From positions 143,953 to 207,952 of IMG/VR virus record IMGVR_UViG_3300023184_000027: a DNA stretch of 64,000 nt. The stretch is one strand, 5' to 3'. The DNA is from a virus. The notes under the pieces are model-generated. The model made no database searches, was not told where the DNA came from, and worked only from the letters and a program-made list of their open reading frames with translations. The position numbers and the translations under genes were made by a program. Below are positions 1 to 64,000 of the stretch, piece after piece. Each line of letters begins with the position of its first letter. The stretch's first letter is position 1.

Positions 1-463
1 TACGAATTGTCGCCGTAATAGACGCAAGAGCATCCGTTGAATATCCTAATGAATCAAAATTAACATCACTTAAAAACGAACCTTCTAAAATCCATTTTTC
101 AACAACAACACCTGTTGGGTCTAACATTTCTAAATCAATATTTTTCTTATATCCCGCAGCATACCCCATTCTACCTGTTACAGATTCTGCACATAATCTA
201 ACCCACTCCATAAGAGCTTGAGACGCTGAAGGTCCAATTGGGTCTCTAAACTTAACATTAATTACTCCCCAAGTAAATCTACCAGCAACATATGTTGAAG
301 TATTTAGAAAAGGAATTTCTGTTGCGTTAATTGTAATATGTGGTCTAGCCGCGGTTTCAACAAACCATTCATTAATTCCCAAAGAAGATGGAAAACGAAC
401 AATAAACCTATTCTGTCTTTTAGGTTCATACGGTATGGGCATTTTCATTAATAAATCAGCCAT
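1..463 (-). CDS. Tail tube protein, gp19-like (3' end outside window)
   Basis: The ATG at 463 opens a frame that stays open to base 1, giving the first 154 residues. The protein begins MADLLMKMPIPYEPKRQNRF and reads as a beta-rich tail tube subunit. The features that suggest this are an N-terminal strand with RFIVRFP, a central WGVINVKFRDP segment, a helix with ALMEWVRLC, and a C-terminal strand with VEKWILEGSF. This layout matches the T4 gp19 family, which stacks as hexamers inside the contractile sheath. It lies downstream of the sheath gene, as gp19 follows gp18 in T4, though a HAD gene intervenes. The leader is A-rich without a Shine-Dalgarno, and a candidate promoter sits 34 bases upstream. 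The C-terminus cannot be judged because the gene is cut by the window edge. Confidence 0.75.
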   Translation of the reverse strand, partial: MADLLMKMPIPYEPKRQNRFIVRFPSSLGINEWFVETAARPHITINATEIPFLNTSTYVAGRFTWGVINVKFRDPIGPSASQALMEWVRLCAESVTGRMGYAAGYKKNIDLEMLDPTGVVVEKWILEGSFLSDVNFDSLGYSTDALASITATIR

Positions 464-496
464 TTTAAATTGTTTTTAATTTTATTTTATTTTATT

Positions 497-514
497 GTTA
501 TTCTTATAAATATC
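497..514 (-). promoter_or_regulatory. Candidate phage promoter before tail tube gene
   Basis: Read on the minus strand this is GATATTTATAAGAATAAC. It is almost identical to the element before the superoxide dismutase gene at 10515-10532 (GATATTTATATGAATAAC) and shares its core with elements before several other first genes. It ends 34 bases from the ATG at 463. Promoter function is inferred from this recurrence only. Confidence 0.5.
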
Positions 515-574
515 GTCAATTAAAATTTTTTCTATTTACTTTTAAAACTTTAAAAATTATAATTAAGCATAACT

Positions 575-596
575 AACTAGATTTTTATTACTAGTT
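575..596 (-). terminator. Weak hairpin after HAD gene
   Basis: Six-base arms (AACTAG at 575-580 and CTAGTT at 591-596) enclose a ten-base loop just past the stop of the HAD gene. The T-tract follows the hairpin only on the plus strand, so it is a poor intrinsic terminator for the minus-strand gene. It may only be a transcript-end hairpin. Confidence 0.25.
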
Positions 597-603
597 TTTT
601 TAT

Positions 604-1425
604 TTAATATTCTTTTTTTATTCCTCCCGCTGTTGAATAAGTCTTAATTATGTTTTCTGGTTCTTTTTCAAAATGTTTTTTTACTACATCAACATTTTTT
701 ATATCATCATCTGAAAATCCTACTTTAGGTATAAAATAATTGCTTATCTTATTTTTTAAAAATGCTTTTTTCTGGATATGATTAGAAACTTTTTTAACAT
801 ATTCTACAAATTCTTTTAATGCCTTAATTTTACCTTCTTCTGGGTTGACAGCAGAACCCTCACCAAAAGTCACCGGGTAAAACTTACATAAATTTAAATA
901 TTCCCTAATCATCTCACTTTTAGAGATTTCTTCTTCATCAGCCAAGTCTCTATATTTTTCTAAATTTTTTATTAATTCTTCAGAATCAATTCCGTTAAAA
1001 TTAGAAACAATATAGTTATAACAACCCTCTTTAAGTACTGACGGAGTATGTCCCCTAGCAGTCACGATTGAAAAAATCGACCCATTGTTAATTGCTTCTG
1101 CAAAATCAGGCCAAGCTGGTCCTGGTTTAGCTAACATAGCATCGACAATAAATTGTTTATCACCTTTTATACCAAAATATCTAAATGGTTCATCAGCAAA
1201 CCCAACAATTTTATGTTCATCATAATCAAACGGTTCTTTACCAATTTGTTCTCTATATTCCGCAAAATCTTCAGTTGACATACCTACCTCATCACCGTCC
1301 TCATCTTTTAATATGATTTTAGTTGGCATAGATACAATATTGTCGTCCCAATCAAATGCGTAGTATTTTTCATCAGGGGCTCCTGTTTCATCAATACCTT
1401 CTATTAATTTTCTATTTTTTAACAT
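604..1425 (-). CDS. HAD-superfamily phosphatase-like protein
   Basis: The 273-residue protein carries the haloacid dehalogenase signature. Motif I is FDWDD at residues 24-28 (nucleophile D25, acid/base D27). Motif II is SIVTARG with T122. The acidic motif FSDDD lies at 237-241. HAD enzymes usually remove phosphate through an aspartyl-phosphate intermediate. Residues 40-110 look like a cap insertion. No kinase or ligase domain is fused to it, so a role as the phosphatase half of a nucleic-acid end-repair enzyme is only one possibility. It sits between sheath and tube genes in the same orientation, which suggests co-expression with late proteins. The substrate is unknown. Confidence 0.7.
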   Translation of the reverse strand: MLKNRKLIEGIDETGAPDEKYYAFDWDDNIVSMPTKIILKDEDGDEVGMSTEDFAEYREQIGKEPFDYDEHKIVGFADEPFRYFGIKGDKQFIVDAMLAKPGPAWPDFAEAINNGSIFSIVTARGHTPSVLKEGCYNYIVSNFNGIDSEELIKNLEKYRDLADEEEISKSEMIREYLNLCKFYPVTFGEGSAVNPEEGKIKALKEFVEYVKKVSNHIQKKAFLKNKISNYFIPKVGFSDDDIKNVDVVKKHFEKEPENIIKTYSTAGGIKKEY

Positions 1426-1452
1426 ATGTTTTTGTATGGCTATATTACAACC

Positions 1453-1470
1453 GACCGGAATTCACCGGTC
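1453..1470 (-). terminator. GC-rich hairpin between sheath and HAD genes
   Basis: GACCGG at 1453-1458 and CCGGTC at 1465-1470 form a six-base stem with a six-base loop, 18 bases past the sheath stop. It is conspicuous in AT-rich DNA. No clear T-run follows on the minus strand, so it may be an attenuator or an RNA-stabilising hairpin rather than a strong terminator. Confidence 0.35.
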
Positions 1471-1487
1471 AGTCATAACAATTTTAA

Positions 1488-4400
1488 TTATATATTCTCA
1501 AAAGAAGCTCCGGTTGGAGTAATATAGAATGTGATATCTATAAATTCTAATGATTTGGTTGGTTTGATATAAATCTTACCAGTCATTTGATTTCTGTCTA
1601 AATCAGCAGCATCTGATGATACTGTTACACGGAAATCATATAAACCTCTATCTCTTCTGATAGCATCCAAAATAGGGTTAACAGCGTCCAAGAAGTCTTG
1701 TCTTACTTTAGCGTCGTTTTGTTCAAACAATAATCTTACAGATACCGCAGAAATCAATTTACGAGCTTGAAGTAATAATCTTCTAACATTGATTCTATCT
1801 AAAGCCGATTGTCTTACTTGAAGAGTTTTATTACCCCAAATTACAGTACCAACATCAGAGAAAGTAGCAATTGGGTTAATACGACCTTGATAAAGTGTAT
1901 CTCTATCTTCTTGGGTTAGTTTACGTCTCGCTTTAACCGCATTTACAATACCTCTTGTGTAACCCGCCGCAGCGAACCAAGGGAAAGCAATGTTATCAGT
2001 TAATGCTAAATTTCTCGTAACCTCAGCCGTTGCCGGTAAGTAGATTTGAGTATTGTTAACACTATCTCTTGTTAATACCCAAGGGTAGTAAGTTGCCGTG
2101 TAATTAGAATCTACACCTATTTGGTCTAAATTATCCACAGCTTCTTGAGGGTAGATTAAATCTAATTGGTCTCCGGTAGAAGGTACAAACATATTGTAAT
2201 CAGGAGTTGTTGTAATATACAACGAATCCGCTCTATCATTCTCAATCATATCAATAGCACTTTCAACTAAATCTGAATTGTTAAGATAATCAATACCCGG
2301 TGTTACAAAAACATTGATGTTAACCGCCTCAGGATTAGAAAATGTCATTTGTCCTAATTTATATGCGTAATAATCAGTGTTACCATAATCTTGAGTATTG
2401 TCCCCAACTGTAATTTGTTTAAATGCTCCCCAACCTGTTGCTGTAGGATATTTAATCGAAGGACAAGAACCGTGTAAGTAACCATTTCTACCTAATACAA
2501 ACGTATCACCATTTGTTCTGTGTTCTCTGTAGATATCCCACCCGTCAAAACCTCCTTGAACAAGGAGACTGAATTTACGAGAATATAGTCTATAGTAAGG
2601 ACTTGATTCGTTATCAGGGTCTTTAGTGAATGTTGCATCTCCAACATAGAATGCTGGTGTACCACTTGTTGCAAAAGCATTAGGAATTAAGATACTATTA
2701 GCGTCTTTATCCATGTGGAAACCTTTAGTTCTTGTTGACCAATCATCACCTGTGATATCATTACAAACATCTAACGGAAGTTGTTTACCTTTATAACCAA
2801 AGAAATCAGCATCAATACCAATACTATCAGATATACCAAGATAAGTTCTTCTTACATTGTCACCACCACTTCTAGTTGCGTCATCCGCTCCTGAACCTAA
2901 TCCAAATGGGGGGTTATAAACAACCTCACCAGGATAATCGTATTTAGTTTTCATAATCGGGAATGGTGATTTAACACCTGCGTAATCTCTAGAATTAAAC
3001 CCTAAAAATCCACAAGGAAGAGCGTCCATTGGGGCATCTTCGTTAATCTCAATCATAACATATTTTGAATTTAATTCGTACTCACCATCCATAGTACCAA
3101 TTTTCTTAGCAATGAATGAATTGTCGTTTATATTCATATTACAATTTGTAAATTTCTCAAGAACAACAGGTGCACTATCTGAATCATAAAAATCTCTAAC
3201 TAACACATCAAAAGTTCCATTGTTAAATGAAATATTTGCGATAGATATTTTAACCTCTGTGTTAGCAGCTTCACCATCAGCGATTGTTGTAAATTTAAAT
3301 AAGTTGTAAACTTTATTACCTCTTAATTCAGATACAACCCAAGGAGATGTTGGTGATTGATATTTTTCTAAGTACCAAGCGATTGATGTTGGGTCATTTT
3401 GTTGTCTAGCATTAGGTAATGCTGTTAATTGACAATTTAAACCTCTAATATACCCTTTTCTATATCCGTATGTTAATAATGTTTGATATCTCTCTTCTAC
3501 ATACAATGGAACTGTTGTTCTTGGTTTTGCAAAATTGGACGAACCAAATACTTTACTAATATATTTAGAATCAGAATTTTGGAATGAGGTTTCAAAGAAA
3601 TATGACTCACCATCTTTATTAGTAACATTTAAACCAAAAGTAGAATATGGGTTTTTAGTAATTCCTGAATAAACTGAAGTACAATCTATGGAAACATCTG
3701 TTAAACCAGATACTTCATAAACAGCTCCGTCATCACTACCGTAAGTAGCTAATCCTCTTGAACGAAGTGTTGCAATAACTAAATCGTCAAAATCAGTATA
3801 AGCCATTCCTGAATAAACATAAATTTCACCTACAACTGAACCTGAATAACAAGATTTAGTTGTACCTGTGTTAGGTGTTCCAGTATTACCAGCAATATTA
3901 ACATTACAAGGTACTACAGTTTCAACACAAACAGTCCAAGTAGTTGTAACACTTTCATCTTCTGAAAGTAAATTATAAGATAAACATCCACTTGAAAAAT
4001 CGTTAGCCGTATGTCCACTAATTTGATTTGTCAAAATTGACACATTTCCTGCACAAGTATTGAACCCACAAACAATTTTTGATAAGTCTACACCTACCGG
4101 AACGACAACGTCTATTCTATTTGTGTTATAATTAATACTACCAATTGTTGTAGCACTTAAACTTGATATAACAATTTTTGCATCACTATGAATTCCTTGT
4201 ATTATAGTGATTGTGTCACCAACTTGATACCCCGTCCCTGGTGAATTAATCGTTACTCCGGTAATCACATTACTAACATTAACTGCAACATTAACCGTTA
4301 AACCAGTTCCGTAAGTACTACCTGATGTTGTACCACTTCCTGCGGAATATCCTGTTCCACCTGATAATGAACCAGTGTTAAAACCTGAAACATATCCGCC

Positions 4401-5288
4401 AACACTAAATCCAAAGAAAGTAGCACAAGTTGATGAGGTAAATGTTGGAACAATAGTGTCTATAACACCATAAAAAGACGAACCCGTATATGAACCACCA
4501 CCAATATTGTCAAACAATGAATAATACCAAGGGTCGTTTTGTGGTGCTGTGTAATCAGCTAAATCTGAACTAACATTTTCAACACCAAAAACATTTGTTG
4601 ATGCTGTATATGATGTTAATCCTGAATAACTACTTGTTGGTATTGTACCAAAATATGAAATACCTGAATACGAATCGCCATAATTGGTAATTGAGTTAAA
4701 TATTAAATTATTAATATCTGAACGAAGAGTTGAGATGCTACCGTTAAATAATTCATAAGGTAAATCTATTCTATCTGTTATGAAATCTTGTAAATTATCT
4801 CCAGTATCAGTTATAGATGATAAACTATCATTACAACCTGAAAAGTCATAATGATACACATATGTTTCATAACTATCACAACCATCAACACAATCAACTA
4901 TTGTTGGAACATCACAATAAAAATCTATTGTGGTTGGGTCTACATTTGCTTTTGTTGTGATTGACCAAGATGGTCCCGCATCATATCCGGAAAGACCTAA
5001 AACTCTAGTTACAAATAATTGATTAGATTGTTGTAAATATGCTTTAGCGATATAGGACGCCTCATACTTTGGTATTTGTGTGTTTATAAATTTTTCAGGG
5101 GAAGTTCCTCCAAAATACGCCGAGAATTCATCAAAATTTCGTATAAAAATAGGTTCGAAGGCTGGACCTTTTAAGGTTTCACCAACAATACCTAATGTAG
5201 TTACACCCACACTTTGGGCTACGAAACTTAAATCAACTTCAGAAGTATATACTCCAGGAGATACGAATACTTTACTGTTTGATGCCAT
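1488..5288 (-). CDS. Contractile tail sheath protein, gp18-like, with large insertion
   Basis: At 1266 residues this is about twice the length of T4 gp18 (659). The N-terminus (VFVSPGVYTSEVDLSF) and the C-terminal third are typical of phage sheath proteins. In the C-terminal part FPWFAAAGYTRG is followed by helices with VRQSALDRINVRRLLL and a terminal strand with IDITFYITPTGASFE. Roughly residues 118-540 interrupt the fold with Gly/Ser/Thr/Tyr-rich, beta-prone sequence. That stretch includes the fibre-type segment SPGTGYQVGDTITI and many Cys. In T4 the matching domains face outward, so the insert is probably displayed on the tail surface. The gene heads a unit with a candidate promoter at 5326-5336 and an A-rich leader. 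The sheath identity is secure; the role of the insert is unknown. Confidence 0.93.
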   Translation of the reverse strand: MASNSKVFVSPGVYTSEVDLSFVAQSVGVTTLGIVGETLKGPAFEPIFIRNFDEFSAYFGGTSPEKFINTQIPKYEASYIAKAYLQQSNQLFVTRVLGLSGYDAGPSWSITTKANVDPTTIDFYCDVPTIVDCVDGCDSYETYVYHYDFSGCNDSLSSITDTGDNLQDFITDRIDLPYELFNGSISTLRSDINNLIFNSITNYGDSYSGISYFGTIPTSSYSGLTSYTASTNVFGVENVSSDLADYTAPQNDPWYYSLFDNIGGGSYTGSSFYGVIDTIVPTFTSSTCATFFGFSVGGYVSGFNTGSLSGGTGYSAGSGTTSGSTYGTGLTVNVAVNVSNVITGVTINSPGTGYQVGDTITIIQGIHSDAKIVISSLSATTIGSINYNTNRIDVVVPVGVDLSKIVCGFNTCAGNVSILTNQISGHTANDFSSGCLSYNLLSEDESVTTTWTVCVETVVPCNVNIAGNTGTPNTGTTKSCYSGSVVGEIYVYSGMAYTDFDDLVIATLRSRGLATYGSDDGAVYEVSGLTDVSIDCTSVYSGITKNPYSTFGLNVTNKDGESYFFETSFQNSDSKYISKVFGSSNFAKPRTTVPLYVEERYQTLLTYGYRKGYIRGLNCQLTALPNARQQNDPTSIAWYLEKYQSPTSPWVVSELRGNKVYNLFKFTTIADGEAANTEVKISIANISFNNGTFDVLVRDFYDSDSAPVVLEKFTNCNMNINDNSFIAKKIGTMDGEYELNSKYVMIEINEDAPMDALPCGFLGFNSRDYAGVKSPFPIMKTKYDYPGEVVYNPPFGLGSGADDATRSGGDNVRRTYLGISDSIGIDADFFGYKGKQLPLDVCNDITGDDWSTRTKGFHMDKDANSILIPNAFATSGTPAFYVGDATFTKDPDNESSPYYRLYSRKFSLLVQGGFDGWDIYREHRTNGDTFVLGRNGYLHGSCPSIKYPTATGWGAFKQITVGDNTQDYGNTDYYAYKLGQMTFSNPEAVNINVFVTPGIDYLNNSDLVESAIDMIENDRADSLYITTTPDYNMFVPSTGDQLDLIYPQEAVDNLDQIGVDSNYTATYYPWVLTRDSVNNTQIYLPATAEVTRNLALTDNIAFPWFAAAGYTRGIVNAVKARRKLTQEDRDTLYQGRINPIATFSDVGTVIWGNKTLQVRQSALDRINVRRLLLQARKLISAVSVRLLFEQNDAKVRQDFLDAVNPILDAIRRDRGLYDFRVTVSSDAADLDRNQMTGKIYIKPTKSLEFIDITFYITPTGASFENI

Positions 5289-5325
5289 TTTTTTTGTTGT
5301 TTTTATTTGTTAATTTATTTTTATT

Positions 5326-5336
5326 GATAAATATTC
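5326..5336 (-). promoter_or_regulatory. Candidate promoter before sheath gene
   Basis: The minus strand reads GAATATTTATC, followed by AATAAAAATAA, 38 bases before the ATG. It matches the recurrent ATATTTAT(A/C) core seen before other first genes. Confidence 0.45.
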
Positions 5337-5368
5337 TGAAAAAAAACAAAAGACTTTACTTTGTGCTA

Positions 5369-5378
5369 ACTATTTATA
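5369..5378 (+). promoter_or_regulatory. Candidate promoter before ribbon-helix-helix gene
   Basis: ACTATTTATA lies 35 bases upstream of the ATG at 5414 and resembles the AACTATTTATA element before the papain-like gene. It would drive the small plus-strand gene against its minus-strand neighbours. Confidence 0.35.
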
Positions 5379-5382
5379 TTTT

Positions 5383-5412
5383 AGGTAGACTTTTTTCTAC
5401 CTTTTTTCTACC
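5383..5412 (+). promoter_or_regulatory. Hairpin, T-tract and tandem 11-bp repeat before RHH gene
   Basis: AGGTAGA at 5383-5389 pairs with TCTACCT at 5396-5402 and is followed by five T residues, which looks like an intrinsic terminator or attenuator. The 11-mer TTTTTTCTACC is also tandemly repeated (5391-5401 and 5402-5412), ending one base before the start codon. Paired repeats next to a ribbon-helix-helix gene suggest an autoregulatory operator. Both functions are inferred. Confidence 0.4.
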
Positions 5413-5413
5413 T

Positions 5414-5578
5414 ATGGATAAAGACATTAAAAAGATTAAAAATTTGAAGATTTCTGTGGAAACCCACGAAATTCTTAAAACTTATTGTGAAAAAAAGGGT
5501 ATTAAAATGTACCGGTTTTTGGAAAGATTAATTGTTGAGAAATGCTCACCTAAAAAGGATATCTATGGTGAGGACTAA
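5414..5578 (+). CDS. Small ribbon-helix-helix-like protein
   Basis: The 54-residue frame starts at ATG 5414, immediately after a tandem repeat. The same frame is open further upstream, but that part is hydrophobic, low-complexity and overlaps the hairpin, so the shorter start is preferred. Residues 9-45 read as one strand (KNLKISVETH) and two helices (EILKTYCEKKG and MYRFLERLIVEKC). This is the usual pattern of small phage Arc/CopG-type regulators. It is the only plus-strand gene inside the tail operon. Its stop overlaps the convergent gp15-like gene by four bases. It may regulate its own transcription or that of the sheath unit. DNA binding is inferred. Confidence 0.55.
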   Translation: MDKDIKKIKNLKISVETHEILKTYCEKKGIKMYRFLERLIVEKCSPKKDIYGED

Positions 5579-6612
5579 ATTAAGTGGTTTTCTAATGTAA
5601 TTGACCCCTCTTTAGTGTTGTCTTTTTTGACCACAACAATTTTTAAAACATCATTTGTATTGATTTGTATTTGAGGTAAATCAGACCCATAATATTCATT
5701 ATTAATGAACACATCAAACGACTCAATGTTAATTGATTTACCCAAATTTAAGTCTGCTGTATAATCAAAAATTTGTGAAATAATATTATTATTTTCAGTA
5801 AATAAAACATTTAAAGTTGTGCTACTTGGATTTGAATTTAATTTTTTTTGTTTTTTTGTTGTGTTTTTATCAAGTTCCACGACCTGTAATAATCTAGAAA
5901 TTGCAGGAGAAACTTCAAATTCATTTTCATCAATTAAAAAACCAAGTAAGGTAAATTCATAACTTTGAATGTAGTATTTTCTTTTTTCAAGTTCCATAAC
6001 AGATTCGTCCGATATGTTTCCCATAACGATTGGAATGTAATGTCCTTTGATTGATGTATAGGCTTGTTTTGACGCAAACTTCTCAAGTACATTTTTATTA
6101 AACTCGTTTAATTCCCTCATTCTATTACAAATTATTTTTACAACAAATGAAATATCAACAGGAACTGGTTGAGGTATTTTATATACATCCGACCCGTGTC
6201 TTTGTCCGTCCCAAGTTGGTACTTGAGCGTAAAAGAATTGTTTTCTGTTTGGTATGTTATAAACTATTGCAGGATTTGTACCATATTTAACTTCGGGTAC
6301 TCTAACCACGGTTATAAATGGGGTCTCAACATTTTTATCTATATTTTGTAAATTCCAAGTTTCTGTGAATTGTGACCAATTTTGTGTTGTTACCAAAATA
6401 TCAACCATTGATATAGTTTTACCCTCAACAACGGTTTTTAAATCATTTTTAACAAAATCTAAAAACCCCCTATCCAAATCCGCATGTAAAATTGATTTTG
6501 GTAGGAAAGTTCCGTCTTTATTAATTTTATCCAAAAGTTCTTCTCTTCTTGGTAGAAGAGTTTTTGAGGATGTTAACGGAATATGTTTTTTTATTTTGTT
6601 TGGTAATGGCAT
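5575..6612 (-). CDS. Probable tail terminator or sheath-stabilising protein, gp15-like
   Basis: The protein has 345 residues. Residues 90-240 contain VPVDISFVVKIICNRMREL, a helix with NVLEKFASKQAY, and KRKYYIQSYEFTLLGFLIDE. This order of strands and helices resembles T4 gp15, in which a predicted strand, a long helix and a terminal strand pair form the hexameric cap on the tail. The C-terminal hundred residues look like an extra small beta domain. The gene lies between the gp14-like gene and the sheath, the place gp15 occupies in T4. No enzymatic motif is visible. The call depends on weak pattern similarity plus synteny. Confidence 0.5.
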   Translation of the reverse strand: MPLPNKIKKHIPLTSSKTLLPRREELLDKINKDGTFLPKSILHADLDRGFLDFVKNDLKTVVEGKTISMVDILVTTQNWSQFTETWNLQNIDKNVETPFITVVRVPEVKYGTNPAIVYNIPNRKQFFYAQVPTWDGQRHGSDVYKIPQPVPVDISFVVKIICNRMRELNEFNKNVLEKFASKQAYTSIKGHYIPIVMGNISDESVMELEKRKYYIQSYEFTLLGFLIDENEFEVSPAISRLLQVVELDKNTTKKQKKLNSNPSSTTLNVLFTENNNIISQIFDYTADLNLGKSINIESFDVFINNEYYGSDLPQIQINTNDVLKIVVVKKDNTKEGSITLENHLI

Positions 6613-6614
6613 CT

Positions 6615-7049
6615 TTATTTTGTTATAAAAATTTTATTTTTTAAATTAATCATTTCCACTTCATTGGCGTGAAATATAGGTTCTTCGGTGTCTTTCATAA
6701 CATAAGAATTATACTTGTATGGGTTGTAGGTGACAATATTATTGTTAGGTTCTTCTGGTAAATTCTCACAAGGGAATATACAATAGTCCATTAAAGTTCC
6801 GATAACAAATGAATGTACGTTTTTTCTTTTTTCTTTTAAAACTTTTTCTCTACCACCGGGTCTAACTCTAAACTCAACATCTTTTAATTTAACATAATCG
6901 GCATGAAATATAACTAAACTTTTGTATATAATAGAAAATGTTTGTTTATGTAGGTTATAATAAAGCATAACTTTTTTACCGATATAATCGTTATCTGAAT
7001 AATTTTCAAATAATCTTTTTGATTGAGATTCTGTTATTAATATTTTCAT
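6615..7049 (-). CDS. Small protein with MKILITE leader (A)
   Basis: This 144-residue protein has no recognised family. It opens with MKILITESQ, and its first 21 nucleotides are identical to those of the next two genes, although the rest of the protein is unrelated to them. The body is basic in the middle (GGREKVLKEKRKN) and may fold as a small beta domain. The start overlaps the preceding stop as TAATG, which implies translational coupling. The leader ends in I-T-E followed by S, which fits the rule for T4 prohead protease cleavage (hydrophobic-X-Glu, then a small residue). A packaged or processed capsid protein is therefore possible but unproven. Confidence 0.6.
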   Translation of the reverse strand: MKILITESQSKRLFENYSDNDYIGKKVMLYYNLHKQTFSIIYKSLVIFHADYVKLKDVEFRVRPGGREKVLKEKRKNVHSFVIGTLMDYCIFPCENLPEEPNNNIVTYNPYKYNSYVMKDTEEPIFHANEVEMINLKNKIFITK

Positions 7050-7453
7050 TATTCGTAATATGCTGATACCGATTTAACCGGTAAATTAAATTTATCTTCA
7101 ACCCATTTTTTCATAGGTTCTCTCCAACTACTTCCAAACATATTGTCTAAATGTTCACCATATTCACCCCATACCTCTACAATTGGTGCCCTGTCTTTAT
7201 GTGGTTTACTTGATGGTTCATCACTATAGTAATCAACATTAAGATAATTAAATACAATATCAGAATAATCTTCACCAGCCCAAGTACCACCTTTATAAAA
7301 ATGTAAAAGGTTTTCATCTTCAGGATTTTCCTGCCAATCGTCACCGTCGTAATTTGAACCATAGACCCAATCAATTTCATTTGAGTCTAAATAACCATCA
7401 ATATACTTATATATTGAATCAAATAATTTACTTTCTGTTATTAATATTTTCAT
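7049..7453 (-). CDS. Small acidic protein with MKILITE leader (B)
   Basis: The 134-residue protein is homologous to the next gene upstream. Both have MKILITE, a short helix with IYKY or IYNY, an acidic middle rich in Asp, Tyr and Glu, and a matching C-terminus (NMFG, then EPMK-W, then F-LPVK). Its function is unknown. TAATG overlaps at both ends show tight coupling within the tail operon. The strong net negative charge and the shared leader make it a candidate internal virion protein or a DNA-mimic-like protein. Neither role is shown by any motif. Confidence 0.6.
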   Translation of the reverse strand: MKILITESKLFDSIYKYIDGYLDSNEIDWVYGSNYDGDDWQENPEDENLLHFYKGGTWAGEDYSDIVFNYLNVDYYSDEPSSKPHKDRAPIVEVWGEYGEHLDNMFGSSWREPMKKWVEDKFNLPVKSVSAYYE

Positions 7454-7842
7454 TAGTCGGCTACGATTGTTTTTACTGGTAAATCAAAGTTATCTTTAAA
7501 CCACTCTTTCATAGGTTCTACCCAATAATTTCCAAACATATTGGTTAATTTTTCATAATCAGTAACAATTAATATTGGTGTCTTTTCTCTAAAAGATTTA
7601 TTTGAATGTTTATCACTATAATATTCCTTTTGAATATATGCAAAAGCAACACCATCTTGGTCGTAATCACCTTCATATATATGATAAAAATACTCTCGTA
7701 TATATGGGTTTTCCTCATCATCATATTCATCATCATTCCATGTGGTTGGATGAAAATAATCTATGTTACTTACATCAAAAGTATCTTCAAGATAATTATA
7801 TATTGTTCTATATAATTTATTTTCTGTTATTAATATTTTCAT
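7453..7842 (-). CDS. Small acidic protein with MKILITE leader (C)
   Basis: This is a 129-residue paralogue of the downstream gene, probably from tandem duplication. The shared C-terminal pattern NMFG-W-EPMKEWFKD-FDLPVK is clear, while the acidic centre has diverged. The leader reads MKILITEN, so the residue after Glu is Asn rather than Ser. It begins with a TAATG overlap on the gp14-like gene. No catalytic motif is seen and its function is unknown. Confidence 0.6.
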   Translation of the reverse strand: MKILITENKLYRTIYNYLEDTFDVSNIDYFHPTTWNDDEYDDEENPYIREYFYHIYEGDYDQDGVAFAYIQKEYYSDKHSNKSFREKTPILIVTDYEKLTNMFGNYWVEPMKEWFKDNFDLPVKTIVAD

Positions 7843-8354
7843 TATAGACCTCTAAATTCATTATTCATTACCGGTGAAGCAATAATACTACGATAAAAAG
7901 GTTTATACCCCCCGATTGTGTGTTTATTATCTGAAGTCACCCTTCCATCATTATTTACCGTATAGTATCTTACTTTATCCTCCGTTTCGTAGTATCCGAT
8001 ATAATCACCATAATTAATATCCACATCTAATTCTTCCAAATCTCTTTGATAAACAGAAAGTTTCATATTACCCGGCTCCATTTGGTCTAATTTTGATGTC
8101 CCCAAATATTTGTTCTCGGGAGCCAAAATTTGGACATAACCTTTGAGTTCAACGGGAGGGTGAAACTTAATACTATCAACTGACGCCTCTCCGTAAATGT
8201 CGTCTGTCTTGGTTTTGTATCTATCAATACGATATAGAACCACGGTAAAATTCATGTCTCCGTGTAACCATTCTTGACCGAATGAAACCTCTAAATTAAA
8301 ATCTTCGGCTCCAAAGAACTTTCCAATTCTTGTGATGGGCACTTTATTATTCAT
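7842..8354 (-). CDS. Possible neck protein, gp14-like
   Basis: The 170-residue, beta-rich protein includes YRIDRYKTKTDDIYGEAS and then SIKFHPPVELKGYVQILAPEN. The phrase resembling D-x-I/L-FGE followed by a strand that begins the sheath-facing domain recalls gp14-type neck proteins of T4-like phages. The identification also leans on its place before the gp15-like and sheath genes. T4 gp14 is longer (256 residues), so this would be a compact version. It overlaps the upstream gene by eight bases. An alternative is another head-closure or adaptor protein. Confidence 0.4.
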   Translation of the reverse strand: MNNKVPITRIGKFFGAEDFNLEVSFGQEWLHGDMNFTVVLYRIDRYKTKTDDIYGEASVDSIKFHPPVELKGYVQILAPENKYLGTSKLDQMEPGNMKLSVYQRDLEELDVDINYGDYIGYYETEDKVRYYTVNNDGRVTSDNKHTIGGYKPFYRSIIASPVMNNEFRGL

Positions 8355-8676
8355 ATTGTTTTCGTCTTTTGTATTCGGATTCCGAACGAGTACCTGAATT
8401 ATTAATTATAACATTAACACCAAAATAATTTTTTATGGTCTTTTGTATTTCATTATTCCACCCACTTCTGTAATTTACGGGAATTGCTCGAGTATTTGGA
8501 TTAACTTTCAGATATTTACTATCGTCAGGAACAACATATGTTACCCTCATATAATATTCGTCACCAGTATCATCAGTAGGTTCTAATGTATAAATAAGTT
8601 CAGACACACCATTAGGTTTAATGTGTTTTATCGTTTTATTTATTAATTTGTCTAATATCTCTTGTCTCATTCTCAT
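8347..8676 (-). CDS. Small unknown protein at head of tail operon
   Basis: The 109-residue protein is not recognised. It has an N-terminal helix (RQEILDKLINKTIKHI), a beta middle with EYYMRVTYVVPDD, and a C-terminal helix with a basic tail (ESEYKRRKQYE). As the first gene before the gp14-like protein it may be a head-tail connector component, but this is positional inference. An ATATTTATC element sits only five bases before the start codon, so its mRNA would be nearly leaderless if that element is the promoter. Confidence 0.5.
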   Translation of the reverse strand: MRMRQEILDKLINKTIKHIKPNGVSELIYTLEPTDDTGDEYYMRVTYVVPDDSKYLKVNPNTRAIPVNYRSGWNNEIQKTIKNYFGVNVIINNSGTRSESEYKRRKQYE

Positions 8677-8680
8677 ATCT

Positions 8681-8690
8681 TGATAAATAT
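8681..8690 (-). promoter_or_regulatory. Candidate promoter at head of tail operon
   Basis: The minus strand reads ATATTTATCA, the recurrent core, very close to the start at 8676. The same close spacing is seen before the gene starting at 41969. Confidence 0.4.
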
Positions 8691-8726
8691 TATAAAATAT
8701 GTTATATTTCTACTAAAAGAATAAAA

Positions 8727-10502
8727 TTGGAAAACAATACATCTGAAAATTCTAATTTAACAGTAGAACAACGAGCAATATCCCTTCTTGAAACTTATCA
8801 GGGAGCGAATAACTATATCCTAAAATTAAAATTACAAAAGGAAACTAATAAGAGATTCTTCCCTACTCGGGCACAATCTGACTACATAATAAATTATCAC
8901 GAAGTAATACCAAAGGTGGCTAAAAGATGGGTTGATTTAGACCCCTACTTCGCCAAAAAAATTGCTGATGAAAAACTATTAACAAATATTCCCGAACAAG
9001 TATGGGTGGAAAAGTTATTAGTTGAGAAAGAAAAATCGTATCATATTTGGGGTAAAGTTTTATCCGGTGAAACTATTAACGAATTTTGGTTACCGAAGGG
9101 TGCCTTAATTAAAACTCACACAATTAAAGATGTTGTGGTTGATTATGAAAAATATTCTAATAGACCACCACTTGAACATCAAAAACTTGCAATTGAGAAA
9201 CTTGCCGGGTCTAAAAGATTTATTTTAGCCGACGATATGGGACTTGGTAAGACAACTTCCACCATTATCGCCGCATTAGAAACGGGAGCGAAGAAAATAT
9301 TAATTGTTTGTCCGGCATCCCTAAAGATTAACTGGCAAAGAGAGATTGAGAATTATACCGATAGAAGTGTTTATATTTCTGAAGGTAAGAATTTCTCAAT
9401 AGAACACGATTTTGTGATTGTAAATTACGATATTCTTAAAAACTTTTACGACCTTAAAGGTAAGACAGAATCTTTAATCACTCAAGGAAATTTTGATTTA
9501 ATTATTTTGGACGAAGCTCATTATGTGAGTAATGGACAAGCTGCGAGAACCAAACTTGTTAATAGTTTTTCTAAAAATTGTGAAAGAGTGTGGTTGTTAA
9601 CGGGGACACCTATGACAAATCGTCCGATGAATTACTTTAACCTATTATCTCTTATTGAGAGTCCGGTTTCCCAAAATTGGATGGCTTACGCAATACGATA
9701 TTGTCAAGGTTATCAATTTATGGCGGGAAAAAGAAAAATATGGAATGTTTCGGGAGCATCAAATTTAGAAGAATTAAGAGACAGAACATCAAGACAAGTA
9801 TTGAGAAGATTAAAAACTGAAGTTTTAGATTTACCTGAAAAAATTATTACCCCAATTTATTTAAGATTAAAATCAAAACTTTATGAAGGGTTGATGGGAG
9901 AATACTATGATTGGTATAATAAAAACCCCGATGAATCAACATCACTTACCGTTCAGTTCAGTAAGTTAATGAAAGTTCGTCAAGTGATTGCTGAAGAAAA
10001 AGTTAAAGACACAATAGAATTAGCTGAAAATATTTTGGAACAAGATAAAAAAGTTATTATTTTTACCAATTTTACGGACACATTAAATCAGATTGCCGAA
10101 CATTTTGGAAAAATTGCGGTTAAATTAGATGGTTCAACATCAAAACCTCAACGACAATACGCTGTTGACCAATTTCAAGATAATGAAAAGATTAAAGTGT
10201 TTGTTGGTAATGTGAAGGCAGCCGGAGTTGGTATAACTTTAACCGCCGCTGAAGCTGTAATCATCAATGACTTATCTTTTGTTCCTGGTGACTTAGCACA
10301 AGCTGAAGATAGAGCATATAGATATGGACAAAAAAATTCGGTATCAGTTTATTACCCAATATTCGATAATAGTATAGAAGGAATCATTTATGATATGGTG
10401 AATCATAAGAAACAAAATATTAATACCGTAATGGGTGATAATATAGAAGAGAAGGGTGATTTCATCGGAGAACTTATGAATAAAATTAACAACCGAGGTT
10501 AA
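8727..10502 (+). CDS. SNF2-type DNA helicase/translocase
   Basis: The 591-residue superfamily 2 ATPase has ADDMGLGKT (Walker A, 168-176), CPASLKINW (motif Ia), LDEAH (motif II, 261-265), LTGTP (motif III, 291-295) and the motif VI region QAEDRAYRYGQ near the C-terminus. The DDMGLGKT and R-x-YRxGQ forms are characteristic of SNF2/SMARCAL1-like translocases. The first 140 residues are a phage-specific N-terminal domain. The start is TTG at 8727, as no in-frame ATG lies nearby. It could serve fork reversal, recombination or repair like T4 UvsW, or displace proteins from DNA. It diverges from the tail operon and precedes the dismutase gene. Confidence 0.9.
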   Translation: MENNTSENSNLTVEQRAISLLETYQGANNYILKLKLQKETNKRFFPTRAQSDYIINYHEVIPKVAKRWVDLDPYFAKKIADEKLLTNIPEQVWVEKLLVEKEKSYHIWGKVLSGETINEFWLPKGALIKTHTIKDVVVDYEKYSNRPPLEHQKLAIEKLAGSKRFILADDMGLGKTTSTIIAALETGAKKILIVCPASLKINWQREIENYTDRSVYISEGKNFSIEHDFVIVNYDILKNFYDLKGKTESLITQGNFDLIILDEAHYVSNGQAARTKLVNSFSKNCERVWLLTGTPMTNRPMNYFNLLSLIESPVSQNWMAYAIRYCQGYQFMAGKRKIWNVSGASNLEELRDRTSRQVLRRLKTEVLDLPEKIITPIYLRLKSKLYEGLMGEYYDWYNKNPDESTSLTVQFSKLMKVRQVIAEEKVKDTIELAENILEQDKKVIIFTNFTDTLNQIAEHFGKIAVKLDGSTSKPQRQYAVDQFQDNEKIKVFVGNVKAAGVGITLTAAEAVIINDLSFVPGDLAQAEDRAYRYGQKNSVSVYYPIFDNSIEGIIYDMVNHKKQNINTVMGDNIEEKGDFIGELMNKINNRG

Positions 10503-10514
10503 TTCGGTTGTTAA
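10486..10514 (+). terminator. Hairpin at end of helicase gene
   Basis: An 11-base stem (TTAACAACCGA and TCGGTTGTTAA, loop GGTTAAT) contains the helicase stop codon and ends directly against the next candidate promoter at 10515. It lacks a clean T-tract, so it is a probable but imperfect terminator. Confidence 0.6.
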
Positions 10515-10532
10515 GATATTTATATGAATAAC
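10515..10532 (+). promoter_or_regulatory. Candidate promoter before superoxide dismutase gene
   Basis: GATATTTATATGAATAAC lies 11 bases upstream of ATG 10544 and directly after the helicase hairpin. Seventeen of 18 bases match the element before the tail tube gene. Confidence 0.55.
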
Positions 10533-10543
10533 AAATAAGTCAA

Positions 10544-12082
10544 ATGAAAAAGATTGAAGAAAAAATCAATCTCATAACAGAAGAACTAAAAAAAGTTGAA
10601 ACCCTCGAAAATCAACAAATGTTCATTAATGAGATGAAAAAAATAGGGATAGAGAAATTACCCTACGCCTATTCAGCACTAAAACAATTTATTGATGCTG
10701 AAACAATGAATTACCATTATAATAAACACTATAAAGGATATGTTGATAAATTAAATTCAGCCCTTAAAAAGAAAGATTATGGTGATTTAGAATTAGAAGA
10801 AATTATTAAATCAATAAGTAGATTTGATAAGACAATTAGGAACAATGCCGGAGGAGCTTTTAACCACGCATTGTTTTGGAAAATGTTAACCCCAAAAAAA
10901 CAAACACCAAATGGTGAAATTATTAGGCAAATTAAAAAAGATTTTACTACCTTTGTCAAGTTTAAAAATAAGTTTGAGGAAATTGCTCAAGAAAAATTTG
11001 GTTCAGGTTGGGTTTGGTTAGTTTTAACAAAACGAAATACCTTAAAAATTGTAACCACAGAAAATCAAGACAACCCTCTTATGAATGTTATAGACGACGG
11101 AGGTTATCCAATATTAGGATTAGATTTATGGGAACACGCATATTATTTAAAATATAGAAATAAAAAAAATGACTATATTAAGAATTTTTGGAAATGTGTT
11201 AATTGGGAATTTGTTAATAAACTATATACAATGAGAATTGAGACTAAACTAAATGAATCATTAAATTTTAAATCTGTAATTTCTGAAGGTAAATCAGAAA
11301 GATGTAGTAGAGAAGAAAACGAGGCCATTCGTATGGTTTTTAATATCAACCCGAAAATTAAACAAATTTTTATGGAAGGTATTAATCACATCCTTAAAGA
11401 AGTTTTTCCGGATAACTATTATGGATATGGTGAATACGCTAAAGGTGAAATGTCGGGAGTGTATGATTTAGAAAGAGATGGTCGTTCTGTCTTAAATAAA
11501 TTAAACACAAACTATAGTTGTTTCTGTGTTCTTCTTAATGATACAAATCAAGTTTTAAGTTCTAAAAATTTACCAAACATTAAATTAATTGGTTTAAAAC
11601 CATTGGAACAAATTGAAGAAACTAAAAAATTACTTATTTTCTTACACGAATATAAATTTAGAATATTCACACAAACTTCAGCAACATTTCAAAACATTAT
11701 GAAAGTTTTAACCCAAACAGATACTTGGGGACAAGCTCGTGAAGACAAAACTGTTGAGATTTTAAAGAAAAAATTTGGAAAAGATAATGTTAACGCCATC
11801 GGTAAATTAGGTAGTAAAGCTGATATGATTGGTGGTATAGATTGTGAAGTTATTATTAATGGTAGAAAATTAAGTAGTCAAATTAAACCATTTGGAAGTA
11901 TTGAAACTACCGGTGAAGAAATTACCGTTATTGGTTCAGGTGCCGTTAAAAAATACTATACAGATTGGTTAATTTTCACTAGAAATAATAAAGATGTTTT
12001 AATTTTCAGAAATAAAAATTCAAAAATTGTTAATGGACAATATGTTTTTCCTAAAGGAGATTTAATTTATTCATTAAATTGA
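10544..12082 (+). CDS. Mn/Fe superoxide dismutase fused to nuclease-like domain
   Basis: Residues about 36-235 are a complete manganese/iron superoxide dismutase, which converts superoxide to oxygen and hydrogen peroxide. The four metal ligands are all present: H58 (NYHYNKHY), H108 (NNAGGAFNHALFW), and D194 and H198 (DLWEHAYY). FGSGWVWLVL and NQDNPLM are also present, and the Gln in the latter favours the manganese type. Residues about 250-512 form an unrelated domain. Its TWGQAREDKTVEI, GSKADMIGGIDCEV and SSQIK together resemble the E, D and Q-x-K of PD-(D/E)xK nucleases. A linker near residue 247 (SVISEG) fits a T4-type prohead protease site. A fused dismutase in a phage is unusual. Confidence 0.88.
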   Translation: MKKIEEKINLITEELKKVETLENQQMFINEMKKIGIEKLPYAYSALKQFIDAETMNYHYNKHYKGYVDKLNSALKKKDYGDLELEEIIKSISRFDKTIRNNAGGAFNHALFWKMLTPKKQTPNGEIIRQIKKDFTTFVKFKNKFEEIAQEKFGSGWVWLVLTKRNTLKIVTTENQDNPLMNVIDDGGYPILGLDLWEHAYYLKYRNKKNDYIKNFWKCVNWEFVNKLYTMRIETKLNESLNFKSVISEGKSERCSREENEAIRMVFNINPKIKQIFMEGINHILKEVFPDNYYGYGEYAKGEMSGVYDLERDGRSVLNKLNTNYSCFCVLLNDTNQVLSSKNLPNIKLIGLKPLEQIEETKKLLIFLHEYKFRIFTQTSATFQNIMKVLTQTDTWGQAREDKTVEILKKKFGKDNVNAIGKLGSKADMIGGIDCEVIINGRKLSSQIKPFGSIETTGEEITVIGSGAVKKYYTDWLIFTRNNKDVLIFRNKNSKIVNGQYVFPKGDLIYSLN

Positions 12083-12095
12083 TATTTATAAATAA
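12081..12095 (+). promoter_or_regulatory. Candidate promoter before gp13-like gene
   Basis: GATATTTATAAATAA overlaps the dismutase stop codon and ends eight bases before ATG 12104. It contains the recurrent core and, incidentally, TATAAATA, the T4 late promoter octamer, in the same orientation as the gene. Confidence 0.55.
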
Positions 12096-12103
12096 AAAGA
12101 ACT

Positions 12104-13216
12104 ATGTCAATAATCCCAGAACCTCAAAGAACCGCATTATACACAAGAATTAAACATTTACTTGGAGCACCACTTCGTTCGATAGAAATTGAAGACGAAA
12201 TGATGGATAGTTTATTAGAATTATCTATCGGTGATTATTCTCAATATGTCCAAGATTGGTTAATCGAGTCTCAATGGACATCCTTATATAATCTTAATCT
12301 TGATACTCAATCATTATCAAAAGCTTTTATAACAAAAAGTTTAGATTTTGAAACGAGATACACCTATGCGTATTCTAAAATTGTTGGATTACAGGCTGGT
12401 GGTGATTGGGAACTTAAAAAAGATTATATACAACTTCAACGGAATCAACAAATATATGAAATTCCTGCAAATAGAGAAATTAATGAAGTTTTATGGTTTA
12501 CACCCGCAGAACTTAATAATTTATTATTTGACCCTTGGACTTTTGGAGCTTTAGGTGCCGGTGGTTTAGGAGGACCTGGTGGTTTTTCACAAATGGGCAT
12601 GACAGGTTCATTTTTTATGATGCCAGCGTTTGATATGTTATTGAGAATGCAAGAAATTAATATTCAAAGAAGAATAATTGCTGGTGAATTAACGTATAGA
12701 ATTACCGCACTTCCTGAAGGTAAAAAAGCGTTACACTTAATGAATACTCCAGGTGGTAAATTTGATTTCGGTAATTCAACATTAACAAGAGGTAAAGTAT
12801 GGTATTGGTACTACGATGTTGGTCCGGCAGATAGAGATAAATGTTTAAAAGCAAATCCGGATATTATTACACTTCCTTCTGATGTTCCATTTGAAGAAAT
12901 TTCTTGGGTTGATTTAAATAATCCCGCTCAACAATGGGTTAGAAGATGGTTTACCGCATATGTAAAACAAACATTGGCGAGAGTTAGAGGTAAATTTAGT
13001 GGAAATGTTAAAACACCCGATAGTGAATTAACAATGGATTACGCATCATTAGCAACAGAAGGTGCCGACGAAAAATCAAAACTTGAAGAGGAATTAAAAT
13101 TAAGATTGGAAAGATTACGACCTGATAAAATGATGGAAAGGGAAGCTTTATTGGCCGAGAATTTAAATAAATCTTTGAAATTTAGAGCAATGCCAAGACA
13201 AATTTATGTAATTTAA
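12104..13216 (+). CDS. Probable neck protein, gp13-like
   Basis: The 370-residue protein opens with a helical region, RIKHLLGAPLRSIEIEDEMMDSLLELSI. This matches the LGAP-(hydrophobic)-I-x-(I/V)-x-DEQ(L/I)-D pattern that begins gp13-type neck proteins in T4-like phages. The centre has a Gly/Met-rich loop (LGAGGLGGPGGFSQMGM), and the C-terminus is a charged helix (KLEEELKLRLERLRPDKMMERE). T4 gp13 joins gp14 to close the filled head. Here the gene is split from the gp14-like gene by the helicase and dismutase and lies on the other strand. A portal-adjacent adaptor is an alternative. Confidence 0.5.
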   Translation: MSIIPEPQRTALYTRIKHLLGAPLRSIEIEDEMMDSLLELSIGDYSQYVQDWLIESQWTSLYNLNLDTQSLSKAFITKSLDFETRYTYAYSKIVGLQAGGDWELKKDYIQLQRNQQIYEIPANREINEVLWFTPAELNNLLFDPWTFGALGAGGLGGPGGFSQMGMTGSFFMMPAFDMLLRMQEINIQRRIIAGELTYRITALPEGKKALHLMNTPGGKFDFGNSTLTRGKVWYWYYDVGPADRDKCLKANPDIITLPSDVPFEEISWVDLNNPAQQWVRRWFTAYVKQTLARVRGKFSGNVKTPDSELTMDYASLATEGADEKSKLEEELKLRLERLRPDKMMEREALLAENLNKSLKFRAMPRQIYVI

Positions 13217-13221
13217 AAAAT

Positions 13222-13581
13222 ATGTTAAATTTAAACAGACAAACAGAAAAAAAAGTGGTTGGAGATAAAAGATTTTATAATGAAGTTTATGAACCTAATG
13301 TTGAACACATTAAAAAAGTTATTATAGATGAGGTTTATAATACTAAAGGAGAAGTTTTAATATTGGCTAAAGGTGTTAGTGAATGTAGGATAATTTTAGA
13401 TTCAGAAACCACAGAACATATAATAATTAAAGCTTTAACAAAAGTTTATATAACCGCTAGTTTAAACAAAATTGATGAACATTATGATGAGATTTTTATT
13501 GATAAAGGGGCTTGTGTAGAATTTTATTTAATAGAGAATCATTGGTATATAGTCTCAAGTGATGGGTTAAAATTAGATTAA
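13222..13581 (+). CDS. Small beta-rich protein, probably structural
   Basis: The 119-residue protein is not recognised. It alternates strands (GEVLILAKGVSECRIILD and HIIIKALTKVYITASL) and ends in CVEFYLIENHWYIVSSDG. A similar ending, with a strand, WYI and SSDG, is seen in small decoration or fibre domains of other phages. It lies six bases after the gp13-like gene and is probably co-transcribed with it up to the terminator at 13586. A virion role is inferred from context only. Confidence 0.5.
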   Translation: MLNLNRQTEKKVVGDKRFYNEVYEPNVEHIKKVIIDEVYNTKGEVLILAKGVSECRIILDSETTEHIIIKALTKVYITASLNKIDEHYDEIFIDKGACVEFYLIENHWYIVSSDGLKLD

Positions 13582-13585
13582 ATAA

Positions 13586-13611
13586 AAAAGGTGTCGAATA
13601 CGACACCTTTT
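13586..13611. terminator. Bidirectional intrinsic terminator
   Basis: An 11-base perfect stem (AAAAGGTGTCG and CGACACCTTTT, loop AATA) is flanked by A and T runs. It separates the plus-strand small protein gene from the convergent polymerase gene and can terminate both. Confidence 0.88.
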
Positions 13612-13617
13612 CTGTTT

Positions 13618-16407
13618 TTAACTAATATGTTCTTCCCATCCTGGTTCAGCCAATTCATAAATATATTCAGAACTAACACCAACTCTATCCCAAAATTTTA
13701 ATTCCAAATCGGTGATAGTTAATAAATCCTCAATCGTATCTTGGTCACCCTCTTTATTTGGAACCCCACCTATCAACTCACATTGTGTTTTAGTAAAAAA
13801 TCCTCTGTCTTCCGGGTTAGCAATTAATAAACTTTCTCTTAATTCTTTATTAAAGACAATCAATAACGGCTCAACTTTTTTATTAAATGTTGAGATTGCT
13901 CTCGGAACATTATAATCACCTGTTAAATTGGGGTTATTCTCAATTTCTGTTTGGTCTAACATATAACAATTAAGTTGTATTGTTGAGGTTGATTTATCTT
14001 CAGGTTCTGTACCATTTACTGATGTAAACAAATCCAATTCTTTTTTAGTGTAATTGTTTTTAGTTATTTTCTGAACATCTCCGTGTGATGCCCTTACACC
14101 ATTATTAACATAACTTATGACATCACCCAATGATACTTTCAAATCATGTTTGATTGCCAATTCCATATGTGCCATTCTACTCATAAGTGAACCCGCCTTT
14201 GTTTTTTGAGTACATCTTTTTTTATAATCATCAATAGATAGTTTAACTCTCGCTCTTTGGGCGATTTGTTTTAATGGAATTTGTTGGTCAAAGATTCTTT
14301 GGTGATATTCAAAATACCACTCAATAAATTCTTGGCCTTTTCCCTCCAACAATAATTTAACTCCTTTATCTAAAAACACCTCAATATATAGTGGTAATTT
14401 TTTAGATTTAATTGAGTTTCCGGTTAATTTAATTTTACCGTTGGATTCCATCGTAGCATAATTCTTTCTACTTAAATTAATACAAGAATCCCAAGTTCCA
14501 TCACAATCAAGACCCATTTCGCCTTTCATAAACAAATCGTTGTATTCTGCCGTGTCGGCGTAATATCCTCGGTATTCTTGACCCTCTTTAACCAACCAAT
14601 TTAATCCTTTTCCGATATACACTCTATCATCAACACCACCTTCAGGTAAACTAAAGTTAACACCATCGGTATCAAGTACAAGAGGTGTATAACCTCTTTT
14701 AACGAAGTATTTTACCATCTGACGAAGATATTGTCGTCCGGTACAAGTAATTCGTTCTCCGCTATTCATTTCACCCCATTCATAAACGTGGGGAGCGGAT
14801 AATCCGCCGAACATTGAGTTGATAAAGATTTTTAACGGTAATTGTTTTCTATCGTATGAAAGAGATTTTTTAGAATCGATTGATTTATACTCGGACGCTA
14901 AGTTTTTATACATAATACGAGCATTACGGAAATAAGTTAACATACCTTTCATTCCACCCATTACATCACATTCAGGAAACACATCGTGTACCAACTGAAT
15001 TGATGGGTATAAGGAAGAGTAGTCAAGTTTTAATACATTGGTAGAGTACCCCACTTTAAGTAGTCTTGAAAGTCCCCCTACAAAGTCCGTCTTCTCTTCT
15101 TTAGCGGGGATGGCTAATTTATTCTTATAAGACCAAGCCAACATAATCATTCTCCATAGAGTTGCGGTTCCCATTGTGGAAACTCTTTCATATGTTGTTG
15201 GTACCATCGATGCGAGTAGAAACGTTCCTTGGTTAAATTCATCATCCACCGTTAACGTCTCCTCTAAATCGTCGTCAAGATATCTCTCCACAATGTTATC
15301 ACCTGTAACCTTTAGGTATTTCCCGGGGAATCTTGTGTCTAAATTATTGAAGTCCGGATTATCGGCTCTCTTATATTTCCCATTCTCAACATTTAACCAA
15401 TATTCTTCTTTTTTGGCGTACATCGGACCAATCTCTAAATGGTCAATATAAACTCGGTCGGGAGCTTCAGCTTTAATATATTGAGTTATGTATTTAAGTC
15501 CCGCTGATTTAATACTTGAGTTAATTGCTTGAGCTCTACGAACAGAGTGAATAATGTCAATAATGTTATAACCCCACAATTGAGTTTGAGAGAATCTCTC
15601 TACCTCATTAGCAAGTTTTAACATACCATCTTTTTGAGAGATAGGTCTTGCAGGATTTAAAGATTTAGCTATCTTTTTAATATCTAAATGAAGAGCTTTA
15701 CATCTCTCAAATATCCAAAACCAGTCAAAGTTTGCTGAATTATACCCGCCGATGATTGATGGTTTAAGTTCGTCTATAATATTGAAAAATTCTACTAAAC
15801 CTTTTCTCTCTTGGTCTTCATCGGCACACTCAATAACTTTTTGATAACCTTTATTGGTTTTAATTCCAATCATAAATATACGACCATCTTTAGGTTCTAA
15901 AGCGGTCGTCTCCAAGTCAAATCCGAGTCGGGTGATGTCGTTGTATTCCTCATACCCTTTGAATAATCTTTTCTCTCTTGAAATTAGGAATTGTTCTACC
16001 GGTGGAAGTACCGTTAATTTTCCTTTTGTTTTTTCACCCCACGGGTCAACACCACCATCTCTAAAGAATTGGATAAGTGAACGATAACCCTTCATTGATT
16101 TAACCATATATTTGAGACCTTTTTCTAATCTCTCATTACCTTTGGTTTCTAACTTATCAATGATTATTCCGTGTTTTTTCATTGCTTCTCGTTGTTGGTC
16201 TTTGGATTTTGAATAAAAATTCAAATCTCTCAAATCACCAACCCAAGCAAATGCCGTAAATGTATCTTTTTTGATTATTTTTCCCTGACCAGGGATTTCT
16301 TTAATTTTGTAGATTGAGTCTGACCCATAATCATACTCAATAGCGACGATGTGTTCTTCAGGGTCATTCCCTTCTAGGAACGCCTTAATCTCTTCTTGTG
16401 TAACCAT
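13618..16407 (-). CDS. Family B DNA polymerase, T4 gp43-like
   Basis: The 929-residue protein is close to T4 gp43 (898). The 3'-5' exonuclease motifs are LGFDLETTA (near 164), GGYNSANFDW (near 225) and a later conserved Asp region. Polymerase motif A is LDYSSLYPS (near 459), motif B is KIFINSMFGG (near 524) and motif C is LDTDGVNF (near 580). Motif C normally reads DTDS, so Ser is replaced by Gly here while both catalytic Asp remain. It should be the replicative polymerase. The gene is monocistronic, with a candidate promoter at 16461-16476 and the shared terminator at its end. Confidence 0.95.
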   Translation of the reverse strand: MVTQEEIKAFLEGNDPEEHIVAIEYDYGSDSIYKIKEIPGQGKIIKKDTFTAFAWVGDLRDLNFYSKSKDQQREAMKKHGIIIDKLETKGNERLEKGLKYMVKSMKGYRSLIQFFRDGGVDPWGEKTKGKLTVLPPVEQFLISREKRLFKGYEEYNDITRLGFDLETTALEPKDGRIFMIGIKTNKGYQKVIECADEDQERKGLVEFFNIIDELKPSIIGGYNSANFDWFWIFERCKALHLDIKKIAKSLNPARPISQKDGMLKLANEVERFSQTQLWGYNIIDIIHSVRRAQAINSSIKSAGLKYITQYIKAEAPDRVYIDHLEIGPMYAKKEEYWLNVENGKYKRADNPDFNNLDTRFPGKYLKVTGDNIVERYLDDDLEETLTVDDEFNQGTFLLASMVPTTYERVSTMGTATLWRMIMLAWSYKNKLAIPAKEEKTDFVGGLSRLLKVGYSTNVLKLDYSSLYPSIQLVHDVFPECDVMGGMKGMLTYFRNARIMYKNLASEYKSIDSKKSLSYDRKQLPLKIFINSMFGGLSAPHVYEWGEMNSGERITCTGRQYLRQMVKYFVKRGYTPLVLDTDGVNFSLPEGGVDDRVYIGKGLNWLVKEGQEYRGYYADTAEYNDLFMKGEMGLDCDGTWDSCINLSRKNYATMESNGKIKLTGNSIKSKKLPLYIEVFLDKGVKLLLEGKGQEFIEWYFEYHQRIFDQQIPLKQIAQRARVKLSIDDYKKRCTQKTKAGSLMSRMAHMELAIKHDLKVSLGDVISYVNNGVRASHGDVQKITKNNYTKKELDLFTSVNGTEPEDKSTSTIQLNCYMLDQTEIENNPNLTGDYNVPRAISTFNKKVEPLLIVFNKELRESLLIANPEDRGFFTKTQCELIGGVPNKEGDQDTIEDLLTITDLELKFWDRVGVSSEYIYELAEPGWEEHIS

Positions 16408-16460
16408 AAATATATTTTTTAGAATGACATATTGGCTCTGATTAATTTCAGGTTTGTCTT

Positions 16461-16476
16461 GTTTCTATAAATATAA
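16461..16476 (-). promoter_or_regulatory. Candidate promoter before DNA polymerase gene
   Basis: The minus strand reads TTATATTTATAGAAAC, the recurrent ATATTTATA core, 54 bases upstream of ATG 16407. If real, it shows that the motif is not confined to structural genes. Confidence 0.45.
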
Positions 16477-16499
16477 TTATTTAACAATTATAAATCAAA

Positions 16500-19400
16500 T
16501 TAAAATGACCCAATATCACCAACAATATTCCACTCACATATGTTTGTCAAAATATATCGTGCATTACTTGCGGATACTGATGTGTATAAAAACCCGGGTA
16601 CATCTAATCTAACACCAATTGCGACGTTATTGGTTAATCGTAATTGCGACCATTTAATTAACAAATTATTATAATTTGTTGAGCTCATCGGTGTAGTGTT
16701 GGTAAACATATATATCATTGATTGAACTTTACTAATATTCCAGTTGGATATGTCTTGACTAAAACTTGTATTGTAAGAAAACATTGACGACATATTATTC
16801 ACATTACTTACATTCCAAGAGTTAAGGGGTTGATTGAATGATGAAGTGTTAAACATTGAGCTCATACTGGTAACATTACTTACATCCCAATTATTGATTG
16901 ATTGATTGAATAAATTATTTTCCGTAAACATTCCAGTCATATTAGTGACTTTACTAACATCCCAATTACCGATTGGTTGGTTAAAAGATGACCTTCTAAA
17001 CATATATGACATATCAGTAACATTACTCACATTCCAATTACCGATTGGTTGATTGAATGGTGTGCCATGGAACATATACGACATATCGGTAACACCACTC
17101 ACATTCCAAGATGAAATATTTTGGTTAAATGATGAATTATAGAACATTTGAGACATAGACACAACATTACTAACATCCCAATTATTAATGTTTGGTTGAT
17201 TAAAAGATGTGTTATAACTAAACATACCACCCATATATCGGATACCACTAATATTCCAAGACGATATATCTTGATTGAATTGTGTACCATCAAACATAGA
17301 TGATAAACTAGTAATATATCTTAAATCCCAAGAAGTAATATTATTAATTGTTCTTATACTATGACATTTATAAAATAATCCAGAAATTGTTATATAACCA
17401 TAATTTTCCTCTTCATCATAATCGGTAAGGTTTAAAACCCCAATAACAGAATCTAACGTTAAATTAACACAATAGCTAAATTGTGCGTATGTTCCCCCTC
17501 TTAAAGAGAAATTTCCCCAATTTAATATAGAATATATTTTATAGTTATTTGGGTAAATACCACTATCCTCATAATCCAAAGCTTCGTCAGAATTAAATTC
17601 CCATCCACGCACTAAACCAGTTACCTTAATAATATAATAACCTATCGACGAGTAAGTGTGGGCTCTATTTGCATAACTATTCACAGAAGTTGTTCCATCA
17701 CCCCAATCTATCGTACCACCATAATTTCCATCAACAATATATGGGAGAGTTATTGTATCGTTTATAACTAATGTTCTCCACCTTGATGTAAAGTCATTTC
17801 CATACGGATTTGGTGTTCTTGTTGGTGTCCGAGTCATTGTAGGGGTTTGAGTTATTGTAGGTGTTGGACTCATTGTTATTGTAGGTGTTGGTGTTGGTGT
17901 AGGGGCAACAACTAATGTTGTTAAACCATTTTGATATAAATAAACATCTGAAAATACAGAACTTCCATCAACATATCTTTGAAATATTTTTACATATATA
18001 AAACTTACGTAAGTTGAGTAGGTTTGGAACGTAGTCGTTGTTGTACAAGTCATATTATTAGTGTTGGCCCATGTAACATTATCAAACGAATAATATATTG
18101 ACATAAATTGACAAGGTAATGTATTACCAATTACCATATAGACCTGATATACTGTTGTACTTCTTTGAATGATACTAGATATGGTTGGTACTAATTGAGG
18201 TCCACTCACTATTGGTGTTGTAGTTGGTGTTGGTGTAATTGTTGGTGTTGTGGTTTTTGTTGGTGTTGGTGTCGGAGTTACCGAGGGAAACGTGTATAGA
18301 ACAACATTTGAATAATCACTATTAGTACTATTACTTGAACAATATTGGATAAGTCTAACATATACATCTCCGGTTGTTTTAAACGAATTAAAACTAATTG
18401 GGGAAGAGCAATTTGTCTCCCCATAAGTTACACTAGCGTATCCCCAACTAATGTTATCGTAAGAATATTGTACTATCACACTATTACAGGAAACTGGAGG
18501 AGTAAAATCAACTAATAATGTGCTGGATGAGAGATTACTAACACTTATAATTGTTGGTGGAAGACACGATGTTTCCGATATCGGAGTAATTACCACCCCT
18601 CCCGAATATAGAGATATGTCAGAATAAATCACTGTTTGACTACCAACATAAGTTTGACCAATTTTAATATAGACAATCCCTGTATAACTAAATGAGCCAA
18701 AGGGAAATAATGAACCACAATTATATACTCCGTAATAAGACCAATCAACATTATTAAAAGAATAATATAGTATTATATTTAGACAAGCACTGGTATTCCC
18801 TGGTGTTACAAATATATTATATGTTGAACCACCTGTTCTAACAATGTTAGTTATTACAGGAAGATTTTGAGCTCCTAATCCCGGGGTTGGCGTTGGTGTA
18901 GGTGTTGGTGTGGGTGTTGGTGTGGGTAGAGAGGTTGTGAAAGCGTCATTTGTATATAACGCAATATTTGAATAACTCTCAACACCATAAATTGATATTT
19001 GTTTAATTTTCACATATATAGTACCTGAACTATCCAAAGAGGTACTTAGACCAACGGGTGAACTACAACTATTTGATGTACCACTAAACCATGTTATATT
19101 ATCTAACGAACCATACGATAAAACACTATTACAAGGGTAATTATTTGCTGTTGTAAAATAAATTAAATAATAATTTATGGATACTCTTTGTACATTATAG
19201 ATTATTGGTGTCTCATAAATTATACCACTTGTTTGTGTTGGTGTTTGTGTTGGTGTTTTAGTGTTTGTCGGTGTTGGAGTTGAAGTTTTAGTGTTTGTTG
19301 GTGTTTGTGTAGGTGTTTTAGTCGGAGTTCTTGTTGGTGTTGATGTTAATGTTGGTGTCGGGGTTAGAGTTGGTGTTTTTGTTAAAGTTTTAGTTGGTGT

Positions 19401-22400
19401 TGGTGTTTTAGTTGGGGTTTTAGTTGGGGTTGGAGTTTTAGTTGGGGTTGGAGATAATCCTGGTGTTGGTGTTAGTGTTGGTGTTGGAGTTGGATTTAAA
19501 CCTTTTGTTGGTGTTGGTGTTTGTGTTGGTGTTTTAGTTGGTGTTGGTGTTTGTGTTGGTGTTTTAGTTGGCGTTTTAGTTGGCGTTGGAGTTTTAGTGT
19601 TTGTAGGTGTTGGTGTTGGTGTAACTGATATAGCATCGCCGGTTATTATCCAACCAAAAGTATTTATAAGCACACCTCGTGGATTGTCCTCTATTATGGT
19701 ATATGTTAATCCGACAGCACCTAACGGAACATTATATTTTTTTATTGGTAACACCGACCATTTTAATAATAAATTATCATAATTTGTTAAGCTCATAGTA
19801 CTTCCGTTAAACATGTTCTCCATGTTAACGACTGATTTAATATCCCAATTTGATATATCTTGATTAAATAGTGTTGAATAGAACATACCTCCCATATGAG
19901 TCACATTACTAACATTCCAATTACCAATTGGTTGGTCAAATTGACAATCGTAGAACATACCACGCATTGTAGTTACCCCACTAACATTCCAATTTTCAAG
20001 ACTTTCATTATATTTTGAATTACGAAACATATAACTCATGTTAACAACACTATTGACATTCCAATCACCTATTGGTTGATTAAACGATGAGACGTAAAAC
20101 ATATAAGACATATCTTTAACGTTACTAACATTCCAGGAGTTAAGAGATTGATTAAATAATGATGTGTTAAACATATGTGACATATTGGTAACACCGCTAA
20201 CATTCCAACTAGAGATATCTTGATTAAATTTTGAAGACGCGAACATATATATCATATTACGAACATTACCAACGTTCCAATTTGAAATATTTTCATCAAA
20301 AATTGTTGCGTTAAACATATAACTCATATTAATAACTTTTGATGTGTCCCAATTATTTAAATCTTGATTAAATGGTGTTGAATAAAACATGTATGTCATA
20401 TTGGTAACATTACTAACATTCCAATTACCTATTGGTTGATTAAACGATGCGTTATAAAACATAAATGACATATCGGTAACATGACTAACAACCCAATTTG
20501 ATATATCTTCATTAAATATTGACCCTCTAAACATCCCTAACATAGTCGTAACACTACTAACATCCCAATTTGATATACCCTGATTAAACACAGACTCTCT
20601 AAACATACTTGTCATAGTCGTAACACTACTGACAACCCAATTACCGATTGGTTGATTAAATGATGAAGAGTAAAACATAGATGACATATCTTTAACATTA
20701 TTAACATTCCAATCACCGATTGGTTGGTTAAATCTTGATAAAGTAAACATATTTGACATATCAATAACGTTACTAACATCCCACATAGAAATATCTTGGT
20801 CAAATAACGATGAAGTAAACATACTTCTCATATCTGTTACATTACTAACATCCCAAGTCGATATGTCTTGGTTAAATAATGAATCATAAAACATGGTTGC
20901 CATATTGGTAACACTACTAACGACCCAATTACCGATTGGTTGATTAAATATTGATTTATAAAACATGTTTGACATATCGGTAACATTACTAACATCCCAA
21001 TTTGATATATCTTGATTAAACGATGTGTTATAAAACATTCCTGTCATATTTGTTATATTACTAACATCCCACAATTCTATATTATTAATTAAGGTTAAAT
21101 TGGTACAATTAAAGAATAACCGGTATAAACTAGTTGTGCCTGTTAATGTTAATGCGTCGTTAACATTGTCTAAAACTAAATTAGTACACCCATAAAAACA
21201 AGAAGTACTATTCCCTAAATTTAAACAACCCCAATTAACTATTGATAAGAGCTTAGTTTTGTCAATATTATTCCCAAAAGACCACTTTACTACCACACCA
21301 GTTATTGTAATTGTATAATCACCACCATCAGCATAAATGTGTTTTCTGTTTGCATAACTATTCACAGAAGTCGTTCCATCCCCCCAATCTATCGTACCAC
21401 TATATGTTCCTCCGACTACATAAGGTAATGTAACACTATTAAATGACGATTTTAACCTCCATGTTGATATAAAATCTAGATTATGTGATATTACTATTGG
21501 GGTGGGTGTAGGTGTTGGTGTTAGAGTTTCTGTTGGTGTATTAGTTGGGGTTGAAGTGTTAGTTGGGGTTAAAGTCAAGGATAATCCTGATGTTGGTGTA
21601 GGTGTAGGTGATAATCCTGGCGTTGGAGTTGGAGTTGATGTCTCTGTAGGAGTTGGAGTGGGTGTCTCTGTAGGAGTGACTTCAGGAGTGACTAATGTAT
21701 AGTCAATATATACAACCTCACCAAAAGTGAAATTGGTGTTTGTTTGATTTACTAATGTAATCCCCGCTTCCGAAACAGTGTCTATAAAATAACCACTTTC
21801 GTCGCTAAGTATCTGAACTGAATCTGACCCACCACTAAACACCGCAACAGATTCATTCTGACCAATTGTAAGTAAAAAATTATTACCAACCATATTACCA
21901 AAATAATCGGTTTGATTAACACCATTATTATCAATGTTATTAAAATATATTCCACCATTCTCTGATATATTATTAGGGTTATTATCTGCAATATGTAAAC
22001 TATAATTAGCCAATAATGTTTCACCTGATAATGGAATATCAATATTACTTATTAAAGAATACGGAATACCATCATTTATTGATGATATATCGAGAGAATT
22101 AATTAATAATATGGATTCGGAAAATTTATACTGTGTGTTCTCAATAAAATAACCATCAATTGTTATATCACCTACAATACAATCGATGGATGTTATTGGT
22201 AAATTTATAACTCCAGGTCCATAAACAAACCAACCAACCTTTATATCACATAAATTAGTGTTAGAAAATTTACCTATGTTTCCTGTTGGGTTTTGATTGG
22301 TATATGGCCCTAAAAATGATTGAGTTGGGGTTGCAGTTGGAGTTGGAGTTGGAGTATTCGTAGGTGTTTGGGTTGGTGTTTGGTCCGGTGTTTGGTTTGG

Positions 22401-22643
22401 AGTTACTCGTATTCTTTCATATTTTATATCTGAAGGTGGCCAACTAATACTCGTTAACACTCTTATACGACCTAAACTATTATTACTAGAAGAAAAAGTC
22501 CCATTAATGCACCAAATATTTTTTATTTGGTTTGGCATTAACTCCACCTGTCTTTTCCAAACAGAATCAGACAAATTTTGAAAAGTTATAGTTATTTTTT
22601 CATCACCATCATTTATTACCACTAGTCTTTGACCTATTGACAT
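16500..22643 (-). CDS. Giant tail fibre/adhesin with BspA-like 24-residue repeats
   Basis: The 2047-residue protein has alternating modules. An N-terminal domain is followed by Thr-Pro linkers and a lectin-like beta domain. Then comes a PKD-like unit ([18 protein letters not shown]) and an array of about 18 repeats of MF-x5-FNQ(D/P)I-(S/G)NW-(D/N)VSNVT-x-M. After more Thr-Pro linkers there are four fibronectin-like units that share the theme YYSFDNV-W. A second PKD-like unit leads to a second array of about nine repeats. The repeats are the surface-protein 26-residue/DUF285 type, an LRR-related solenoid used by bacteria for adhesion. No signal peptide is visible. A receptor-binding fibre fits best. 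It lies 24 bases after the papain-like gene. Confidence 0.85.
16650..17340 (-). repeat. Array 2 of about nine 24-residue DUF285-type repeats
   Basis: Each unit of about 72-75 bases encodes MF-x4/6-F-(N/S)Q-x-I-x-(N/S)W-(D/N)-(V/I)S-x-V-x-x-M-x. The array is coding and lies at the C-terminus of the giant fibre. High similarity between units makes recombinational length change likely. Confidence 0.85.
19222..19625 (-). repeat. Longest Thr-Pro linker tract
   Basis: About 130 codons of (T-P-T/K)n joining the first repeat array to the fibronectin-like units of the giant fibre. Shorter tracts of the same kind lie in this gene near 22321-22403, 21492-21690, 18886-18930, 18214-18273 and 17806-17911. 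Confidence 0.9.
19760..21075 (-). repeat. Array 1 of about eighteen 24-residue DUF285-type repeats
   Basis: These are the same unit as array 2, counted by the recurring MF anchor. Some neighbours (for example those with FNQPIGNW) are nearly identical at DNA level. Confidence 0.85.
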
Positions 22644-22667
22644 ACTATTTTCTTTTTAATCACAATG

Positions 22668-23771
22668 TTATGTTGGTATCTCAACGGCAAAACAAATTTC
22701 ACCATGTTCTCTTATTAATCTTTCCATATCAGCAAATGAAATATAGGAGTGTCCTGATTGACCCCAAGATTTTCCCCAACTATTTTTAATTCTGAAAAGT
22801 CTCGTCACCGTATTAACACCATTAATAACATAAGCGTGTCCTCCAGCAATACGACCACTAATTCTAATTAAACCATTTCTATCTGGATAAAACATCCCAT
22901 TATACCAATTAGTTCCAACAACAACAGGACCTAAATTTAAAACAGAATTTATTAAACTTGTTAAATCAAAACCCCAATAATAGGAAGAAACTTTACGAAC
23001 ACTTTGTAAATATTTAACACCACCTCTAACTGATGTACCATCATAATTCTCACCAACCCATTCGTCAACTCTTTGAGCGTTTTCATAAATAACCCTAGGC
23101 GGTATTATCGGAGCAACCCCACTTTGAGGAACCGGACCATCTTCTAACCAATGAGCCCAAGCATATCCAACACATTGGGGTGTATTACCTTGGTTACCCC
23201 ACCATCCATTATCATCCCAGTATCTATTGGTAATTCTAACAGGTACGGCACTTAAAAGATTATTTATAGAATATTTATGGTCTCTTTCATCAGGTATATA
23301 TTGTCTACCTAATTGATATGTTTTATTAATACTTTCTATAAGAACAATTGGTTCGTTAACACAACAAGGAAATTCTGAAACATAACAACTATCATACACC
23401 AAATCATCGGCAATGAATGATTCCTGAACATTAATATTAAGTTTTTCTCTAATTGGTAAGATAAGTACACCATCAGAATTTCTTAACATAAACTCACCTT
23501 CATACCTACCAACACGATTGGTGTCTTTGGATGTGAATTGGTAATATATGTAATATTCTGGTTCGGCATTGGGGTCTATTGAGGTTTTCTCAACAAATCC
23601 ACCCGGTCTTGAAGTAATTTTTGGTATTCCCGTTTCTACATCTACCATTGAAAAGAAAATTGACGATAACTCTATGGTTTTCATAAAATTATTGTAATCA
23701 CTTCTTCCATCTTTTACGACTTGGAATTTTAAAACAGGTAAAGTCGAGTTTTTCTTAATAAAAAAATCCAT
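22668..23771 (-). CDS. Papain-like cysteine protease with baseplate-like N-terminus
   Basis: Residues about 160-367 form a C1A-type peptidase. The oxyanion Q194 and catalytic C200 are in NQGNTPQCVGYAWAHW, the catalytic His is H312 in GGHAYVINGV, and N330 is in IKNSWGKSWG. Residues 1-115 look like a beta domain with FQVVKDG, recalling the N-terminus of upper baseplate (BppU-type) proteins that anchors a fibre to the baseplate. No secretion signal or obvious inhibitory propeptide is present. The enzyme could be carried on the virion to cut host surface proteins or fibres, or could process the neighbouring fibre. It precedes the giant fibre gene and has its own promoter candidate. Confidence 0.88.
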   Translation of the reverse strand: MDFFIKKNSTLPVLKFQVVKDGRSDYNNFMKTIELSSIFFSMVDVETGIPKITSRPGGFVEKTSIDPNAEPEYYIYYQFTSKDTNRVGRYEGEFMLRNSDGVLILPIREKLNINVQESFIADDLVYDSCYVSEFPCCVNEPIVLIESINKTYQLGRQYIPDERDHKYSINNLLSAVPVRITNRYWDDNGWWGNQGNTPQCVGYAWAHWLEDGPVPQSGVAPIIPPRVIYENAQRVDEWVGENYDGTSVRGGVKYLQSVRKVSSYYWGFDLTSLINSVLNLGPVVVGTNWYNGMFYPDRNGLIRISGRIAGGHAYVINGVNTVTRLFRIKNSWGKSWGQSGHSYISFADMERLIREHGEICFAVEIPT

Positions 23772-23780
23772 CTATTATTT

Positions 23781-23796
23781 TTTATTATAAATAGTT
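23781..23796 (-). promoter_or_regulatory. Candidate promoter before protease-fibre unit
   Basis: The minus strand reads AACTATTTATAATAAA, ten bases from the ATG at 23771. It also lies in the gap after the glycosyltransferase cluster, so the two units are probably transcribed separately. Confidence 0.45.
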
Positions 23797-23817
23797 GGAT
23801 TTTTAAAAATAAATGAT

Positions 23818-25494
23818 TTAACTCTCTTTTCTTAATGAACCATCGTAATGTTCAAATCGGTCGTGTTCTGTTGGTGTTAACAATAATAATCCCGGATTGA
23901 TTTTTCCTTTGACGGTTTCTTGATAACTATATGACATAAGGGTCTGTTCAAATGGATGCGCCCACTTTGTTTCTAAATAACATTTGTAATTGCCCTCTCT
24001 TGATAACACAATTGGCCAATTTGAAAGGTAGACTTCTCCTGTAACATATGGTAACCCTTTGTGAATATGAATTTCTTTAAATTTTGTTTTTGGCGAATTG
24101 GGGTCTAAACCTTGAACAGGTAATTTAGGGTTGTTTGGCCAATGTTTTTGTCTAAAATCTTGGGGTACATTATACCAACTCCATTGTACACTATTATCAC
24201 CAAAAAACTCACTAAAATTAAGTTTAAGAAAATCAAAATTTTCTTTAGCAAGTATATCTAATGATTTTTGATATAAGTTATCAACAAAACGGGGGAATCC
24301 ATTTCTACAAACTTCACCTTTTTTAGGGTAAAACGCCATATCATCTTCAAACCACCAATAACAATCTAAATCAGTTTCGTCAAAATGTTCAGCAACAAAT
24401 ACTCTACCACCAACAATACCAATATTATCTTTTTTAATATGTTCAAAACCATATTGCTCACATAGTTCAATATATCTCGGTGTTGTGGATAAATCTGTTG
24501 AGTTGTCTAATAAAAATTTCTTTGGTTTCTCCACAAAATCTTTATCGTAGTCCAACATAGATTGGATAAGAACTTCTAATTGTTTTGGTGAATTAAATGT
24601 AATGACATAAAGACCAACTTTTGATGTGTCTAAATTATTCACAATAACATCTTTAGATACTTCCGATTTAACCTCAACCGTCATATCTTTTAAATCTTCA
24701 AAAAACTTACCCATTAACCCATTACCATCTATTTCTGAATAAGTAATTAAGTTTGGGTACTTATATGTCATAATAGTAAATAATGATTCTTCAGTACCCA
24801 TTAAACCATTTGAAAGGGTTTCATTCATTAATCCGTAATAAATGTTATTAATTTCGGATATAACATCTTTTTTTCCACCAAAGAAACCTGCTCGAGCAAC
24901 CATATTAACAGGTTTACCTGCTAAATCACATAACTCTTGATACTTGAATCCGTGAATTTCACTATTAGTTTCATAAGGAAAACAAACAAAGTGGAAATTC
25001 TTAACTAATTTAGGTAATTTATCTAAAACTTTGTCATGAGTAAAGTATCCAGGGTGGATTGTATTGGTTAATCCGGCATCAATCCAAAACATATATTCCG
25101 AATCAAACTTATCTAATATTTTCGCATCATGTAAAAGATAAACTTTTGACATAACCAAAGGGTTATACATTTCTAATTTGGCTTGTGTTGAATCAGTTAA
25201 CCAACCGACCTGATTATACCAATCAGGGTTTGTTCTTATCTTTTTAATTTTATCGTAAAATTCGTTATTTTTAAACCAAGATAAATCTCTACGAACAAAT
25301 TGAGTGTTTTCACTTCGTCGATTATTTAATACAAAATTCTCTAATTCTTCATCTCCAAAAATTATCATATTAACATCAACTTGTAATAATTGTTGAAACT
25401 TATCTAAATAATGTTGGAATGAACGGGACCACCCTTCTTGAAGGTCTCCTCTACCTATGTCCCATAATCCTGTAACTAATGTTATTTTACTCAT
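23818..25494 (-). CDS. Two-domain glycosyltransferase, HtrL/YibB-like N-terminus
   Basis: The protein has 558 residues. The N-terminal half begins ITLVTGLWDIGRGDL and includes FWIDAGLTN, ARAGFFGGKKDVI and GTEESLFTIM. This is the pattern of the HtrL/YibB (WlaTC-like) glycosyltransferase family. The C-terminal half is a second GT-A domain with VITFNSPKQLEVLIQSMLD, LLDNSTD and the acidic metal site WWFEDDMAFYP. It is the last gene of the minus-strand cluster. Donor and acceptor are not predictable. Two active sites in one chain suggest sequential addition of two sugars. Confidence 0.75.
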   Translation of the reverse strand: MSKITLVTGLWDIGRGDLQEGWSRSFQHYLDKFQQLLQVDVNMIIFGDEELENFVLNNRRSENTQFVRRDLSWFKNNEFYDKIKKIRTNPDWYNQVGWLTDSTQAKLEMYNPLVMSKVYLLHDAKILDKFDSEYMFWIDAGLTNTIHPGYFTHDKVLDKLPKLVKNFHFVCFPYETNSEIHGFKYQELCDLAGKPVNMVARAGFFGGKKDVISEINNIYYGLMNETLSNGLMGTEESLFTIMTYKYPNLITYSEIDGNGLMGKFFEDLKDMTVEVKSEVSKDVIVNNLDTSKVGLYVITFNSPKQLEVLIQSMLDYDKDFVEKPKKFLLDNSTDLSTTPRYIELCEQYGFEHIKKDNIGIVGGRVFVAEHFDETDLDCYWWFEDDMAFYPKKGEVCRNGFPRFVDNLYQKSLDILAKENFDFLKLNFSEFFGDNSVQWSWYNVPQDFRQKHWPNNPKLPVQGLDPNSPKTKFKEIHIHKGLPYVTGEVYLSNWPIVLSREGNYKCYLETKWAHPFEQTLMSYSYQETVKGKINPGLLLLTPTEHDRFEHYDGSLRKES

Positions 25495-25495
25495 A

Positions 25496-26254
25496 TTATC
25501 TTTCTAAATATTGTAATTTATAAAACTTATCGGCGTTATCAGATGCACTTTCTGAGCGGTACCACCAACAACCACCTCTTTCATTTGGTAAATGTCCGAT
25601 AATTGGAAATGATTCTACTCTTGGGGAGAAATCGGTATCTTTATCATAACTAACTACCCATTTTTCAATATTGTGTTTACCCATATATGCTGATAAAATT
25701 ATATCGTCACTCCAAGATTCACCAACAAATTCAGTAAAAAAATCGGATTTAAAAAAACTTCTCTTATATGATGCTGTTTTGTAACCCTCAATAATCTTAA
25801 CTCTAACATCTTGTGTAACTGTTGTACAAAAATGACAAGTACCATTCAAAGCCGACATACCAGCAAACCCAATTACAGCATTTGGGTATTGTTTTCTTTT
25901 TTCTAAATGATATTCTATAAAACCATCTTCGTAAGATAAATCATCATCAACAATAATAATAATAATATCTTCATTTTCGTCTGTTCGTAAAATTGTTGGT
26001 AAAATTTTAGTCATAGACCCATAATCATCAGTTCTAAATATTTTTAATTTTGAATCGGTAATTTCCGACAACCAAGAAGGTATTGAATACTCTTCGTTTG
26101 TTTTTTTAACAATATATGGTATGTTAAGATGAATTTCATAATTAGTATATGAAAGGGTTAATAATCTATTTATAACTGGTTGTAAACCCCCATTTGGGTC
26201 GTGGTAATTTAGTCTTGAAGGAATAGTTGTTAAACTAATAATTATTTTTTCCAT
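25496..26254 (-). CDS. GT-A-fold glycosyltransferase
   Basis: The 252-residue protein starts KIIISLTTIPSRLNY. It has a Rossmann-like half ending in IIIIIVDDDLSYEDGF, where the DDD is the expected metal-binding acidic motif, and then FVGESWSDDIILSAYM, a likely catalytic acidic segment. The opening resembles small glycosyltransferases of algal viruses and bacterial capsule loci. It lies one base from the next gene in the cluster. The sugar specificity is unknown. Confidence 0.7.
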   Translation of the reverse strand: MEKIIISLTTIPSRLNYHDPNGGLQPVINRLLTLSYTNYEIHLNIPYIVKKTNEEYSIPSWLSEITDSKLKIFRTDDYGSMTKILPTILRTDENEDIIIIIVDDDLSYEDGFIEYHLEKRKQYPNAVIGFAGMSALNGTCHFCTTVTQDVRVKIIEGYKTASYKRSFFKSDFFTEFVGESWSDDIILSAYMGKHNIEKWVVSYDKDTDFSPRVESFPIIGHLPNERGGCWWYRSESASDNADKFYKLQYLER

Positions 26255-26263
26255 TATTGTAAT

Positions 26264-26959
26264 TTATTTATTTTTATTAATATCGTATTTTAAAAACAAA
26301 GTTTGTCTCCCATTAAATAATGGGATATACCCTTCTTCTAATAAAACAGGAGATAGTAAAGCATCTTTACCACCATCATTTGTTATGTAATCAGTATCAT
26401 CAATTAAAATTAAATTTGTGTCTGATAGTTTATCTTTTGATGCGTAATACGCCTCTAAATGTTTTTCAGCATACATTGGAGTACCTTTATCCCAACCATC
26501 TAAAAATAAGACATCAATTTTAGATGGAAATTCTTTTAAAAATTCTATACCGTCTTTTGGTATTACAATATTTAAATTATTAGGTACCTCTCGACCTAAA
26601 TTAGAATAAGACCATTTAACACCATTAATACAATTTATATCAATATCTACGGTATGTACATCAAACCCTGCTTCTACCCAAAAAAAACCTCCGTGACCAT
26701 CACAACAACAAGGGGGTGATAAATAAGAATTGTTTTCACTATTATAATAATCAACACATCCTTGTGTAACAGATAATCTTGTTGACCCAATTTCAACAAC
26801 GGTTTTCATTTGCAAATAGTTAGCGATTTCTATAGCTTTTTTTAAATAATATGCGGGTTTAGAACGTTTAAAATCATAATCTTCTCCGGTTAAATTATCG
26901 TATGTCCAAAATTTCTTATCAATTTTGAAATTATGAACCATTTCATATATTTTTTTCAT
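26264..26959 (-). CDS. Probable SAM-dependent methyltransferase
   Basis: The 231-residue protein has VVEIGSTRLSVTQGC as a motif I-like segment, VHTVDIDINCI as the acidic end of strand 2, and IDVLFLDGWDKGTPMYAEKHLEAY near motif IV, followed by LILIDDTDYI. This resembles O-methyltransferases of the MT-24 or cephalosporin hydroxylase type. A cluster SPPCCCDGHGGFF could bind metal. The position between sugar enzymes suggests that it methylates a sugar hydroxyl. A hydroxylase or another Rossmann enzyme is possible. Confidence 0.6.
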   Translation of the reverse strand: MKKIYEMVHNFKIDKKFWTYDNLTGEDYDFKRSKPAYYLKKAIEIANYLQMKTVVEIGSTRLSVTQGCVDYYNSENNSYLSPPCCCDGHGGFFWVEAGFDVHTVDIDINCINGVKWSYSNLGREVPNNLNIVIPKDGIEFLKEFPSKIDVLFLDGWDKGTPMYAEKHLEAYYASKDKLSDTNLILIDDTDYITNDGGKDALLSPVLLEEGYIPLFNGRQTLFLKYDINKNK

Positions 26960-26964
26960 TTTTT

Positions 26965-27648
26965 TTACATTATAGGGTTTAGATATGAATCTCCATTTAT
27001 TGTTAAATCAACGGAATGATATCCACATTTTTCCGAAAAATCATTAACTATTTTTTGAGCATCATCTAAAGTTAAATCATTATGAAAATTATTTTCAAAT
27101 AAAATAAATGGTTTGATATTATTTTTAATCAAATATCCCATCATATCTTTTATAATTGGTAAATCTCTATTTTCAGTATCTATTTTAATAAATGTAATTT
27201 CATTTGGTAAAATAGTATTTATTTTTTCTAAAAAATAATCCATTTTATAAAATTTAGTTTCACCATAAGATTTTGAAACTTTAGATAACCCTAAGTTAAT
27301 ACTATCATCTAAATCTTTATTTGACCAATAATCAATTCCCGAATCGTCAAAAAGAAAATCCCCCTCAACATCTGACAACCCAAAATTATGTACGGTCACC
27401 TCAAGATTATTTTTAAATTTTTCAACCATATATTCACTAAGTCTTTTAGATGCCTCAACAATTATACATTTATCTACTTTATATTTTTTAGACACTTCAT
27501 CATAAAATTTACCAACATTCCCCCCAATATCAATAAATGAAACATTCTTAATATCTTTAGAATCAAGATAATCAAATAACCATTTTAATTCTATTCCTAT
27601 GTGTCTTAAAACAATTGTTTCATCCCAATATTTTATTGCATTATTCAT
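26965..27648 (-). CDS. FkbM-type methyltransferase
   Basis: The 227-residue protein shows the FkbM arrangement: VSFIDIGGNVGKFYDEV (SAM motif I), CIIVEASKRLSEYM, FGLSDVEGDFLF, and ITFIKIDTENRDLPIIKDM followed by ILFENNF. FkbM enzymes transfer methyl groups to hydroxyls of sugars and natural products. With its neighbours it probably caps or decorates the glycan. The leader is A/T-rich with no Shine-Dalgarno. Confidence 0.82.
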   Translation of the reverse strand: MNNAIKYWDETIVLRHIGIELKWLFDYLDSKDIKNVSFIDIGGNVGKFYDEVSKKYKVDKCIIVEASKRLSEYMVEKFKNNLEVTVHNFGLSDVEGDFLFDDSGIDYWSNKDLDDSINLGLSKVSKSYGETKFYKMDYFLEKINTILPNEITFIKIDTENRDLPIIKDMMGYLIKNNIKPFILFENNFHNDLTLDDAQKIVNDFSEKCGYHSVDLTINGDSYLNPIM

Positions 27649-27667
27649 TATATTTTAATTTATTTTT

Positions 27668-28438
27668 TTATTTTAAATGTGGGTTTATTTTTAATTTATC
27701 TATATTCACATAAGCATCAATACAACCTCTAACCCAAATTGAATAATCAACATCTCTATCAATTATATTAGAAAATGAGGCTCCTTGATTAAAAATTAAA
27801 GGAGATGACATATAAACTTTTAAATCATTTTTTAGTATATTTTCACCATTTTCGAATGAATTAATTTGCCAACAATTTTTTTCAGTTAGTTGAGAAATGA
27901 AATAATCTATCGGAAGCCTAGAACTAAAATGTTTGTTATCGGCATAACGTAAATTTTCGATTAAAAATTTTGCATATTTTAATGAACCAAGATATGCGTG
28001 GGACATTAAAGTTTTCTTAGTTTTTACCAAATTATTGGAAATATAATCTGTGTCTTCTTCAGGTCTAACACCTAACCATAAAACATCGGGTTTATATTTT
28101 TCTAAATCTTCAATTATTGATTTAGAAACTTTTTTTCTATCAACCGTTTCTAACGGTATTGTTTGAGAATAATAATATTCTGTTTTTATATCATCCTCCA
28201 AATAAAGAACATATCCCCAATTATTTTCTACCTGTTTTTTAGCGATTTCAATATGGCTTTGAGTACACCCATATTTATTAAAATTTGGGTCAGATATGGA
28301 TACGGCCTCAAATATTTGAACACCCTCAATCCCACTATCAATAAGTTCTTTTTCAGCGATTAATAATCTATCAGTTCTTTCTTTTAAATTTATTAAAAAC
28401 CCGGTATCACAAAGATACTCCCCAAACCATTTAATCAT
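27668..28438 (-). CDS. GT25-like glycosyltransferase
   Basis: The 256-residue protein has the family 25 signature: GFLINLKERTDRL near the N-terminus, FNKYGCTQSHIEIAKK, and YVLYLEDDI with the acidic donor-binding motif. LMSHAYLGSLKYAKFL completes the pattern. Family 25 contains LPS beta-galactosyltransferases and collagen galactosyltransferases. That is notable next to collagen-like and Thr-Pro-rich fibres, though specificity cannot be read from sequence. It overlaps the next gene by four bases (ATGA). Confidence 0.82.
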   Translation of the reverse strand: MIKWFGEYLCDTGFLINLKERTDRLLIAEKELIDSGIEGVQIFEAVSISDPNFNKYGCTQSHIEIAKKQVENNWGYVLYLEDDIKTEYYYSQTIPLETVDRKKVSKSIIEDLEKYKPDVLWLGVRPEEDTDYISNNLVKTKKTLMSHAYLGSLKYAKFLIENLRYADNKHFSSRLPIDYFISQLTEKNCWQINSFENGENILKNDLKVYMSSPLIFNQGASFSNIIDRDVDYSIWVRGCIDAYVNIDKLKINPHLK

Positions 28439-29331
28439 ATAAAATTTTTTTCTTTTAATATGTCATACAAATTATCTTCACTATTTAATTTGTCAAGAGT
28501 GTATTCGTAATTCTGTTTAATTGAGTTATTGTGAGAATAATAATCATCATTTTTTAATATTAATTGAATAATCATATCAAGGTTTGAAAATGATTCATCA
28601 AAATTAAAATCTACTTTATCGATATTTGGTGAAAAATAAAACACTGACTCTTCATTATAATTTTTATCAATTAATCTTGACCCCCAATATATCGGTATTG
28701 ACCCAGTTAAAAAACAATCATTAAGTTTTTCAGAATTAAACCCTTTTTGTAATGAGTTCTCACAACAAATTGTGTATTTGTAATCCACCATAGCATTTCT
28801 AAATTCTCCCGAAAAATTCTCAACACCACTACCATAAAAATCTATAATATTTTCATTTTTATATTTTTCATAAATTAAATGTCTAATTCTATGCCCTTCT
28901 GAAAAATTTTTATATGAAAATGACATTGAAATATTTTTTGTTTTTTTATGTAATCCAATATGTTCTTCTGATAACCAAGAAGTTGTTAAACATTTTGTGG
29001 AATAATGAAATTTATCAGGACGAGATTCTATTAAATCTCCCAATAATTGTAAATTGTGTGTGATTATTAAATCAAATTTTTCAAAATCCGTTCTAATATA
29101 ATCGTACACATCAGTCCATGGTGGGTTGGTATATGGTTCTAATAAAATGCAAATATTGTAATTACCATCGTTTGGTATGTCAATATGTGTTTTTTTAATT
29201 AAATTATCGGTATACACATTTAATTTTCTTCTAACACCATCTCTTTTCCATATTATTTTTTTAGAATTTAAATAAGGTGTTAAATATGTTTGATGTCCAA
29301 AACTATTATCGTTTAATGTGATTTCTATCAT
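28435..29331 (-). CDS. GT10-like fucosyltransferase
   Basis: The 298-residue protein contains MVDYKYTICCENSLQ followed by FNSEKLNDCFLTGSIPIYWGS. This is the conserved alpha-1,3/4-fucosyltransferase block (F/C-CENS, then EK-x2-D/N-x3-GSIPIYWG). The N-terminus has the acceptor-side domain with TTSWLSEEHIG. The reaction would be transfer of fucose or a related 6-deoxy sugar from a GDP donor. No GDP-fucose synthesis gene is in the window, so the donor would come from the host or from genes outside the window. A seven-base gap separates it from the GT60-like gene. Confidence 0.82.
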   Translation of the reverse strand: MIEITLNDNSFGHQTYLTPYLNSKKIIWKRDGVRRKLNVYTDNLIKKTHIDIPNDGNYNICILLEPYTNPPWTDVYDYIRTDFEKFDLIITHNLQLLGDLIESRPDKFHYSTKCLTTSWLSEEHIGLHKKTKNISMSFSYKNFSEGHRIRHLIYEKYKNENIIDFYGSGVENFSGEFRNAMVDYKYTICCENSLQKGFNSEKLNDCFLTGSIPIYWGSRLIDKNYNEESVFYFSPNIDKVDFNFDESFSNLDMIIQLILKNDDYYSHNNSIKQNYEYTLDKLNSEDNLYDILKEKNFI

Positions 29332-29335
29332 TTTT

Positions 29336-30583
29336 TTACAAATTACCTGTTATTCTTTCACACCAACCTTTTGACGTACTAAACGGCCAAACAACCCAAT
29401 ACTTTGGTTTATGTGCTGTTTGAAATTCTCTCCAAACTTTACAATACCCATCAGGGTCTCTCATCATATTATTAATCTCATTAATATCGGCGTCTCGTCT
29501 ATTTAATGTTTCGTCGTTTTCATCGTGAAAAGCAACAACCCAAAATTCATAATCTTTTTCCGGAACTTGAGTAAATCCAATATCAATACAATGTTTAAAA
29601 ATACTGGCATAACTCGCCAACCATTCTTCTTCAGTTTCATAAATTGTTGGATTCGGAGCGTAATGTTTGTCTAATGTGTATTGTTGAACAGCCCTATTTG
29701 AAAATTTAAGACCTGAATAAATTTCATAATCTTTTAATGTTCTTTCAGTTCCAAAACCATAGTAACTAAAATCCATAGTAACCTCCTCACCATCCATACC
29801 AAATAGTTGACGGTTTTTTAAATGAGATAATTCGTTTTTCTTACCCCATTCTTTATCGTCATCCCATTGTTTGGTTCTACCCTTACGAGTATATTCGTGC
29901 CAAATAACGGTTTTATGTGGGTGGAATAAATCATATCCGTGAGTATATGCTCTAACGGCAATTGAGATTTCTTCACCGTGGAAATAGAACTCTGGGTCGT
30001 GTTGAACCTCAACACTAAATTGACCTAATGTGAAGGCCATGTGTGCAGAATAAAATCTTGAAGTAACTGGTTCTTTAAGGTTTTCCCATCCCGGAATTGT
30101 TTCAGGTAAGAAGAAGACAGCTCCTTCAGGTATGAATCTATCAAACGACATTCTCCATGGGTCTGTGACTCTTCCTGCCGGGTCATTGTCAGGGTCAAAT
30201 GAAGAAACATATCCTGTTAATAAAGGTTTCTTAAATCCTTTCTTTTGAAGTTGTTTAATCATTTTGATTAAGGTGTCGTCCCAATCTTTCTCAAATCTCA
30301 TATGAGAGTCAATTTGTAGGGTATATTCCTCACCTTTATATAATTGTTGTACTTGGTTTCTTGCCCAACAAACACCTTTAGATTCGGTGTATAAAACGTC
30401 AACAACTCTAAATCTTTTATCTTTTGCGTATTCAGATAAATCATCAAACCCATCTTCCGGGTGATATTGACGACAGATTCCAATTACCAAATTTTTAGGT
30501 TTTTTTGCATTCTCCAACATTGACTTAATTGTTGGAATAAGTTGGGGGTCACGATAGGACGCGATTTGTACAAAAATTTTCAT
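29336..30583 (-). CDS. GT60-like N-acetylglucosaminyltransferase
   Basis: The 415-residue protein opens IFVQIASYRDPQLIPTI and has YTLQIDSHMRFEKDWDDTL, with a DSH metal site. It then shows FYFHGEEISIAVRAYTHGYDLFHP and a C-terminal W-rich region. This is the pattern of the PF11397 family, which includes Dictyostelium Skp1 hydroxyproline GlcNAc-transferase and protozoan mucin-type peptide GlcNAc-transferases. If so, it could add the first sugar to Thr, Ser or hydroxyproline in the fibre linkers. It is the first gene of the cluster, with a candidate promoter at 30626-30636. Confidence 0.82.
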   Translation of the reverse strand: MKIFVQIASYRDPQLIPTIKSMLENAKKPKNLVIGICRQYHPEDGFDDLSEYAKDKRFRVVDVLYTESKGVCWARNQVQQLYKGEEYTLQIDSHMRFEKDWDDTLIKMIKQLQKKGFKKPLLTGYVSSFDPDNDPAGRVTDPWRMSFDRFIPEGAVFFLPETIPGWENLKEPVTSRFYSAHMAFTLGQFSVEVQHDPEFYFHGEEISIAVRAYTHGYDLFHPHKTVIWHEYTRKGRTKQWDDDKEWGKKNELSHLKNRQLFGMDGEEVTMDFSYYGFGTERTLKDYEIYSGLKFSNRAVQQYTLDKHYAPNPTIYETEEEWLASYASIFKHCIDIGFTQVPEKDYEFWVVAFHDENDETLNRRDADINEINNMMRDPDGYCKVWREFQTAHKPKYWVVWPFSTSKGWCERITGNL

Positions 30584-30625
30584 ATTTATTTTAATTTAAA
30601 TAAAAAATAATGTTTAAAAAAAAAA

Positions 30626-30636
30626 GATAAATATAA
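30626..30636 (-). promoter_or_regulatory. Candidate promoter of minus-strand sugar cluster
   Basis: The minus strand reads TTATATTTATC directly after the terminator of the upstream fibre gene and 43 bases before ATG 30583. The position between a terminator and a first gene supports promoter function. Confidence 0.5.
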
Positions 30637-30640
30637 AAAA

Positions 30641-30677
30641 AAATAACTTTAACATTGTTAATCTGTTAAAGTTATTT
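30641..30677 (-). terminator. Intrinsic terminator after fibre gene
   Basis: A 14-base perfect stem (AAATAACTTTAACA and TGTTAAAGTTATTT, loop of nine) is followed on the minus strand by a run of T. It ends the 30684-34214 fibre gene and isolates it from the glycosyltransferase cluster. Confidence 0.85.
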
Positions 30678-30683
30678 TTTGTG

Positions 30684-33600
30684 TTAAATTTCATCACAAT
30701 AATCGAGAATTGGTGATGTGTTTGGATAACAATTAATTGTTAGGAGAGTATTTACTGGAACAAAAACCGATATAAATAATCCCTCGCAATTACGATAATT
30801 ATAATAACATCCGGTGTATTTTGTAGTTTCAATTCCCATATCTTTATTAGAATTAAGTACGTACTGAATACATTTTGAAACACTTTCTATTGTCGTTGGT
30901 ATTTGGATTGGTGGTAAAAGACTTTCATCAATTTTGACACAACGAACAGATAATCCATTTTGGTTATTCGGTTCAATTACATTCCCTGATTTTTTGACAT
31001 AAGTATCTAATTCAATAGTGTTTTTAAAAGAACTGATTGTTATTGTTCTATTATAATTCAACAACCCTTTTGATGCCCAAAATGATGCGGAATAGCGAAA
31101 AGAATCCTCATATTCAAAAAAACCGGTAGTTTGATTATCACCTCTAACTCCGGCTGGTAAAATACATAACCCGAACTTATCTGATGTTTTAAAATTTTTA
31201 TTAGTAATCCAATGTCTTGTTCCTATTTCACACATTTTAGCACCTGATGTGGGTCCACCCAATGACTCAATTAGATTCTCCCACTCAACACTTGTTGGTA
31301 TACGATACCCAATTGGAGCTAAACCACCTGAATCTGTATTATTCACAGCATAGGAGTTATAAAGAAGACCATAACCTGGTTCACTGTTGACTGTTATTTT
31401 AATATTCCAAATATTAGATACTCTAAGACCATCGATTAAACATGTAGCACCAATACCCTGATTAAAACTAATGATATTTGGTGTGATACCACTTTTAGTC
31501 CCGATTAACGGGCCTATTGTTGGTGATGGTTCTAATCCAAACTCATCACCCTCTTTGAATACATAAAGACTTACACTTGGTGATGTTTTACTATATTTAA
31601 CAACTACAAGATATTTTTCGTTAAAATTATATGTGGTGGTACTAACCGATTGAGGGGTTGTTTGGGTATCATCAAATGATAAACCAAATTTAAATGTTGA
31701 TGTGTTTATTTGTATTATAAATATTCTACCTCTTTCACCACCATCTTTACTTTCTCTAAAACTAAAAAACTTTCCACTAACAGTTGTTAATATTGATACC
31801 TTAATAAGAAATGAACAATAAATATTGTTTGACTCTGCCCCGTTAAATGTGTTATAAACGCTTTCTCCAATAGCATTTAAAGAAATTGAGTTTTTACTCC
31901 AAGTTTCATTATAATAGGTAAAAGTTAATCCTGTTGGTACTACTTTAATCGGGTTAACCCCTGAATTTGTTGTGTGAGATAACCATTGATGTTTGTTCCC
32001 TAAATAATCAATGGTTGATTGATATGTTAAGTTAGTTGTTGCCAAATAATCAAAATTATCGTCTAAAAGTATGTTTTGATATGTGTCTATATAATCGTAG
32101 TTTGGTCTAGTATTAGGGTAACACCAAGCACCTTCTGTTTGTATCATCCAATCACTATCGCTCAAATCATTACCATTACTAATTTTGGTGGTCCCATTCG
32201 CATAAACTTTCACATCCAAATTGGATGTTCTCCAAAAATTACCACCCACGTATACATCACCACTTTTTACAGTTCCAATACGAGGTGTCAAAGGTGGGAA
32301 ATTATGTGAAGAATTTTCTATACTAACGGTAATGGTCACAGGCCCTTCGGGTGTGATAATTGTAAATTTGTTCCTCGATGGGTCCGTACTTATATATTCT
32401 ACACCAGCACTCCATGACCCATCCCATGTAGAGATAGTCACATAGTTTTGTTTTTGATAATATTTGTCACGTGCCGGAGCTACGATTGCTACATTCGGTG
32501 TTTTTGTCATTTTTAAATTAAACTCAATAGAGTTATTTAACCCTATTTCGTCTACACCTTCGTTAACAGTTAGGTGTCCAATTTGTGTCTCACCATAAAC
32601 ACCCCAATTAAATATTTTAATAGAACCGTTTATTGGGTTCGATAAAGTCCAGTTACCGGATGGGTTTTTGTAATCATAATCAACAAAGGTTAATGTTGAC
32701 GTAGACAAATAAATTGGTTTTGGTGTTGGTGTTGGTGTCTTAGTGTTTGTTGGTGTTGGTGTTGGGGTTGGATTAGGGGTTCTTGTTTGTGTTGGTGTTT
32801 TTGTTTGCGTTGGTGTTGGCGTCGGAGTTTGGGTTAATCCTGGTGTTTGTGTTGGTGTTGGCGTCGGAGTTGGTGTTACATTACATATTTCACACTCCTC
32901 ACTAAATTCATAACCATTCCAATATCTAACATGAAGACCACTAAAATAATATCCCTCTGGTGCATCATCATAACATTTAACACCATCGGAATATTGGATA
33001 TTTGTTGCTTCACAAAAATAAGGACTATCCAAACAAAAACTCTCCGTTGTTCCACGGTCAGTACACGCTTGTTCAAAAGTACCGTGTTGAAGTGGTAGAA
33101 TTTTTCTACCAAGTGTTGGTGTCGGTGTTGAAGTTGATGTTCTAGTTGGTGTAGGTTGTAGCTTTTGGGTTTTAGTTGGTGTTGGTGTTTTAGTCGGGGT
33201 TTTAGTTGGTGTTGGTGTTGCACGAGGGGTTTTTGTAACTGTTGGGGTTGGGGTTGGGGTGGCCAACCAAGACTCATCTGATTGGCATGGATTATATTTA
33301 ATACTTGAGGTTAAAGTTGATGTTGAGCCTGTTGCGTAGTATATAGTGTTATTTTTATTTTTGTAATTATCTTTGTTAGCCTCGTATTTTACTGTTCTAA
33401 ATTCTAAACTACAATTAAATTTAAAATTGGCGGTTGATGAAATTTTAAAAGTATAAACATCTCTATTGTTAACATTCGCACTGTCCTTAGTGAGTATATT
33501 AAGATTATTATTAATTAAATCATGTCCTGGGATTCTTTGGGGTAGATAGCTCGTGTTCCAAGTAGTTGCAGAATACCAAGGTGTTTGAGTGATATTTGAA

Positions 33601-34214
33601 GTTGATTTAACTTCTTTATATGGATTAGTCTGTAGAAACCAATGTGTGAAAGAGGTGTTAGGAAATGTTGTTTTATTGATGATGGGATACGTAGTACCAG
33701 AAGGGTATACTAATGGTTCAGTGGAGCTAGATTTTGATTTAACAACGTTAACCGTCTTAGATGATTTTTTAATTTCAACACCATTTTTAAATAAATGTGT
33801 TTTAAATATGAATGTTTGGTTTGTCAATACTTGAATTTCTAACGCAACTTCTCTAAGATAAAAATCTCCCGCATCAAAAGAAAAACTACTAGTGTTAGCG
33901 GAGTATAAAAATCCTGAGGTATTTCCTGAACATACTTCGTTCTTAATATAAATTGGGAATGTTAATAGTTTTTTATCGGAAAAATTAGTTTTTTTTGCAA
34001 AAATAGATGTTGCATTAATAGGTACTTCAACTCTAACTCCAGGGTCGGTAATTAATCTATCTTGAGTTATACCTGAAGCAATAACAGTGCTAGTACCTAA
34101 CGGATTGTATATTTTGGCGGGGTACGATGTTTTCCCTACAATGTAGTAATTAATATCGTAAATACCATCGATGTCTCCTTGACTTACTTTTATATCAAAT
34201 TGTTTATATTCCAT
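30684..34214 (-). CDS. Tail fibre with Thr-Pro linkers and Fibrobacter-type domain
   Basis: The 1176-residue protein begins with a beta-rich attachment region. Two Thr-Pro/Lys linkers follow (DNA about 33112-33262 and 32718-32877), enclosing a small Cys-rich module (ACTDRGTTESFCLDSPYFCE). Next comes a jelly-roll-like domain with YVVKYSKTSPSVSLYVFKEG, resembling a concanavalin-type lectin fold. The last 250 residues contain LLYNSYAVNNTDSGG, APIGYRIPTSVEWENLIESLGG and LSVRCVKI, the Fib_succ_major paralogous domain with a C-type-lectin-like fold. Its probable role is host binding. Termination is by the hairpin at 30641-30677. Confidence 0.8.
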   Translation of the reverse strand: MEYKQFDIKVSQGDIDGIYDINYYIVGKTSYPAKIYNPLGTSTVIASGITQDRLITDPGVRVEVPINATSIFAKKTNFSDKKLLTFPIYIKNEVCSGNTSGFLYSANTSSFSFDAGDFYLREVALEIQVLTNQTFIFKTHLFKNGVEIKKSSKTVNVVKSKSSSTEPLVYPSGTTYPIINKTTFPNTSFTHWFLQTNPYKEVKSTSNITQTPWYSATTWNTSYLPQRIPGHDLINNNLNILTKDSANVNNRDVYTFKISSTANFKFNCSLEFRTVKYEANKDNYKNKNNTIYYATGSTSTLTSSIKYNPCQSDESWLATPTPTPTVTKTPRATPTPTKTPTKTPTPTKTQKLQPTPTRTSTSTPTPTLGRKILPLQHGTFEQACTDRGTTESFCLDSPYFCEATNIQYSDGVKCYDDAPEGYYFSGLHVRYWNGYEFSEECEICNVTPTPTPTPTQTPGLTQTPTPTPTQTKTPTQTRTPNPTPTPTPTNTKTPTPTPKPIYLSTSTLTFVDYDYKNPSGNWTLSNPINGSIKIFNWGVYGETQIGHLTVNEGVDEIGLNNSIEFNLKMTKTPNVAIVAPARDKYYQKQNYVTISTWDGSWSAGVEYISTDPSRNKFTIITPEGPVTITVSIENSSHNFPPLTPRIGTVKSGDVYVGGNFWRTSNLDVKVYANGTTKISNGNDLSDSDWMIQTEGAWCYPNTRPNYDYIDTYQNILLDDNFDYLATTNLTYQSTIDYLGNKHQWLSHTTNSGVNPIKVVPTGLTFTYYNETWSKNSISLNAIGESVYNTFNGAESNNIYCSFLIKVSILTTVSGKFFSFRESKDGGERGRIFIIQINTSTFKFGLSFDDTQTTPQSVSTTTYNFNEKYLVVVKYSKTSPSVSLYVFKEGDEFGLEPSPTIGPLIGTKSGITPNIISFNQGIGATCLIDGLRVSNIWNIKITVNSEPGYGLLYNSYAVNNTDSGGLAPIGYRIPTSVEWENLIESLGGPTSGAKMCEIGTRHWITNKNFKTSDKFGLCILPAGVRGDNQTTGFFEYEDSFRYSASFWASKGLLNYNRTITISSFKNTIELDTYVKKSGNVIEPNNQNGLSVRCVKIDESLLPPIQIPTTIESVSKCIQYVLNSNKDMGIETTKYTGCYYNYRNCEGLFISVFVPVNTLLTINCYPNTSPILDYCDEI
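32718..33262 (-). repeat. Thr-Pro linkers in fibre 30684-34214
   Basis: Two tracts (about 32718-32877 and 33112-33262) flank the Cys-rich module. They use the same codons as the tracts in the other fibres, which invites recombination between genes. Confidence 0.85.
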
Positions 34215-34253
34215 TTTAATTCTTAATTTATTTATTTTTGTGTTAGTTTAATT

Positions 34254-37200
34254 TTATGATAAACAGTTAAAGTCAACGGAAAATTCACCGGTTAAGATGT
34301 TATATGTGTATAATCCAACACAAGAAAGGTTTGAACAACCCTTACCATAAACATCAAACGAATCAAAAGGGTATTCACATAATAGCGAACCTTTTTCTAT
34401 TGTATTTTTAAAACCATAATTACCATTACTAATCATTTCACCACCTGAATAGACTGACATTTTTATTCCGACTACACCATCTTTAAGTTGTCCGTACCAA
34501 TCTGCTTTACAGTTAAGTTGAATTGATGTTACACTACCATTAAGTTTTAATTTTTTAATATCAACGTATACACTTTCTAAACCAGTCGATGATGTATTAT
34601 CTCCTCCCCACCATAAATAAGGTCCACCATATTTACCACTCTTTCTTATGCTCCCTTGTTTACAATATCCAACCGGAATAGACTCCATATAAGGGGTTGT
34701 TTCACCATTTACGTATAGTGTGGTCAAAGTATCTAAATCCTGTCCAGATGTTTGTGAAAAACTATATGTAAATACAACATAATCAGCATTAAGTATTATT
34801 GGTATTTTTGTTGGTGTTGGTGTAAGTGTTGGTGTAATTGTTGGTTTTGGTGTCCTAGTTGGTGTGTGGGTTGGTGTTTGAGTTGGTGTTGGTGTTGGTA
34901 CACCAATTTCTTGTGCGATGAAATTATATACAGGGTTAAGAACGCCTAAATTTTTTCCATCTATGTAAAAGGTGATATGCTTAGTTGATATTAATACTCT
35001 AGCAACATATGTCATTGGTTGTGTGTAATCCACATTAAATGTGTAGTAATCGGTAACATTTTCACAGTTTGATAAACTGGATAATAAAGTACCCCCTTTA
35101 GACCATTCATTCTCAATTGTGGTTGATGTTACACTAGAAAAGAATATATCGTTTTTATATATTGTTAATGTAATAGGAACGCCACCTGTTGATGATTTTA
35201 TTTCTAAAGACGCAGTTCTTTCTGTGTATGGACTTAATAATTTAAACTCATCACATTTTGAAAATGATATGGAATCTCTTGTATCGTTAAAAACAAACCC
35301 AAATCTATTATCAGGTGATAATGTACTATCACTTTTAAGTCGATATTTAAATGGTATTATATTAGGTGGTGTGAAACAACGTAATTTATCTATTGACCAA
35401 TTAGACCCTCCAATTGGTGAAATCGCAACAATTCTAATTGTTGTTACACCAGAAGTTGTTTTATTAAATTTTAATCTAATATTTCCATCGGCAATATTTA
35501 TGCCATAATACTTATCGACACCTATTTGAGGTGATGGTGTTGAGGTTCCATAAAATCTGTCCCCGTCACTCGCAATGTCTCTTAAATCAAAAGATACGTT
35601 AATTATTGGTGTAATATGTGGTCTCCATCCATTATTTTCGTATATATATCTATTTAATGATTTTACTTTAATAATCTCGTCAATATAATATTGGCGTTCA
35701 TCACTAAACAATTTATTCCCAATAAATAAAGAATCACAAACCAATTTGTTATCCCAATAAATTTGGAATCTATCGGGAAGTTCTGCAGAATCAAAATCTA
35801 ACGATGTTATTCCGGTTAATGTTCCAATATTTGTTGTCATCTCATAATAACCTTTACCAAAATTTGAGATTTGATTAAAACCTTCACCACAAGGTATAAC
35901 TATGACGTTATTATTTTTACATAAATATGTCGACCCAATTGTGTACGTAATGTTATTTAATGGTGATTTTGTGATTATACTATTTATAGTAATTTCAGAT
36001 ATAATATCGGATGAACTAAAATATGTACCATAAGGTATTAATGTTTTTGATAATGTAGGTGATGTTGTTGCGGTATATGTTTTAGTTTTATTACCACTTT
36101 TAACATCAACAGATAAACTAACCTCATTGTGTGTTGGTGTGTTAGCATTTGTTGTTTTACTAACACCAACAATATAAAAACCTTTAGATGTTTTATCATC
36201 ACAATTTTCAGAAATGTTTAATATAATTTCATCCGGTTTACTATAATAAAAAGGTGTATAATTAATCCAATCAATTAAAGGTAAATAAAACCCTTCAGGT
36301 GCTGAAACATATGAACCACCTGAAAATATTAATAAGTCATTAATTGATGAATAATCAGAAGATGTTTTTTTTACCAAACCTTGATAACATTTATCATTAC
36401 TTTCTAATGTTGTTGGGTCAAAAGTTCGGGAATCATCCATTAATAATTTAGTTTGTGTTAATGAAGTGATAGAGGTATCCGTTAAAAACCAATTACTAAT
36501 ATATGATGGGTAAAAAGAATTGGTTTGGGTTTCATTATTAATTCTTATTATTTTCCCAGATTCAACCTGATATGTTTTAATAGGTTGGGTTGGGAGTATT
36601 CTTGAAGGGCTCCCATCAATAGTCCCTCCGTATGGCGCACCTGTGTAGAACCCTTTTAAGGCTTTATTACAACCTGATGGGTCTAAATAAACGTTTCTAC
36701 CAACAGTCAAACCAAATGTGTCTCTGTTATCAAAAAATAATCTAACGGATTCTGAAACAACTGGTGATTTGGTTGTCCCAAACTCAACCCATGATATATT
36801 TGTATATTTTGAATCTAAAATCCCCATATATATGTCGGGGATTGATTCAGAATAGTTCCCATGTGTTATAGCAAATTCATACGATGAATCCAATAATGCT
36901 TTTGCTTTGTTATTAGCATCTAATTGACTGATACAACTAAACACTTGTCCCGCAGGAATTGTGATTTTTGATGATGTAAAAATTTCTAAATCACAAGAAT
37001 TGTCGGGGATTTCTTGTTCTAACAGTGTGTTAAAATAAGTAAAGTTAATACCGTTTTTACATAATGGTTCAGGTTTACCTGATATGTAAGGTAATATTAT
37101 TAGGCGTTCCCAAGATGTGACTAATGTGGGGTCATCGGGCATTATTGAGGATTGACTAGATTGTGTTATCGTTTTTGCACCTTCTTGGAAATAATCATAA

Positions 37201-38723
37201 AAAATACCCGAACATTGAGTCTTACTTGTTATCTTTCCTTCGTTGTTTGGAGTGTAATAATAAATCCCATCACAATAAATCCCTGGTAATGCCGCAGAAT
37301 TTGTTTTGTCTGACAATGTGTCGTTAATTTCTATATATGGTGAAGGTGTATATCTATGTAAAAATATCTTACAATCTTCTTTTGTGGTTATTGTTGTTTT
37401 TTTGAAAAGTTTAATAACCACCGTAAAAACTAAAATCACTAAACCAACAATTGCTAATATTGTACCAATACCGGGGGCTACATTCATACCCAAAATACTT
37501 GCAACCGCAGTCTGACAACCACAAGCAGCCATAAGATGCCAACCAGCACCTATGTTAATTATGTCAACAACTAACACTCCAATTCCAAGAGCTGCCCCTG
37601 TTGCTGCGAAATTAGCCCCACTTTTCCAAGTCATAATTCCTGACATTCCTTTAATACTTAATATTTTACGCCAATCAGTTTCACTAGAATCATAACCATT
37701 TACTAATCCCGACCCTAATTTAATTAACGCGTGTAAAGAACCTATGATGGGATAATGTGACTTATTAGAATAACTATATAAAGTAAAAGTATTTTTACTT
37801 GAATCGTCGATAACATTATCATCATACCCAAGGTAATAACGATAACTCTCCGGATTAACTAAATCTGTTTGTGAAATAATTTCTTTAATTTTACCAATAT
37901 CGCTCATTTTTGGAATAACACAAGCCGATGATGTGTCGGTATCACTACTATAATATGACCTAGGTCCATCAGTTATTGTTGTTGTTTTTGTTTTAGAGAA
38001 AGCATTTTTTTTAACTGTTCTATAATATGTTGTCGAACCAAAAGCTCTATCAAGTTCCCCACCAACTTTATATACATTACGACCGTACCCATAATAATAG
38101 GGTAAAGCCGGATTACTAAAAAATGGTGAAGAATAAACCAATGTGTTAGTGGTCCAACCAGTTATGTTAGTAAAAGAATATAGTTTTGTTCTTAATTTAG
38201 GGGTATTGAATGAGTCGTAAGGTGAATAAACGTGCATTCCAACATCATATGAATAAACATCATCAGGACATCCATATTTTATATATACTGACGATGGTTC
38301 GTCTTTAACTTTATATTGTCCTAACCCAATATTAATTAATAATGTCTCTGAAGTATTAGTTTGGTCTGAATTTACAATAATATGGTATGTTATTTCACCT
38401 ATAACTCCGTCTTTCTTAAACACGTTCACATTCATTAAATCTGAATCTGCGGGAATATATAACCCATTTTTATTTGTCGAGACAGACGCTGGTGCCCCAT
38501 TAGGGTGTACAAAAGACACACATCCGTAATCAACATTATCGGATGGGCGAATCTCAATTGTTATTACACCATGATTTGTGTTATCATGACTTAATTTTAA
38601 AGGGATTATTTTGGTTGCGAATCGTAAATCTCTAGGAAAATCAGAACTCTTTATGAATTTTGGTGATGACGAATCATAATCGGATTCGGTAAAAATGTAT
38701 ATTGGTGATGTATTTTGTAACAT
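34254..38723 (-). CDS. Large fibre/adhesin with internal hydrophobic segment
   Basis: The 1489-residue protein is mostly beta-rich, with many Ser, Thr, Asn and Tyr and repeated small Cys motifs. A single Thr-Pro linker lies near residues 1270-1310 (DNA 34803-34898), followed by a C-terminal domain of about 180 residues. Unusually, residues about 375-440 are strongly hydrophobic. They run from AATGAALGIGVLVVDIINIG to IGTILAIVGLVILVFTVVIKLF and end in KKTTITTKEDC, which looks like two or three membrane helices. No N-terminal signal is seen. It lies 39 bases upstream of the next fibre gene. The fibre role is inferred from linkers and neighbours. Confidence 0.7.
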   Translation of the reverse strand: MLQNTSPIYIFTESDYDSSSPKFIKSSDFPRDLRFATKIIPLKLSHDNTNHGVITIEIRPSDNVDYGCVSFVHPNGAPASVSTNKNGLYIPADSDLMNVNVFKKDGVIGEITYHIIVNSDQTNTSETLLINIGLGQYKVKDEPSSVYIKYGCPDDVYSYDVGMHVYSPYDSFNTPKLRTKLYSFTNITGWTTNTLVYSSPFFSNPALPYYYGYGRNVYKVGGELDRAFGSTTYYRTVKKNAFSKTKTTTITDGPRSYYSSDTDTSSACVIPKMSDIGKIKEIISQTDLVNPESYRYYLGYDDNVIDDSSKNTFTLYSYSNKSHYPIIGSLHALIKLGSGLVNGYDSSETDWRKILSIKGMSGIMTWKSGANFAATGAALGIGVLVVDIINIGAGWHLMAACGCQTAVASILGMNVAPGIGTILAIVGLVILVFTVVIKLFKKTTITTKEDCKIFLHRYTPSPYIEINDTLSDKTNSAALPGIYCDGIYYYTPNNEGKITSKTQCSGIFYDYFQEGAKTITQSSQSSIMPDDPTLVTSWERLIILPYISGKPEPLCKNGINFTYFNTLLEQEIPDNSCDLEIFTSSKITIPAGQVFSCISQLDANNKAKALLDSSYEFAITHGNYSESIPDIYMGILDSKYTNISWVEFGTTKSPVVSESVRLFFDNRDTFGLTVGRNVYLDPSGCNKALKGFYTGAPYGGTIDGSPSRILPTQPIKTYQVESGKIIRINNETQTNSFYPSYISNWFLTDTSITSLTQTKLLMDDSRTFDPTTLESNDKCYQGLVKKTSSDYSSINDLLIFSGGSYVSAPEGFYLPLIDWINYTPFYYSKPDEIILNISENCDDKTSKGFYIVGVSKTTNANTPTHNEVSLSVDVKSGNKTKTYTATTSPTLSKTLIPYGTYFSSSDIISEITINSIITKSPLNNITYTIGSTYLCKNNNVIVIPCGEGFNQISNFGKGYYEMTTNIGTLTGITSLDFDSAELPDRFQIYWDNKLVCDSLFIGNKLFSDERQYYIDEIIKVKSLNRYIYENNGWRPHITPIINVSFDLRDIASDGDRFYGTSTPSPQIGVDKYYGINIADGNIRLKFNKTTSGVTTIRIVAISPIGGSNWSIDKLRCFTPPNIIPFKYRLKSDSTLSPDNRFGFVFNDTRDSISFSKCDEFKLLSPYTERTASLEIKSSTGGVPITLTIYKNDIFFSSVTSTTIENEWSKGGTLLSSLSNCENVTDYYTFNVDYTQPMTYVARVLISTKHITFYIDGKNLGVLNPVYNFIAQEIGVPTPTPTQTPTHTPTRTPKPTITPTLTPTPTKIPIILNADYVVFTYSFSQTSGQDLDTLTTLYVNGETTPYMESIPVGYCKQGSIRKSGKYGGPYLWWGGDNTSSTGLESVYVDIKKLKLNGSVTSIQLNCKADWYGQLKDGVVGIKMSVYSGGEMISNGNYGFKNTIEKGSLLCEYPFDSFDVYGKGCSNLSCVGLYTYNILTGEFSVDFNCLS

Positions 38724-38736
38724 ATGTATTTATTTA

Positions 38737-40779
38737 TTAATCTCTTATTAATCTTATTGATAACCCAGCCTTTTTATTCCAACCATCATTACTCGATACT
38801 TGTCTAACAGTAAGGGATGGTGAATCATAACTTATTTCAATTATACCGCCATGAGGACCAAAAGGTCCGACATCACTACCGTTTGATGACCACCAATAAC
38901 CTATCCGATTTAAGTTGGTGAATGCGTTCTGACCATAGTTAAAACCTTTATAAGTCCACGCAACATTTCTGAAACCACCTGGTAAAGCCGTGAAACCAGT
39001 ATCATTAGTAGCACCTGAATTAGGTGATAACCAGTGAGTTGTTCCTGTTTCTTTTAGTTTACCACCGGCGGTTCCACCTAAAGCATTTTTTAACATAGAC
39101 CAGTCGTAGTCTGTGGGTATTTTCCAACCTGTTGGTGCTAACCCTCTTTTGTCGTTCACAGCGTACCAATTATATAAATATCCGTATGTATTACGATTGG
39201 ACGGGTCATTGTTATAATAACAATAAGCACCTGTAGTTAATTTTGCCCAATCTGTTGCACTCGTTACAAGTGGGATTGGGTCTCCATTAATATAATGGTC
39301 AACCTCTAAATTTTTAGAAGACCAAATTTTGTTGTAATTTGTTCCTTTAATAATTGTAGTATCTGGAATACCGCTTGATTCTGAACCATTACATTCAAGA
39401 ATATTAGAACTACAATATGATTTATCTATAATCAAACCGTTGAGTACTTCATATATAACAGAATACTGTGAATAATTACCATTAATTATTTGTGAATAAT
39501 AACCATTTGGGGATATAGGTGGTGATAATTTTGTTTTAGTTTTTATGGTTGAATAATAATAGTCATAACCACCATTACAAATCAGTCCACTCGTGGATTT
39601 TTCAAATAGTGTCTCGGTGGATACTGTAAATGAAATGGTTTGCAAACCTTCGGATATATATTTTAATTGATAAACATCATCAAAATTATTAGAGTTTTTT
39701 GCAACCCTTAATATCTCAATATTGTAATTTCCAGTAATATTGTTAAATGATTTGATTTTTTCACCGTTTTTATATAAATAAAAAGAATAACTCATGGTTG
39801 AAACTGATGGTTCACACTTAAGACTTATAATTTTTGTACCAAGCCACCTGTCACATCCGATACTACTACTATAATTGGAGACATATACTTCTTTAAAAGT
39901 TCCGCCGCCAGATGATACCATTGTGGATGTACTGAACTCCCAACCAACTCGGATTGCCTTGTCTGGCGGTAAAAATATCATTATTGATTGTAATTTTGGG
40001 CTACCATACCAAAATGAATTAACTGTGAGACCATTATTAATATACAGATTATCCCTATTATCAAAATACACTGTTTTTTGTTCGTCGCACGATGAACATA
40101 ATTTATCCTTGTCAATATTAAAACAAAACTCAGAAGTTTGATATGAACAATCCTTATAAAATAACGCATACAAAGTTGTTCCATCCTTTATCTGAGCATT
40201 AATTGACTCATCGCTTTCACTTCCCCGACGACCTGGTTCATTTACTCTCCATTTTTCATTTGTCCACCCATAAAACGACGAACCAAATGCGGGTATAGCA
40301 GTTATGTTAACCTTAGTATTTTCTTTACTAATTTTAGTTATTGTGGTTGCGGTAATTGTTCCATCGGTAACTAAACCGGAAGAACAAGGAGTTTGGGGTG
40401 AAGCAACGAAAACCGTTGTGGCGGTATATGGATTAACCTGAGTTATAACAATTCCAACATCGCACGGAATTTCAACAGGTGCGGATATAGATGTAGTAGG
40501 ACAAACCTTATCAAATAATGCATACAAAGTAACACCATCGTATATTTGTAACCTAAATGATTTATCCTGTTCCGCACCACGAATACCTGAATACCCACCT
40601 CTCCATTGTTCAGGTGTCCACCCATTAAAGTTTGAACCATTTTTAGTTATTGCCGTTATCTGAACCCTTTGACCCTGTTTACCTGATATATATATTGTGG
40701 TACCAGTATTTCCTTGGGCAGCAATTTCACCATAAGCACAAGAAGATTGGAATAAAGCTTTGAGAACCATTGTTGCCAT
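38737..40779 (-). CDS. Fibre/adhesin with InlB-like repeats and Fibrobacter-type domain
   Basis: The 680-residue protein opens with two copies of a module of about 100 residues ending in FNGWTPEQWRGG or FYGWTNEKWRVN, then SFRLQIYDGVTLYALF or SINAQIKDGTTLYALF. These resemble divergent InlB B-repeats. Middle beta domains follow. The C-terminal 160 residues are a Fib_succ_major domain: YLYNWYAVNDKRGLAPTGWK, IPTDYDWSMLKNALGGTAGG, YWWSSNGSD and LSIRLIRD. The domain is typical of Bacteroidota and Fibrobacterota surface proteins and here probably binds a receptor. A promoter-like element lies at 40812-40832. Confidence 0.8.
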   Translation of the reverse strand: MATMVLKALFQSSCAYGEIAAQGNTGTTIYISGKQGQRVQITAITKNGSNFNGWTPEQWRGGYSGIRGAEQDKSFRLQIYDGVTLYALFDKVCPTTSISAPVEIPCDVGIVITQVNPYTATTVFVASPQTPCSSGLVTDGTITATTITKISKENTKVNITAIPAFGSSFYGWTNEKWRVNEPGRRGSESDESINAQIKDGTTLYALFYKDCSYQTSEFCFNIDKDKLCSSCDEQKTVYFDNRDNLYINNGLTVNSFWYGSPKLQSIMIFLPPDKAIRVGWEFSTSTMVSSGGGTFKEVYVSNYSSSIGCDRWLGTKIISLKCEPSVSTMSYSFYLYKNGEKIKSFNNITGNYNIEILRVAKNSNNFDDVYQLKYISEGLQTISFTVSTETLFEKSTSGLICNGGYDYYYSTIKTKTKLSPPISPNGYYSQIINGNYSQYSVIYEVLNGLIIDKSYCSSNILECNGSESSGIPDTTIIKGTNYNKIWSSKNLEVDHYINGDPIPLVTSATDWAKLTTGAYCYYNNDPSNRNTYGYLYNWYAVNDKRGLAPTGWKIPTDYDWSMLKNALGGTAGGKLKETGTTHWLSPNSGATNDTGFTALPGGFRNVAWTYKGFNYGQNAFTNLNRIGYWWSSNGSDVGPFGPHGGIIEISYDSPSLTVRQVSSNDGWNKKAGLSIRLIRD

Positions 40780-40811
40780 TTGTAATCTTTTTATTAATTT
40801 TTATTGTTAAT

Positions 40812-40832
40812 CTTATCTTATTATATATATCC
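40812..40832 (-). promoter_or_regulatory. Possible promoter variant before InlB-like fibre gene
   Basis: The minus strand reads GGATATATATAATAAGATAA and resembles GATATTTATAAGAATAAC with TATAT in place of TTTAT. It is a weaker match than the others. Confidence 0.3.
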
Positions 40833-40850
40833 ATAAATTACACATATTCT

Positions 40851-41969
40851 TTAACATTGTACCGCAATATGAGTTCTAGTAAAAAGATAAGAATCTAAAA
40901 CACTATTATCTGTTGCGTCTTTAATATCAAGACGTATATTACTTGTATATGTGTTAGTTCCCGTTCCCATATATCTAAATGCCGCAATTCCAAAATTATA
41001 TTTTTTACTATTTCCAGCAGATATTGAATTATTTGAAAGATTACTAAACACTTTAGTAACTCCTGTCCCACCAGGAAGGGTGGTAGTATATGCTGCTCCT
41101 CCCGTAAATATAGATGTAATATCCACTTTTATATTTATTGACGTATTAACCGTAACGGTAACACTATTCCAACATTCCGGGAAATTTTCAAAATCGTTAA
41201 CAACTGTTAAAGATGTTAAAAGATGTGTTGGTGTAGGTGTTTTTGTCGGTGTAGGTGTTTTTGTAGGAGTTAATGACTGTGTGGGGGTTATTGTTGGGGT
41301 TAATGTTGGAGTATTTGTTGGGGTTTCCATCGGAGACGCCCCTGGCGTTCCAGTAACAGTTGATGTTACAGTCGTTGTTGGTGTTTGAGTTGGAGTTGTC
41401 GTTGGTGTTTGAGTTAATGTCATCGTAGGTGTTATTGTTGGTGTAGATGTGTTAGTGATTGTTGGTGTTTGAGTATTTGTTGGTGTTGGAGATATTTCGA
41501 TTGTTTGACAACTATTATTAACACAAACATCTGTAATTGAAATGTTCACATTTTCATCCGCAAATGGCAATCTACCACAAACATAAAATGTTGTTGATTG
41601 AGGGATTATACCAGTAAACATAGTTCCATTACATTGAGTATATCCAAAATTTAAATTACCTATCCCAACATTAATAAACGCAATACAATTACATGAAATG
41701 TTTGTTGGAGTTATTGTTGGTGTTTGTGTTAATGTTGGTGTTGGTGTAGGGGTAAAACAATTAATATAATTCATTGTTTCACATCCTTTACTATCAGTTA
41801 TAACTACTAATAATTGGTTAACTCCATTTAGTTGTGTTGGAGGTGTTATTGTTATAGGTGCTGAAGTCACACCACTAATTACAAAATAACAATAAGTGTA
41901 TGTCATATCACATACTGTGATAATAAAGGGTGGATGCCCCACTAAACTAGTGATTTCTATTGACTGCAT
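40851..41969 (-). CDS. Thr-Pro-rich fibre protein with SprB-like repeat
   Basis: The protein has 372 residues. Residues 1-70 resemble one SprB-type repeat (hydrophobic strand, GHPPF, TVCD, then a strand and ITDSKGCE). SprB is the gliding adhesin of flavobacteria. A short linker, a Cys-rich beta module, and then about 90 residues of Thr-Pro repeats (DNA 41222-41484) follow. The C-terminal 110 residues form a beta domain with TVTVNTSINIKVDITSIF. It is a probable accessory fibre. The start lies four bases after an ATATTTATC element, so the message may be leaderless. Confidence 0.7.
   Translation of the reverse strand: MQSIEITSLVGHPPFIITVCDMTYTYCYFVISGVTSAPITITPPTQLNGVNQLLVVITDSKGCETMNYINCFTPTPTPTLTQTPTITPTNISCNCIAFINVGIGNLNFGYTQCNGTMFTGIIPQSTTFYVCGRLPFADENVNISITDVCVNNSCQTIEISPTPTNTQTPTITNTSTPTITPTMTLTQTPTTTPTQTPTTTVTSTVTGTPGASPMETPTNTPTLTPTITPTQSLTPTKTPTPTKTPTPTHLLTSLTVVNDFENFPECWNSVTVTVNTSINIKVDITSIFTGGAAYTTTLPGGTGVTKVFSNLSNNSISAGNSKKYNFGIAAFRYMGTGTNTYTSNIRLDIKDATDNSVLDSYLFTRTHIAVQC
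41222..41755 (-). repeat. Thr-Pro linkers in fibre 40851-41969
   Basis: Tracts at about 41222-41484 and 41702-41755 encode T-P-T repeats with more Ile, Val and Ser interruptions than in the other fibres. Confidence 0.85.
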
Positions 41970-41972
41970 ATT

Positions 41973-41981
41973 GATAAATAT
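41973..41981 (-). promoter_or_regulatory. Candidate promoter of fibre operon
   Basis: The minus strand reads ATATTTATC just before the ATG at 41969, with the same close spacing as at 8681-8690. Confidence 0.35.
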
Positions 41982-42042
41982 AATTACAACTCATTTTAAT
42001 TAAATTGTTTTTCTTGACAAACATATTCGTTTTATTATTTTT

Positions 42043-44793
42043 ATGTCTATGAAAAAAGTTTTAATTATAACACCCCATTTAAGTACAGGTGGTGCACCTC
42101 AAGTCACCCTTAATAAAATAAAGTTATTAAAAGACGATTACATTATTAAATGTGTCGAATATTCTTTGGTTGCTTGGAACTATGTAGTCCAACGAAATCA
42201 AATTGAAAATATGTTATTAGATAATTTCCACCCATTAGGAGATAATAAATCTGAACTTATTAATATTTTAAAAGATTTTAATCCTGATGTTGTTAGTATG
42301 GAAGAATTTCCTGAATTCTTTATGGATGATGAAATAACAAAAGAAATATATAAGGAAGACCGTAGATACACTATTTTTGAAACTACCCACGATTCTAGCT
42401 TTCCTGTAACATCAAAGAGATACTTTCCAGATAAGTTTATATTTGTAAGCGCGTTTAACGCGTTCAGATATTCTATCTTTGATATTCCATATGAAATAAT
42501 TGAATATCCTGTGGATGTTAAAATAAAAAATCAAAAAGAGAATCAGGAGAAATTAGATTTAAGTTCTGATTGGAAACATGTTGTTAATGTTGGTTTATTC
42601 ACCTCAAGAAAAAATCAAAAATATCTTTTTGAGATTGCCGAATACTTAAAGAATTATAAAATTAAATTTCATTTTATTGGGAATCAAGCGGACAACTTTA
42701 AAGATTATTGGGAACCTTTAATAACTAACAAACCTAAAAACGCCATTATTTGGGGTGAGAGAAATGATGTGGATAGTTTTATTCAAGCATCCGATGTATT
42801 TTTCTTTTCATCAAAAGGTGACCGAAATAATAAGGAGTTAAACCCTATCGCAATTAAAGAAGCTTTAGAGTATAGAATACCTATGATGATGTATAATTTG
42901 GAAGTTTATTGTGATAAGTATAGTAACGAAGAATTTATAACATTTTTAACAGGTGATTTAAAAATAGATTCGGAAAATTTATTAAATATTTTGGGTGTTG
43001 AGATTGATAAAGAATTAACATCTCATATTAATGATGATGAAGTCATTATCATTAGTACTTATCCCGACACTATTAAACGCAAAAATCTAACGATTGAATG
43101 TATAGAAAGTTTTAAAAAATTAGGTAGAAAAATTATATTAGTTTCTCATTATCCGGTACCAAATGAGATACAAGAAATGGCAGACTATTATATTTTTGAT
43201 TCAAATAATTTATTGATTCCTCATTCATATTACACCCATTTTTATCATAATACGGACCAATATAATGCTCAAATAAATATCAATGGGTTGTCAAAATCAA
43301 ATCAATCATTAGCTGCTCATATTAATTTTATGAATGGTGCAAAATTCGCTAAAGTTATTGGAGCGACAAAATTTATGATAATAACTTATGATGTTACCTT
43401 AAACGAATTAGACATTCCTTTAATTGAAGAATATTTTAATAAATTAACAAATTGGAATTGTTGTTTATCTTACATGGATAATGGTGTTGAAACAACCTCT
43501 ATGGTGTTTAAAACTAGTTATTTTCTAAATACTTTTTTAGATATTAATGATGAAGAAACATTTAATAATCATTGTTCTGAATTAAAGTGTCATAATTTTT
43601 TAGAAAATTACTATATGAAAATTTTAGAAGGTAAAGAAAACCTTTGGATTGAACATAATAATAAAAAAACAATTTTACCAAATTCAGGTTTGGGGGTATC
43701 ATCTAATTCTGAATATTATTCAATTTTACCTGTTAATGACACCAAAAATAGGTGGGTGTTTTATTTTTACACATATAATATTGACAATCGCAGATTGGAA
43801 TTATCAATTAATAAATCGGGTAAAAACATCTTTAACGATTCAATCATTATCTCTGAACATACATTAATTGCTGGTTCAAATAGGGCAAAGTATTTTAAGT
43901 ACATTGATTATAATGGAAACCCTATGGAGATTACCATTTCATTTTATGATGAAGATAATTTACATAAAACAGAAACTTATGAATTAAACAATACAACAAT
44001 TCACCAATATTATGACAATGGGTTCTTTAATGAAATAAATAAAACAGACAATTTACTTTTAACATCTAAAATTGAATCACCAACCTATAAAATTAAAGTT
44101 TTACATTTACAAACAACGATAGATGATAGTCGAGAACATTTATCCAGAGAATCTATTCAAAAATTAAGCGATTATGGATTTAATTATATTTTACATAAAA
44201 ATGTTCCTTACACATCATTACCACCATCACACAATTGTTTAAGACCTCATAATGTAAGATTAAAGAAGTATGATGATAGTAATGACCCCGAGTTTGGAAA
44301 TGCCTTAACACCATCTCATTATGGGTGTTTTGAATCCTTTAAATTAGGGATTATGTCTGAGTTTGATAATGATTTAGATTTTTTAATTGTTTGTGAAGGT
44401 GATTGTATTATTGAGACAACTATTGAAGAATTTATTAATAAAGTTAATCAATCATGTGAGATTATTAATAATGAAGATATTTCTTATTTTTCGTTTGGAG
44501 ATACTAAAACATTAGATTTCGGGTGGCATCAATCTAATGTTGTTAAAGAAATTCCTAACCAAGATTTATTATTCATCACAGATAAAATAATTGGGTTACA
44601 ATGTATAATGTTTCCTATAAAAACTAAAGAATATCTCATCAACCAATTCAGAAATGAAAAATGGGATTGTATGGACACTTTTTTTAATATTATTTTCTCA
44701 AATAAAAATATGGGAATTTTAAAAAATAGAATAACAACTCAAGCGGACGGATATTCTTTAATAGATAAAGAATTAAAAACATTTATAAAATAA
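42043..44793 (+). CDS. Three-domain glycosyltransferase
   Basis: The 916-residue protein joins three units. Residues 1-320 are GT-B: VLIITPHLSTGGAPQVTLNK, VNVGLFTSRKNQKYLFEIAEYL, FHFIGNQADNF, and SDVFFFSSKGDRNNKELNPIAI close to a GT4 donor site. Residues 330-670 carry a GT-A-like domain (VIIISTYPDTIKRKNLTIECI, LVSHYPVPNEIQ) plus a small beta module, related to the next gene. Residues 690-916 look like GT25 (KVLHLQTTIDDSREHL, LTPSHYGCFESFKLGIM, LIVCEGDCII). Such a chain could build an oligosaccharide stepwise. ATG at 42049 is an alternative start. It opens the plus-strand sugar operon and overlaps the next start as TAATG. Confidence 0.8.
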   Translation: MSMKKVLIITPHLSTGGAPQVTLNKIKLLKDDYIIKCVEYSLVAWNYVVQRNQIENMLLDNFHPLGDNKSELINILKDFNPDVVSMEEFPEFFMDDEITKEIYKEDRRYTIFETTHDSSFPVTSKRYFPDKFIFVSAFNAFRYSIFDIPYEIIEYPVDVKIKNQKENQEKLDLSSDWKHVVNVGLFTSRKNQKYLFEIAEYLKNYKIKFHFIGNQADNFKDYWEPLITNKPKNAIIWGERNDVDSFIQASDVFFFSSKGDRNNKELNPIAIKEALEYRIPMMMYNLEVYCDKYSNEEFITFLTGDLKIDSENLLNILGVEIDKELTSHINDDEVIIISTYPDTIKRKNLTIECIESFKKLGRKIILVSHYPVPNEIQEMADYYIFDSNNLLIPHSYYTHFYHNTDQYNAQININGLSKSNQSLAAHINFMNGAKFAKVIGATKFMIITYDVTLNELDIPLIEEYFNKLTNWNCCLSYMDNGVETTSMVFKTSYFLNTFLDINDEETFNNHCSELKCHNFLENYYMKILEGKENLWIEHNNKKTILPNSGLGVSSNSEYYSILPVNDTKNRWVFYFYTYNIDNRRLELSINKSGKNIFNDSIIISEHTLIAGSNRAKYFKYIDYNGNPMEITISFYDEDNLHKTETYELNNTTIHQYYDNGFFNEINKTDNLLLTSKIESPTYKIKVLHLQTTIDDSREHLSRESIQKLSDYGFNYILHKNVPYTSLPPSHNCLRPHNVRLKKYDDSNDPEFGNALTPSHYGCFESFKLGIMSEFDNDLDFLIVCEGDCIIETTIEEFINKVNQSCEIINNEDISYFSFGDTKTLDFGWHQSNVVKEIPNQDLLFITDKIIGLQCIMFPIKTKEYLINQFRNEKWDCMDTFFNIIFSNKNMGILKNRITTQADGYSLIDKELKTFIK

Positions 44794-45806
44794 TGAAAAA
44801 ATTATTTGTAATTGGGGCATACCCCAACACTAAAAAAAAGGAAGAAATTTTAAAACAAGAAATTTTATCATTAAAACATTTAGATTACGATATTATGATT
44901 GTTAGTCATTACCCGGTTTCCGAAGAAATCCAATCAATGGTTAATTTTTATTTTTACGATAAAAATCAAAAACTAACACCTCAACAAAACACAAACGGGG
45001 ACATGTTATCACCATATTTTTGGGCTGCTCAAGAATCCTTTTATGTTAAAGTATTTAATCAAAGACATGGATTACCAATTTGTCAAAACATGTATAATTC
45101 TTTTAAATTTTCCGAAATACAAAAATACGATTTTGTATTTTTTTTAGAAAACGATAATATTTTTAGTAAAGAAGATACCTTAAAGTTTGATGAGCTACTG
45201 GAAAATATGATATCAAACAATAAAAAATGTATTTTTTTCAAAACACCTATTCACACACAGGGGGATTTTAGATTTAGAGAAGGTGTAAACGCCTTTTATG
45301 AAACACAATTATTTGGTGTGACACCTCAATATTTTAATGAAATTTTCAAATTACCAATTAATGAAAAAGAATGGTTTGAATTTGGGATGGGATACACATT
45401 AGAAGAGTCTTTCTATTTAAAATTAAACATATATGAAGATAACTTTTTAATTATACCAGACTACTCTTTTAACTTTTTTAAAGAAAGTGAAATTAATCTT
45501 ATTAGGTCAGAATCATTTATATTAGAAGTTTTATATAACGAAAGTAATCCTTCTTCACCAATATTATATTGTGAGAATAATACCAAAAATAATGAAATAA
45601 AAAAAATATCTATAGAAATTAATAATATTGTAGAAAATAATGAAATACGCCCTTCACAATGGTTTTATAAAAAATTATCTTTAGACGGTAATGAATTAAC
45701 TATCACTGTTTTTGATGAAGATGGTAGCATTGATTTCATTAAAAAAGTTCATTTAATAGATGATAATTTAGAACAAATAAAAGAAAAAGGAATAATAATT
45801 TTTTAA
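44793..45806 (+). CDS. Glycosyltransferase-like protein, full copy of duplicated gene
   Basis: The 337-residue protein is related to the middle domain of the previous gene (LFVIGAYPNTKKKEEIL, MIVSHYPVSEEIQSMVNFYF). It contains FVFFLENDNIFSKED, an acidic GT-A-like site, and HTQGDFRFREGV. The C-terminal 80 residues form a small beta module ending in LTITVFDEDGSIDF, also seen in neighbouring transferases. Residues from about 106 onward are duplicated at 48481-49200 with high identity. Its donor and acceptor are unknown. Confidence 0.65.
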   Translation: MKKLFVIGAYPNTKKKEEILKQEILSLKHLDYDIMIVSHYPVSEEIQSMVNFYFYDKNQKLTPQQNTNGDMLSPYFWAAQESFYVKVFNQRHGLPICQNMYNSFKFSEIQKYDFVFFLENDNIFSKEDTLKFDELLENMISNNKKCIFFKTPIHTQGDFRFREGVNAFYETQLFGVTPQYFNEIFKLPINEKEWFEFGMGYTLEESFYLKLNIYEDNFLIIPDYSFNFFKESEINLIRSESFILEVLYNESNPSSPILYCENNTKNNEIKKISIEINNIVENNEIRPSQWFYKKLSLDGNELTITVFDEDGSIDFIKKVHLIDDNLEQIKEKGIIIF

Positions 45807-45812
45807 TTAATT

Positions 45813-46718
45813 ATGATACAATATAAAAAAATGTTTATTGCGGGTGCCAATGGGATGTTAGGTACCACTTTACAAAGTTTAACAGATACTTCTCAATATC
45901 TTCTAACAGATAAAGATATAGATGGTGATGTACGTTATTGCGACATTAGAGATTTAAATCAAACTTCTAATATTGTGAAAGAATATAACCCTGATATTAT
46001 TTTAAATTTCGCAGCGTTAGTTGATTTAGAGTATTGTGAACAAGAAAAAGACGATTGTTACTTAACAAATACTATCGCATCTATTAATTTATTTAATTTA
46101 GCTAAAGACCTTAATATACCATATGTGTTTATTAGTACCGCAGGGATATTCGGTAATGATAAAGAATTTTATACTGAAGAAGATATTCCACATCCATTAA
46201 GTGCCTACGGAAAAAGTAAGTATTATACAGAACAGTTATTACAAAATCAATCCTACGAAAAATATTGGATATTTAGAGCAGGATGGATGATGGGTGGAGG
46301 ACCGTCCAAAGATAAAAAATTCGTAAATAAAATTATGAATCAAGTTAAATCCGGTGTTAAAGAACTTAATGTTGTTGATGATAAGCTAGGTGTACCTACT
46401 TATACAAAAGATTTTGCAAATTCAATATTGAGACATTTATCAGAAGAACTTCCTTATGGGTTATATAATATGGTAAGTTCCGGTGAGGCGAGTCGATATC
46501 AAACGGCGGTTGAAATAAATGAATTTTTACAATTAGGGTTAAAAATTAATAAAGTAGGAAGTGATTTTTTTTCAAAAGAATATTCAGCGCCTAGACCTTA
46601 TTCAGAGAAATTAATTAATAAATCATTAAACAATTTACATAAAAATTATATGAGAAATTGGAAAGATTGTTTACATGAATATTTATCTGAATTCTATAAA
46701 AATAAAAAAATCACATAA
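45813..46718 (+). CDS. RmlD-like NAD(P)-dependent sugar reductase
   Basis: The 301-residue short-chain dehydrogenase has the dinucleotide motif IAGANGMLGTTLQ, an acidic end of strand 2, NFAALVDLEYCE, and an STAGIFG strand. Its catalytic Y-x3-K is YGKSK. The C-terminal RPYSEKLINKSL is typical of dTDP-4-dehydrorhamnose reductase relatives. It would finish a nucleotide-activated deoxy sugar. The rest of the rhamnose pathway (RmlA, B, C) is absent from the window. ATG at 45831 is an alternative start that places the glycine motif nearer the N-terminus. Confidence 0.78.
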   Translation: MIQYKKMFIAGANGMLGTTLQSLTDTSQYLLTDKDIDGDVRYCDIRDLNQTSNIVKEYNPDIILNFAALVDLEYCEQEKDDCYLTNTIASINLFNLAKDLNIPYVFISTAGIFGNDKEFYTEEDIPHPLSAYGKSKYYTEQLLQNQSYEKYWIFRAGWMMGGGPSKDKKFVNKIMNQVKSGVKELNVVDDKLGVPTYTKDFANSILRHLSEELPYGLYNMVSSGEASRYQTAVEINEFLQLGLKINKVGSDFFSKEYSAPRPYSEKLINKSLNNLHKNYMRNWKDCLHEYLSEFYKNKKIT

Positions 46719-46722
46719 TATT

Positions 46723-47385
46723 ATGAAAATAAAATTTACGATAAGTTCACGTAAATTAGGGTTTGAACAAACTTATCCTATTATAATTAAAAGTTTAATT
46801 GAAAATAATGTCCCACCACAAGACATATATTTTTTTGTTGGTGGGTACGATTCCATAACTCAAAGTATTACCGATGAAGGTGTTAATCTTATACAAGTTA
46901 ATCAAAATTCCATAGATTATACAGGTCTTATAGGTGTATTAGATTTAGATATTGTGTCAGATTATTGGGTTTTATTACATGACACATGTTATGTTGGACC
47001 TAACTTTTATAATCATATTATGTCTTACAATTATAATTATACCCCCGCCGTTGGATTAATTTTTGAGGAATGTTGTATGAATATTGGTGCTTATAGTTGG
47101 GAATATTTACAAAAAATAAAATCAAATTTATTAGAATACCGTAATACTGATTTTTCAGAAGAATCAATTCAGAAATGGAAAACAATTGGAATAGTTGATG
47201 AAGATAAGTTTTTATCTGAATATAATGTTGAAAATCATTATTGTGTATCATCACGAATACATAGTGGTCCTGTCGATATCTATAATACAGGTACACCTAG
47301 ACTAGTCGAATATTTTCCGGGTATAGATTTATACAAATTAAAGGCCAATTGGTACCGAAGAGAGATTTACGAATTAAGTGTATGA
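46723..47385 (+). CDS. Small glycosyltransferase-like protein
   Basis: From ATG 46723 the product is 220 residues. A longer in-frame start at 46675 lies inside the preceding gene and is less likely. KIKFTISSRKLGFEQTYPII at the start, IYFFVGGYDSITQS, and DYWVLLHDTCYVGPNF resemble the donor half of GT-A enzymes, with HDT in the place of the acidic motif. The stop overlaps the start of the galactopyranose mutase as ATGA. A glycosyltransferase role is inferred from pattern and context. Confidence 0.5.
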   Translation: MKIKFTISSRKLGFEQTYPIIIKSLIENNVPPQDIYFFVGGYDSITQSITDEGVNLIQVNQNSIDYTGLIGVLDLDIVSDYWVLLHDTCYVGPNFYNHIMSYNYNYTPAVGLIFEECCMNIGAYSWEYLQKIKSNLLEYRNTDFSEESIQKWKTIGIVDEDKFLSEYNVENHYCVSSRIHSGPVDIYNTGTPRLVEYFPGIDLYKLKANWYRREIYELSV

Positions 47386-48497
47386 TAAAATACGATTTTT
47401 TAATAGTGGGTGCGGGTCTTTTTGGTAGTGTTTGCGCTAGAGAATTAACAGATAACGGATATAAATGTTTAGTTATTGATAAAAGAGAACATATTGGTGG
47501 GAACTGTTACACTGAAAATAGAGATGGTATAAACATACATATGTATGGACCACATATATTTCACACTTCAAATGAACGAGTTTGGGAATACGTAAATAAA
47601 TATATTTCATTTAATAATTACATATGTTCCCCTGTGGCAAATTATAAGGGAGAAATTTATTCTCTACCCTTTAGTATGTGGACATTTTCTAAAATGTGGG
47701 GAATCTCTTCACCAAAAGAAGCGATGGATATTATTGAAAAACAAAGTATCCATATTCAAAAAACCCCATCTAATTTAGAAGAACAAGCAATCAAAACTGT
47801 AGGTATTGATGTATATAATAAATTAATCAAAGAATATGTTGAGAAACAGTGGAAAAAATCACCTACAGAACTTCCATCTCAAATTATAAAAAGATTACCC
47901 GTAAGATTTACATACGATAATAATTATTTTTTAGACAAATATCAGGGAGTTCCAATTGGGGGGTACACTAATTTTTTTAATAAATTACTTGTAAATATTG
48001 ATGTCAATCTTGGTGTTGACTATTTAAAAGATTCTTTACCTTCCCATAATTTCACTATTTATACCGGACCTATAGATAAATTTTATAATTATGAATTTGG
48101 GGAATTAGAATATAAATCCACAAATTTTGTTCATAAAAAAATGAACACAACAAATTACCAAGGAACGGCTATTATGTCATTCACCGACAAAGAAACAATT
48201 TATACCAGAATTATTGAACACAAACATTTTGAAAATTCTATATCAAATATTTCTTGGATTACTTACGAGTACCCAATAGAATATAACGTACATGAGGTAG
48301 AACCACATTATCCCGTTAATGATGATAAAAACACATTGATTTATCAAAATTATAAAAAAATGGCAGATAAAGAAAAATCGGTTTTATTCGGAGGGAGATT
48401 AGCGGAATATAAATATTACGATATGCACCAAGTAATAGAATCAGCCTTAAACACTGTTGATAAAATATTAAAATCAAAATATGGTAAATTCGTTTAA
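47382..48497 (+). CDS. glf: UDP-galactopyranose mutase
   Basis: From ATG 47382 (ATGA overlap with the preceding stop) the product is 371 residues, the usual length for Glf. It has the FAD-binding motif FLIVGAGLFGSVCARELT, CLVIDKREHIGGNCYTE, and HMYGPHIFHTSN, the conserved active-site segment with G-P-H-x-F-H-T. Near the C-terminus are YEYPIEYN and LFGGRLAEYKYYDMHQVI. The enzyme interconverts UDP-galactopyranose and UDP-galactofuranose. Its presence implies a galactofuranose-containing glycan, a sugar absent from animals but found in bacterial surface polysaccharides. An upstream in-frame start at 47349 exists but lies within the previous gene. Confidence 0.93.
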   Translation: MIKYDFLIVGAGLFGSVCARELTDNGYKCLVIDKREHIGGNCYTENRDGINIHMYGPHIFHTSNERVWEYVNKYISFNNYICSPVANYKGEIYSLPFSMWTFSKMWGISSPKEAMDIIEKQSIHIQKTPSNLEEQAIKTVGIDVYNKLIKEYVEKQWKKSPTELPSQIIKRLPVRFTYDNNYFLDKYQGVPIGGYTNFFNKLLVNIDVNLGVDYLKDSLPSHNFTIYTGPIDKFYNYEFGELEYKSTNFVHKKMNTTNYQGTAIMSFTDKETIYTRIIEHKHFENSISNISWITYEYPIEYNVHEVEPHYPVNDDKNTLIYQNYKKMADKEKSVLFGGRLAEYKYYDMHQVIESALNTVDKILKSKYGKFV

Positions 48498-49200
48498 TTT
48501 TTCTGAAATACTAAATTATGATTTTGTCTTTTTTTTAGAAAACGATAATATCTTTAGTAAAGAAGATTCCTTAAAGTTTGACGTACTATTGGACGATATG
48601 ATTTTAAACAATAAAAAATGTATTTTTTTTAAAACACCTATCCATACACAGGGAGATTTTAGATTTAGAGAAGGTGTGGACTCCTTTTATGAAACACAAT
48701 TATTTGGCGTAACACCTAAATATTTTAACGAAATTTTTAAATTACCAACAAATGAAAAAGAATGGGTTAATTTTAACATGGGATACACATTAGAAGAGTC
48801 TTTTTATTTAAAATTAAACAGATATGAAGACAACTTTCTAATTATACCAGACTACTCTTTTAACTTTTTTAAAGAAAGTGAAATTAATCTTATTAGGTCC
48901 GAATCATTTATATTAGAAGTTTTATATAATGAAAGTAACCCTTATTCACCAATATTATATTGTGAAAATAATTCAAAATATAATGAAATTAAAAAAATAT
49001 CAATTAACATTAACAATGTTATTGAAAATAATGAAATACTTCCTTCACAATGGTTCTACAAAGCACTATCTTTAGATGGTGATAAATTAACTATAACCGT
49101 TTTTGATGAAGAAGGTAATACAGATTTTATTAAAAAGGTTCATTTAATTGATAATAATTTAGAACAAATAAAAGAAAAAGGAGTAATAATATTTAATTAA
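48481..49200 (+). CDS. N-terminally truncated duplicate of glycosyltransferase-like gene
   Basis: The 239 residues align with residues about 106-337 of the 44793-45806 product. They share FLENDNIFSKED, KKCIFFKTPIHTQGDFRF and GYTLEESFYLKLN, and most positions are identical. The first hundred residues are missing. The ATG lies inside the end of the mutase gene in another frame, where duplicated sequence begins almost exactly. It may be an active shortened enzyme, since the acidic motif is kept, or a decaying copy. The conserved reading frame argues for selection or recency. Confidence 0.6.
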   Translation: MVNSFNFSEILNYDFVFFLENDNIFSKEDSLKFDVLLDDMILNNKKCIFFKTPIHTQGDFRFREGVDSFYETQLFGVTPKYFNEIFKLPTNEKEWVNFNMGYTLEESFYLKLNRYEDNFLIIPDYSFNFFKESEINLIRSESFILEVLYNESNPYSPILYCENNSKYNEIKKISININNVIENNEILPSQWFYKALSLDGDKLTITVFDEEGNTDFIKKVHLIDNNLEQIKEKGVIIFN

Positions 49201-49202
49201 TT

Positions 49203-49748
49203 ATGGCACACAAAAAACAACAAGAATTTTACGAAAGAGTAAAACAACATTTACCTCAATATTTTAGCGACGTAAAAGTACTAGATATAGGTTCGTTAGA
49301 TATTAACGGAAATAATAAACATTTTTTTAACCACCCATTTTATTATGTTGGGGTTGATTTAGCGGAGGGGCAAAATGTTGATGTTATTTGTCCGGGTCAT
49401 TTATACAATTCAGGGTTTTTATTTGATGTCGTTACATCATCTGAATGTTTTGAACATGATATGTATTATGCGAGAACACTACAAAATATGGTTAAACTAC
49501 TTAGACCAGGAGGATTAATGTTATTCACTTGCGCTTCAACAGGAAGACCTGAACATGGTACATTAAACGCAAATCCATTTGACGCACCATTTTTAGAGGG
49601 TATTGATGAAAAATGGTCTAACTATTATAAAAATTTAACAGAAGACGATGTTCGTTCAGCTATAGAAATTAATAATACTTTTGTAACATTTAACTTTGAA
49701 TATGAGCCAGAATCTTGTGATTTGTATTTTTGGGGTGTAAAAAAATAA
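49203..49748 (+). CDS. Class I SAM-dependent methyltransferase
   Basis: The 181-residue protein has motif I VKVLDIGSLDINGNNKHFF, the acidic end of strand 2 in YYVGVDLAEGQNVDVI, FDVVTSSECFEHDMYYARTL at motif IV, and LLRPGGLMLFTCAS at post-motif. This is the Methyltransf_11 pattern of small-molecule and sugar methyltransferases. It lies two bases past the truncated duplicate and before the heptosyltransferase-like gene. Sugar O-methylation is the likely role but is not proven. Confidence 0.85.
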   Translation: MAHKKQQEFYERVKQHLPQYFSDVKVLDIGSLDINGNNKHFFNHPFYYVGVDLAEGQNVDVICPGHLYNSGFLFDVVTSSECFEHDMYYARTLQNMVKLLRPGGLMLFTCASTGRPEHGTLNANPFDAPFLEGIDEKWSNYYKNLTEDDVRSAIEINNTFVTFNFEYEPESCDLYFWGVKK

Positions 49749-49756
49749 ATAATTAT

Positions 49757-51901
49757 ATGAGAATAACACAAGTAACTCCGGGTGTAATCCCAATACCCCC
49801 TAATGGATGGGGTGCCGTCGAAAAAATATTATGGTGTTACCATAACGAATTTAATTCTTTGGGACACGAATGCACAATAAAATATTTAAATGAGGCTTCT
49901 ACCGATAATTCGGATATAATACATATCCACATAGCTAATTTAGCTTTAGATGCTGCGGAAAGAGGGATTCCTTACATTTTTTCCTTACACGACCATCATG
50001 TTGTTCATTACGGGAAAGATTCGTTTAACTATCGCCAAAATTTAGAGGCAATACAAAAATCGGTAATTTCATTTTGTCATGCTGAATATTTAATTGACTA
50101 CTTTGACGGAACTGATAAATTATTTTATCTATCTCATGGGGTGGAAGTTGATTATTTTAAAGTTGCTGATTTATATAGGAAAGAACATAAATTGCTTTGT
50201 ATTGCAAATAATGGTATTGGTGGTGACGCATCGTTTGATAGAAAAGGGTTTAGGTATGCTATTGAGGCGGCTAAAAAATTAAATCTTCCAATAACAATCG
50301 CCGGACCAGAAAATAATAAATTATTTTTCCAACATCACCCTGATTTGTTAGAATATGAAAATTTAACATTATTATTAACCAACTTAAGTGAAGATGAAAT
50401 TTTAGAGTTATATAAATCACATTCAATATTTTTACATCCGTCAATATTAGAAGCTGGTCACCCAAATTTAACATTATTGGAAGCGGTCTCTTGTGGGTTA
50501 CCGGTTGTTGGAACTTATGAAGGGTCTCAAAAAATAGATGGGATGATTGTATCTGAAAGAAATTCTGATAGAGTTGCCGAATCAATATCTAAAATAATAA
50601 ATGAATATAAGAATTATGTTGATTTAACACAAAATAATAGAACCAAATTTGATTGGACAACTATCTGTAAAAGAATGGTTGATATGTATAAAGTTGTTAA
50701 TCTAATTAAAAAAGAATATTCTTCCGAAGAAACCAAAAATTTATTTATTGATAATTTTAATAATATTGTTAGGTCACCTATAATTACTCAAACAAAAACA
50801 GAAAGTGTTACACCAATTGTGGAAAAAATTAAACCAAATGTAAAATATAATTTTCATTTTGTTAATCAACCTTTTTTTGAAATATTAGGAGATAGCGATA
50901 AAAAATTTAATGTTGAATTTTACGATGAAGGTAATTTACATCATCACTCAGAATTATCGTCAAATATGTGGACTAAAGTAGGTAGAGAATACTTTACAAA
51001 TTGGTATATCAAAGTTTCTTGTGATAATGACATTGTTTTTGAATATAACCTTGATTTAACAAATAGGAGAGTTTTTATTTCTTTTGAATCTAGTTCATTA
51101 GGCGATAGTATTGCTTGGATTCCATATGTGTTAGAATTTAAAAACCAACATAATTGTGTTGTAATTGTATCAACATTTTGGAATAAATTATTTAAAAAGT
51201 CTTATCCCGAATTGGAATTTGTTGAGCCAGGTGCAACCATCCATAATTTATTTGGTTTATATAGAATTGGTTGGTTTGAAAACGAAACAAAAGAACCTTT
51301 TTATCCTAACACAATACCATTACAAAAAACGATAACAAATCTCTTAAAATTAGAACACACAGAAATTAAACCAACTCTTGACTTCGTACCTAAATCAAGA
51401 CCTATAGTTGAGAAGTATATTACGATAGCGGATGAATCAACCGCCGGATTAAAACTATGGAATAACTTAAATGGGTGGAAAGAACTTATTGAGTATTTAA
51501 CTAAATTAGGATATAAAATTATTAACATATCTAAACATGGTGGGAATTATAAAAATGTCGCAAAATTAAAAGACACATCAATAGAGAATACGATGAACTA
51601 TATTCACCATAGTGAATTTTTCATAGGATTATCAAGTGGGTTATCTTGGCTATCATGGGCGTTAGGTAAACATGTTGTTATGATTTCTAACTTTACCGAA
51701 TCTGACCATGAATTTACATCAAACTGTACTAGAATTACAAATGATTCTGTGTGTAATGGATGTTGGAATAAATCTGAATATCGGTTTGACCGTGGTGATT
51801 GGAACTGGTGTCCCGAAAATAAAGGAACTCCTCGTCAATTTGAGTGTCATAAATCAATAACCTCTGAAATGGTAATAAAACAAATACAACATTTATTATA
51901 A
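49757..51901 (+). CDS. GT4 fused to TibC/Aah-like protein O-heptosyltransferase
   Basis: The ATG at 49757 gives 714 residues. Residues 1-310 are a GT4 unit with NGWGAVEKILWCYHNEF, IAGPENNK and FLHPSILEAGHPNLTLLEAVSCGLPVV. A short beta module follows. Residues about 430-714 match the bacterial autotransporter O-heptosyltransferases (TibC, Aah): SFESSSLGDSIAWIPYVLEF, VSTFWNKLFKKSYPEL, GWKELIEYLTKLGYKII and FFIGLSSGLSWLSWALG. A four-Cys iron-finger follows at C666-x2-C669-x15-C685-x11-C697 with DWNWCPEN. That family glycosylates Ser/Thr on adhesin proteins, so the acceptor here may be a fibre protein. It ends at a terminator. Confidence 0.88.
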   Translation: MRITQVTPGVIPIPPNGWGAVEKILWCYHNEFNSLGHECTIKYLNEASTDNSDIIHIHIANLALDAAERGIPYIFSLHDHHVVHYGKDSFNYRQNLEAIQKSVISFCHAEYLIDYFDGTDKLFYLSHGVEVDYFKVADLYRKEHKLLCIANNGIGGDASFDRKGFRYAIEAAKKLNLPITIAGPENNKLFFQHHPDLLEYENLTLLLTNLSEDEILELYKSHSIFLHPSILEAGHPNLTLLEAVSCGLPVVGTYEGSQKIDGMIVSERNSDRVAESISKIINEYKNYVDLTQNNRTKFDWTTICKRMVDMYKVVNLIKKEYSSEETKNLFIDNFNNIVRSPIITQTKTESVTPIVEKIKPNVKYNFHFVNQPFFEILGDSDKKFNVEFYDEGNLHHHSELSSNMWTKVGREYFTNWYIKVSCDNDIVFEYNLDLTNRRVFISFESSSLGDSIAWIPYVLEFKNQHNCVVIVSTFWNKLFKKSYPELEFVEPGATIHNLFGLYRIGWFENETKEPFYPNTIPLQKTITNLLKLEHTEIKPTLDFVPKSRPIVEKYITIADESTAGLKLWNNLNGWKELIEYLTKLGYKIINISKHGGNYKNVAKLKDTSIENTMNYIHHSEFFIGLSSGLSWLSWALGKHVVMISNFTESDHEFTSNCTRITNDSVCNGCWNKSEYRFDRGDWNWCPENKGTPRQFECHKSITSEMVIKQIQHLL

Positions 51902-51902
51902 C

Positions 51903-51928
51903 AAAAAACCCCAATTAAGGGGTTTTTT
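51903..51928. terminator. Bidirectional intrinsic terminator
   Basis: A ten-base perfect stem (AAAAAACCCC and GGGGTTTTTT, loop AATTAA) lies between convergent genes ending at 51901 and 51928. Runs of A and T on both sides allow termination in both directions. Confidence 0.9.
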
Positions 51929-52803
51929 TATTGTTTTCTAATTGAGTCTATAATTTGATTTACATCAAAAATTTCATTTAAATCATTATACGGAATACTT
52001 GTCATATCTTGGAATAATAAATATTTTGAATAATGACTATGGTCTAACATAACCTCTTTTGTTGGAGTATTTGCCGTTATATTTGTATTGCTATGGTATC
52101 CAAAAACATTGGGGTTAGTTCCAACCCAAGTAACAACAGATGGAAGATTTAATGATGCTGCTATGTGCATAACGCTTGAATCAATTAACAATCGTTTTTT
52201 AGATAAACTCAATAAAATAGCAATACTTCTAAAATCATCTAACGCTTGTAAAGTGTCTTCATAAACAAATTGGTCTTCTCTTTTAATATGAAGAATCGCG
52301 TAATCATTTTTAAAATATCTAATCACTTCCTCTATTGTTGGTTGAGGTATATCACGAGTCCAACTATATTTTAAAGGTTGTCCGGCGGCACCACCATTTG
52401 GTTGGATAACCATAATTGGTTTATCTACTTTATAGAATTGTGTGAAGTATTGTTTTTCGGCTTCAGATATAAAAATTTCAGGTAATTCTCCTCTATAATC
52501 AACACCGAACATTTCACACCAAATCTGAATTAAGTGTTTGGATTCTGTAATATAATCTGATGTTTGATACGGTTCTCCAACAAACACTTTAGATTCTTGG
52601 TCCATAATGTATTTAGCGTAAATACCCGATAATTGACCGTGGTTTAATACCTTGTTCATATTTGGATTGTTAATAAAAACATCCGGATAACCTGACACGA
52701 CAATTATATAAGAGTCAGGATATTGTCGTCTAATTGCTTTTAATACTGCGGTTCCCATTACACTTTTTCCGAGACCACCTTCTATTGAAAATATTATATT
52801 CAT
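51928..52803 (-). CDS. GT9-like (ADP-heptose-type) glycosyltransferase
   Basis: The 291-residue GT-B protein begins MNIIFSIEGGLGKSVMGTAV. This matches the start of family 9 heptosyltransferases (GxGDxxxxT/V) with K in place of D. It continues with IIVVSGYPDVFINNPNMNKVL and a C-terminal donor-side IAILLSLSKKRLLIDSSVMHIAASLNLP, like the S/G-x-D-S-G-x-H-x-A segment. It would add a heptose or another sugar. As part of a separate minus-strand group with the kinase and sulfotransferase, it may act on the same acceptor. Confidence 0.72.
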   Translation of the reverse strand: MNIIFSIEGGLGKSVMGTAVLKAIRRQYPDSYIIVVSGYPDVFINNPNMNKVLNHGQLSGIYAKYIMDQESKVFVGEPYQTSDYITESKHLIQIWCEMFGVDYRGELPEIFISEAEKQYFTQFYKVDKPIMVIQPNGGAAGQPLKYSWTRDIPQPTIEEVIRYFKNDYAILHIKREDQFVYEDTLQALDDFRSIAILLSLSKKRLLIDSSVMHIAASLNLPSVVTWVGTNPNVFGYHSNTNITANTPTKEVMLDHSHYSKYLLFQDMTSIPYNDLNEIFDVNQIIDSIRKQ

Positions 52804-52815
52804 ATTTGTTTTTTT

Positions 52816-53262
52816 TTAATTGTTTAATATTTTTTTTATACATTCATTAACACCAATGTTTGTGGTGTCAATATTAATAAAGTTTTCCGTAGGTGATTCA
52901 TAGTCATCAACAAATAAATTTTCCCTACCTCTAATTTCGGATGTGTGAACATAAATCTCTGTAATTTTTCTACCCATCTTTTTCTTAAATTCTTCTCTTT
53001 GGTCTTTATAAGGAGATACTAATGAAACAACAACATGAACACTTTGAGAACTGAGATATTGAGACATTTGTTGAGCGAGTTGGATATTTTTTCTTCTACC
53101 CTCTTCAGAATAATCTTTATTATCAAATAAATCTCTAATATCATCACCGTCAATGTGGAAACATAATTCTCTTTTAAAATCAATTAGTGATGAACATAAT
53201 TCTTTTCCCAATGTTGTTTTACCGGCACCCGGTTGACCTGTTATCCAATATATGTTAGACAT
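52816..53262 (-). CDS. Adenylylsulfate-kinase-like P-loop kinase
   Basis: From ATG 53262 the product is 148 residues; a longer frame to 53343 runs into the sulfotransferase gene and is rejected. YWITGQPGAGKTTLGKEL is the Walker A loop. FHIDGDDIRDLF matches the DGD-x-R of APS kinases. DYSEEGRRKNIQLAQQMS matches their F-S-x2-D/G-R-x2-N-I helix, and VVVSLVSPYKDQREEF their I-S-P-Y/F-x3-R strand. APS kinase makes PAPS, the sulfate donor. It is shorter than the usual 200 residues and overlaps the sulfotransferase by eight bases, which supports a donor-enzyme pair. Confidence 0.75.
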   Translation of the reverse strand: MSNIYWITGQPGAGKTTLGKELCSSLIDFKRELCFHIDGDDIRDLFDNKDYSEEGRRKNIQLAQQMSQYLSSQSVHVVVSLVSPYKDQREEFKKKMGRKITEIYVHTSEIRGRENLFVDDYESPTENFINIDTTNIGVNECIKKILNN

Positions 53263-54076
53263 ACCCAAAATAATCGTAAAACCATTTATAATGATTCTTA
53301 ATATTGGTGGATAATTCATAACCCAATATATCAAGATAATCATCTGGCATTTTTTTAAATTCTTTTCTCAATACATGGTCACCAAATATACCGTGAACAA
53401 CATCATTTTCGTTTGTTACCTGTTCAATAGATTCAAAATTGTGTCCTTGATACATAGGTTGTCCAATGTAGTCGTAAAATCGTTTTATTTCCCTTTCAGG
53501 GTTATCCATTAAATCCTCGTATCTAATGAATAATATTTTAGAGTGAAGGTTTTGTTGGAAGATATCTTGTAATCTATCTACCGTCACACCAACCGGTGGA
53601 CCACTAGCCCAAATATCAACTCGTTTGTTTACAGTAGTTCCAACTAATTCGTTTGGGTTCTGTATATGACTTTCTTTGTGGGGATTTTTTCTAAAGTTCT
53701 TCTCCATAGAGGAGTAGACACATCTTAAGTCTCTAATCATACAAACAATCTTTGGGTCTTCTTTGAATAAACTCAATAGATTGTAGTTAATACCCCACCC
53801 TCGACTCTTGTCTAACACATAGGGTTTATCTGTTAATTCCTCAAAGAATCCTTGAATCCCTTTTCTACAAAAATTAATGAATGCCTTCTCCATTAATTTG
53901 GGGTCTTGAGCTCTAATTTCTTGAGAACCATTATAATGATTTTTTGCTCCGGATACCAACTCAATTAATCCTGATGTTGGGGTTACGTAAAATTGGGGAT
54001 TTTGTCCGATTAAATTTTGAAATAGGGTTGAACCTGCTCTAGGTAGAGAAGAGTTAAAAAAGATTATCTTATCCAT
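53255..54076 (-). CDS. Sulfotransferase
   Basis: The 273-residue protein has the 5'-phosphosulfate loop FFNSSLPRAGSTLFQNLIG near the N-terminus. The 3'-phosphate binding region is CMIRDLRCVYSSMEKNF, and RYEDLMDNPEREIKRFYDYIG is typical of PAPS-dependent sulfotransferases. It would move sulfate from PAPS onto a hydroxyl of sugar, lipid or tyrosine. The overlap with the APS-kinase-like gene links donor synthesis to transfer. In the context of the sugar clusters, a glycan acceptor is the most likely. Confidence 0.88.
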   Translation of the reverse strand: MDKIIFFNSSLPRAGSTLFQNLIGQNPQFYVTPTSGLIELVSGAKNHYNGSQEIRAQDPKLMEKAFINFCRKGIQGFFEELTDKPYVLDKSRGWGINYNLLSLFKEDPKIVCMIRDLRCVYSSMEKNFRKNPHKESHIQNPNELVGTTVNKRVDIWASGPPVGVTVDRLQDIFQQNLHSKILFIRYEDLMDNPEREIKRFYDYIGQPMYQGHNFESIEQVTNENDVVHGIFGDHVLRKEFKKMPDDYLDILGYELSTNIKNHYKWFYDYFGYV

Positions 54077-54126
54077 AAATTATAACATATATTTGTGTTA
54101 ATAATAAATGGATATTGAATTGTAGT

Positions 54127-54158
54127 AAACCCTATTAGGGCAAATAATAATGGGGTTT
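54127..54158 (-). terminator. Possible hairpin after glycine-rich gene
   Basis: AAACCC at 54127-54132 and GGGTTT at 54153-54158 can pair across a 20-base loop just past the stop at 54161. The loop is long and the T-run short, so it is a weak terminator at best. Confidence 0.3.
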
Positions 54159-54160
54159 GT

Positions 54161-55102
54161 TTAAAAGGCAATTATCATAACTATACCGTCACCACCGTCA
54201 CCACCTTTTCCGCTAGTTCCGTTATTGGCGTTTCCTCCGGCTCCACCACCACTTCCTATTCCACCTTTTCCTCCGTTACCAGCCACACCACCGGATGTAT
54301 AGGCGTTTCCACCTCCTGCGCCTCCTACTGAGAAAAATGGTTTCCAAGATGTTATACCATCGGCACCGTTTCCACCTGTAGTGCTTCCACCAACACCACC
54401 TATAATAGATGGAGTTAATGACGTAATTGATGAAGTAGAGATAAGACTTCCACCGTTAAAAGCGGTTGCTGTTCCATTATAAGGCCCTCCACCACTCCCT
54501 GAATGTAATAAGAATGAATTTCCAAAAATATTAACATCAGGGACGGCTGTTGAAATCCCTCCGGTTTGAGAATTAGTTCCTTGTGTAGATATAAAATTAG
54601 TGAGACCAATTAAATAATTATTGGATAAACTAGATGCAGGTGTACCGGCACCTGACACGTTTGTTCCTCCATTCGTGGAACCAAGACCACCAAAAAAACT
54701 AACGGTACGAGCCGAAGTATTTTGAGAATCAAGTTGGGATGCTAAAAACACACCTGAAGATTCTCCCGCATTTCCGGCATTGAACCCTGTCGTCGGGGTT
54801 GAAACACCAACACCACCGATACCACCTTTACCTACTTTTATGTATAAAGTATTAGGGATTAAATTTGAATTAATTAATGCTCTATTAATTGAGCCAGTCC
54901 CACCGCCAAAATTATTTATTGTATTTACATTTAAAACCGCATTATTTCCTGAAGCTCCACCACCACCACCATCAATACTAATTATATAGATAAAACTGCA
55001 GTTTCTTGGTTTTTGCCAAGTTTGATAACTAGTAGAACCTGCGTCAGCATAAAATATTTTTATGTCTTCTTGTGAGTTTGGTATATGAAATAAATCTATC
55101 AT
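54161..55102 (-). CDS. Glycine-rich adhesin-like fibre protein (1)
   Basis: The 313-residue protein begins MIDLFHIPNSQEDI, then TWQKPRNCSFIYIISIDGGGGGASG. The rest alternates strands with Gly-rich turns (GGGTGSINRAL, KVGKGGIGGVGV, GKGGDGGDGIVMIIAF at the end). Such glycine-rich domains act as receptor-binding tips in phage tail fibres, as in the T-even gp38 adhesins. The two following genes are paralogues with the same N- and C-terminal signatures. Three tandem copies suggest alternative or heteromeric tips. Confidence 0.75.
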   Translation of the reverse strand: MIDLFHIPNSQEDIKIFYADAGSTSYQTWQKPRNCSFIYIISIDGGGGGASGNNAVLNVNTINNFGGGTGSINRALINSNLIPNTLYIKVGKGGIGGVGVSTPTTGFNAGNAGESSGVFLASQLDSQNTSARTVSFFGGLGSTNGGTNVSGAGTPASSLSNNYLIGLTNFISTQGTNSQTGGISTAVPDVNIFGNSFLLHSGSGGGPYNGTATAFNGGSLISTSSITSLTPSIIGGVGGSTTGGNGADGITSWKPFFSVGGAGGGNAYTSGGVAGNGGKGGIGSGGGAGGNANNGTSGKGGDGGDGIVMIIAF

Positions 55103-55105
55103 AAA

Positions 55106-55975
55106 TTAAAAGTTTGTTGTTATCATAATTAGTCCGTTACCTCCTTTTCCACCATTTCCTGCAGTTGTAGTTCCTGCCCCACCACCGCCACCACCGCATC
55201 CTGGTGCTCCGTTTCCTCCATTTCCTCCTGTAGTACCACCACCTCCACCTCGTCCTCCAAATAGGAAAAGTGTTGGCGTATATAATATAGCACCGTCAGA
55301 ACCTCTTGTATTTACTGGTGTGGCAACTATGGATGGAAATAGTGGTGCCGAACCGGCGTTAAATCCAGACCCAGTAGATGTTCCACCACCACCACCAGCG
55401 GCAATTGTAAAAGATGCATAAGATGTACTAGTTGCCGCCGCTGTTGAGCTAGCAGTACCTGCCAACCCAACACTCGCAATAAAGGTTCCTAAATTTAAAA
55501 ACACACCATTTGATGTGGTCGCAACAGTTTCTGCAAGTCCCCCAACAACTGATACGGTTGAACCGGCAGAACCTCCTGTTGCGGCAACGGCACCTGAAGT
55601 ACAAACTATGTTGGAAATGTTTGAGATATCCGGTATTAGACACACATATGATTTTGTTGCGGAACTTCCTGCTGTGACTACACCTGAAGCACCACCTATA
55701 CCACCAGCACCACCAGTTCCTGGTAGGATATATAGAATATTGGGAAGTAAAGACGCTTGTACAACTAATTTTACGTAACCACCTGTTCCACCACCCGCAC
55801 CACCACTTCTAGCTGCGGCTGCTTGAAATCCTCCTCCTCCTCCGGCACCAGCACCGAGAACAAAGAAAGATACTATTTTAGCGTTTCTTGGTTTTACCCA
55901 AGTTTGCCAAGAACCAGGGTTTTGGAATATCTGCGTATCACTACTACTATTTTGAAAATATGATAAATCTAACAT
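55106..55975 (-). CDS. Glycine-rich adhesin-like fibre protein (2)
   Basis: This is a 289-residue paralogue of its neighbours: MLDLSYFQNSSSDT, TWVKPRNAKIVSFFVLGAG, then GTGGYVKLVVQASLLPNILYILPGTGG. A variable central region follows, and a final GNGGKGGNGLIMITTNF. The conserved KPRN followed by a hydrophobic strand and Gly tract defines the family. Central regions differ far more than the ends, as expected for receptor-contacting loops. Confidence 0.75.
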   Translation of the reverse strand: MLDLSYFQNSSSDTQIFQNPGSWQTWVKPRNAKIVSFFVLGAGAGGGGGFQAAAARSGGAGGGTGGYVKLVVQASLLPNILYILPGTGGAGGIGGASGVVTAGSSATKSYVCLIPDISNISNIVCTSGAVAATGGSAGSTVSVVGGLAETVATTSNGVFLNLGTFIASVGLAGTASSTAAATSTSYASFTIAAGGGGGTSTGSGFNAGSAPLFPSIVATPVNTRGSDGAILYTPTLFLFGGRGGGGGTTGGNGGNGAPGCGGGGGGAGTTTAGNGGKGGNGLIMITTNF

Positions 55976-55976
55976 A

Positions 55977-56849
55977 TTATGAAATTACTGTTATTATGAC
56001 TAATCCGTCACCTCCGTCACCTCCGTTACCGGCAACAACAGAACCGGCACCTCCACCACCGCCTCCACAGCCGTACCATCCATTACCTCCTGTTCCACCT
56101 GTTCCTGTAGTAATTCCGGCACCGCCTGCTCCTCCTGTCCCACACAATGTAGAAAGATTTCCGTAACCAGAATCACCATTTTGTCCCGCAGTCACACCAC
56201 CATTCACTTGAGAAGTTAGTATAGATGTTGCTGATGTTATATTTCCTCCTGTTCCAAAGACAGAAGCTGTCTTTCCTCCACCACCAGCACCACCCATAAC
56301 AATGTTTGTTCCTAAAGCGGCTTGAGATGTTCCGTTAGTACCTGTGTTGGCACCACCAGCTGACCCAGCAACTCCAGCAACTGAAGTAAATAACCCTAAA
56401 CCTGTAAATGTAGGACTTACAGCGATAGTAGGGGCGGTTCCACCAACTCCTGCTGAGGTTCCTCCATTTCCACTACTTTGAGACGACTTACATAACGTTA
56501 ATGTTGAACCATTATCAACAGACACGTAAGATATGCTACCAGAACCTCCGGTACCATTTGATACTATTCCACCTTTCCCACCTTTCCCAACAAATATATA
56601 TAGAATATCTGGTAATAAAAAGGCTGGTACAATCATTCTCACCATTCCCGCCGAAGCACCACCACCCGCACCAGTTACTCCCGCAGCACCAATAGTACAG
56701 TGTCCACCACCTGCTGCACCACCTAAACAAAATATCTCTAAAAATTTTGCATTACGAGGTTTTTGAAATGGTTGATATTCACCTGTCGCATAAAATGTAT
56801 AGGTAGATTGTGTATTTGTATTGGTTGTTATGTTAAAAACATCTATCAT
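55977..56849 (-). CDS. Glycine-rich adhesin-like fibre protein (3)
   Basis: The 290-residue protein is the first translated of the three paralogues: MIDVFNITTNTNT, PFQKPRNAKFLEIFCLGGA, then GMVRMIVPAFLLPDILYIFVGKGG, ending in GNGGDGGDGLVIITVIS. Its start overlaps the preceding stop as TAATG, coupling it to the short protein upstream. It is closest to copy 2 in the segment LLPxILYI. Confidence 0.75.
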   Translation of the reverse strand: MIDVFNITTNTNTQSTYTFYATGEYQPFQKPRNAKFLEIFCLGGAAGGGHCTIGAAGVTGAGGGASAGMVRMIVPAFLLPDILYIFVGKGGKGGIVSNGTGGSGSISYVSVDNGSTLTLCKSSQSSGNGGTSAGVGGTAPTIAVSPTFTGLGLFTSVAGVAGSAGGANTGTNGTSQAALGTNIVMGGAGGGGKTASVFGTGGNITSATSILTSQVNGGVTAGQNGDSGYGNLSTLCGTGGAGGAGITTGTGGTGGNGWYGCGGGGGGAGSVVAGNGGDGGDGLVIITVIS

Positions 56850-57028
56850 TATTCAGCCCAAGTTGGTTTAGGTGGATTAGAGTCCACAACATATCCCTCA
56901 ATAGGAAAATCGGGAGATATAAGAGTATTTCCGTTTAAATCAGTTAACCTAACTAAATTCCCATTACTTATTTCTTGATACGCTTGAAAATCCCATCCAA
57001 GAGTATATTGTATTAAAATATATTCCAT
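56849..57028 (-). CDS. 59-residue protein between fibre genes
   Basis: This short frame starts MEYILIQYTLGWDFQAYQEI and ends PPKPTWAE. It is joined to both neighbours by TAATG overlaps, which strongly supports that it is translated. The middle has a strand pair (NLVRLTDLNGNTLI). Its function is unknown. Its size and place suggest a small chaperone or cap for the glycine-rich fibre proteins. Confidence 0.7.
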   Translation of the reverse strand: MEYILIQYTLGWDFQAYQEISNGNLVRLTDLNGNTLISPDFPIEGYVVDSNPPKPTWAE

Positions 57029-57444
57029 TAGTATTTTCCTCCAATAACACTTACAAAGTAACCCGCAGCAACTGTTGTACCAAGAGTCACATTTAGTTTA
57101 TATCCCGCGGGTAAGGCAAAGTTAAGAGGTAATTCATACACGGCTAATGCTGCCACCTCGGATAATGTTGTCGCTGCTAAAGTAATCTCATCAAATAATA
57201 TGTTATTTCCTGCCGTACTATTTGCTGACCCATTATTAATGAATACCCTTGCCACGGTGGCGATATTAGTCCCCGCTGCTCTGAATCTTATTCTTTGAAC
57301 AAACCCTCCGTTTGTGGCGTCTGCTGTGAAGCAAGTAAGAACAGTACCTGTTCCGTCTTTTGCGGTGTTAAGTGTTGTTATTGCTGTTGTTCCCCATTGA
57401 ACATCTCCAGCTAATGAGAAGATAGGTGCGGTATTTGCTGCCAT
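57028..57444 (-). CDS. Small beta-rich structural protein
   Basis: The 138-residue protein is Ala/Thr-rich and begins MAANTAPIFSLAGDVQWG. Strands include FVQRIRFRAAG, ARVFINNGSAN, AVYELPLNFALPAGYKLNVTLG and a final GYFVSVIGGKY. It reads as a jelly-roll-like capsid or fibre domain. It lies between the collagen-like fibre and the glycine-rich genes, so a fibre-assembly or decoration role is likely. The promoter-like AATTATAAAAATAAC upstream is only a weak match to the phage motif. Confidence 0.6.
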   Translation of the reverse strand: MAANTAPIFSLAGDVQWGTTAITTLNTAKDGTGTVLTCFTADATNGGFVQRIRFRAAGTNIATVARVFINNGSANSTAGNNILFDEITLAATTLSEVAALAVYELPLNFALPAGYKLNVTLGTTVAAGYFVSVIGGKY

Positions 57445-57488
57445 TTTGTATTGTTTTTATTTTAAATTTAGTGTTATTTTTATAATTG

Positions 57489-60400
57489 TCAAAACATATT
57501 TTGAAATCCTGTTGAAAATACTTGTAATAATCCTAATGTAAGAATAGTTGGAGCTGGACTTGTTCCGCTTGTTCCCGCAATTCCTGATGTTCCTGATGAA
57601 CCACTACTACCAATACCACTAGTTCCTGATGAACCACTATTACCAATACCACTAGTTCCTGAAGAACCACTACTACCAGGTGTTGTTGTAACTAATAAAC
57701 CGTTTGAACCAACACAGATTGAACATCCTGATGAACCTGTGAAACTACAAACAGATAAATCATTAACAAATGTAGTACAACTTCTGTTTGCTGTGATACA
57801 ACTACCTATAACATTAGCGTGTTGAAATGATGCCGATATTGTGTTATTTCTACCACCAAGTATTGATGAATAAACTGAACAAGCGCTATTACATAAACCA
57901 CCGGCAATCGTTGATGAACATCCACAAGTTATATTACAAGCACCACCACCAATAAACATAAAACAAGCTCCTGAACTGGCTGAAGTACAGTTTTTATAAC
58001 CACCTGATATTGTCGAACAACCATTGTTACCAACATTACTATTACATTTTCCACCGCCAATTGTTGAATTAGAACCAGAAGCAGTATTTGAACTACCACC
58101 GCCAATTGTTGAACTACTACCACCAGCAGTATTTCCAAGACCTCCACCAATTGTTGAACAAGCTCCCGTTGCACAGTTTCTATATCCACCACCGATGGTT
58201 GATAATCTACCAGCATCACAACAAGTGGTTGTTCCTGTTAAGTCCCCTGTTATTGCGTTAAATGTTCCACCTGATGTATTGTGTCCAATACCTCCACTGA
58301 TTGTGGCACCTAAAGAACAACATTCGTTTGTTGGTGATTGAATAACATTTCTTTGTCCACCACCAATAAATGAGAATCTAGCGGTTATTGTATTACAACC
58401 TCCACCAACAATTGTTGATGTACATCCAGTTGTGACATTACAACATCCACCTCCAATAACTGAATAATTCGATGATGTAGTATTACAAAATCCTCCACCA
58501 ATAACTGAGTTGCCTCCAGATACTTTATTACCACATCCACCCCCGATTGCAGAACCACTTGAATTTATGCAAATACAATTAGTACATCCTCCAGCGATAG
58601 TTGTAAAGGAACTAGTGTCAATAGAATTAGATTTACCACCACCAATAAACATACCAACTCCACCCGAACCCCCACAAGCTATATTACAACAACCACCACC
58701 AATAGTTGACGAACAATTATTACCTGTTATAATGTTACAATAACCACCACCAATTGTTAATAAAGCGGCTCCACACGATTTATTACAATAACCACCACCA
58801 ATAACAGAGTTACTGGTGCTAATTAAATTTTTTTGACCACCGGCGATAACTGAACAAGCTCCTGTCACACAGTTTCTATATCCACCACCAATGGTTGATA
58901 ATTTACCAGCATTACAACAAACAATTGTCCCTGATAAAATACCTGTTGATGAGGTAAATGTTCCTCCTGAAGTATTATGTCCAATACCTCCACCGATTGT
59001 TACACCTAATGAACAACATTCGTTTGTTGGTGATTGAATTATATTTCTATGACCACCGTTTATATTTGAGAATTTTGAGTTTGTTATATTACAATAACCA
59101 CCAAGAATTGATGAGCTATTACCTGAAATGCTATTTCTATATCCACCACCAATAAATGACCTATCGGAAAATGTATTATTTGATTCACCACCACCAATAG
59201 TTGAAACATTACCTATTGTGCAATTATTACAACCACCTCCAATAAATGAGAAATTACAACAACTAACGTTACTCTTACCACCAACAACTGATGACAAACA
59301 ACCTTTTGAGCAGTTTCCATAACCACCACTAATTGTTGAACAATTTCCGCAACTAACATTACATTGACCACCACCAATAAATGAACTTTCACCAATAACA
59401 GTATTAGACTGCCCACCAGCTATGGTACCTAAACCATATGGTACACATATTTTATTATTGTATCCTCCACCAATGGTATTACTACCAACTGGGTTAAAAG
59501 TACCTGTATTTGAGAAAATAACATTACAGCAACCACCACCAATAGTATTGGGTCTAATTGCGTAGCTAGAATTATCAACAGTAAAATTACAAATAATATT
59601 TCTATTACCACCAACAATTGTTGAGTATTTGGCAACTACAGTGTTATTTTCACCACCACCAATAAATGATGTCTGCCCTGATGCTATATTACCTTGACCA
59701 CCAACAACCACAGATGCGTATCCAAATGATGTGTTACGACGATATCCAATATTAGAATTGGGTTTTCCACCACCAACAAATGAAAATGTTCCAGATGCTA
59801 AATTTTGAGAACCTCCGACAACTGTTGAAAAACATGCTGATGCGGTATTTCCGCTACCGGCTAATGCGGCTGAAAAACATGATGTTGCGGTATTACCAAC
59901 ACCACATCTAATGGTTGAGTTAACACCTGTTCCGGTAATGATTATACTATCACCACCTCCACCTGAGCTTGTTCCGCTAGACCCAGATATACCTGATGTT
60001 CCAGCCACTCCATTTGCCCCTGATGTTCCTGAAGAACCAACACCACTTGTTCCACTAGAACCTGCAATACCTGATGTTCCTGATGAACCACTTACGCCAA
60101 TACCACTTGTTCCACTAGAACCTGCAATACCTGATGTTCCTGAAGAACCACTTACGCCAATACCACTTGTTCCACTAGAACCTGCGGCTCCTGATGTTCC
60201 GCTTGTTCCTCTAGTACCAGACGCTCCTGACGTTCCTGAAGAACCACTATTACCAGTACCACCTGATGTTGTTACCAATAAACCATTTGCTCCAACACAG
60301 ATTGAACATCCTGATGAACCTGTGAAACTACAAACAGATAAGTCATTTACAAATGTTGTACAAGCTCTGTTTGCTGTTATATTACTACCAATAATATTAG

Positions 60401-63400
60401 AATTTGTAAATCCTGACGATATTAAATTACTTTTACCACCAAGTATGGATGAATAAGTTGCGTAAGCACTATTACAATAACCACCACCTATCATTGAATA
60501 ATTACCGTAAGATTTATTCACACGACCACCACTAATTGTTGAAACCCGTCCTTTTGCAATATTACCGACACTGACATATATATCAGTATACTCTGGGTAA
60601 CCTGAATTTCCGGTACATACACATCCACCACCACCACCTATTGTTGAGTAATGACCACAAGAAACATTATTACTACCACCACCTATTGTTGAATAACTGC
60701 AGTTGGTGATATTTGAATCACCACCGCCAATTGTTGAAAAACTACAACAAGCTCTATTTAAAACACCACCACCAATTGTTGAATTAGTACCAGATGCGGT
60801 ATTTGAACTACCACCGCCAATTGTTGAACTACTACCACAAGCAGTATTTCCAAGACCTCCTCCGACTGTTGAGGCTAAATAAGATGAGGTGTTATCTGCA
60901 CCCCCAGCAACTGTTGAGAATATGACTCCGGAAGCGGTGTTACCTCTACCACCACCAATTGTTCCCCCATAACCAGATACAGAGTTACCTTTACCACCGA
61001 CTATTGTTGTATAATAACCACAAGAAACATTATTACGACCACCACCAATAAATGAAAAATTACATGACGCAGTGTTTCCACTACCGGCTAATGCTGCAGA
61101 ACAATTTCCTGATGCAGTATTTCCAACACCACATCTCATAGTTGAGTTAACACCTGTTCCGGTAATGATAATACTATCACCACCTCCACCAGAACTTGTT
61201 CCGCTTGTTCCGGCAATACCAGCTGCTCCTGAAGTTCCTGAAGAACCTGTTGCTCCTGAAGAACCTGTTGCTCCTGAAGAACCCGATGTTCCACTTGCTC
61301 CGGTACCACTTGTTCCGCTAGAACCTGTTGCTCCTGAAGAACCTGTTGCTCCTGAAGAACCAGATGTTCCACTTGCTCCTGATGAACCTGTTGCTCCTGA
61401 AGAACCTGAAGTTCCGCTTGCTCCTGATGAACCTGTTGCTCCTGAAGAACCATCGGCACCACTAGAACCTGAAGTTCCGCTTGCTCCTGATGAACCTGTT
61501 GCTCCTGAAGAACCACTTGTTCCACTAGAACCATTCGCACCTGATGTTCCCGAAGAACCGCTAGTTCCTGATGTTCCGCTAGTTCCCGAATTTGTTGGTG
61601 ATAATGTTGTTGTTACTTGTCCAATAGTACTATCATTGAAGTACATTGTAAGCACTTTAGTGTAAGGTGAGTCGATAGCGATACCATATAATTCTATAAG
61701 AATTCTATCTGACGGCACGACATTAGTTGCCGAAATAGGTATTGAAAATAAATATAAGGTAGGGACAAGGTGACTATCTATTGGAACAGGAACGGGAGTA
61801 ACAGTAGATAACAACGTAGTTGTCCCTCCAGTATGATATGCGTATATTCTCGCATATATTCCGTGGTCGGCATTTGTTGCGGTAGTATTAGCGTATAATT
61901 CAAAATTCCAATTCCCACCCACAATATTACTAATATTGGGGTCATTATTAGGTGTTATGAATGTCCCAAATAATTGTGCTGTTGCCCCTGATAATGTTTG
62001 AGATAAAGATGTTTGTCCGCTAATACTAATTACCCGGTCTAAATCATAATATGATACACTTCCAGCACCTTGATTAGGTATATTTCTATTGAAGTAATAA
62101 ACTAATCCTGTTGAAAATCCGTTAATACCGCTAGACCCTGAAGAACCATCGGCACCACTAGAACCAGATGTTCCGCTTGCTCCTGATGAACCTGTTGCTC
62201 CTGAAGAACCATCGGCACCACTAGAACCAGATGTTCCACTTGCTCCGCTAGAACCTGTTGCGCCTGAAGAACCTGTTGCACCTGAAGAACCTGATGTTCC
62301 ACTTGCTCCCGATGTACCTGAACTACCACTTATTCCAGAAGAACCTGAAGTTCCGCTAGAACCACTTGTCCCAGAAGAACCATAAGTCGCTCCAAGAGTT
62401 GTAATAACATAAGAATAATAGGTAGTACCTTCCGTATACCAAGTAACGTCACGATTACTTGTACCTTGGTAAACCACATATATTTTAACAATCATTCTGT
62501 CTGATGGTAGAATGTAGTATGATGACGGTATCACTAAATCTACATACACTTCAACAGGGATTGATACTCCTACCCATCCAATAATCGTTTGATTGGTTGA
62601 TATTACTGTTCCGTAACTTGTCCCCCCACTATTAGCTAACTCTATTGTACAAAAAACATCAGTATTATCATTCACATTATTTTTTAACATATGTAAATGG
62701 AATCGTTGACTTCCTGGTGGAATAACGTTAACACCTAATCCTGATGCGTCGGTGATAAATTCTTGAACTAACACAGGAGTTAAACCATTTGTTGTTTTCA
62801 GAATAGTTTGAGTTGATGCAGTTGTTGGTAATGTACCGATTTGTTTGTAAGATAATGGTGTTTGTGTTACGGATTGATTAAAATAAAATATTTGTCCTGA
62901 CGCAACACCACTTATACCGCTAGTTCCTGAAGTACCGGCGGTACCATCTGAAGAACCTGATGTTCCGCTGGTACCACTTGAACCTGAAGTTCCGCTTGTT
63001 CCACTTTCACCTGAAGTTCCGCTTGTTCCATATGTTTGACCACTTGAACCTGCTGAACCGCTTTCACCTGATGAACCACTTGTTCCACTTTCACCTGATG
63101 AACCACTTGTCCCACTTTCACCTGATGTTCCACTTGTACCACTTTCTCCTGACGAACCACTTTCTCCTGACGAACCACTTTCACCTGAAGAACCGCTTGT
63201 TCCACTTTCACCTGAAGAACCGCTTGTTCCACTTTCGCCTGATGTTCCAGAAGTTCCTTTAGTCCCTGATGAACCAGAAGTTCCGCTAGACCCTGAAGAA
63301 CCTGCTGCTCCTGACGCTCCATCAAGATTTGTTGTCCAAGATAAAAAAGTTCCAGTACCATTTATAACGGTTACGGTAACTTGTAAATCACCTGTTGATG

Positions 63401-64000
63401 CGGAGTAAGATATAACATCACAAAGAAATTTATTTGTGTTAGAATTGGCAATAATTAAATGTTGTCCTATTGTGTAAGATAATCCTGTTGATGTAGTTAA
63501 TGATAATGTCTGGCCACTAACTAAAGTTGATAAGTTTATATTATCGGTTGAATATCCAATAACCCCTAAACTAGTTCCTGAAGAACCTGAAGTCCCACTT
63601 GTTCCTGACGACCCACTTGTTCCTGATGAACCTGATGTTCCGCTAGAACCTGAAGTCCCGCTAAAACCTGAAGTTCCGCTAGAACCTGAAGTCCCGCTAG
63701 AACCGCTAGAACCTGAAGTTCCTTTAGTTCCTGAAGAACCACTAGTTCCTGAAGAGCCACTTGTTCCTGATGTTCCACTAGAACCTGAAGTTCCTTTAGT
63801 CCCATCTGTCTCACCACTTGTTCCTGAAGTCCCTGAAGTCCCTGAAGTACCTTTAGTACCATCTGTCATACCGCTTGTTCCTGAAGTTCCGCTTGTTCCT
63901 GAAGTTCCGCTTGTTCCTGAAGTTCCGCTAGAACCGCTAGACCCAGAAGTCCCTCTAGTCCCTGAAGTTCCTGAAGAACCGCTAGTTCCGGATGTACCAC
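57489..64000 (-). CDS. Giant collagen-like and beta-roll tail fibre (5' end outside window)
   Basis: The frame is open from 57489 past the right edge. An internal ATG at 63869 gives 2126 residues, but Gly-Thr-Ser repeats continue upstream in frame, so the true start lies outside. Collagen-like G-(T/S/A/E)-S stretches alternate with globular domains. Two paralogous beta domains (GQIFYFNQSV and GLVYYFNRNI starts) come first. Two modules then begin DSIIITGTGVNST and run through 15-residue units (STIGGG-x2-N-x2-x-G-x) like a YadA-type beta-roll, to CTTFVNDLSVCSFTGSSG. The second module is much longer. Cys is very frequent in the rolls. It is a trimeric fibre by analogy. Confidence 0.85.
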   Translation of the reverse strand, partial: GTSGTSGSSGTSGTRGTSGSSGSSGTSGTSGTSGTSGTSGTSGMTDGTKGTSGTSGTSGTSGETDGTKGTSGSSGTSGTSGSSGTSGSSGTKGTSGSSGSSGTSGSSGTSGFSGTSGSSGTSGSSGTSGSSGTSGTSGSSGTSLGVIGYSTDNINLSTLVSGQTLSLTTSTGLSYTIGQHLIIANSNTNKFLCDVISYSASTGDLQVTVTVINGTGTFLSWTTNLDGASGAAGSSGSSGTSGSSGTKGTSGTSGESGTSGSSGESGTSGSSGESGSSGESGSSGESGTSGTSGESGTSGSSGESGTSGSSGESGSAGSSGQTYGTSGTSGESGTSGTSGSSGTSGTSGSSDGTAGTSGTSGISGVASGQIFYFNQSVTQTPLSYKQIGTLPTTASTQTILKTTNGLTPVLVQEFITDASGLGVNVIPPGSQRFHLHMLKNNVNDNTDVFCTIELANSGGTSYGTVISTNQTIIGWVGVSIPVEVYVDLVIPSSYYILPSDRMIVKIYVVYQGTSNRDVTWYTEGTTYYSYVITTLGATYGSSGTSGSSGTSGSSGISGSSGTSGASGTSGSSGATGSSGATGSSGASGTSGSSGADGSSGATGSSGASGTSGSSGADGSSGSSGINGFSTGLVYYFNRNIPNQGAGSVSYYDLDRVISISGQTSLSQTLSGATAQLFGTFITPNNDPNISNIVGGNWNFELYANTTATNADHGIYARIYAYHTGGTTTLLSTVTPVPVPIDSHLVPTLYLFSIPISATNVVPSDRILIELYGIAIDSPYTKVLTMYFNDSTIGQVTTTLSPTNSGTSGTSGTSGSSGTSGANGSSGTSGSSGATGSSGASGTSGSSGADGSSGATGSSGASGTSGSSGATGSSGASGTSGSSGATGSSGATGSSGTSGTGASGTSGSSGATGSSGATGSSGTSGAAGIAGTSGTSSGGGGDSIIITGTGVNSTMRCGVGNTASGNCSAALAGSGNTASCNFSFIGGGRNNVSCGYYTTIVGGKGNSVSGYGGTIGGGRGNTASGVIFSTVAGGADNTSSYLASTVGGGLGNTACGSSSTIGGGSSNTASGTNSTIGGGVLNRACCSFSTIGGGDSNITNCSYSTIGGGSNNVSCGHYSTIGGGGGCVCTGNSGYPEYTDIYVSVGNIAKGRVSTISGGRVNKSYGNYSMIGGGYCNSAYATYSSILGGKSNLISSGFTNSNIIGSNITANRACTTFVNDLSVCSFTGSSGCSICVGANGLLVTTSGGTGNSGSSGTSGASGTRGTSGTSGAAGSSGTSGIGVSGSSGTSGIAGSSGTSGIGVSGSSGTSGIAGSSGTSGVGSSGTSGANGVAGTSGISGSSGTSSGGGGDSIIITGTGVNSTIRCGVGNTATSCFSAALAGSGNTASACFSTVVGGSQNLASGTFSFVGGGKPNSNIGYRRNTSFGYASVVVGGQGNIASGQTSFIGGGENNTVVAKYSTIVGGNRNIICNFTVDNSSYAIRPNTIGGGCCNVIFSNTGTFNPVGSNTIGGGYNNKICVPYGLGTIAGGQSNTVIGESSFIGGGQCNVSCGNCSTISGGYGNCSKGCLSSVVGGKSNVSCCNFSFIGGGCNNCTIGNVSTIGGGESNNTFSDRSFIGGGYRNSISGNSSSILGGYCNITNSKFSNINGGHRNIIQSPTNECCSLGVTIGGGIGHNTSGGTFTSSTGILSGTIVCCNAGKLSTIGGGYRNCVTGACSVIAGGQKNLISTSNSVIGGGYCNKSCGAALLTIGGGYCNIITGNNCSSTIGGGCCNIACGGSGGVGMFIGGGKSNSIDTSSFTTIAGGCTNCICINSSGSAIGGGCGNKVSGGNSVIGGGFCNTTSSNYSVIGGGCCNVTTGCTSTIVGGGCNTITARFSFIGGGQRNVIQSPTNECCSLGATISGGIGHNTSGGTFNAITGDLTGTTTCCDAGRLSTIGGGYRNCATGACSTIGGGLGNTAGGSSSTIGGGSSNTASGSNSTIGGGKCNSNVGNNGCSTISGGYKNCTSASSGACFMFIGGGACNITCGCSSTIAGGLCNSACSVYSSILGGRNNTISASFQHANVIGSCITANRSCTTFVNDLSVCSFTGSSGCSICVGSNGLLVTTTPGSSGSSGTSGIGNSGSSGTSGIGSSGSSGTSGIAGTSGTSPAPTILTLGLLQVFSTGFQNMF
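57800..59900 (-). repeat. Cys-rich 15-residue beta-roll repeats, long module
   Basis: Coding repeats of about 45 bases encode (S/T)-x-IGGG-x2-N-x3-G-x2. The block includes an internal duplication. The segment with QSPTNECCSLG and GIGHNTSGGTF occurs near 58255-58345 and again near 58960-59040. Confidence 0.8.
60400..61130 (-). repeat. Cys-rich 15-residue beta-roll repeats, short module
   Basis: These are the same unit as the longer module, flanked by the same entry (near 61100-61190) and exit (near 60285-60365) segments. The two modules therefore arose by duplication. Confidence 0.8.
61190..64000 (-). repeat. Collagen-like Gly-Thr-Ser repeat tracts
   Basis: Nine-base units coding G-x-S/G-x-x triplets (mainly GTSGSSG) run at 61190-61600, 62120-62390, 62910-63320 and 63570-64000. 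They are broken by the two beta domains and a short domain near 63340-63560. No proline occurs at the usual collagen positions, so stability would rely on Thr/Ser, possibly glycosylated. Confidence 0.8.

Follow-up and report, generated by a model that had tools for sequence, protein, structure and literature searches.

Can a phage genome encode both the formation of PAPS from APS and the transfer of sulfate to an acceptor? The question is raised by two overlapping genes, one for a short APS-kinase-like protein and one for a sulfotransferase. They are located in a 64,000-nucleotide window (the whole stretch of DNA that was analyzed), which comprises positions 143953-207952 of a 207,952-base IMG/VR virus record. 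The record contains a match to phage tail-sheath proteins (PHROG 23, E=3.7e-54) and a family-B DNA polymerase (Pfam), and it therefore belongs to a phage, as the first-pass annotation had assumed. The same annotation had proposed that the gene pair could make PAPS and transfer sulfate. Because the kinase adopts the fold of APS kinases and its APS-site residues are conserved, the sulfotransferase is genuine, and the pairing is kept in many phages, this appears to be the best reading of the sequences.

The sulfotransferase and the lid-deleted kinase

Both open reading frames, first annotated at 52816-54076, were confirmed there on the minus strand. They are followed by a gene for a GT9-like protein.

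53255-54076, minus strand: sulfotransferase, 273 aa (Sulfotransfer_3, PF13469; Pfam E=1e-14)
53255-53262, minus strand: 8-base overlap ATGTCTAA of the kinase start and the sulfotransferase stop (from the sequence; near relatives are laid out alike)
52816-53262, minus strand: short (lid-deleted) APS-kinase-like protein, 148 aa (Pfam, AlphaFold2 fold, dN/dS)
51928-52803, minus strand: GT9-like glycosyltransferase (weak Pfam match to Glyco_transf_9, 21.0 bits against a cut-off of 22)

The eight-base overlap noted at the outset is exact when the kinase starts from the ATG at 53262 (MSNIYWITG...), where its relatives also begin, and the kinase reading frame ends at 52816. In one relative (L014), the overlap of the two genes is four bases long. 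A kinase reading frame of 175 residues starting from 53343 was rejected, as it only prolongs the frame mechanically into the gene of the sulfotransferase. The GT9-like reading frame begins 12 bases past the kinase stop, and the gene is probably an operon partner of the pair. Both the kinase and the sulfotransferase are under purifying selection, with dN/dS of about 0.1 relative to near relatives (0.08-0.10 for the kinase; 0.09 for the sulfotransferase against relative L002).

The sulfotransferase scores 55.8 bits against Sulfotransfer_3, for which the cut-off is 27. It shares this domain and motifs of the PAPS-binding type with PAPS-dependent sulfotransferases (PF13469), from which it differs by its membership in a phage-specific family, PHROG 27463 (E=5.5e-36), which has no known function. 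Two putative binding motifs were delimited by conservation in 20 sequences.

54026-54049, minus strand: SLPRAGST, residues 10-17, putative 5'-phosphosulfate-binding motif
53708-53734, minus strand: RDLRCVYSS, residues 115-123, putative 3'-phosphate-binding motif

Seven of the eight residues of the first motif (S10, L11, P12, R13, G15, S16, and T17) are invariant in 20 diverse phage sulfotransferases, as are R115, D116, R118, and S123 of the second. Homologous proteins annotated as sulfotransferases in the cyanophages S-SKS1, S-SRM01, and S-SCSM1 of Synechococcus have 26-29% identity to that of the window, and the phage collection that yielded them gave no match closely related to the short kinase. 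A Sulfotransfer_3 protein also occurs in OM43 phages, where the function of phage sulfotransferases was called unclear (PMC10580990).

The kinase matches the Pfam family APS_kinase (PF01583) with an E-value of 2.4e-19 and 70.3 bits, above the cut-off of 21.1. Its score against NCBIfam apsK (TIGR00455), 73.6, is below the cut-off of 138.7. An AlphaFold2 model of the protein, built from 47 phage sequences, has a pLDDT of 92.5, and each of the 50 best PDB fold matches listed is an APS kinase or includes an APS-kinase domain, with TM scores of up to 0.90. The elements of the kinase are the following.

53215-53238, minus strand: P-loop GQPGAGKT, residues 9-16 (G9, Q10, P11, G14, and K15 invariant in 47 phage kinases)
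53143-53151, minus strand: DGD motif, residues 38-40 (D38, G39, and D40 invariant; common to canonical APS kinases)
53086-53100, minus strand: GRRKN, residues 55-59 (R56 and N59 are APS-site residues by alignment)
53008-53016, minus strand: SPY motif, residues 83-85 (P84 invariant; S/A and Y/F flanks as in canonical APS kinases)
52900-52935, minus strand: shortened lid EIRGRENLFVDD, residues 110-121 (from the SPY..R to YExP spacing)

R56 and N59 are invariant in the phage kinases and are the same in the canonical APS kinases that adjoin the nucleotidyltransferase NT, which is described below. R43 and R89 are also invariant among the aligned phage kinases and are found in full-length APS kinases too. 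The R, N, and SPY residues contact APS in the structures of APS kinases. The fold, the P-loop, and the DGD, R..N, and SPY positions are all shared with APS kinase (CysC; the APSK domain of PAPS synthase; PDB 1m7g, 5cb8, 8a8h), whereas the substrate lid of the phage protein is shorter by about 18 residues.

That the kinase is short had been remarked before, and the missing part is this 18-residue stretch of the lid. The spacing from SPY..R to YExP is 29-32 residues in the phage kinases, compared to 48-50 in the canonical enzymes. The loss is common to all 55 phage relatives examined, and the RDxKGLY portion of the lid motif RDxKGLY..FTG is present in none of the 55 phage kinase sequences. The lid of the Entamoeba enzyme contains residues R418, K421, and F435, of which K421 and F435 are regarded as important for APS kinases (PMC13213808). 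The counterparts of this lysine and phenylalanine are gone from the phage kinase, and an arginine is kept nearby. The kinase is thus a protein of the APS-kinase fold that has kept the putative APS-site residues and lost the substrate lid; since the lid is lost, the activity of such an APS kinase needs proof.

A recurrent phage cassette and the probable source of APS

The two genes recur in phages as parts of a cassette composed of the sulfotransferase, the short kinase, a small HxGH nucleotidyltransferase (NT), a DUF2061 membrane protein, and a GT9-like glycosyltransferase. Close relatives of the kinase were found at 13 IMG/VR loci, and relatives of the sulfotransferase at 164 IMG/VR places, the 80 best of which were retained. 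Neighbors were counted at 63 phage sulfotransferase loci that were found by the sulfotransferase alone and extend at least 4 kb to both sides. Within 5 kb of the sulfotransferase, the raw counts are 46/63 for the kinase, 38/63 for NT, 37/63 for DUF2061, and 58/63 for the GT9-like gene, where the numbers refer to contigs, some of them near-duplicates, and not to independent events. In phages of the L019 type, the kinase and NT are located together, away from the sulfotransferase. Literature searches that combined DUF2061 with sulfate, a phage APS kinase with a sulfotransferase, or cysC with a sulfotransferase among auxiliary genes returned nothing on the phage cassette.

In a nodulation cluster of Mesorhizobium, DUF2061 (L114:3980-4213) has a sulfotransferase gene on one side and cysD-cysN on the other, which suggests that the protein has a role in sulfation. 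This rhizobial cluster for Nod-factor sulfation resembles the phage cassette in its combination of sulfotransferase, DUF2061, and sulfate activation genes; however, it contains canonical CysD and CysN with a CysC domain where the phages have NT and the short kinase. A small domain is encoded by its own gene before NT in some phages (L024:13468-13791), and in others it forms an N-terminal extension of DUF2061 (L014:10818-11261); no Pfam family was found for the fused form. At one locus (L102:1329-1939, G013), NT is split over two reading frames and the adjoining DUF2061 gene is disrupted, which reflects either decay or a sequencing error.

The 208-kb record of the window, which is possibly incomplete, contains no match to PF01747, to the CysD/CysH family PF01507, to PF01467, or to NT, and a canonical ATP sulfurylase in this phage was rejected on these grounds. 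Because neither a canonical sulfurylase nor NT is found in the record, the phage probably draws APS from its host, barring a source encoded in some part of the genome that the record lacks. The first-pass annotation had reasoned that a phage carrying the kinase may not depend on the host PAPS supply, and had pointed to the sequence outside the window as the place to look for an ATP sulfurylase gene. The record yielded no such gene, and the independence from host supply does not hold as worded. NT and PF01467 were not found in the record of a 322-kb relative either, which is possibly incomplete as well; a distant DUF2061 gene is present there.

We propose that the pair and the adjoining GT9-like gene probably encode the final steps of a phage sulfation pathway. 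Sulfate would be converted to APS by a host enzyme in the phage of the window, and by NT, from sulfate and ATP, in most of the relatives. The short kinase would phosphorylate the 3'-OH of APS to form PAPS, from which the sulfotransferase would sulfate the acceptor. The gene identities, the fold, the conserved residues, the recurrence, and the selection are shown by the data and speak for this pathway, as do the sulfur-gene contexts of DUF2061 and NT outside phages; we infer the substrates, the reaction of NT, the source of APS, and the target of sulfation. The deletion of the lid, the missed NCBIfam apsK cut-off, and the lack of NT in the record of the window and in that of the 322-kb relative count against it, as do the resemblance of NT to NMN adenylyltransferases and a diverged branch of NT-linked kinases, both described below.

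The kinase of the window might instead be inactive, or might only boost host PAPS for the sulfur metabolism of the host, and the sulfotransferase would then work on its own, supplied with host PAPS. The missing NT and the separation of the kinase from the sulfotransferase in L019-type relatives are consistent with such a role, but the dN/dS of about 0.1, the intact P-loop and DGD motif, and the gene overlap kept in near relatives make it distinctly unlikely.

NT as a candidate ATP sulfurylase

NT is a protein of about 131 residues with the motifs GRWQPxHxGH and ISATKIR, and is assigned by Pfam to CTP_transf_like. One phage NT (L013) scores 23.0 against the ATP-sulfurylase family PF01747, just below the cut-off of 24.3, and two other NTs tested have no match to it. 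The solved structures nearest to NT, both by sequence and by fold, are NMN adenylyltransferases, with TM scores of only 0.5-0.6.

The gene neighborhoods of NT extend beyond phages. On haloarchaeal plasmids of Natronococcus, Haladaptatus, and Halostagnicola, a protein annotated as CysC consists of an N-terminal full-length APS kinase and a C-terminal NT (L111:8533-9390, L112:8536-9390, L113:8539-9390), with a sulfotransferase gene upstream and a gene of the YqcI/YcgG family also near. The upstream sulfotransferase and the NT family are shared with the phage relatives, whereas the haloarchaeal kinase retains the complete lid and is joined to NT in one protein. In GTDB genomes, NT adjoins a gene for an APS kinase or an APS-kinase-like protein, or forms a fusion with it, in Marinimicrobia, Bacteroidota, Acidobacteria, Omnitrophota, Nomurabacteria, SAR11, SAR86, and euryarchaea. 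Related NTs of Marinimicrobia are paired either with the short kinase (L118-L120 and L122) or with the full-length APS kinase (L121). Nitrospiraceae (L123:6725-10471; L197:3-2673) have a sulfite-reductase-like gene and CysH, followed by NT, and genomes with this CysH-NT operon also have a Sat-type (PF01747) gene elsewhere. In one Flavobacteriales genome, an APS kinase-NT pair is a few genes away from CysQ.

The resemblance of NT to NMN adenylyltransferases in its best PDB sequence and fold matches, together with a fusion of NT and kinase in a Stenotrophomonas phage that adjoins a NADAR gene, would fit a pair for NAD salvage, formed by an NMN adenylyltransferase and a nucleoside kinase, next to which the sulfotransferase is incidental. 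We consider this very improbable and rejected it as the main reading, since the fold of the kinase is that of an APS kinase, with APS-kinase domains in all of the 50 best fold matches listed, and the contexts of NT are sulfur genes. Furthermore, NT forms one protein with a canonical APS kinase in haloarchaea, and it scores below every NCBIfam cut-off for NMN adenylyltransferases (50.6 versus 127; 43.9 versus 181.2).

It is also conceivable, if unlikely, that the short kinase, with NT in the relatives, acts on some other nucleotide-activated compound, and that the "sulfotransferase" moves a group other than sulfate. The CDP-phosphoramidate kinase of Campylobacter, which is APS-kinase-like, is a precedent for such a change of substrate. 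The deleted lid and the NMNAT-like NT are in line with it, as is the altered APS site in a branch of diverged, non-DGD kinases linked to NT in SAR11, SAR86, and the Stenotrophomonas phage DLP6 (L133, L138, L170, L173, and similar; L115, L116). Residue N59 is replaced by Q in this branch, and Y85 by T or N, and no sulfur neighbors were found in the loci read. We set the branch apart on account of these differences in the APS site; pairs of NT and kinase may not all act on a single substrate in nature. On the other side, the DGD, R..N, and SPY positions of the phage kinase are as in the canonical enzymes, short kinases linked to NT alternate with full-length APS kinases, and there is a repeated link to the sulfotransferase, CysH, CysQ, and DUF2061, the last of which sits with cysDN elsewhere. 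SAR11 retains such a gene, and the substrate of the branch may differ.

The assignment of NT as a sulfurylase, on which the first step of the proposed pathway would depend in the relatives, was compared with the distribution of known sulfurylases. Its NMN adenylyltransferase-like fold and sequence count against the assignment, as does the presence of Sat or CysDN in some NT genomes. PF01747 is present in three of 40 NT genomes (two Nitrospiraceae and one SAR11), and one Diapherotrites NT genome has both CysD and CysN, so we rejected the notion that NT excludes the known sulfurylases as a rule. Among 14 searched genomes in which NT sits with a lid-bearing APS kinase, none has PF01747, and no CysD-like match in them is as strong as that of a true CysD. 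The only strong PF01507 match in these genomes is CysH (L200), and the haloarchaea among them have only a distant CysD-like protein.

In a sample of 99 Bacteroidia, 49 have an APS kinase above the cut-off, accompanied by CysD in 46 and by Sat in two. The lone genome of the 49 without CysD or Sat contains NT beside the APS kinase, CysQ a few genes further on, and no PF01747 match. A blind prediction of NT in the CysD-less Bacteroidia was right in one of three genomes and failed for G116 and G153, in which Sat is located between the APS kinase and CysQ; Sat and CysQ were both recognized there by inspection of the sequence (e.g. QTRNPIHRAH, GRDHAG). Because the NT-bearing exception is one genome at the center of the sample, chosen for its NT and possibly incomplete, the survey supports the assignment of NT as an ATP sulfurylase and does not prove it.

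NT is, judging from its neighbors and distribution, a candidate for a third kind of ATP sulfurylase beside Sat and CysDN, and might fill that role in organisms that have an APS kinase and lack a recognized sulfurylase. We give an even chance to the broader hypothesis that many phages carry a compact sulfation pathway, composed of NT as an NMNAT-like ATP sulfurylase, a lid-free APS kinase, and a sulfotransferase, which sulfates their own or host glycans. NT would then be an unrecognized third ATP sulfurylase of Bacteroidota, Marinimicrobia, haloarchaea, and others, and the phage of the window would have kept the last two steps only. Phage sulfotransferases are already known, and the proposal for NT is more novel than the gene pair of the window. 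Our literature search, which left many subscription journals outside, found no paper on an NMNAT-like ATP sulfurylase or on a phage APS kinase with a sulfotransferase.

Surrounding glycan genes and the possible target of sulfation

The gene pair and its GT9-like neighbor are flanked by a divergent block of glycan genes on one side and by a region encoding Gly-rich and collagen-repeat proteins on the other.

42043-51901, plus strand: divergent glycan gene block (Pfam matches)
42043-44793 and 49730-51901, plus strand: glycosyltransferases of the block (Pfam)
45813-46718, plus strand: RmlD-like protein of the block (Pfam)
47349-48497, plus strand: UDP-galactopyranose mutase of the block (Pfam)
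49203-49748, plus strand: methyltransferase of the block (Pfam)
54161-63869, minus strand: Gly-rich and collagen-repeat region, candidate virion acceptors (Pfam Gly_rich_2 and Collagen; putative acceptor role)
54161-55102 and 55106-55975, minus strand: two Gly-rich-domain proteins (Gly_rich_2 confirmed for both)
55977-56849, minus strand: third similar Gly-rich reading frame (resemblance to the two Gly_rich_2 reading frames)

The proximity of the glycosyltransferases, the RmlD-like protein, the UDP-galactopyranose mutase, and the Gly-rich and collagen proteins suggests that the acceptor is probably a glycan. It would most likely be a sugar that the nearby glycosyltransferases of the phage produce or attach, carried by fiber or adhesin proteins of the virion or by the host surface. 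A reading that overlaps with this one keeps the pathway as proposed and places sulfate on a small molecule or on a polysaccharide of the host surface, and not on a virion glycan; we regard it as a serious contender, a little short of an even chance. Modules of this type are known to sulfate host surfaces or signal molecules, such as haloarchaeal glycans and the Nod factor, and the Mesorhizobium genes are part of a Nod cluster. The location of the pair between the collagen-repeat and Gly-rich fiber region and the glycosyltransferase block points instead to the virion, by proximity only.

The giant viruses Moumouvirus australiensis and Cotonvirus encode SAT/APS kinase and sulfotransferase in glycan gene clusters (PMC10117803). 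They are similar to the phages in that virus-encoded sulfate activation and a sulfotransferase adjoin glycan genes. However, the giant virus enzyme is a predicted bifunctional SAT/APS kinase, whereas the phages have the lid-deleted kinase and, in the relatives, the NMNAT-like NT. The initial view was that sulfation of sugars by phage genes would be a novel modification; with these giant viruses, virus-encoded sugar sulfation has some precedent.

The linkage described here gives phage sulfotransferases a donor pathway and an operon that is open to assay. Sulfated glycans are a possible surface trait under phage control and could affect adsorption, superinfection, or defense.

Two further features of the window concern its structural proteins. 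The three Gly-rich reading frames are arranged in tandem at 54161-56849 and encode 289-313 residues each, and they are followed by the gene of a 2126-residue protein (57489-63869, minus strand) with eight collagen-repeat stretches, which is likely a fiber. In a 1266-residue protein (1488-5288), the best tail-sheath match is confined to the C-terminal 210 residues, which implies a large extra N-terminal part.
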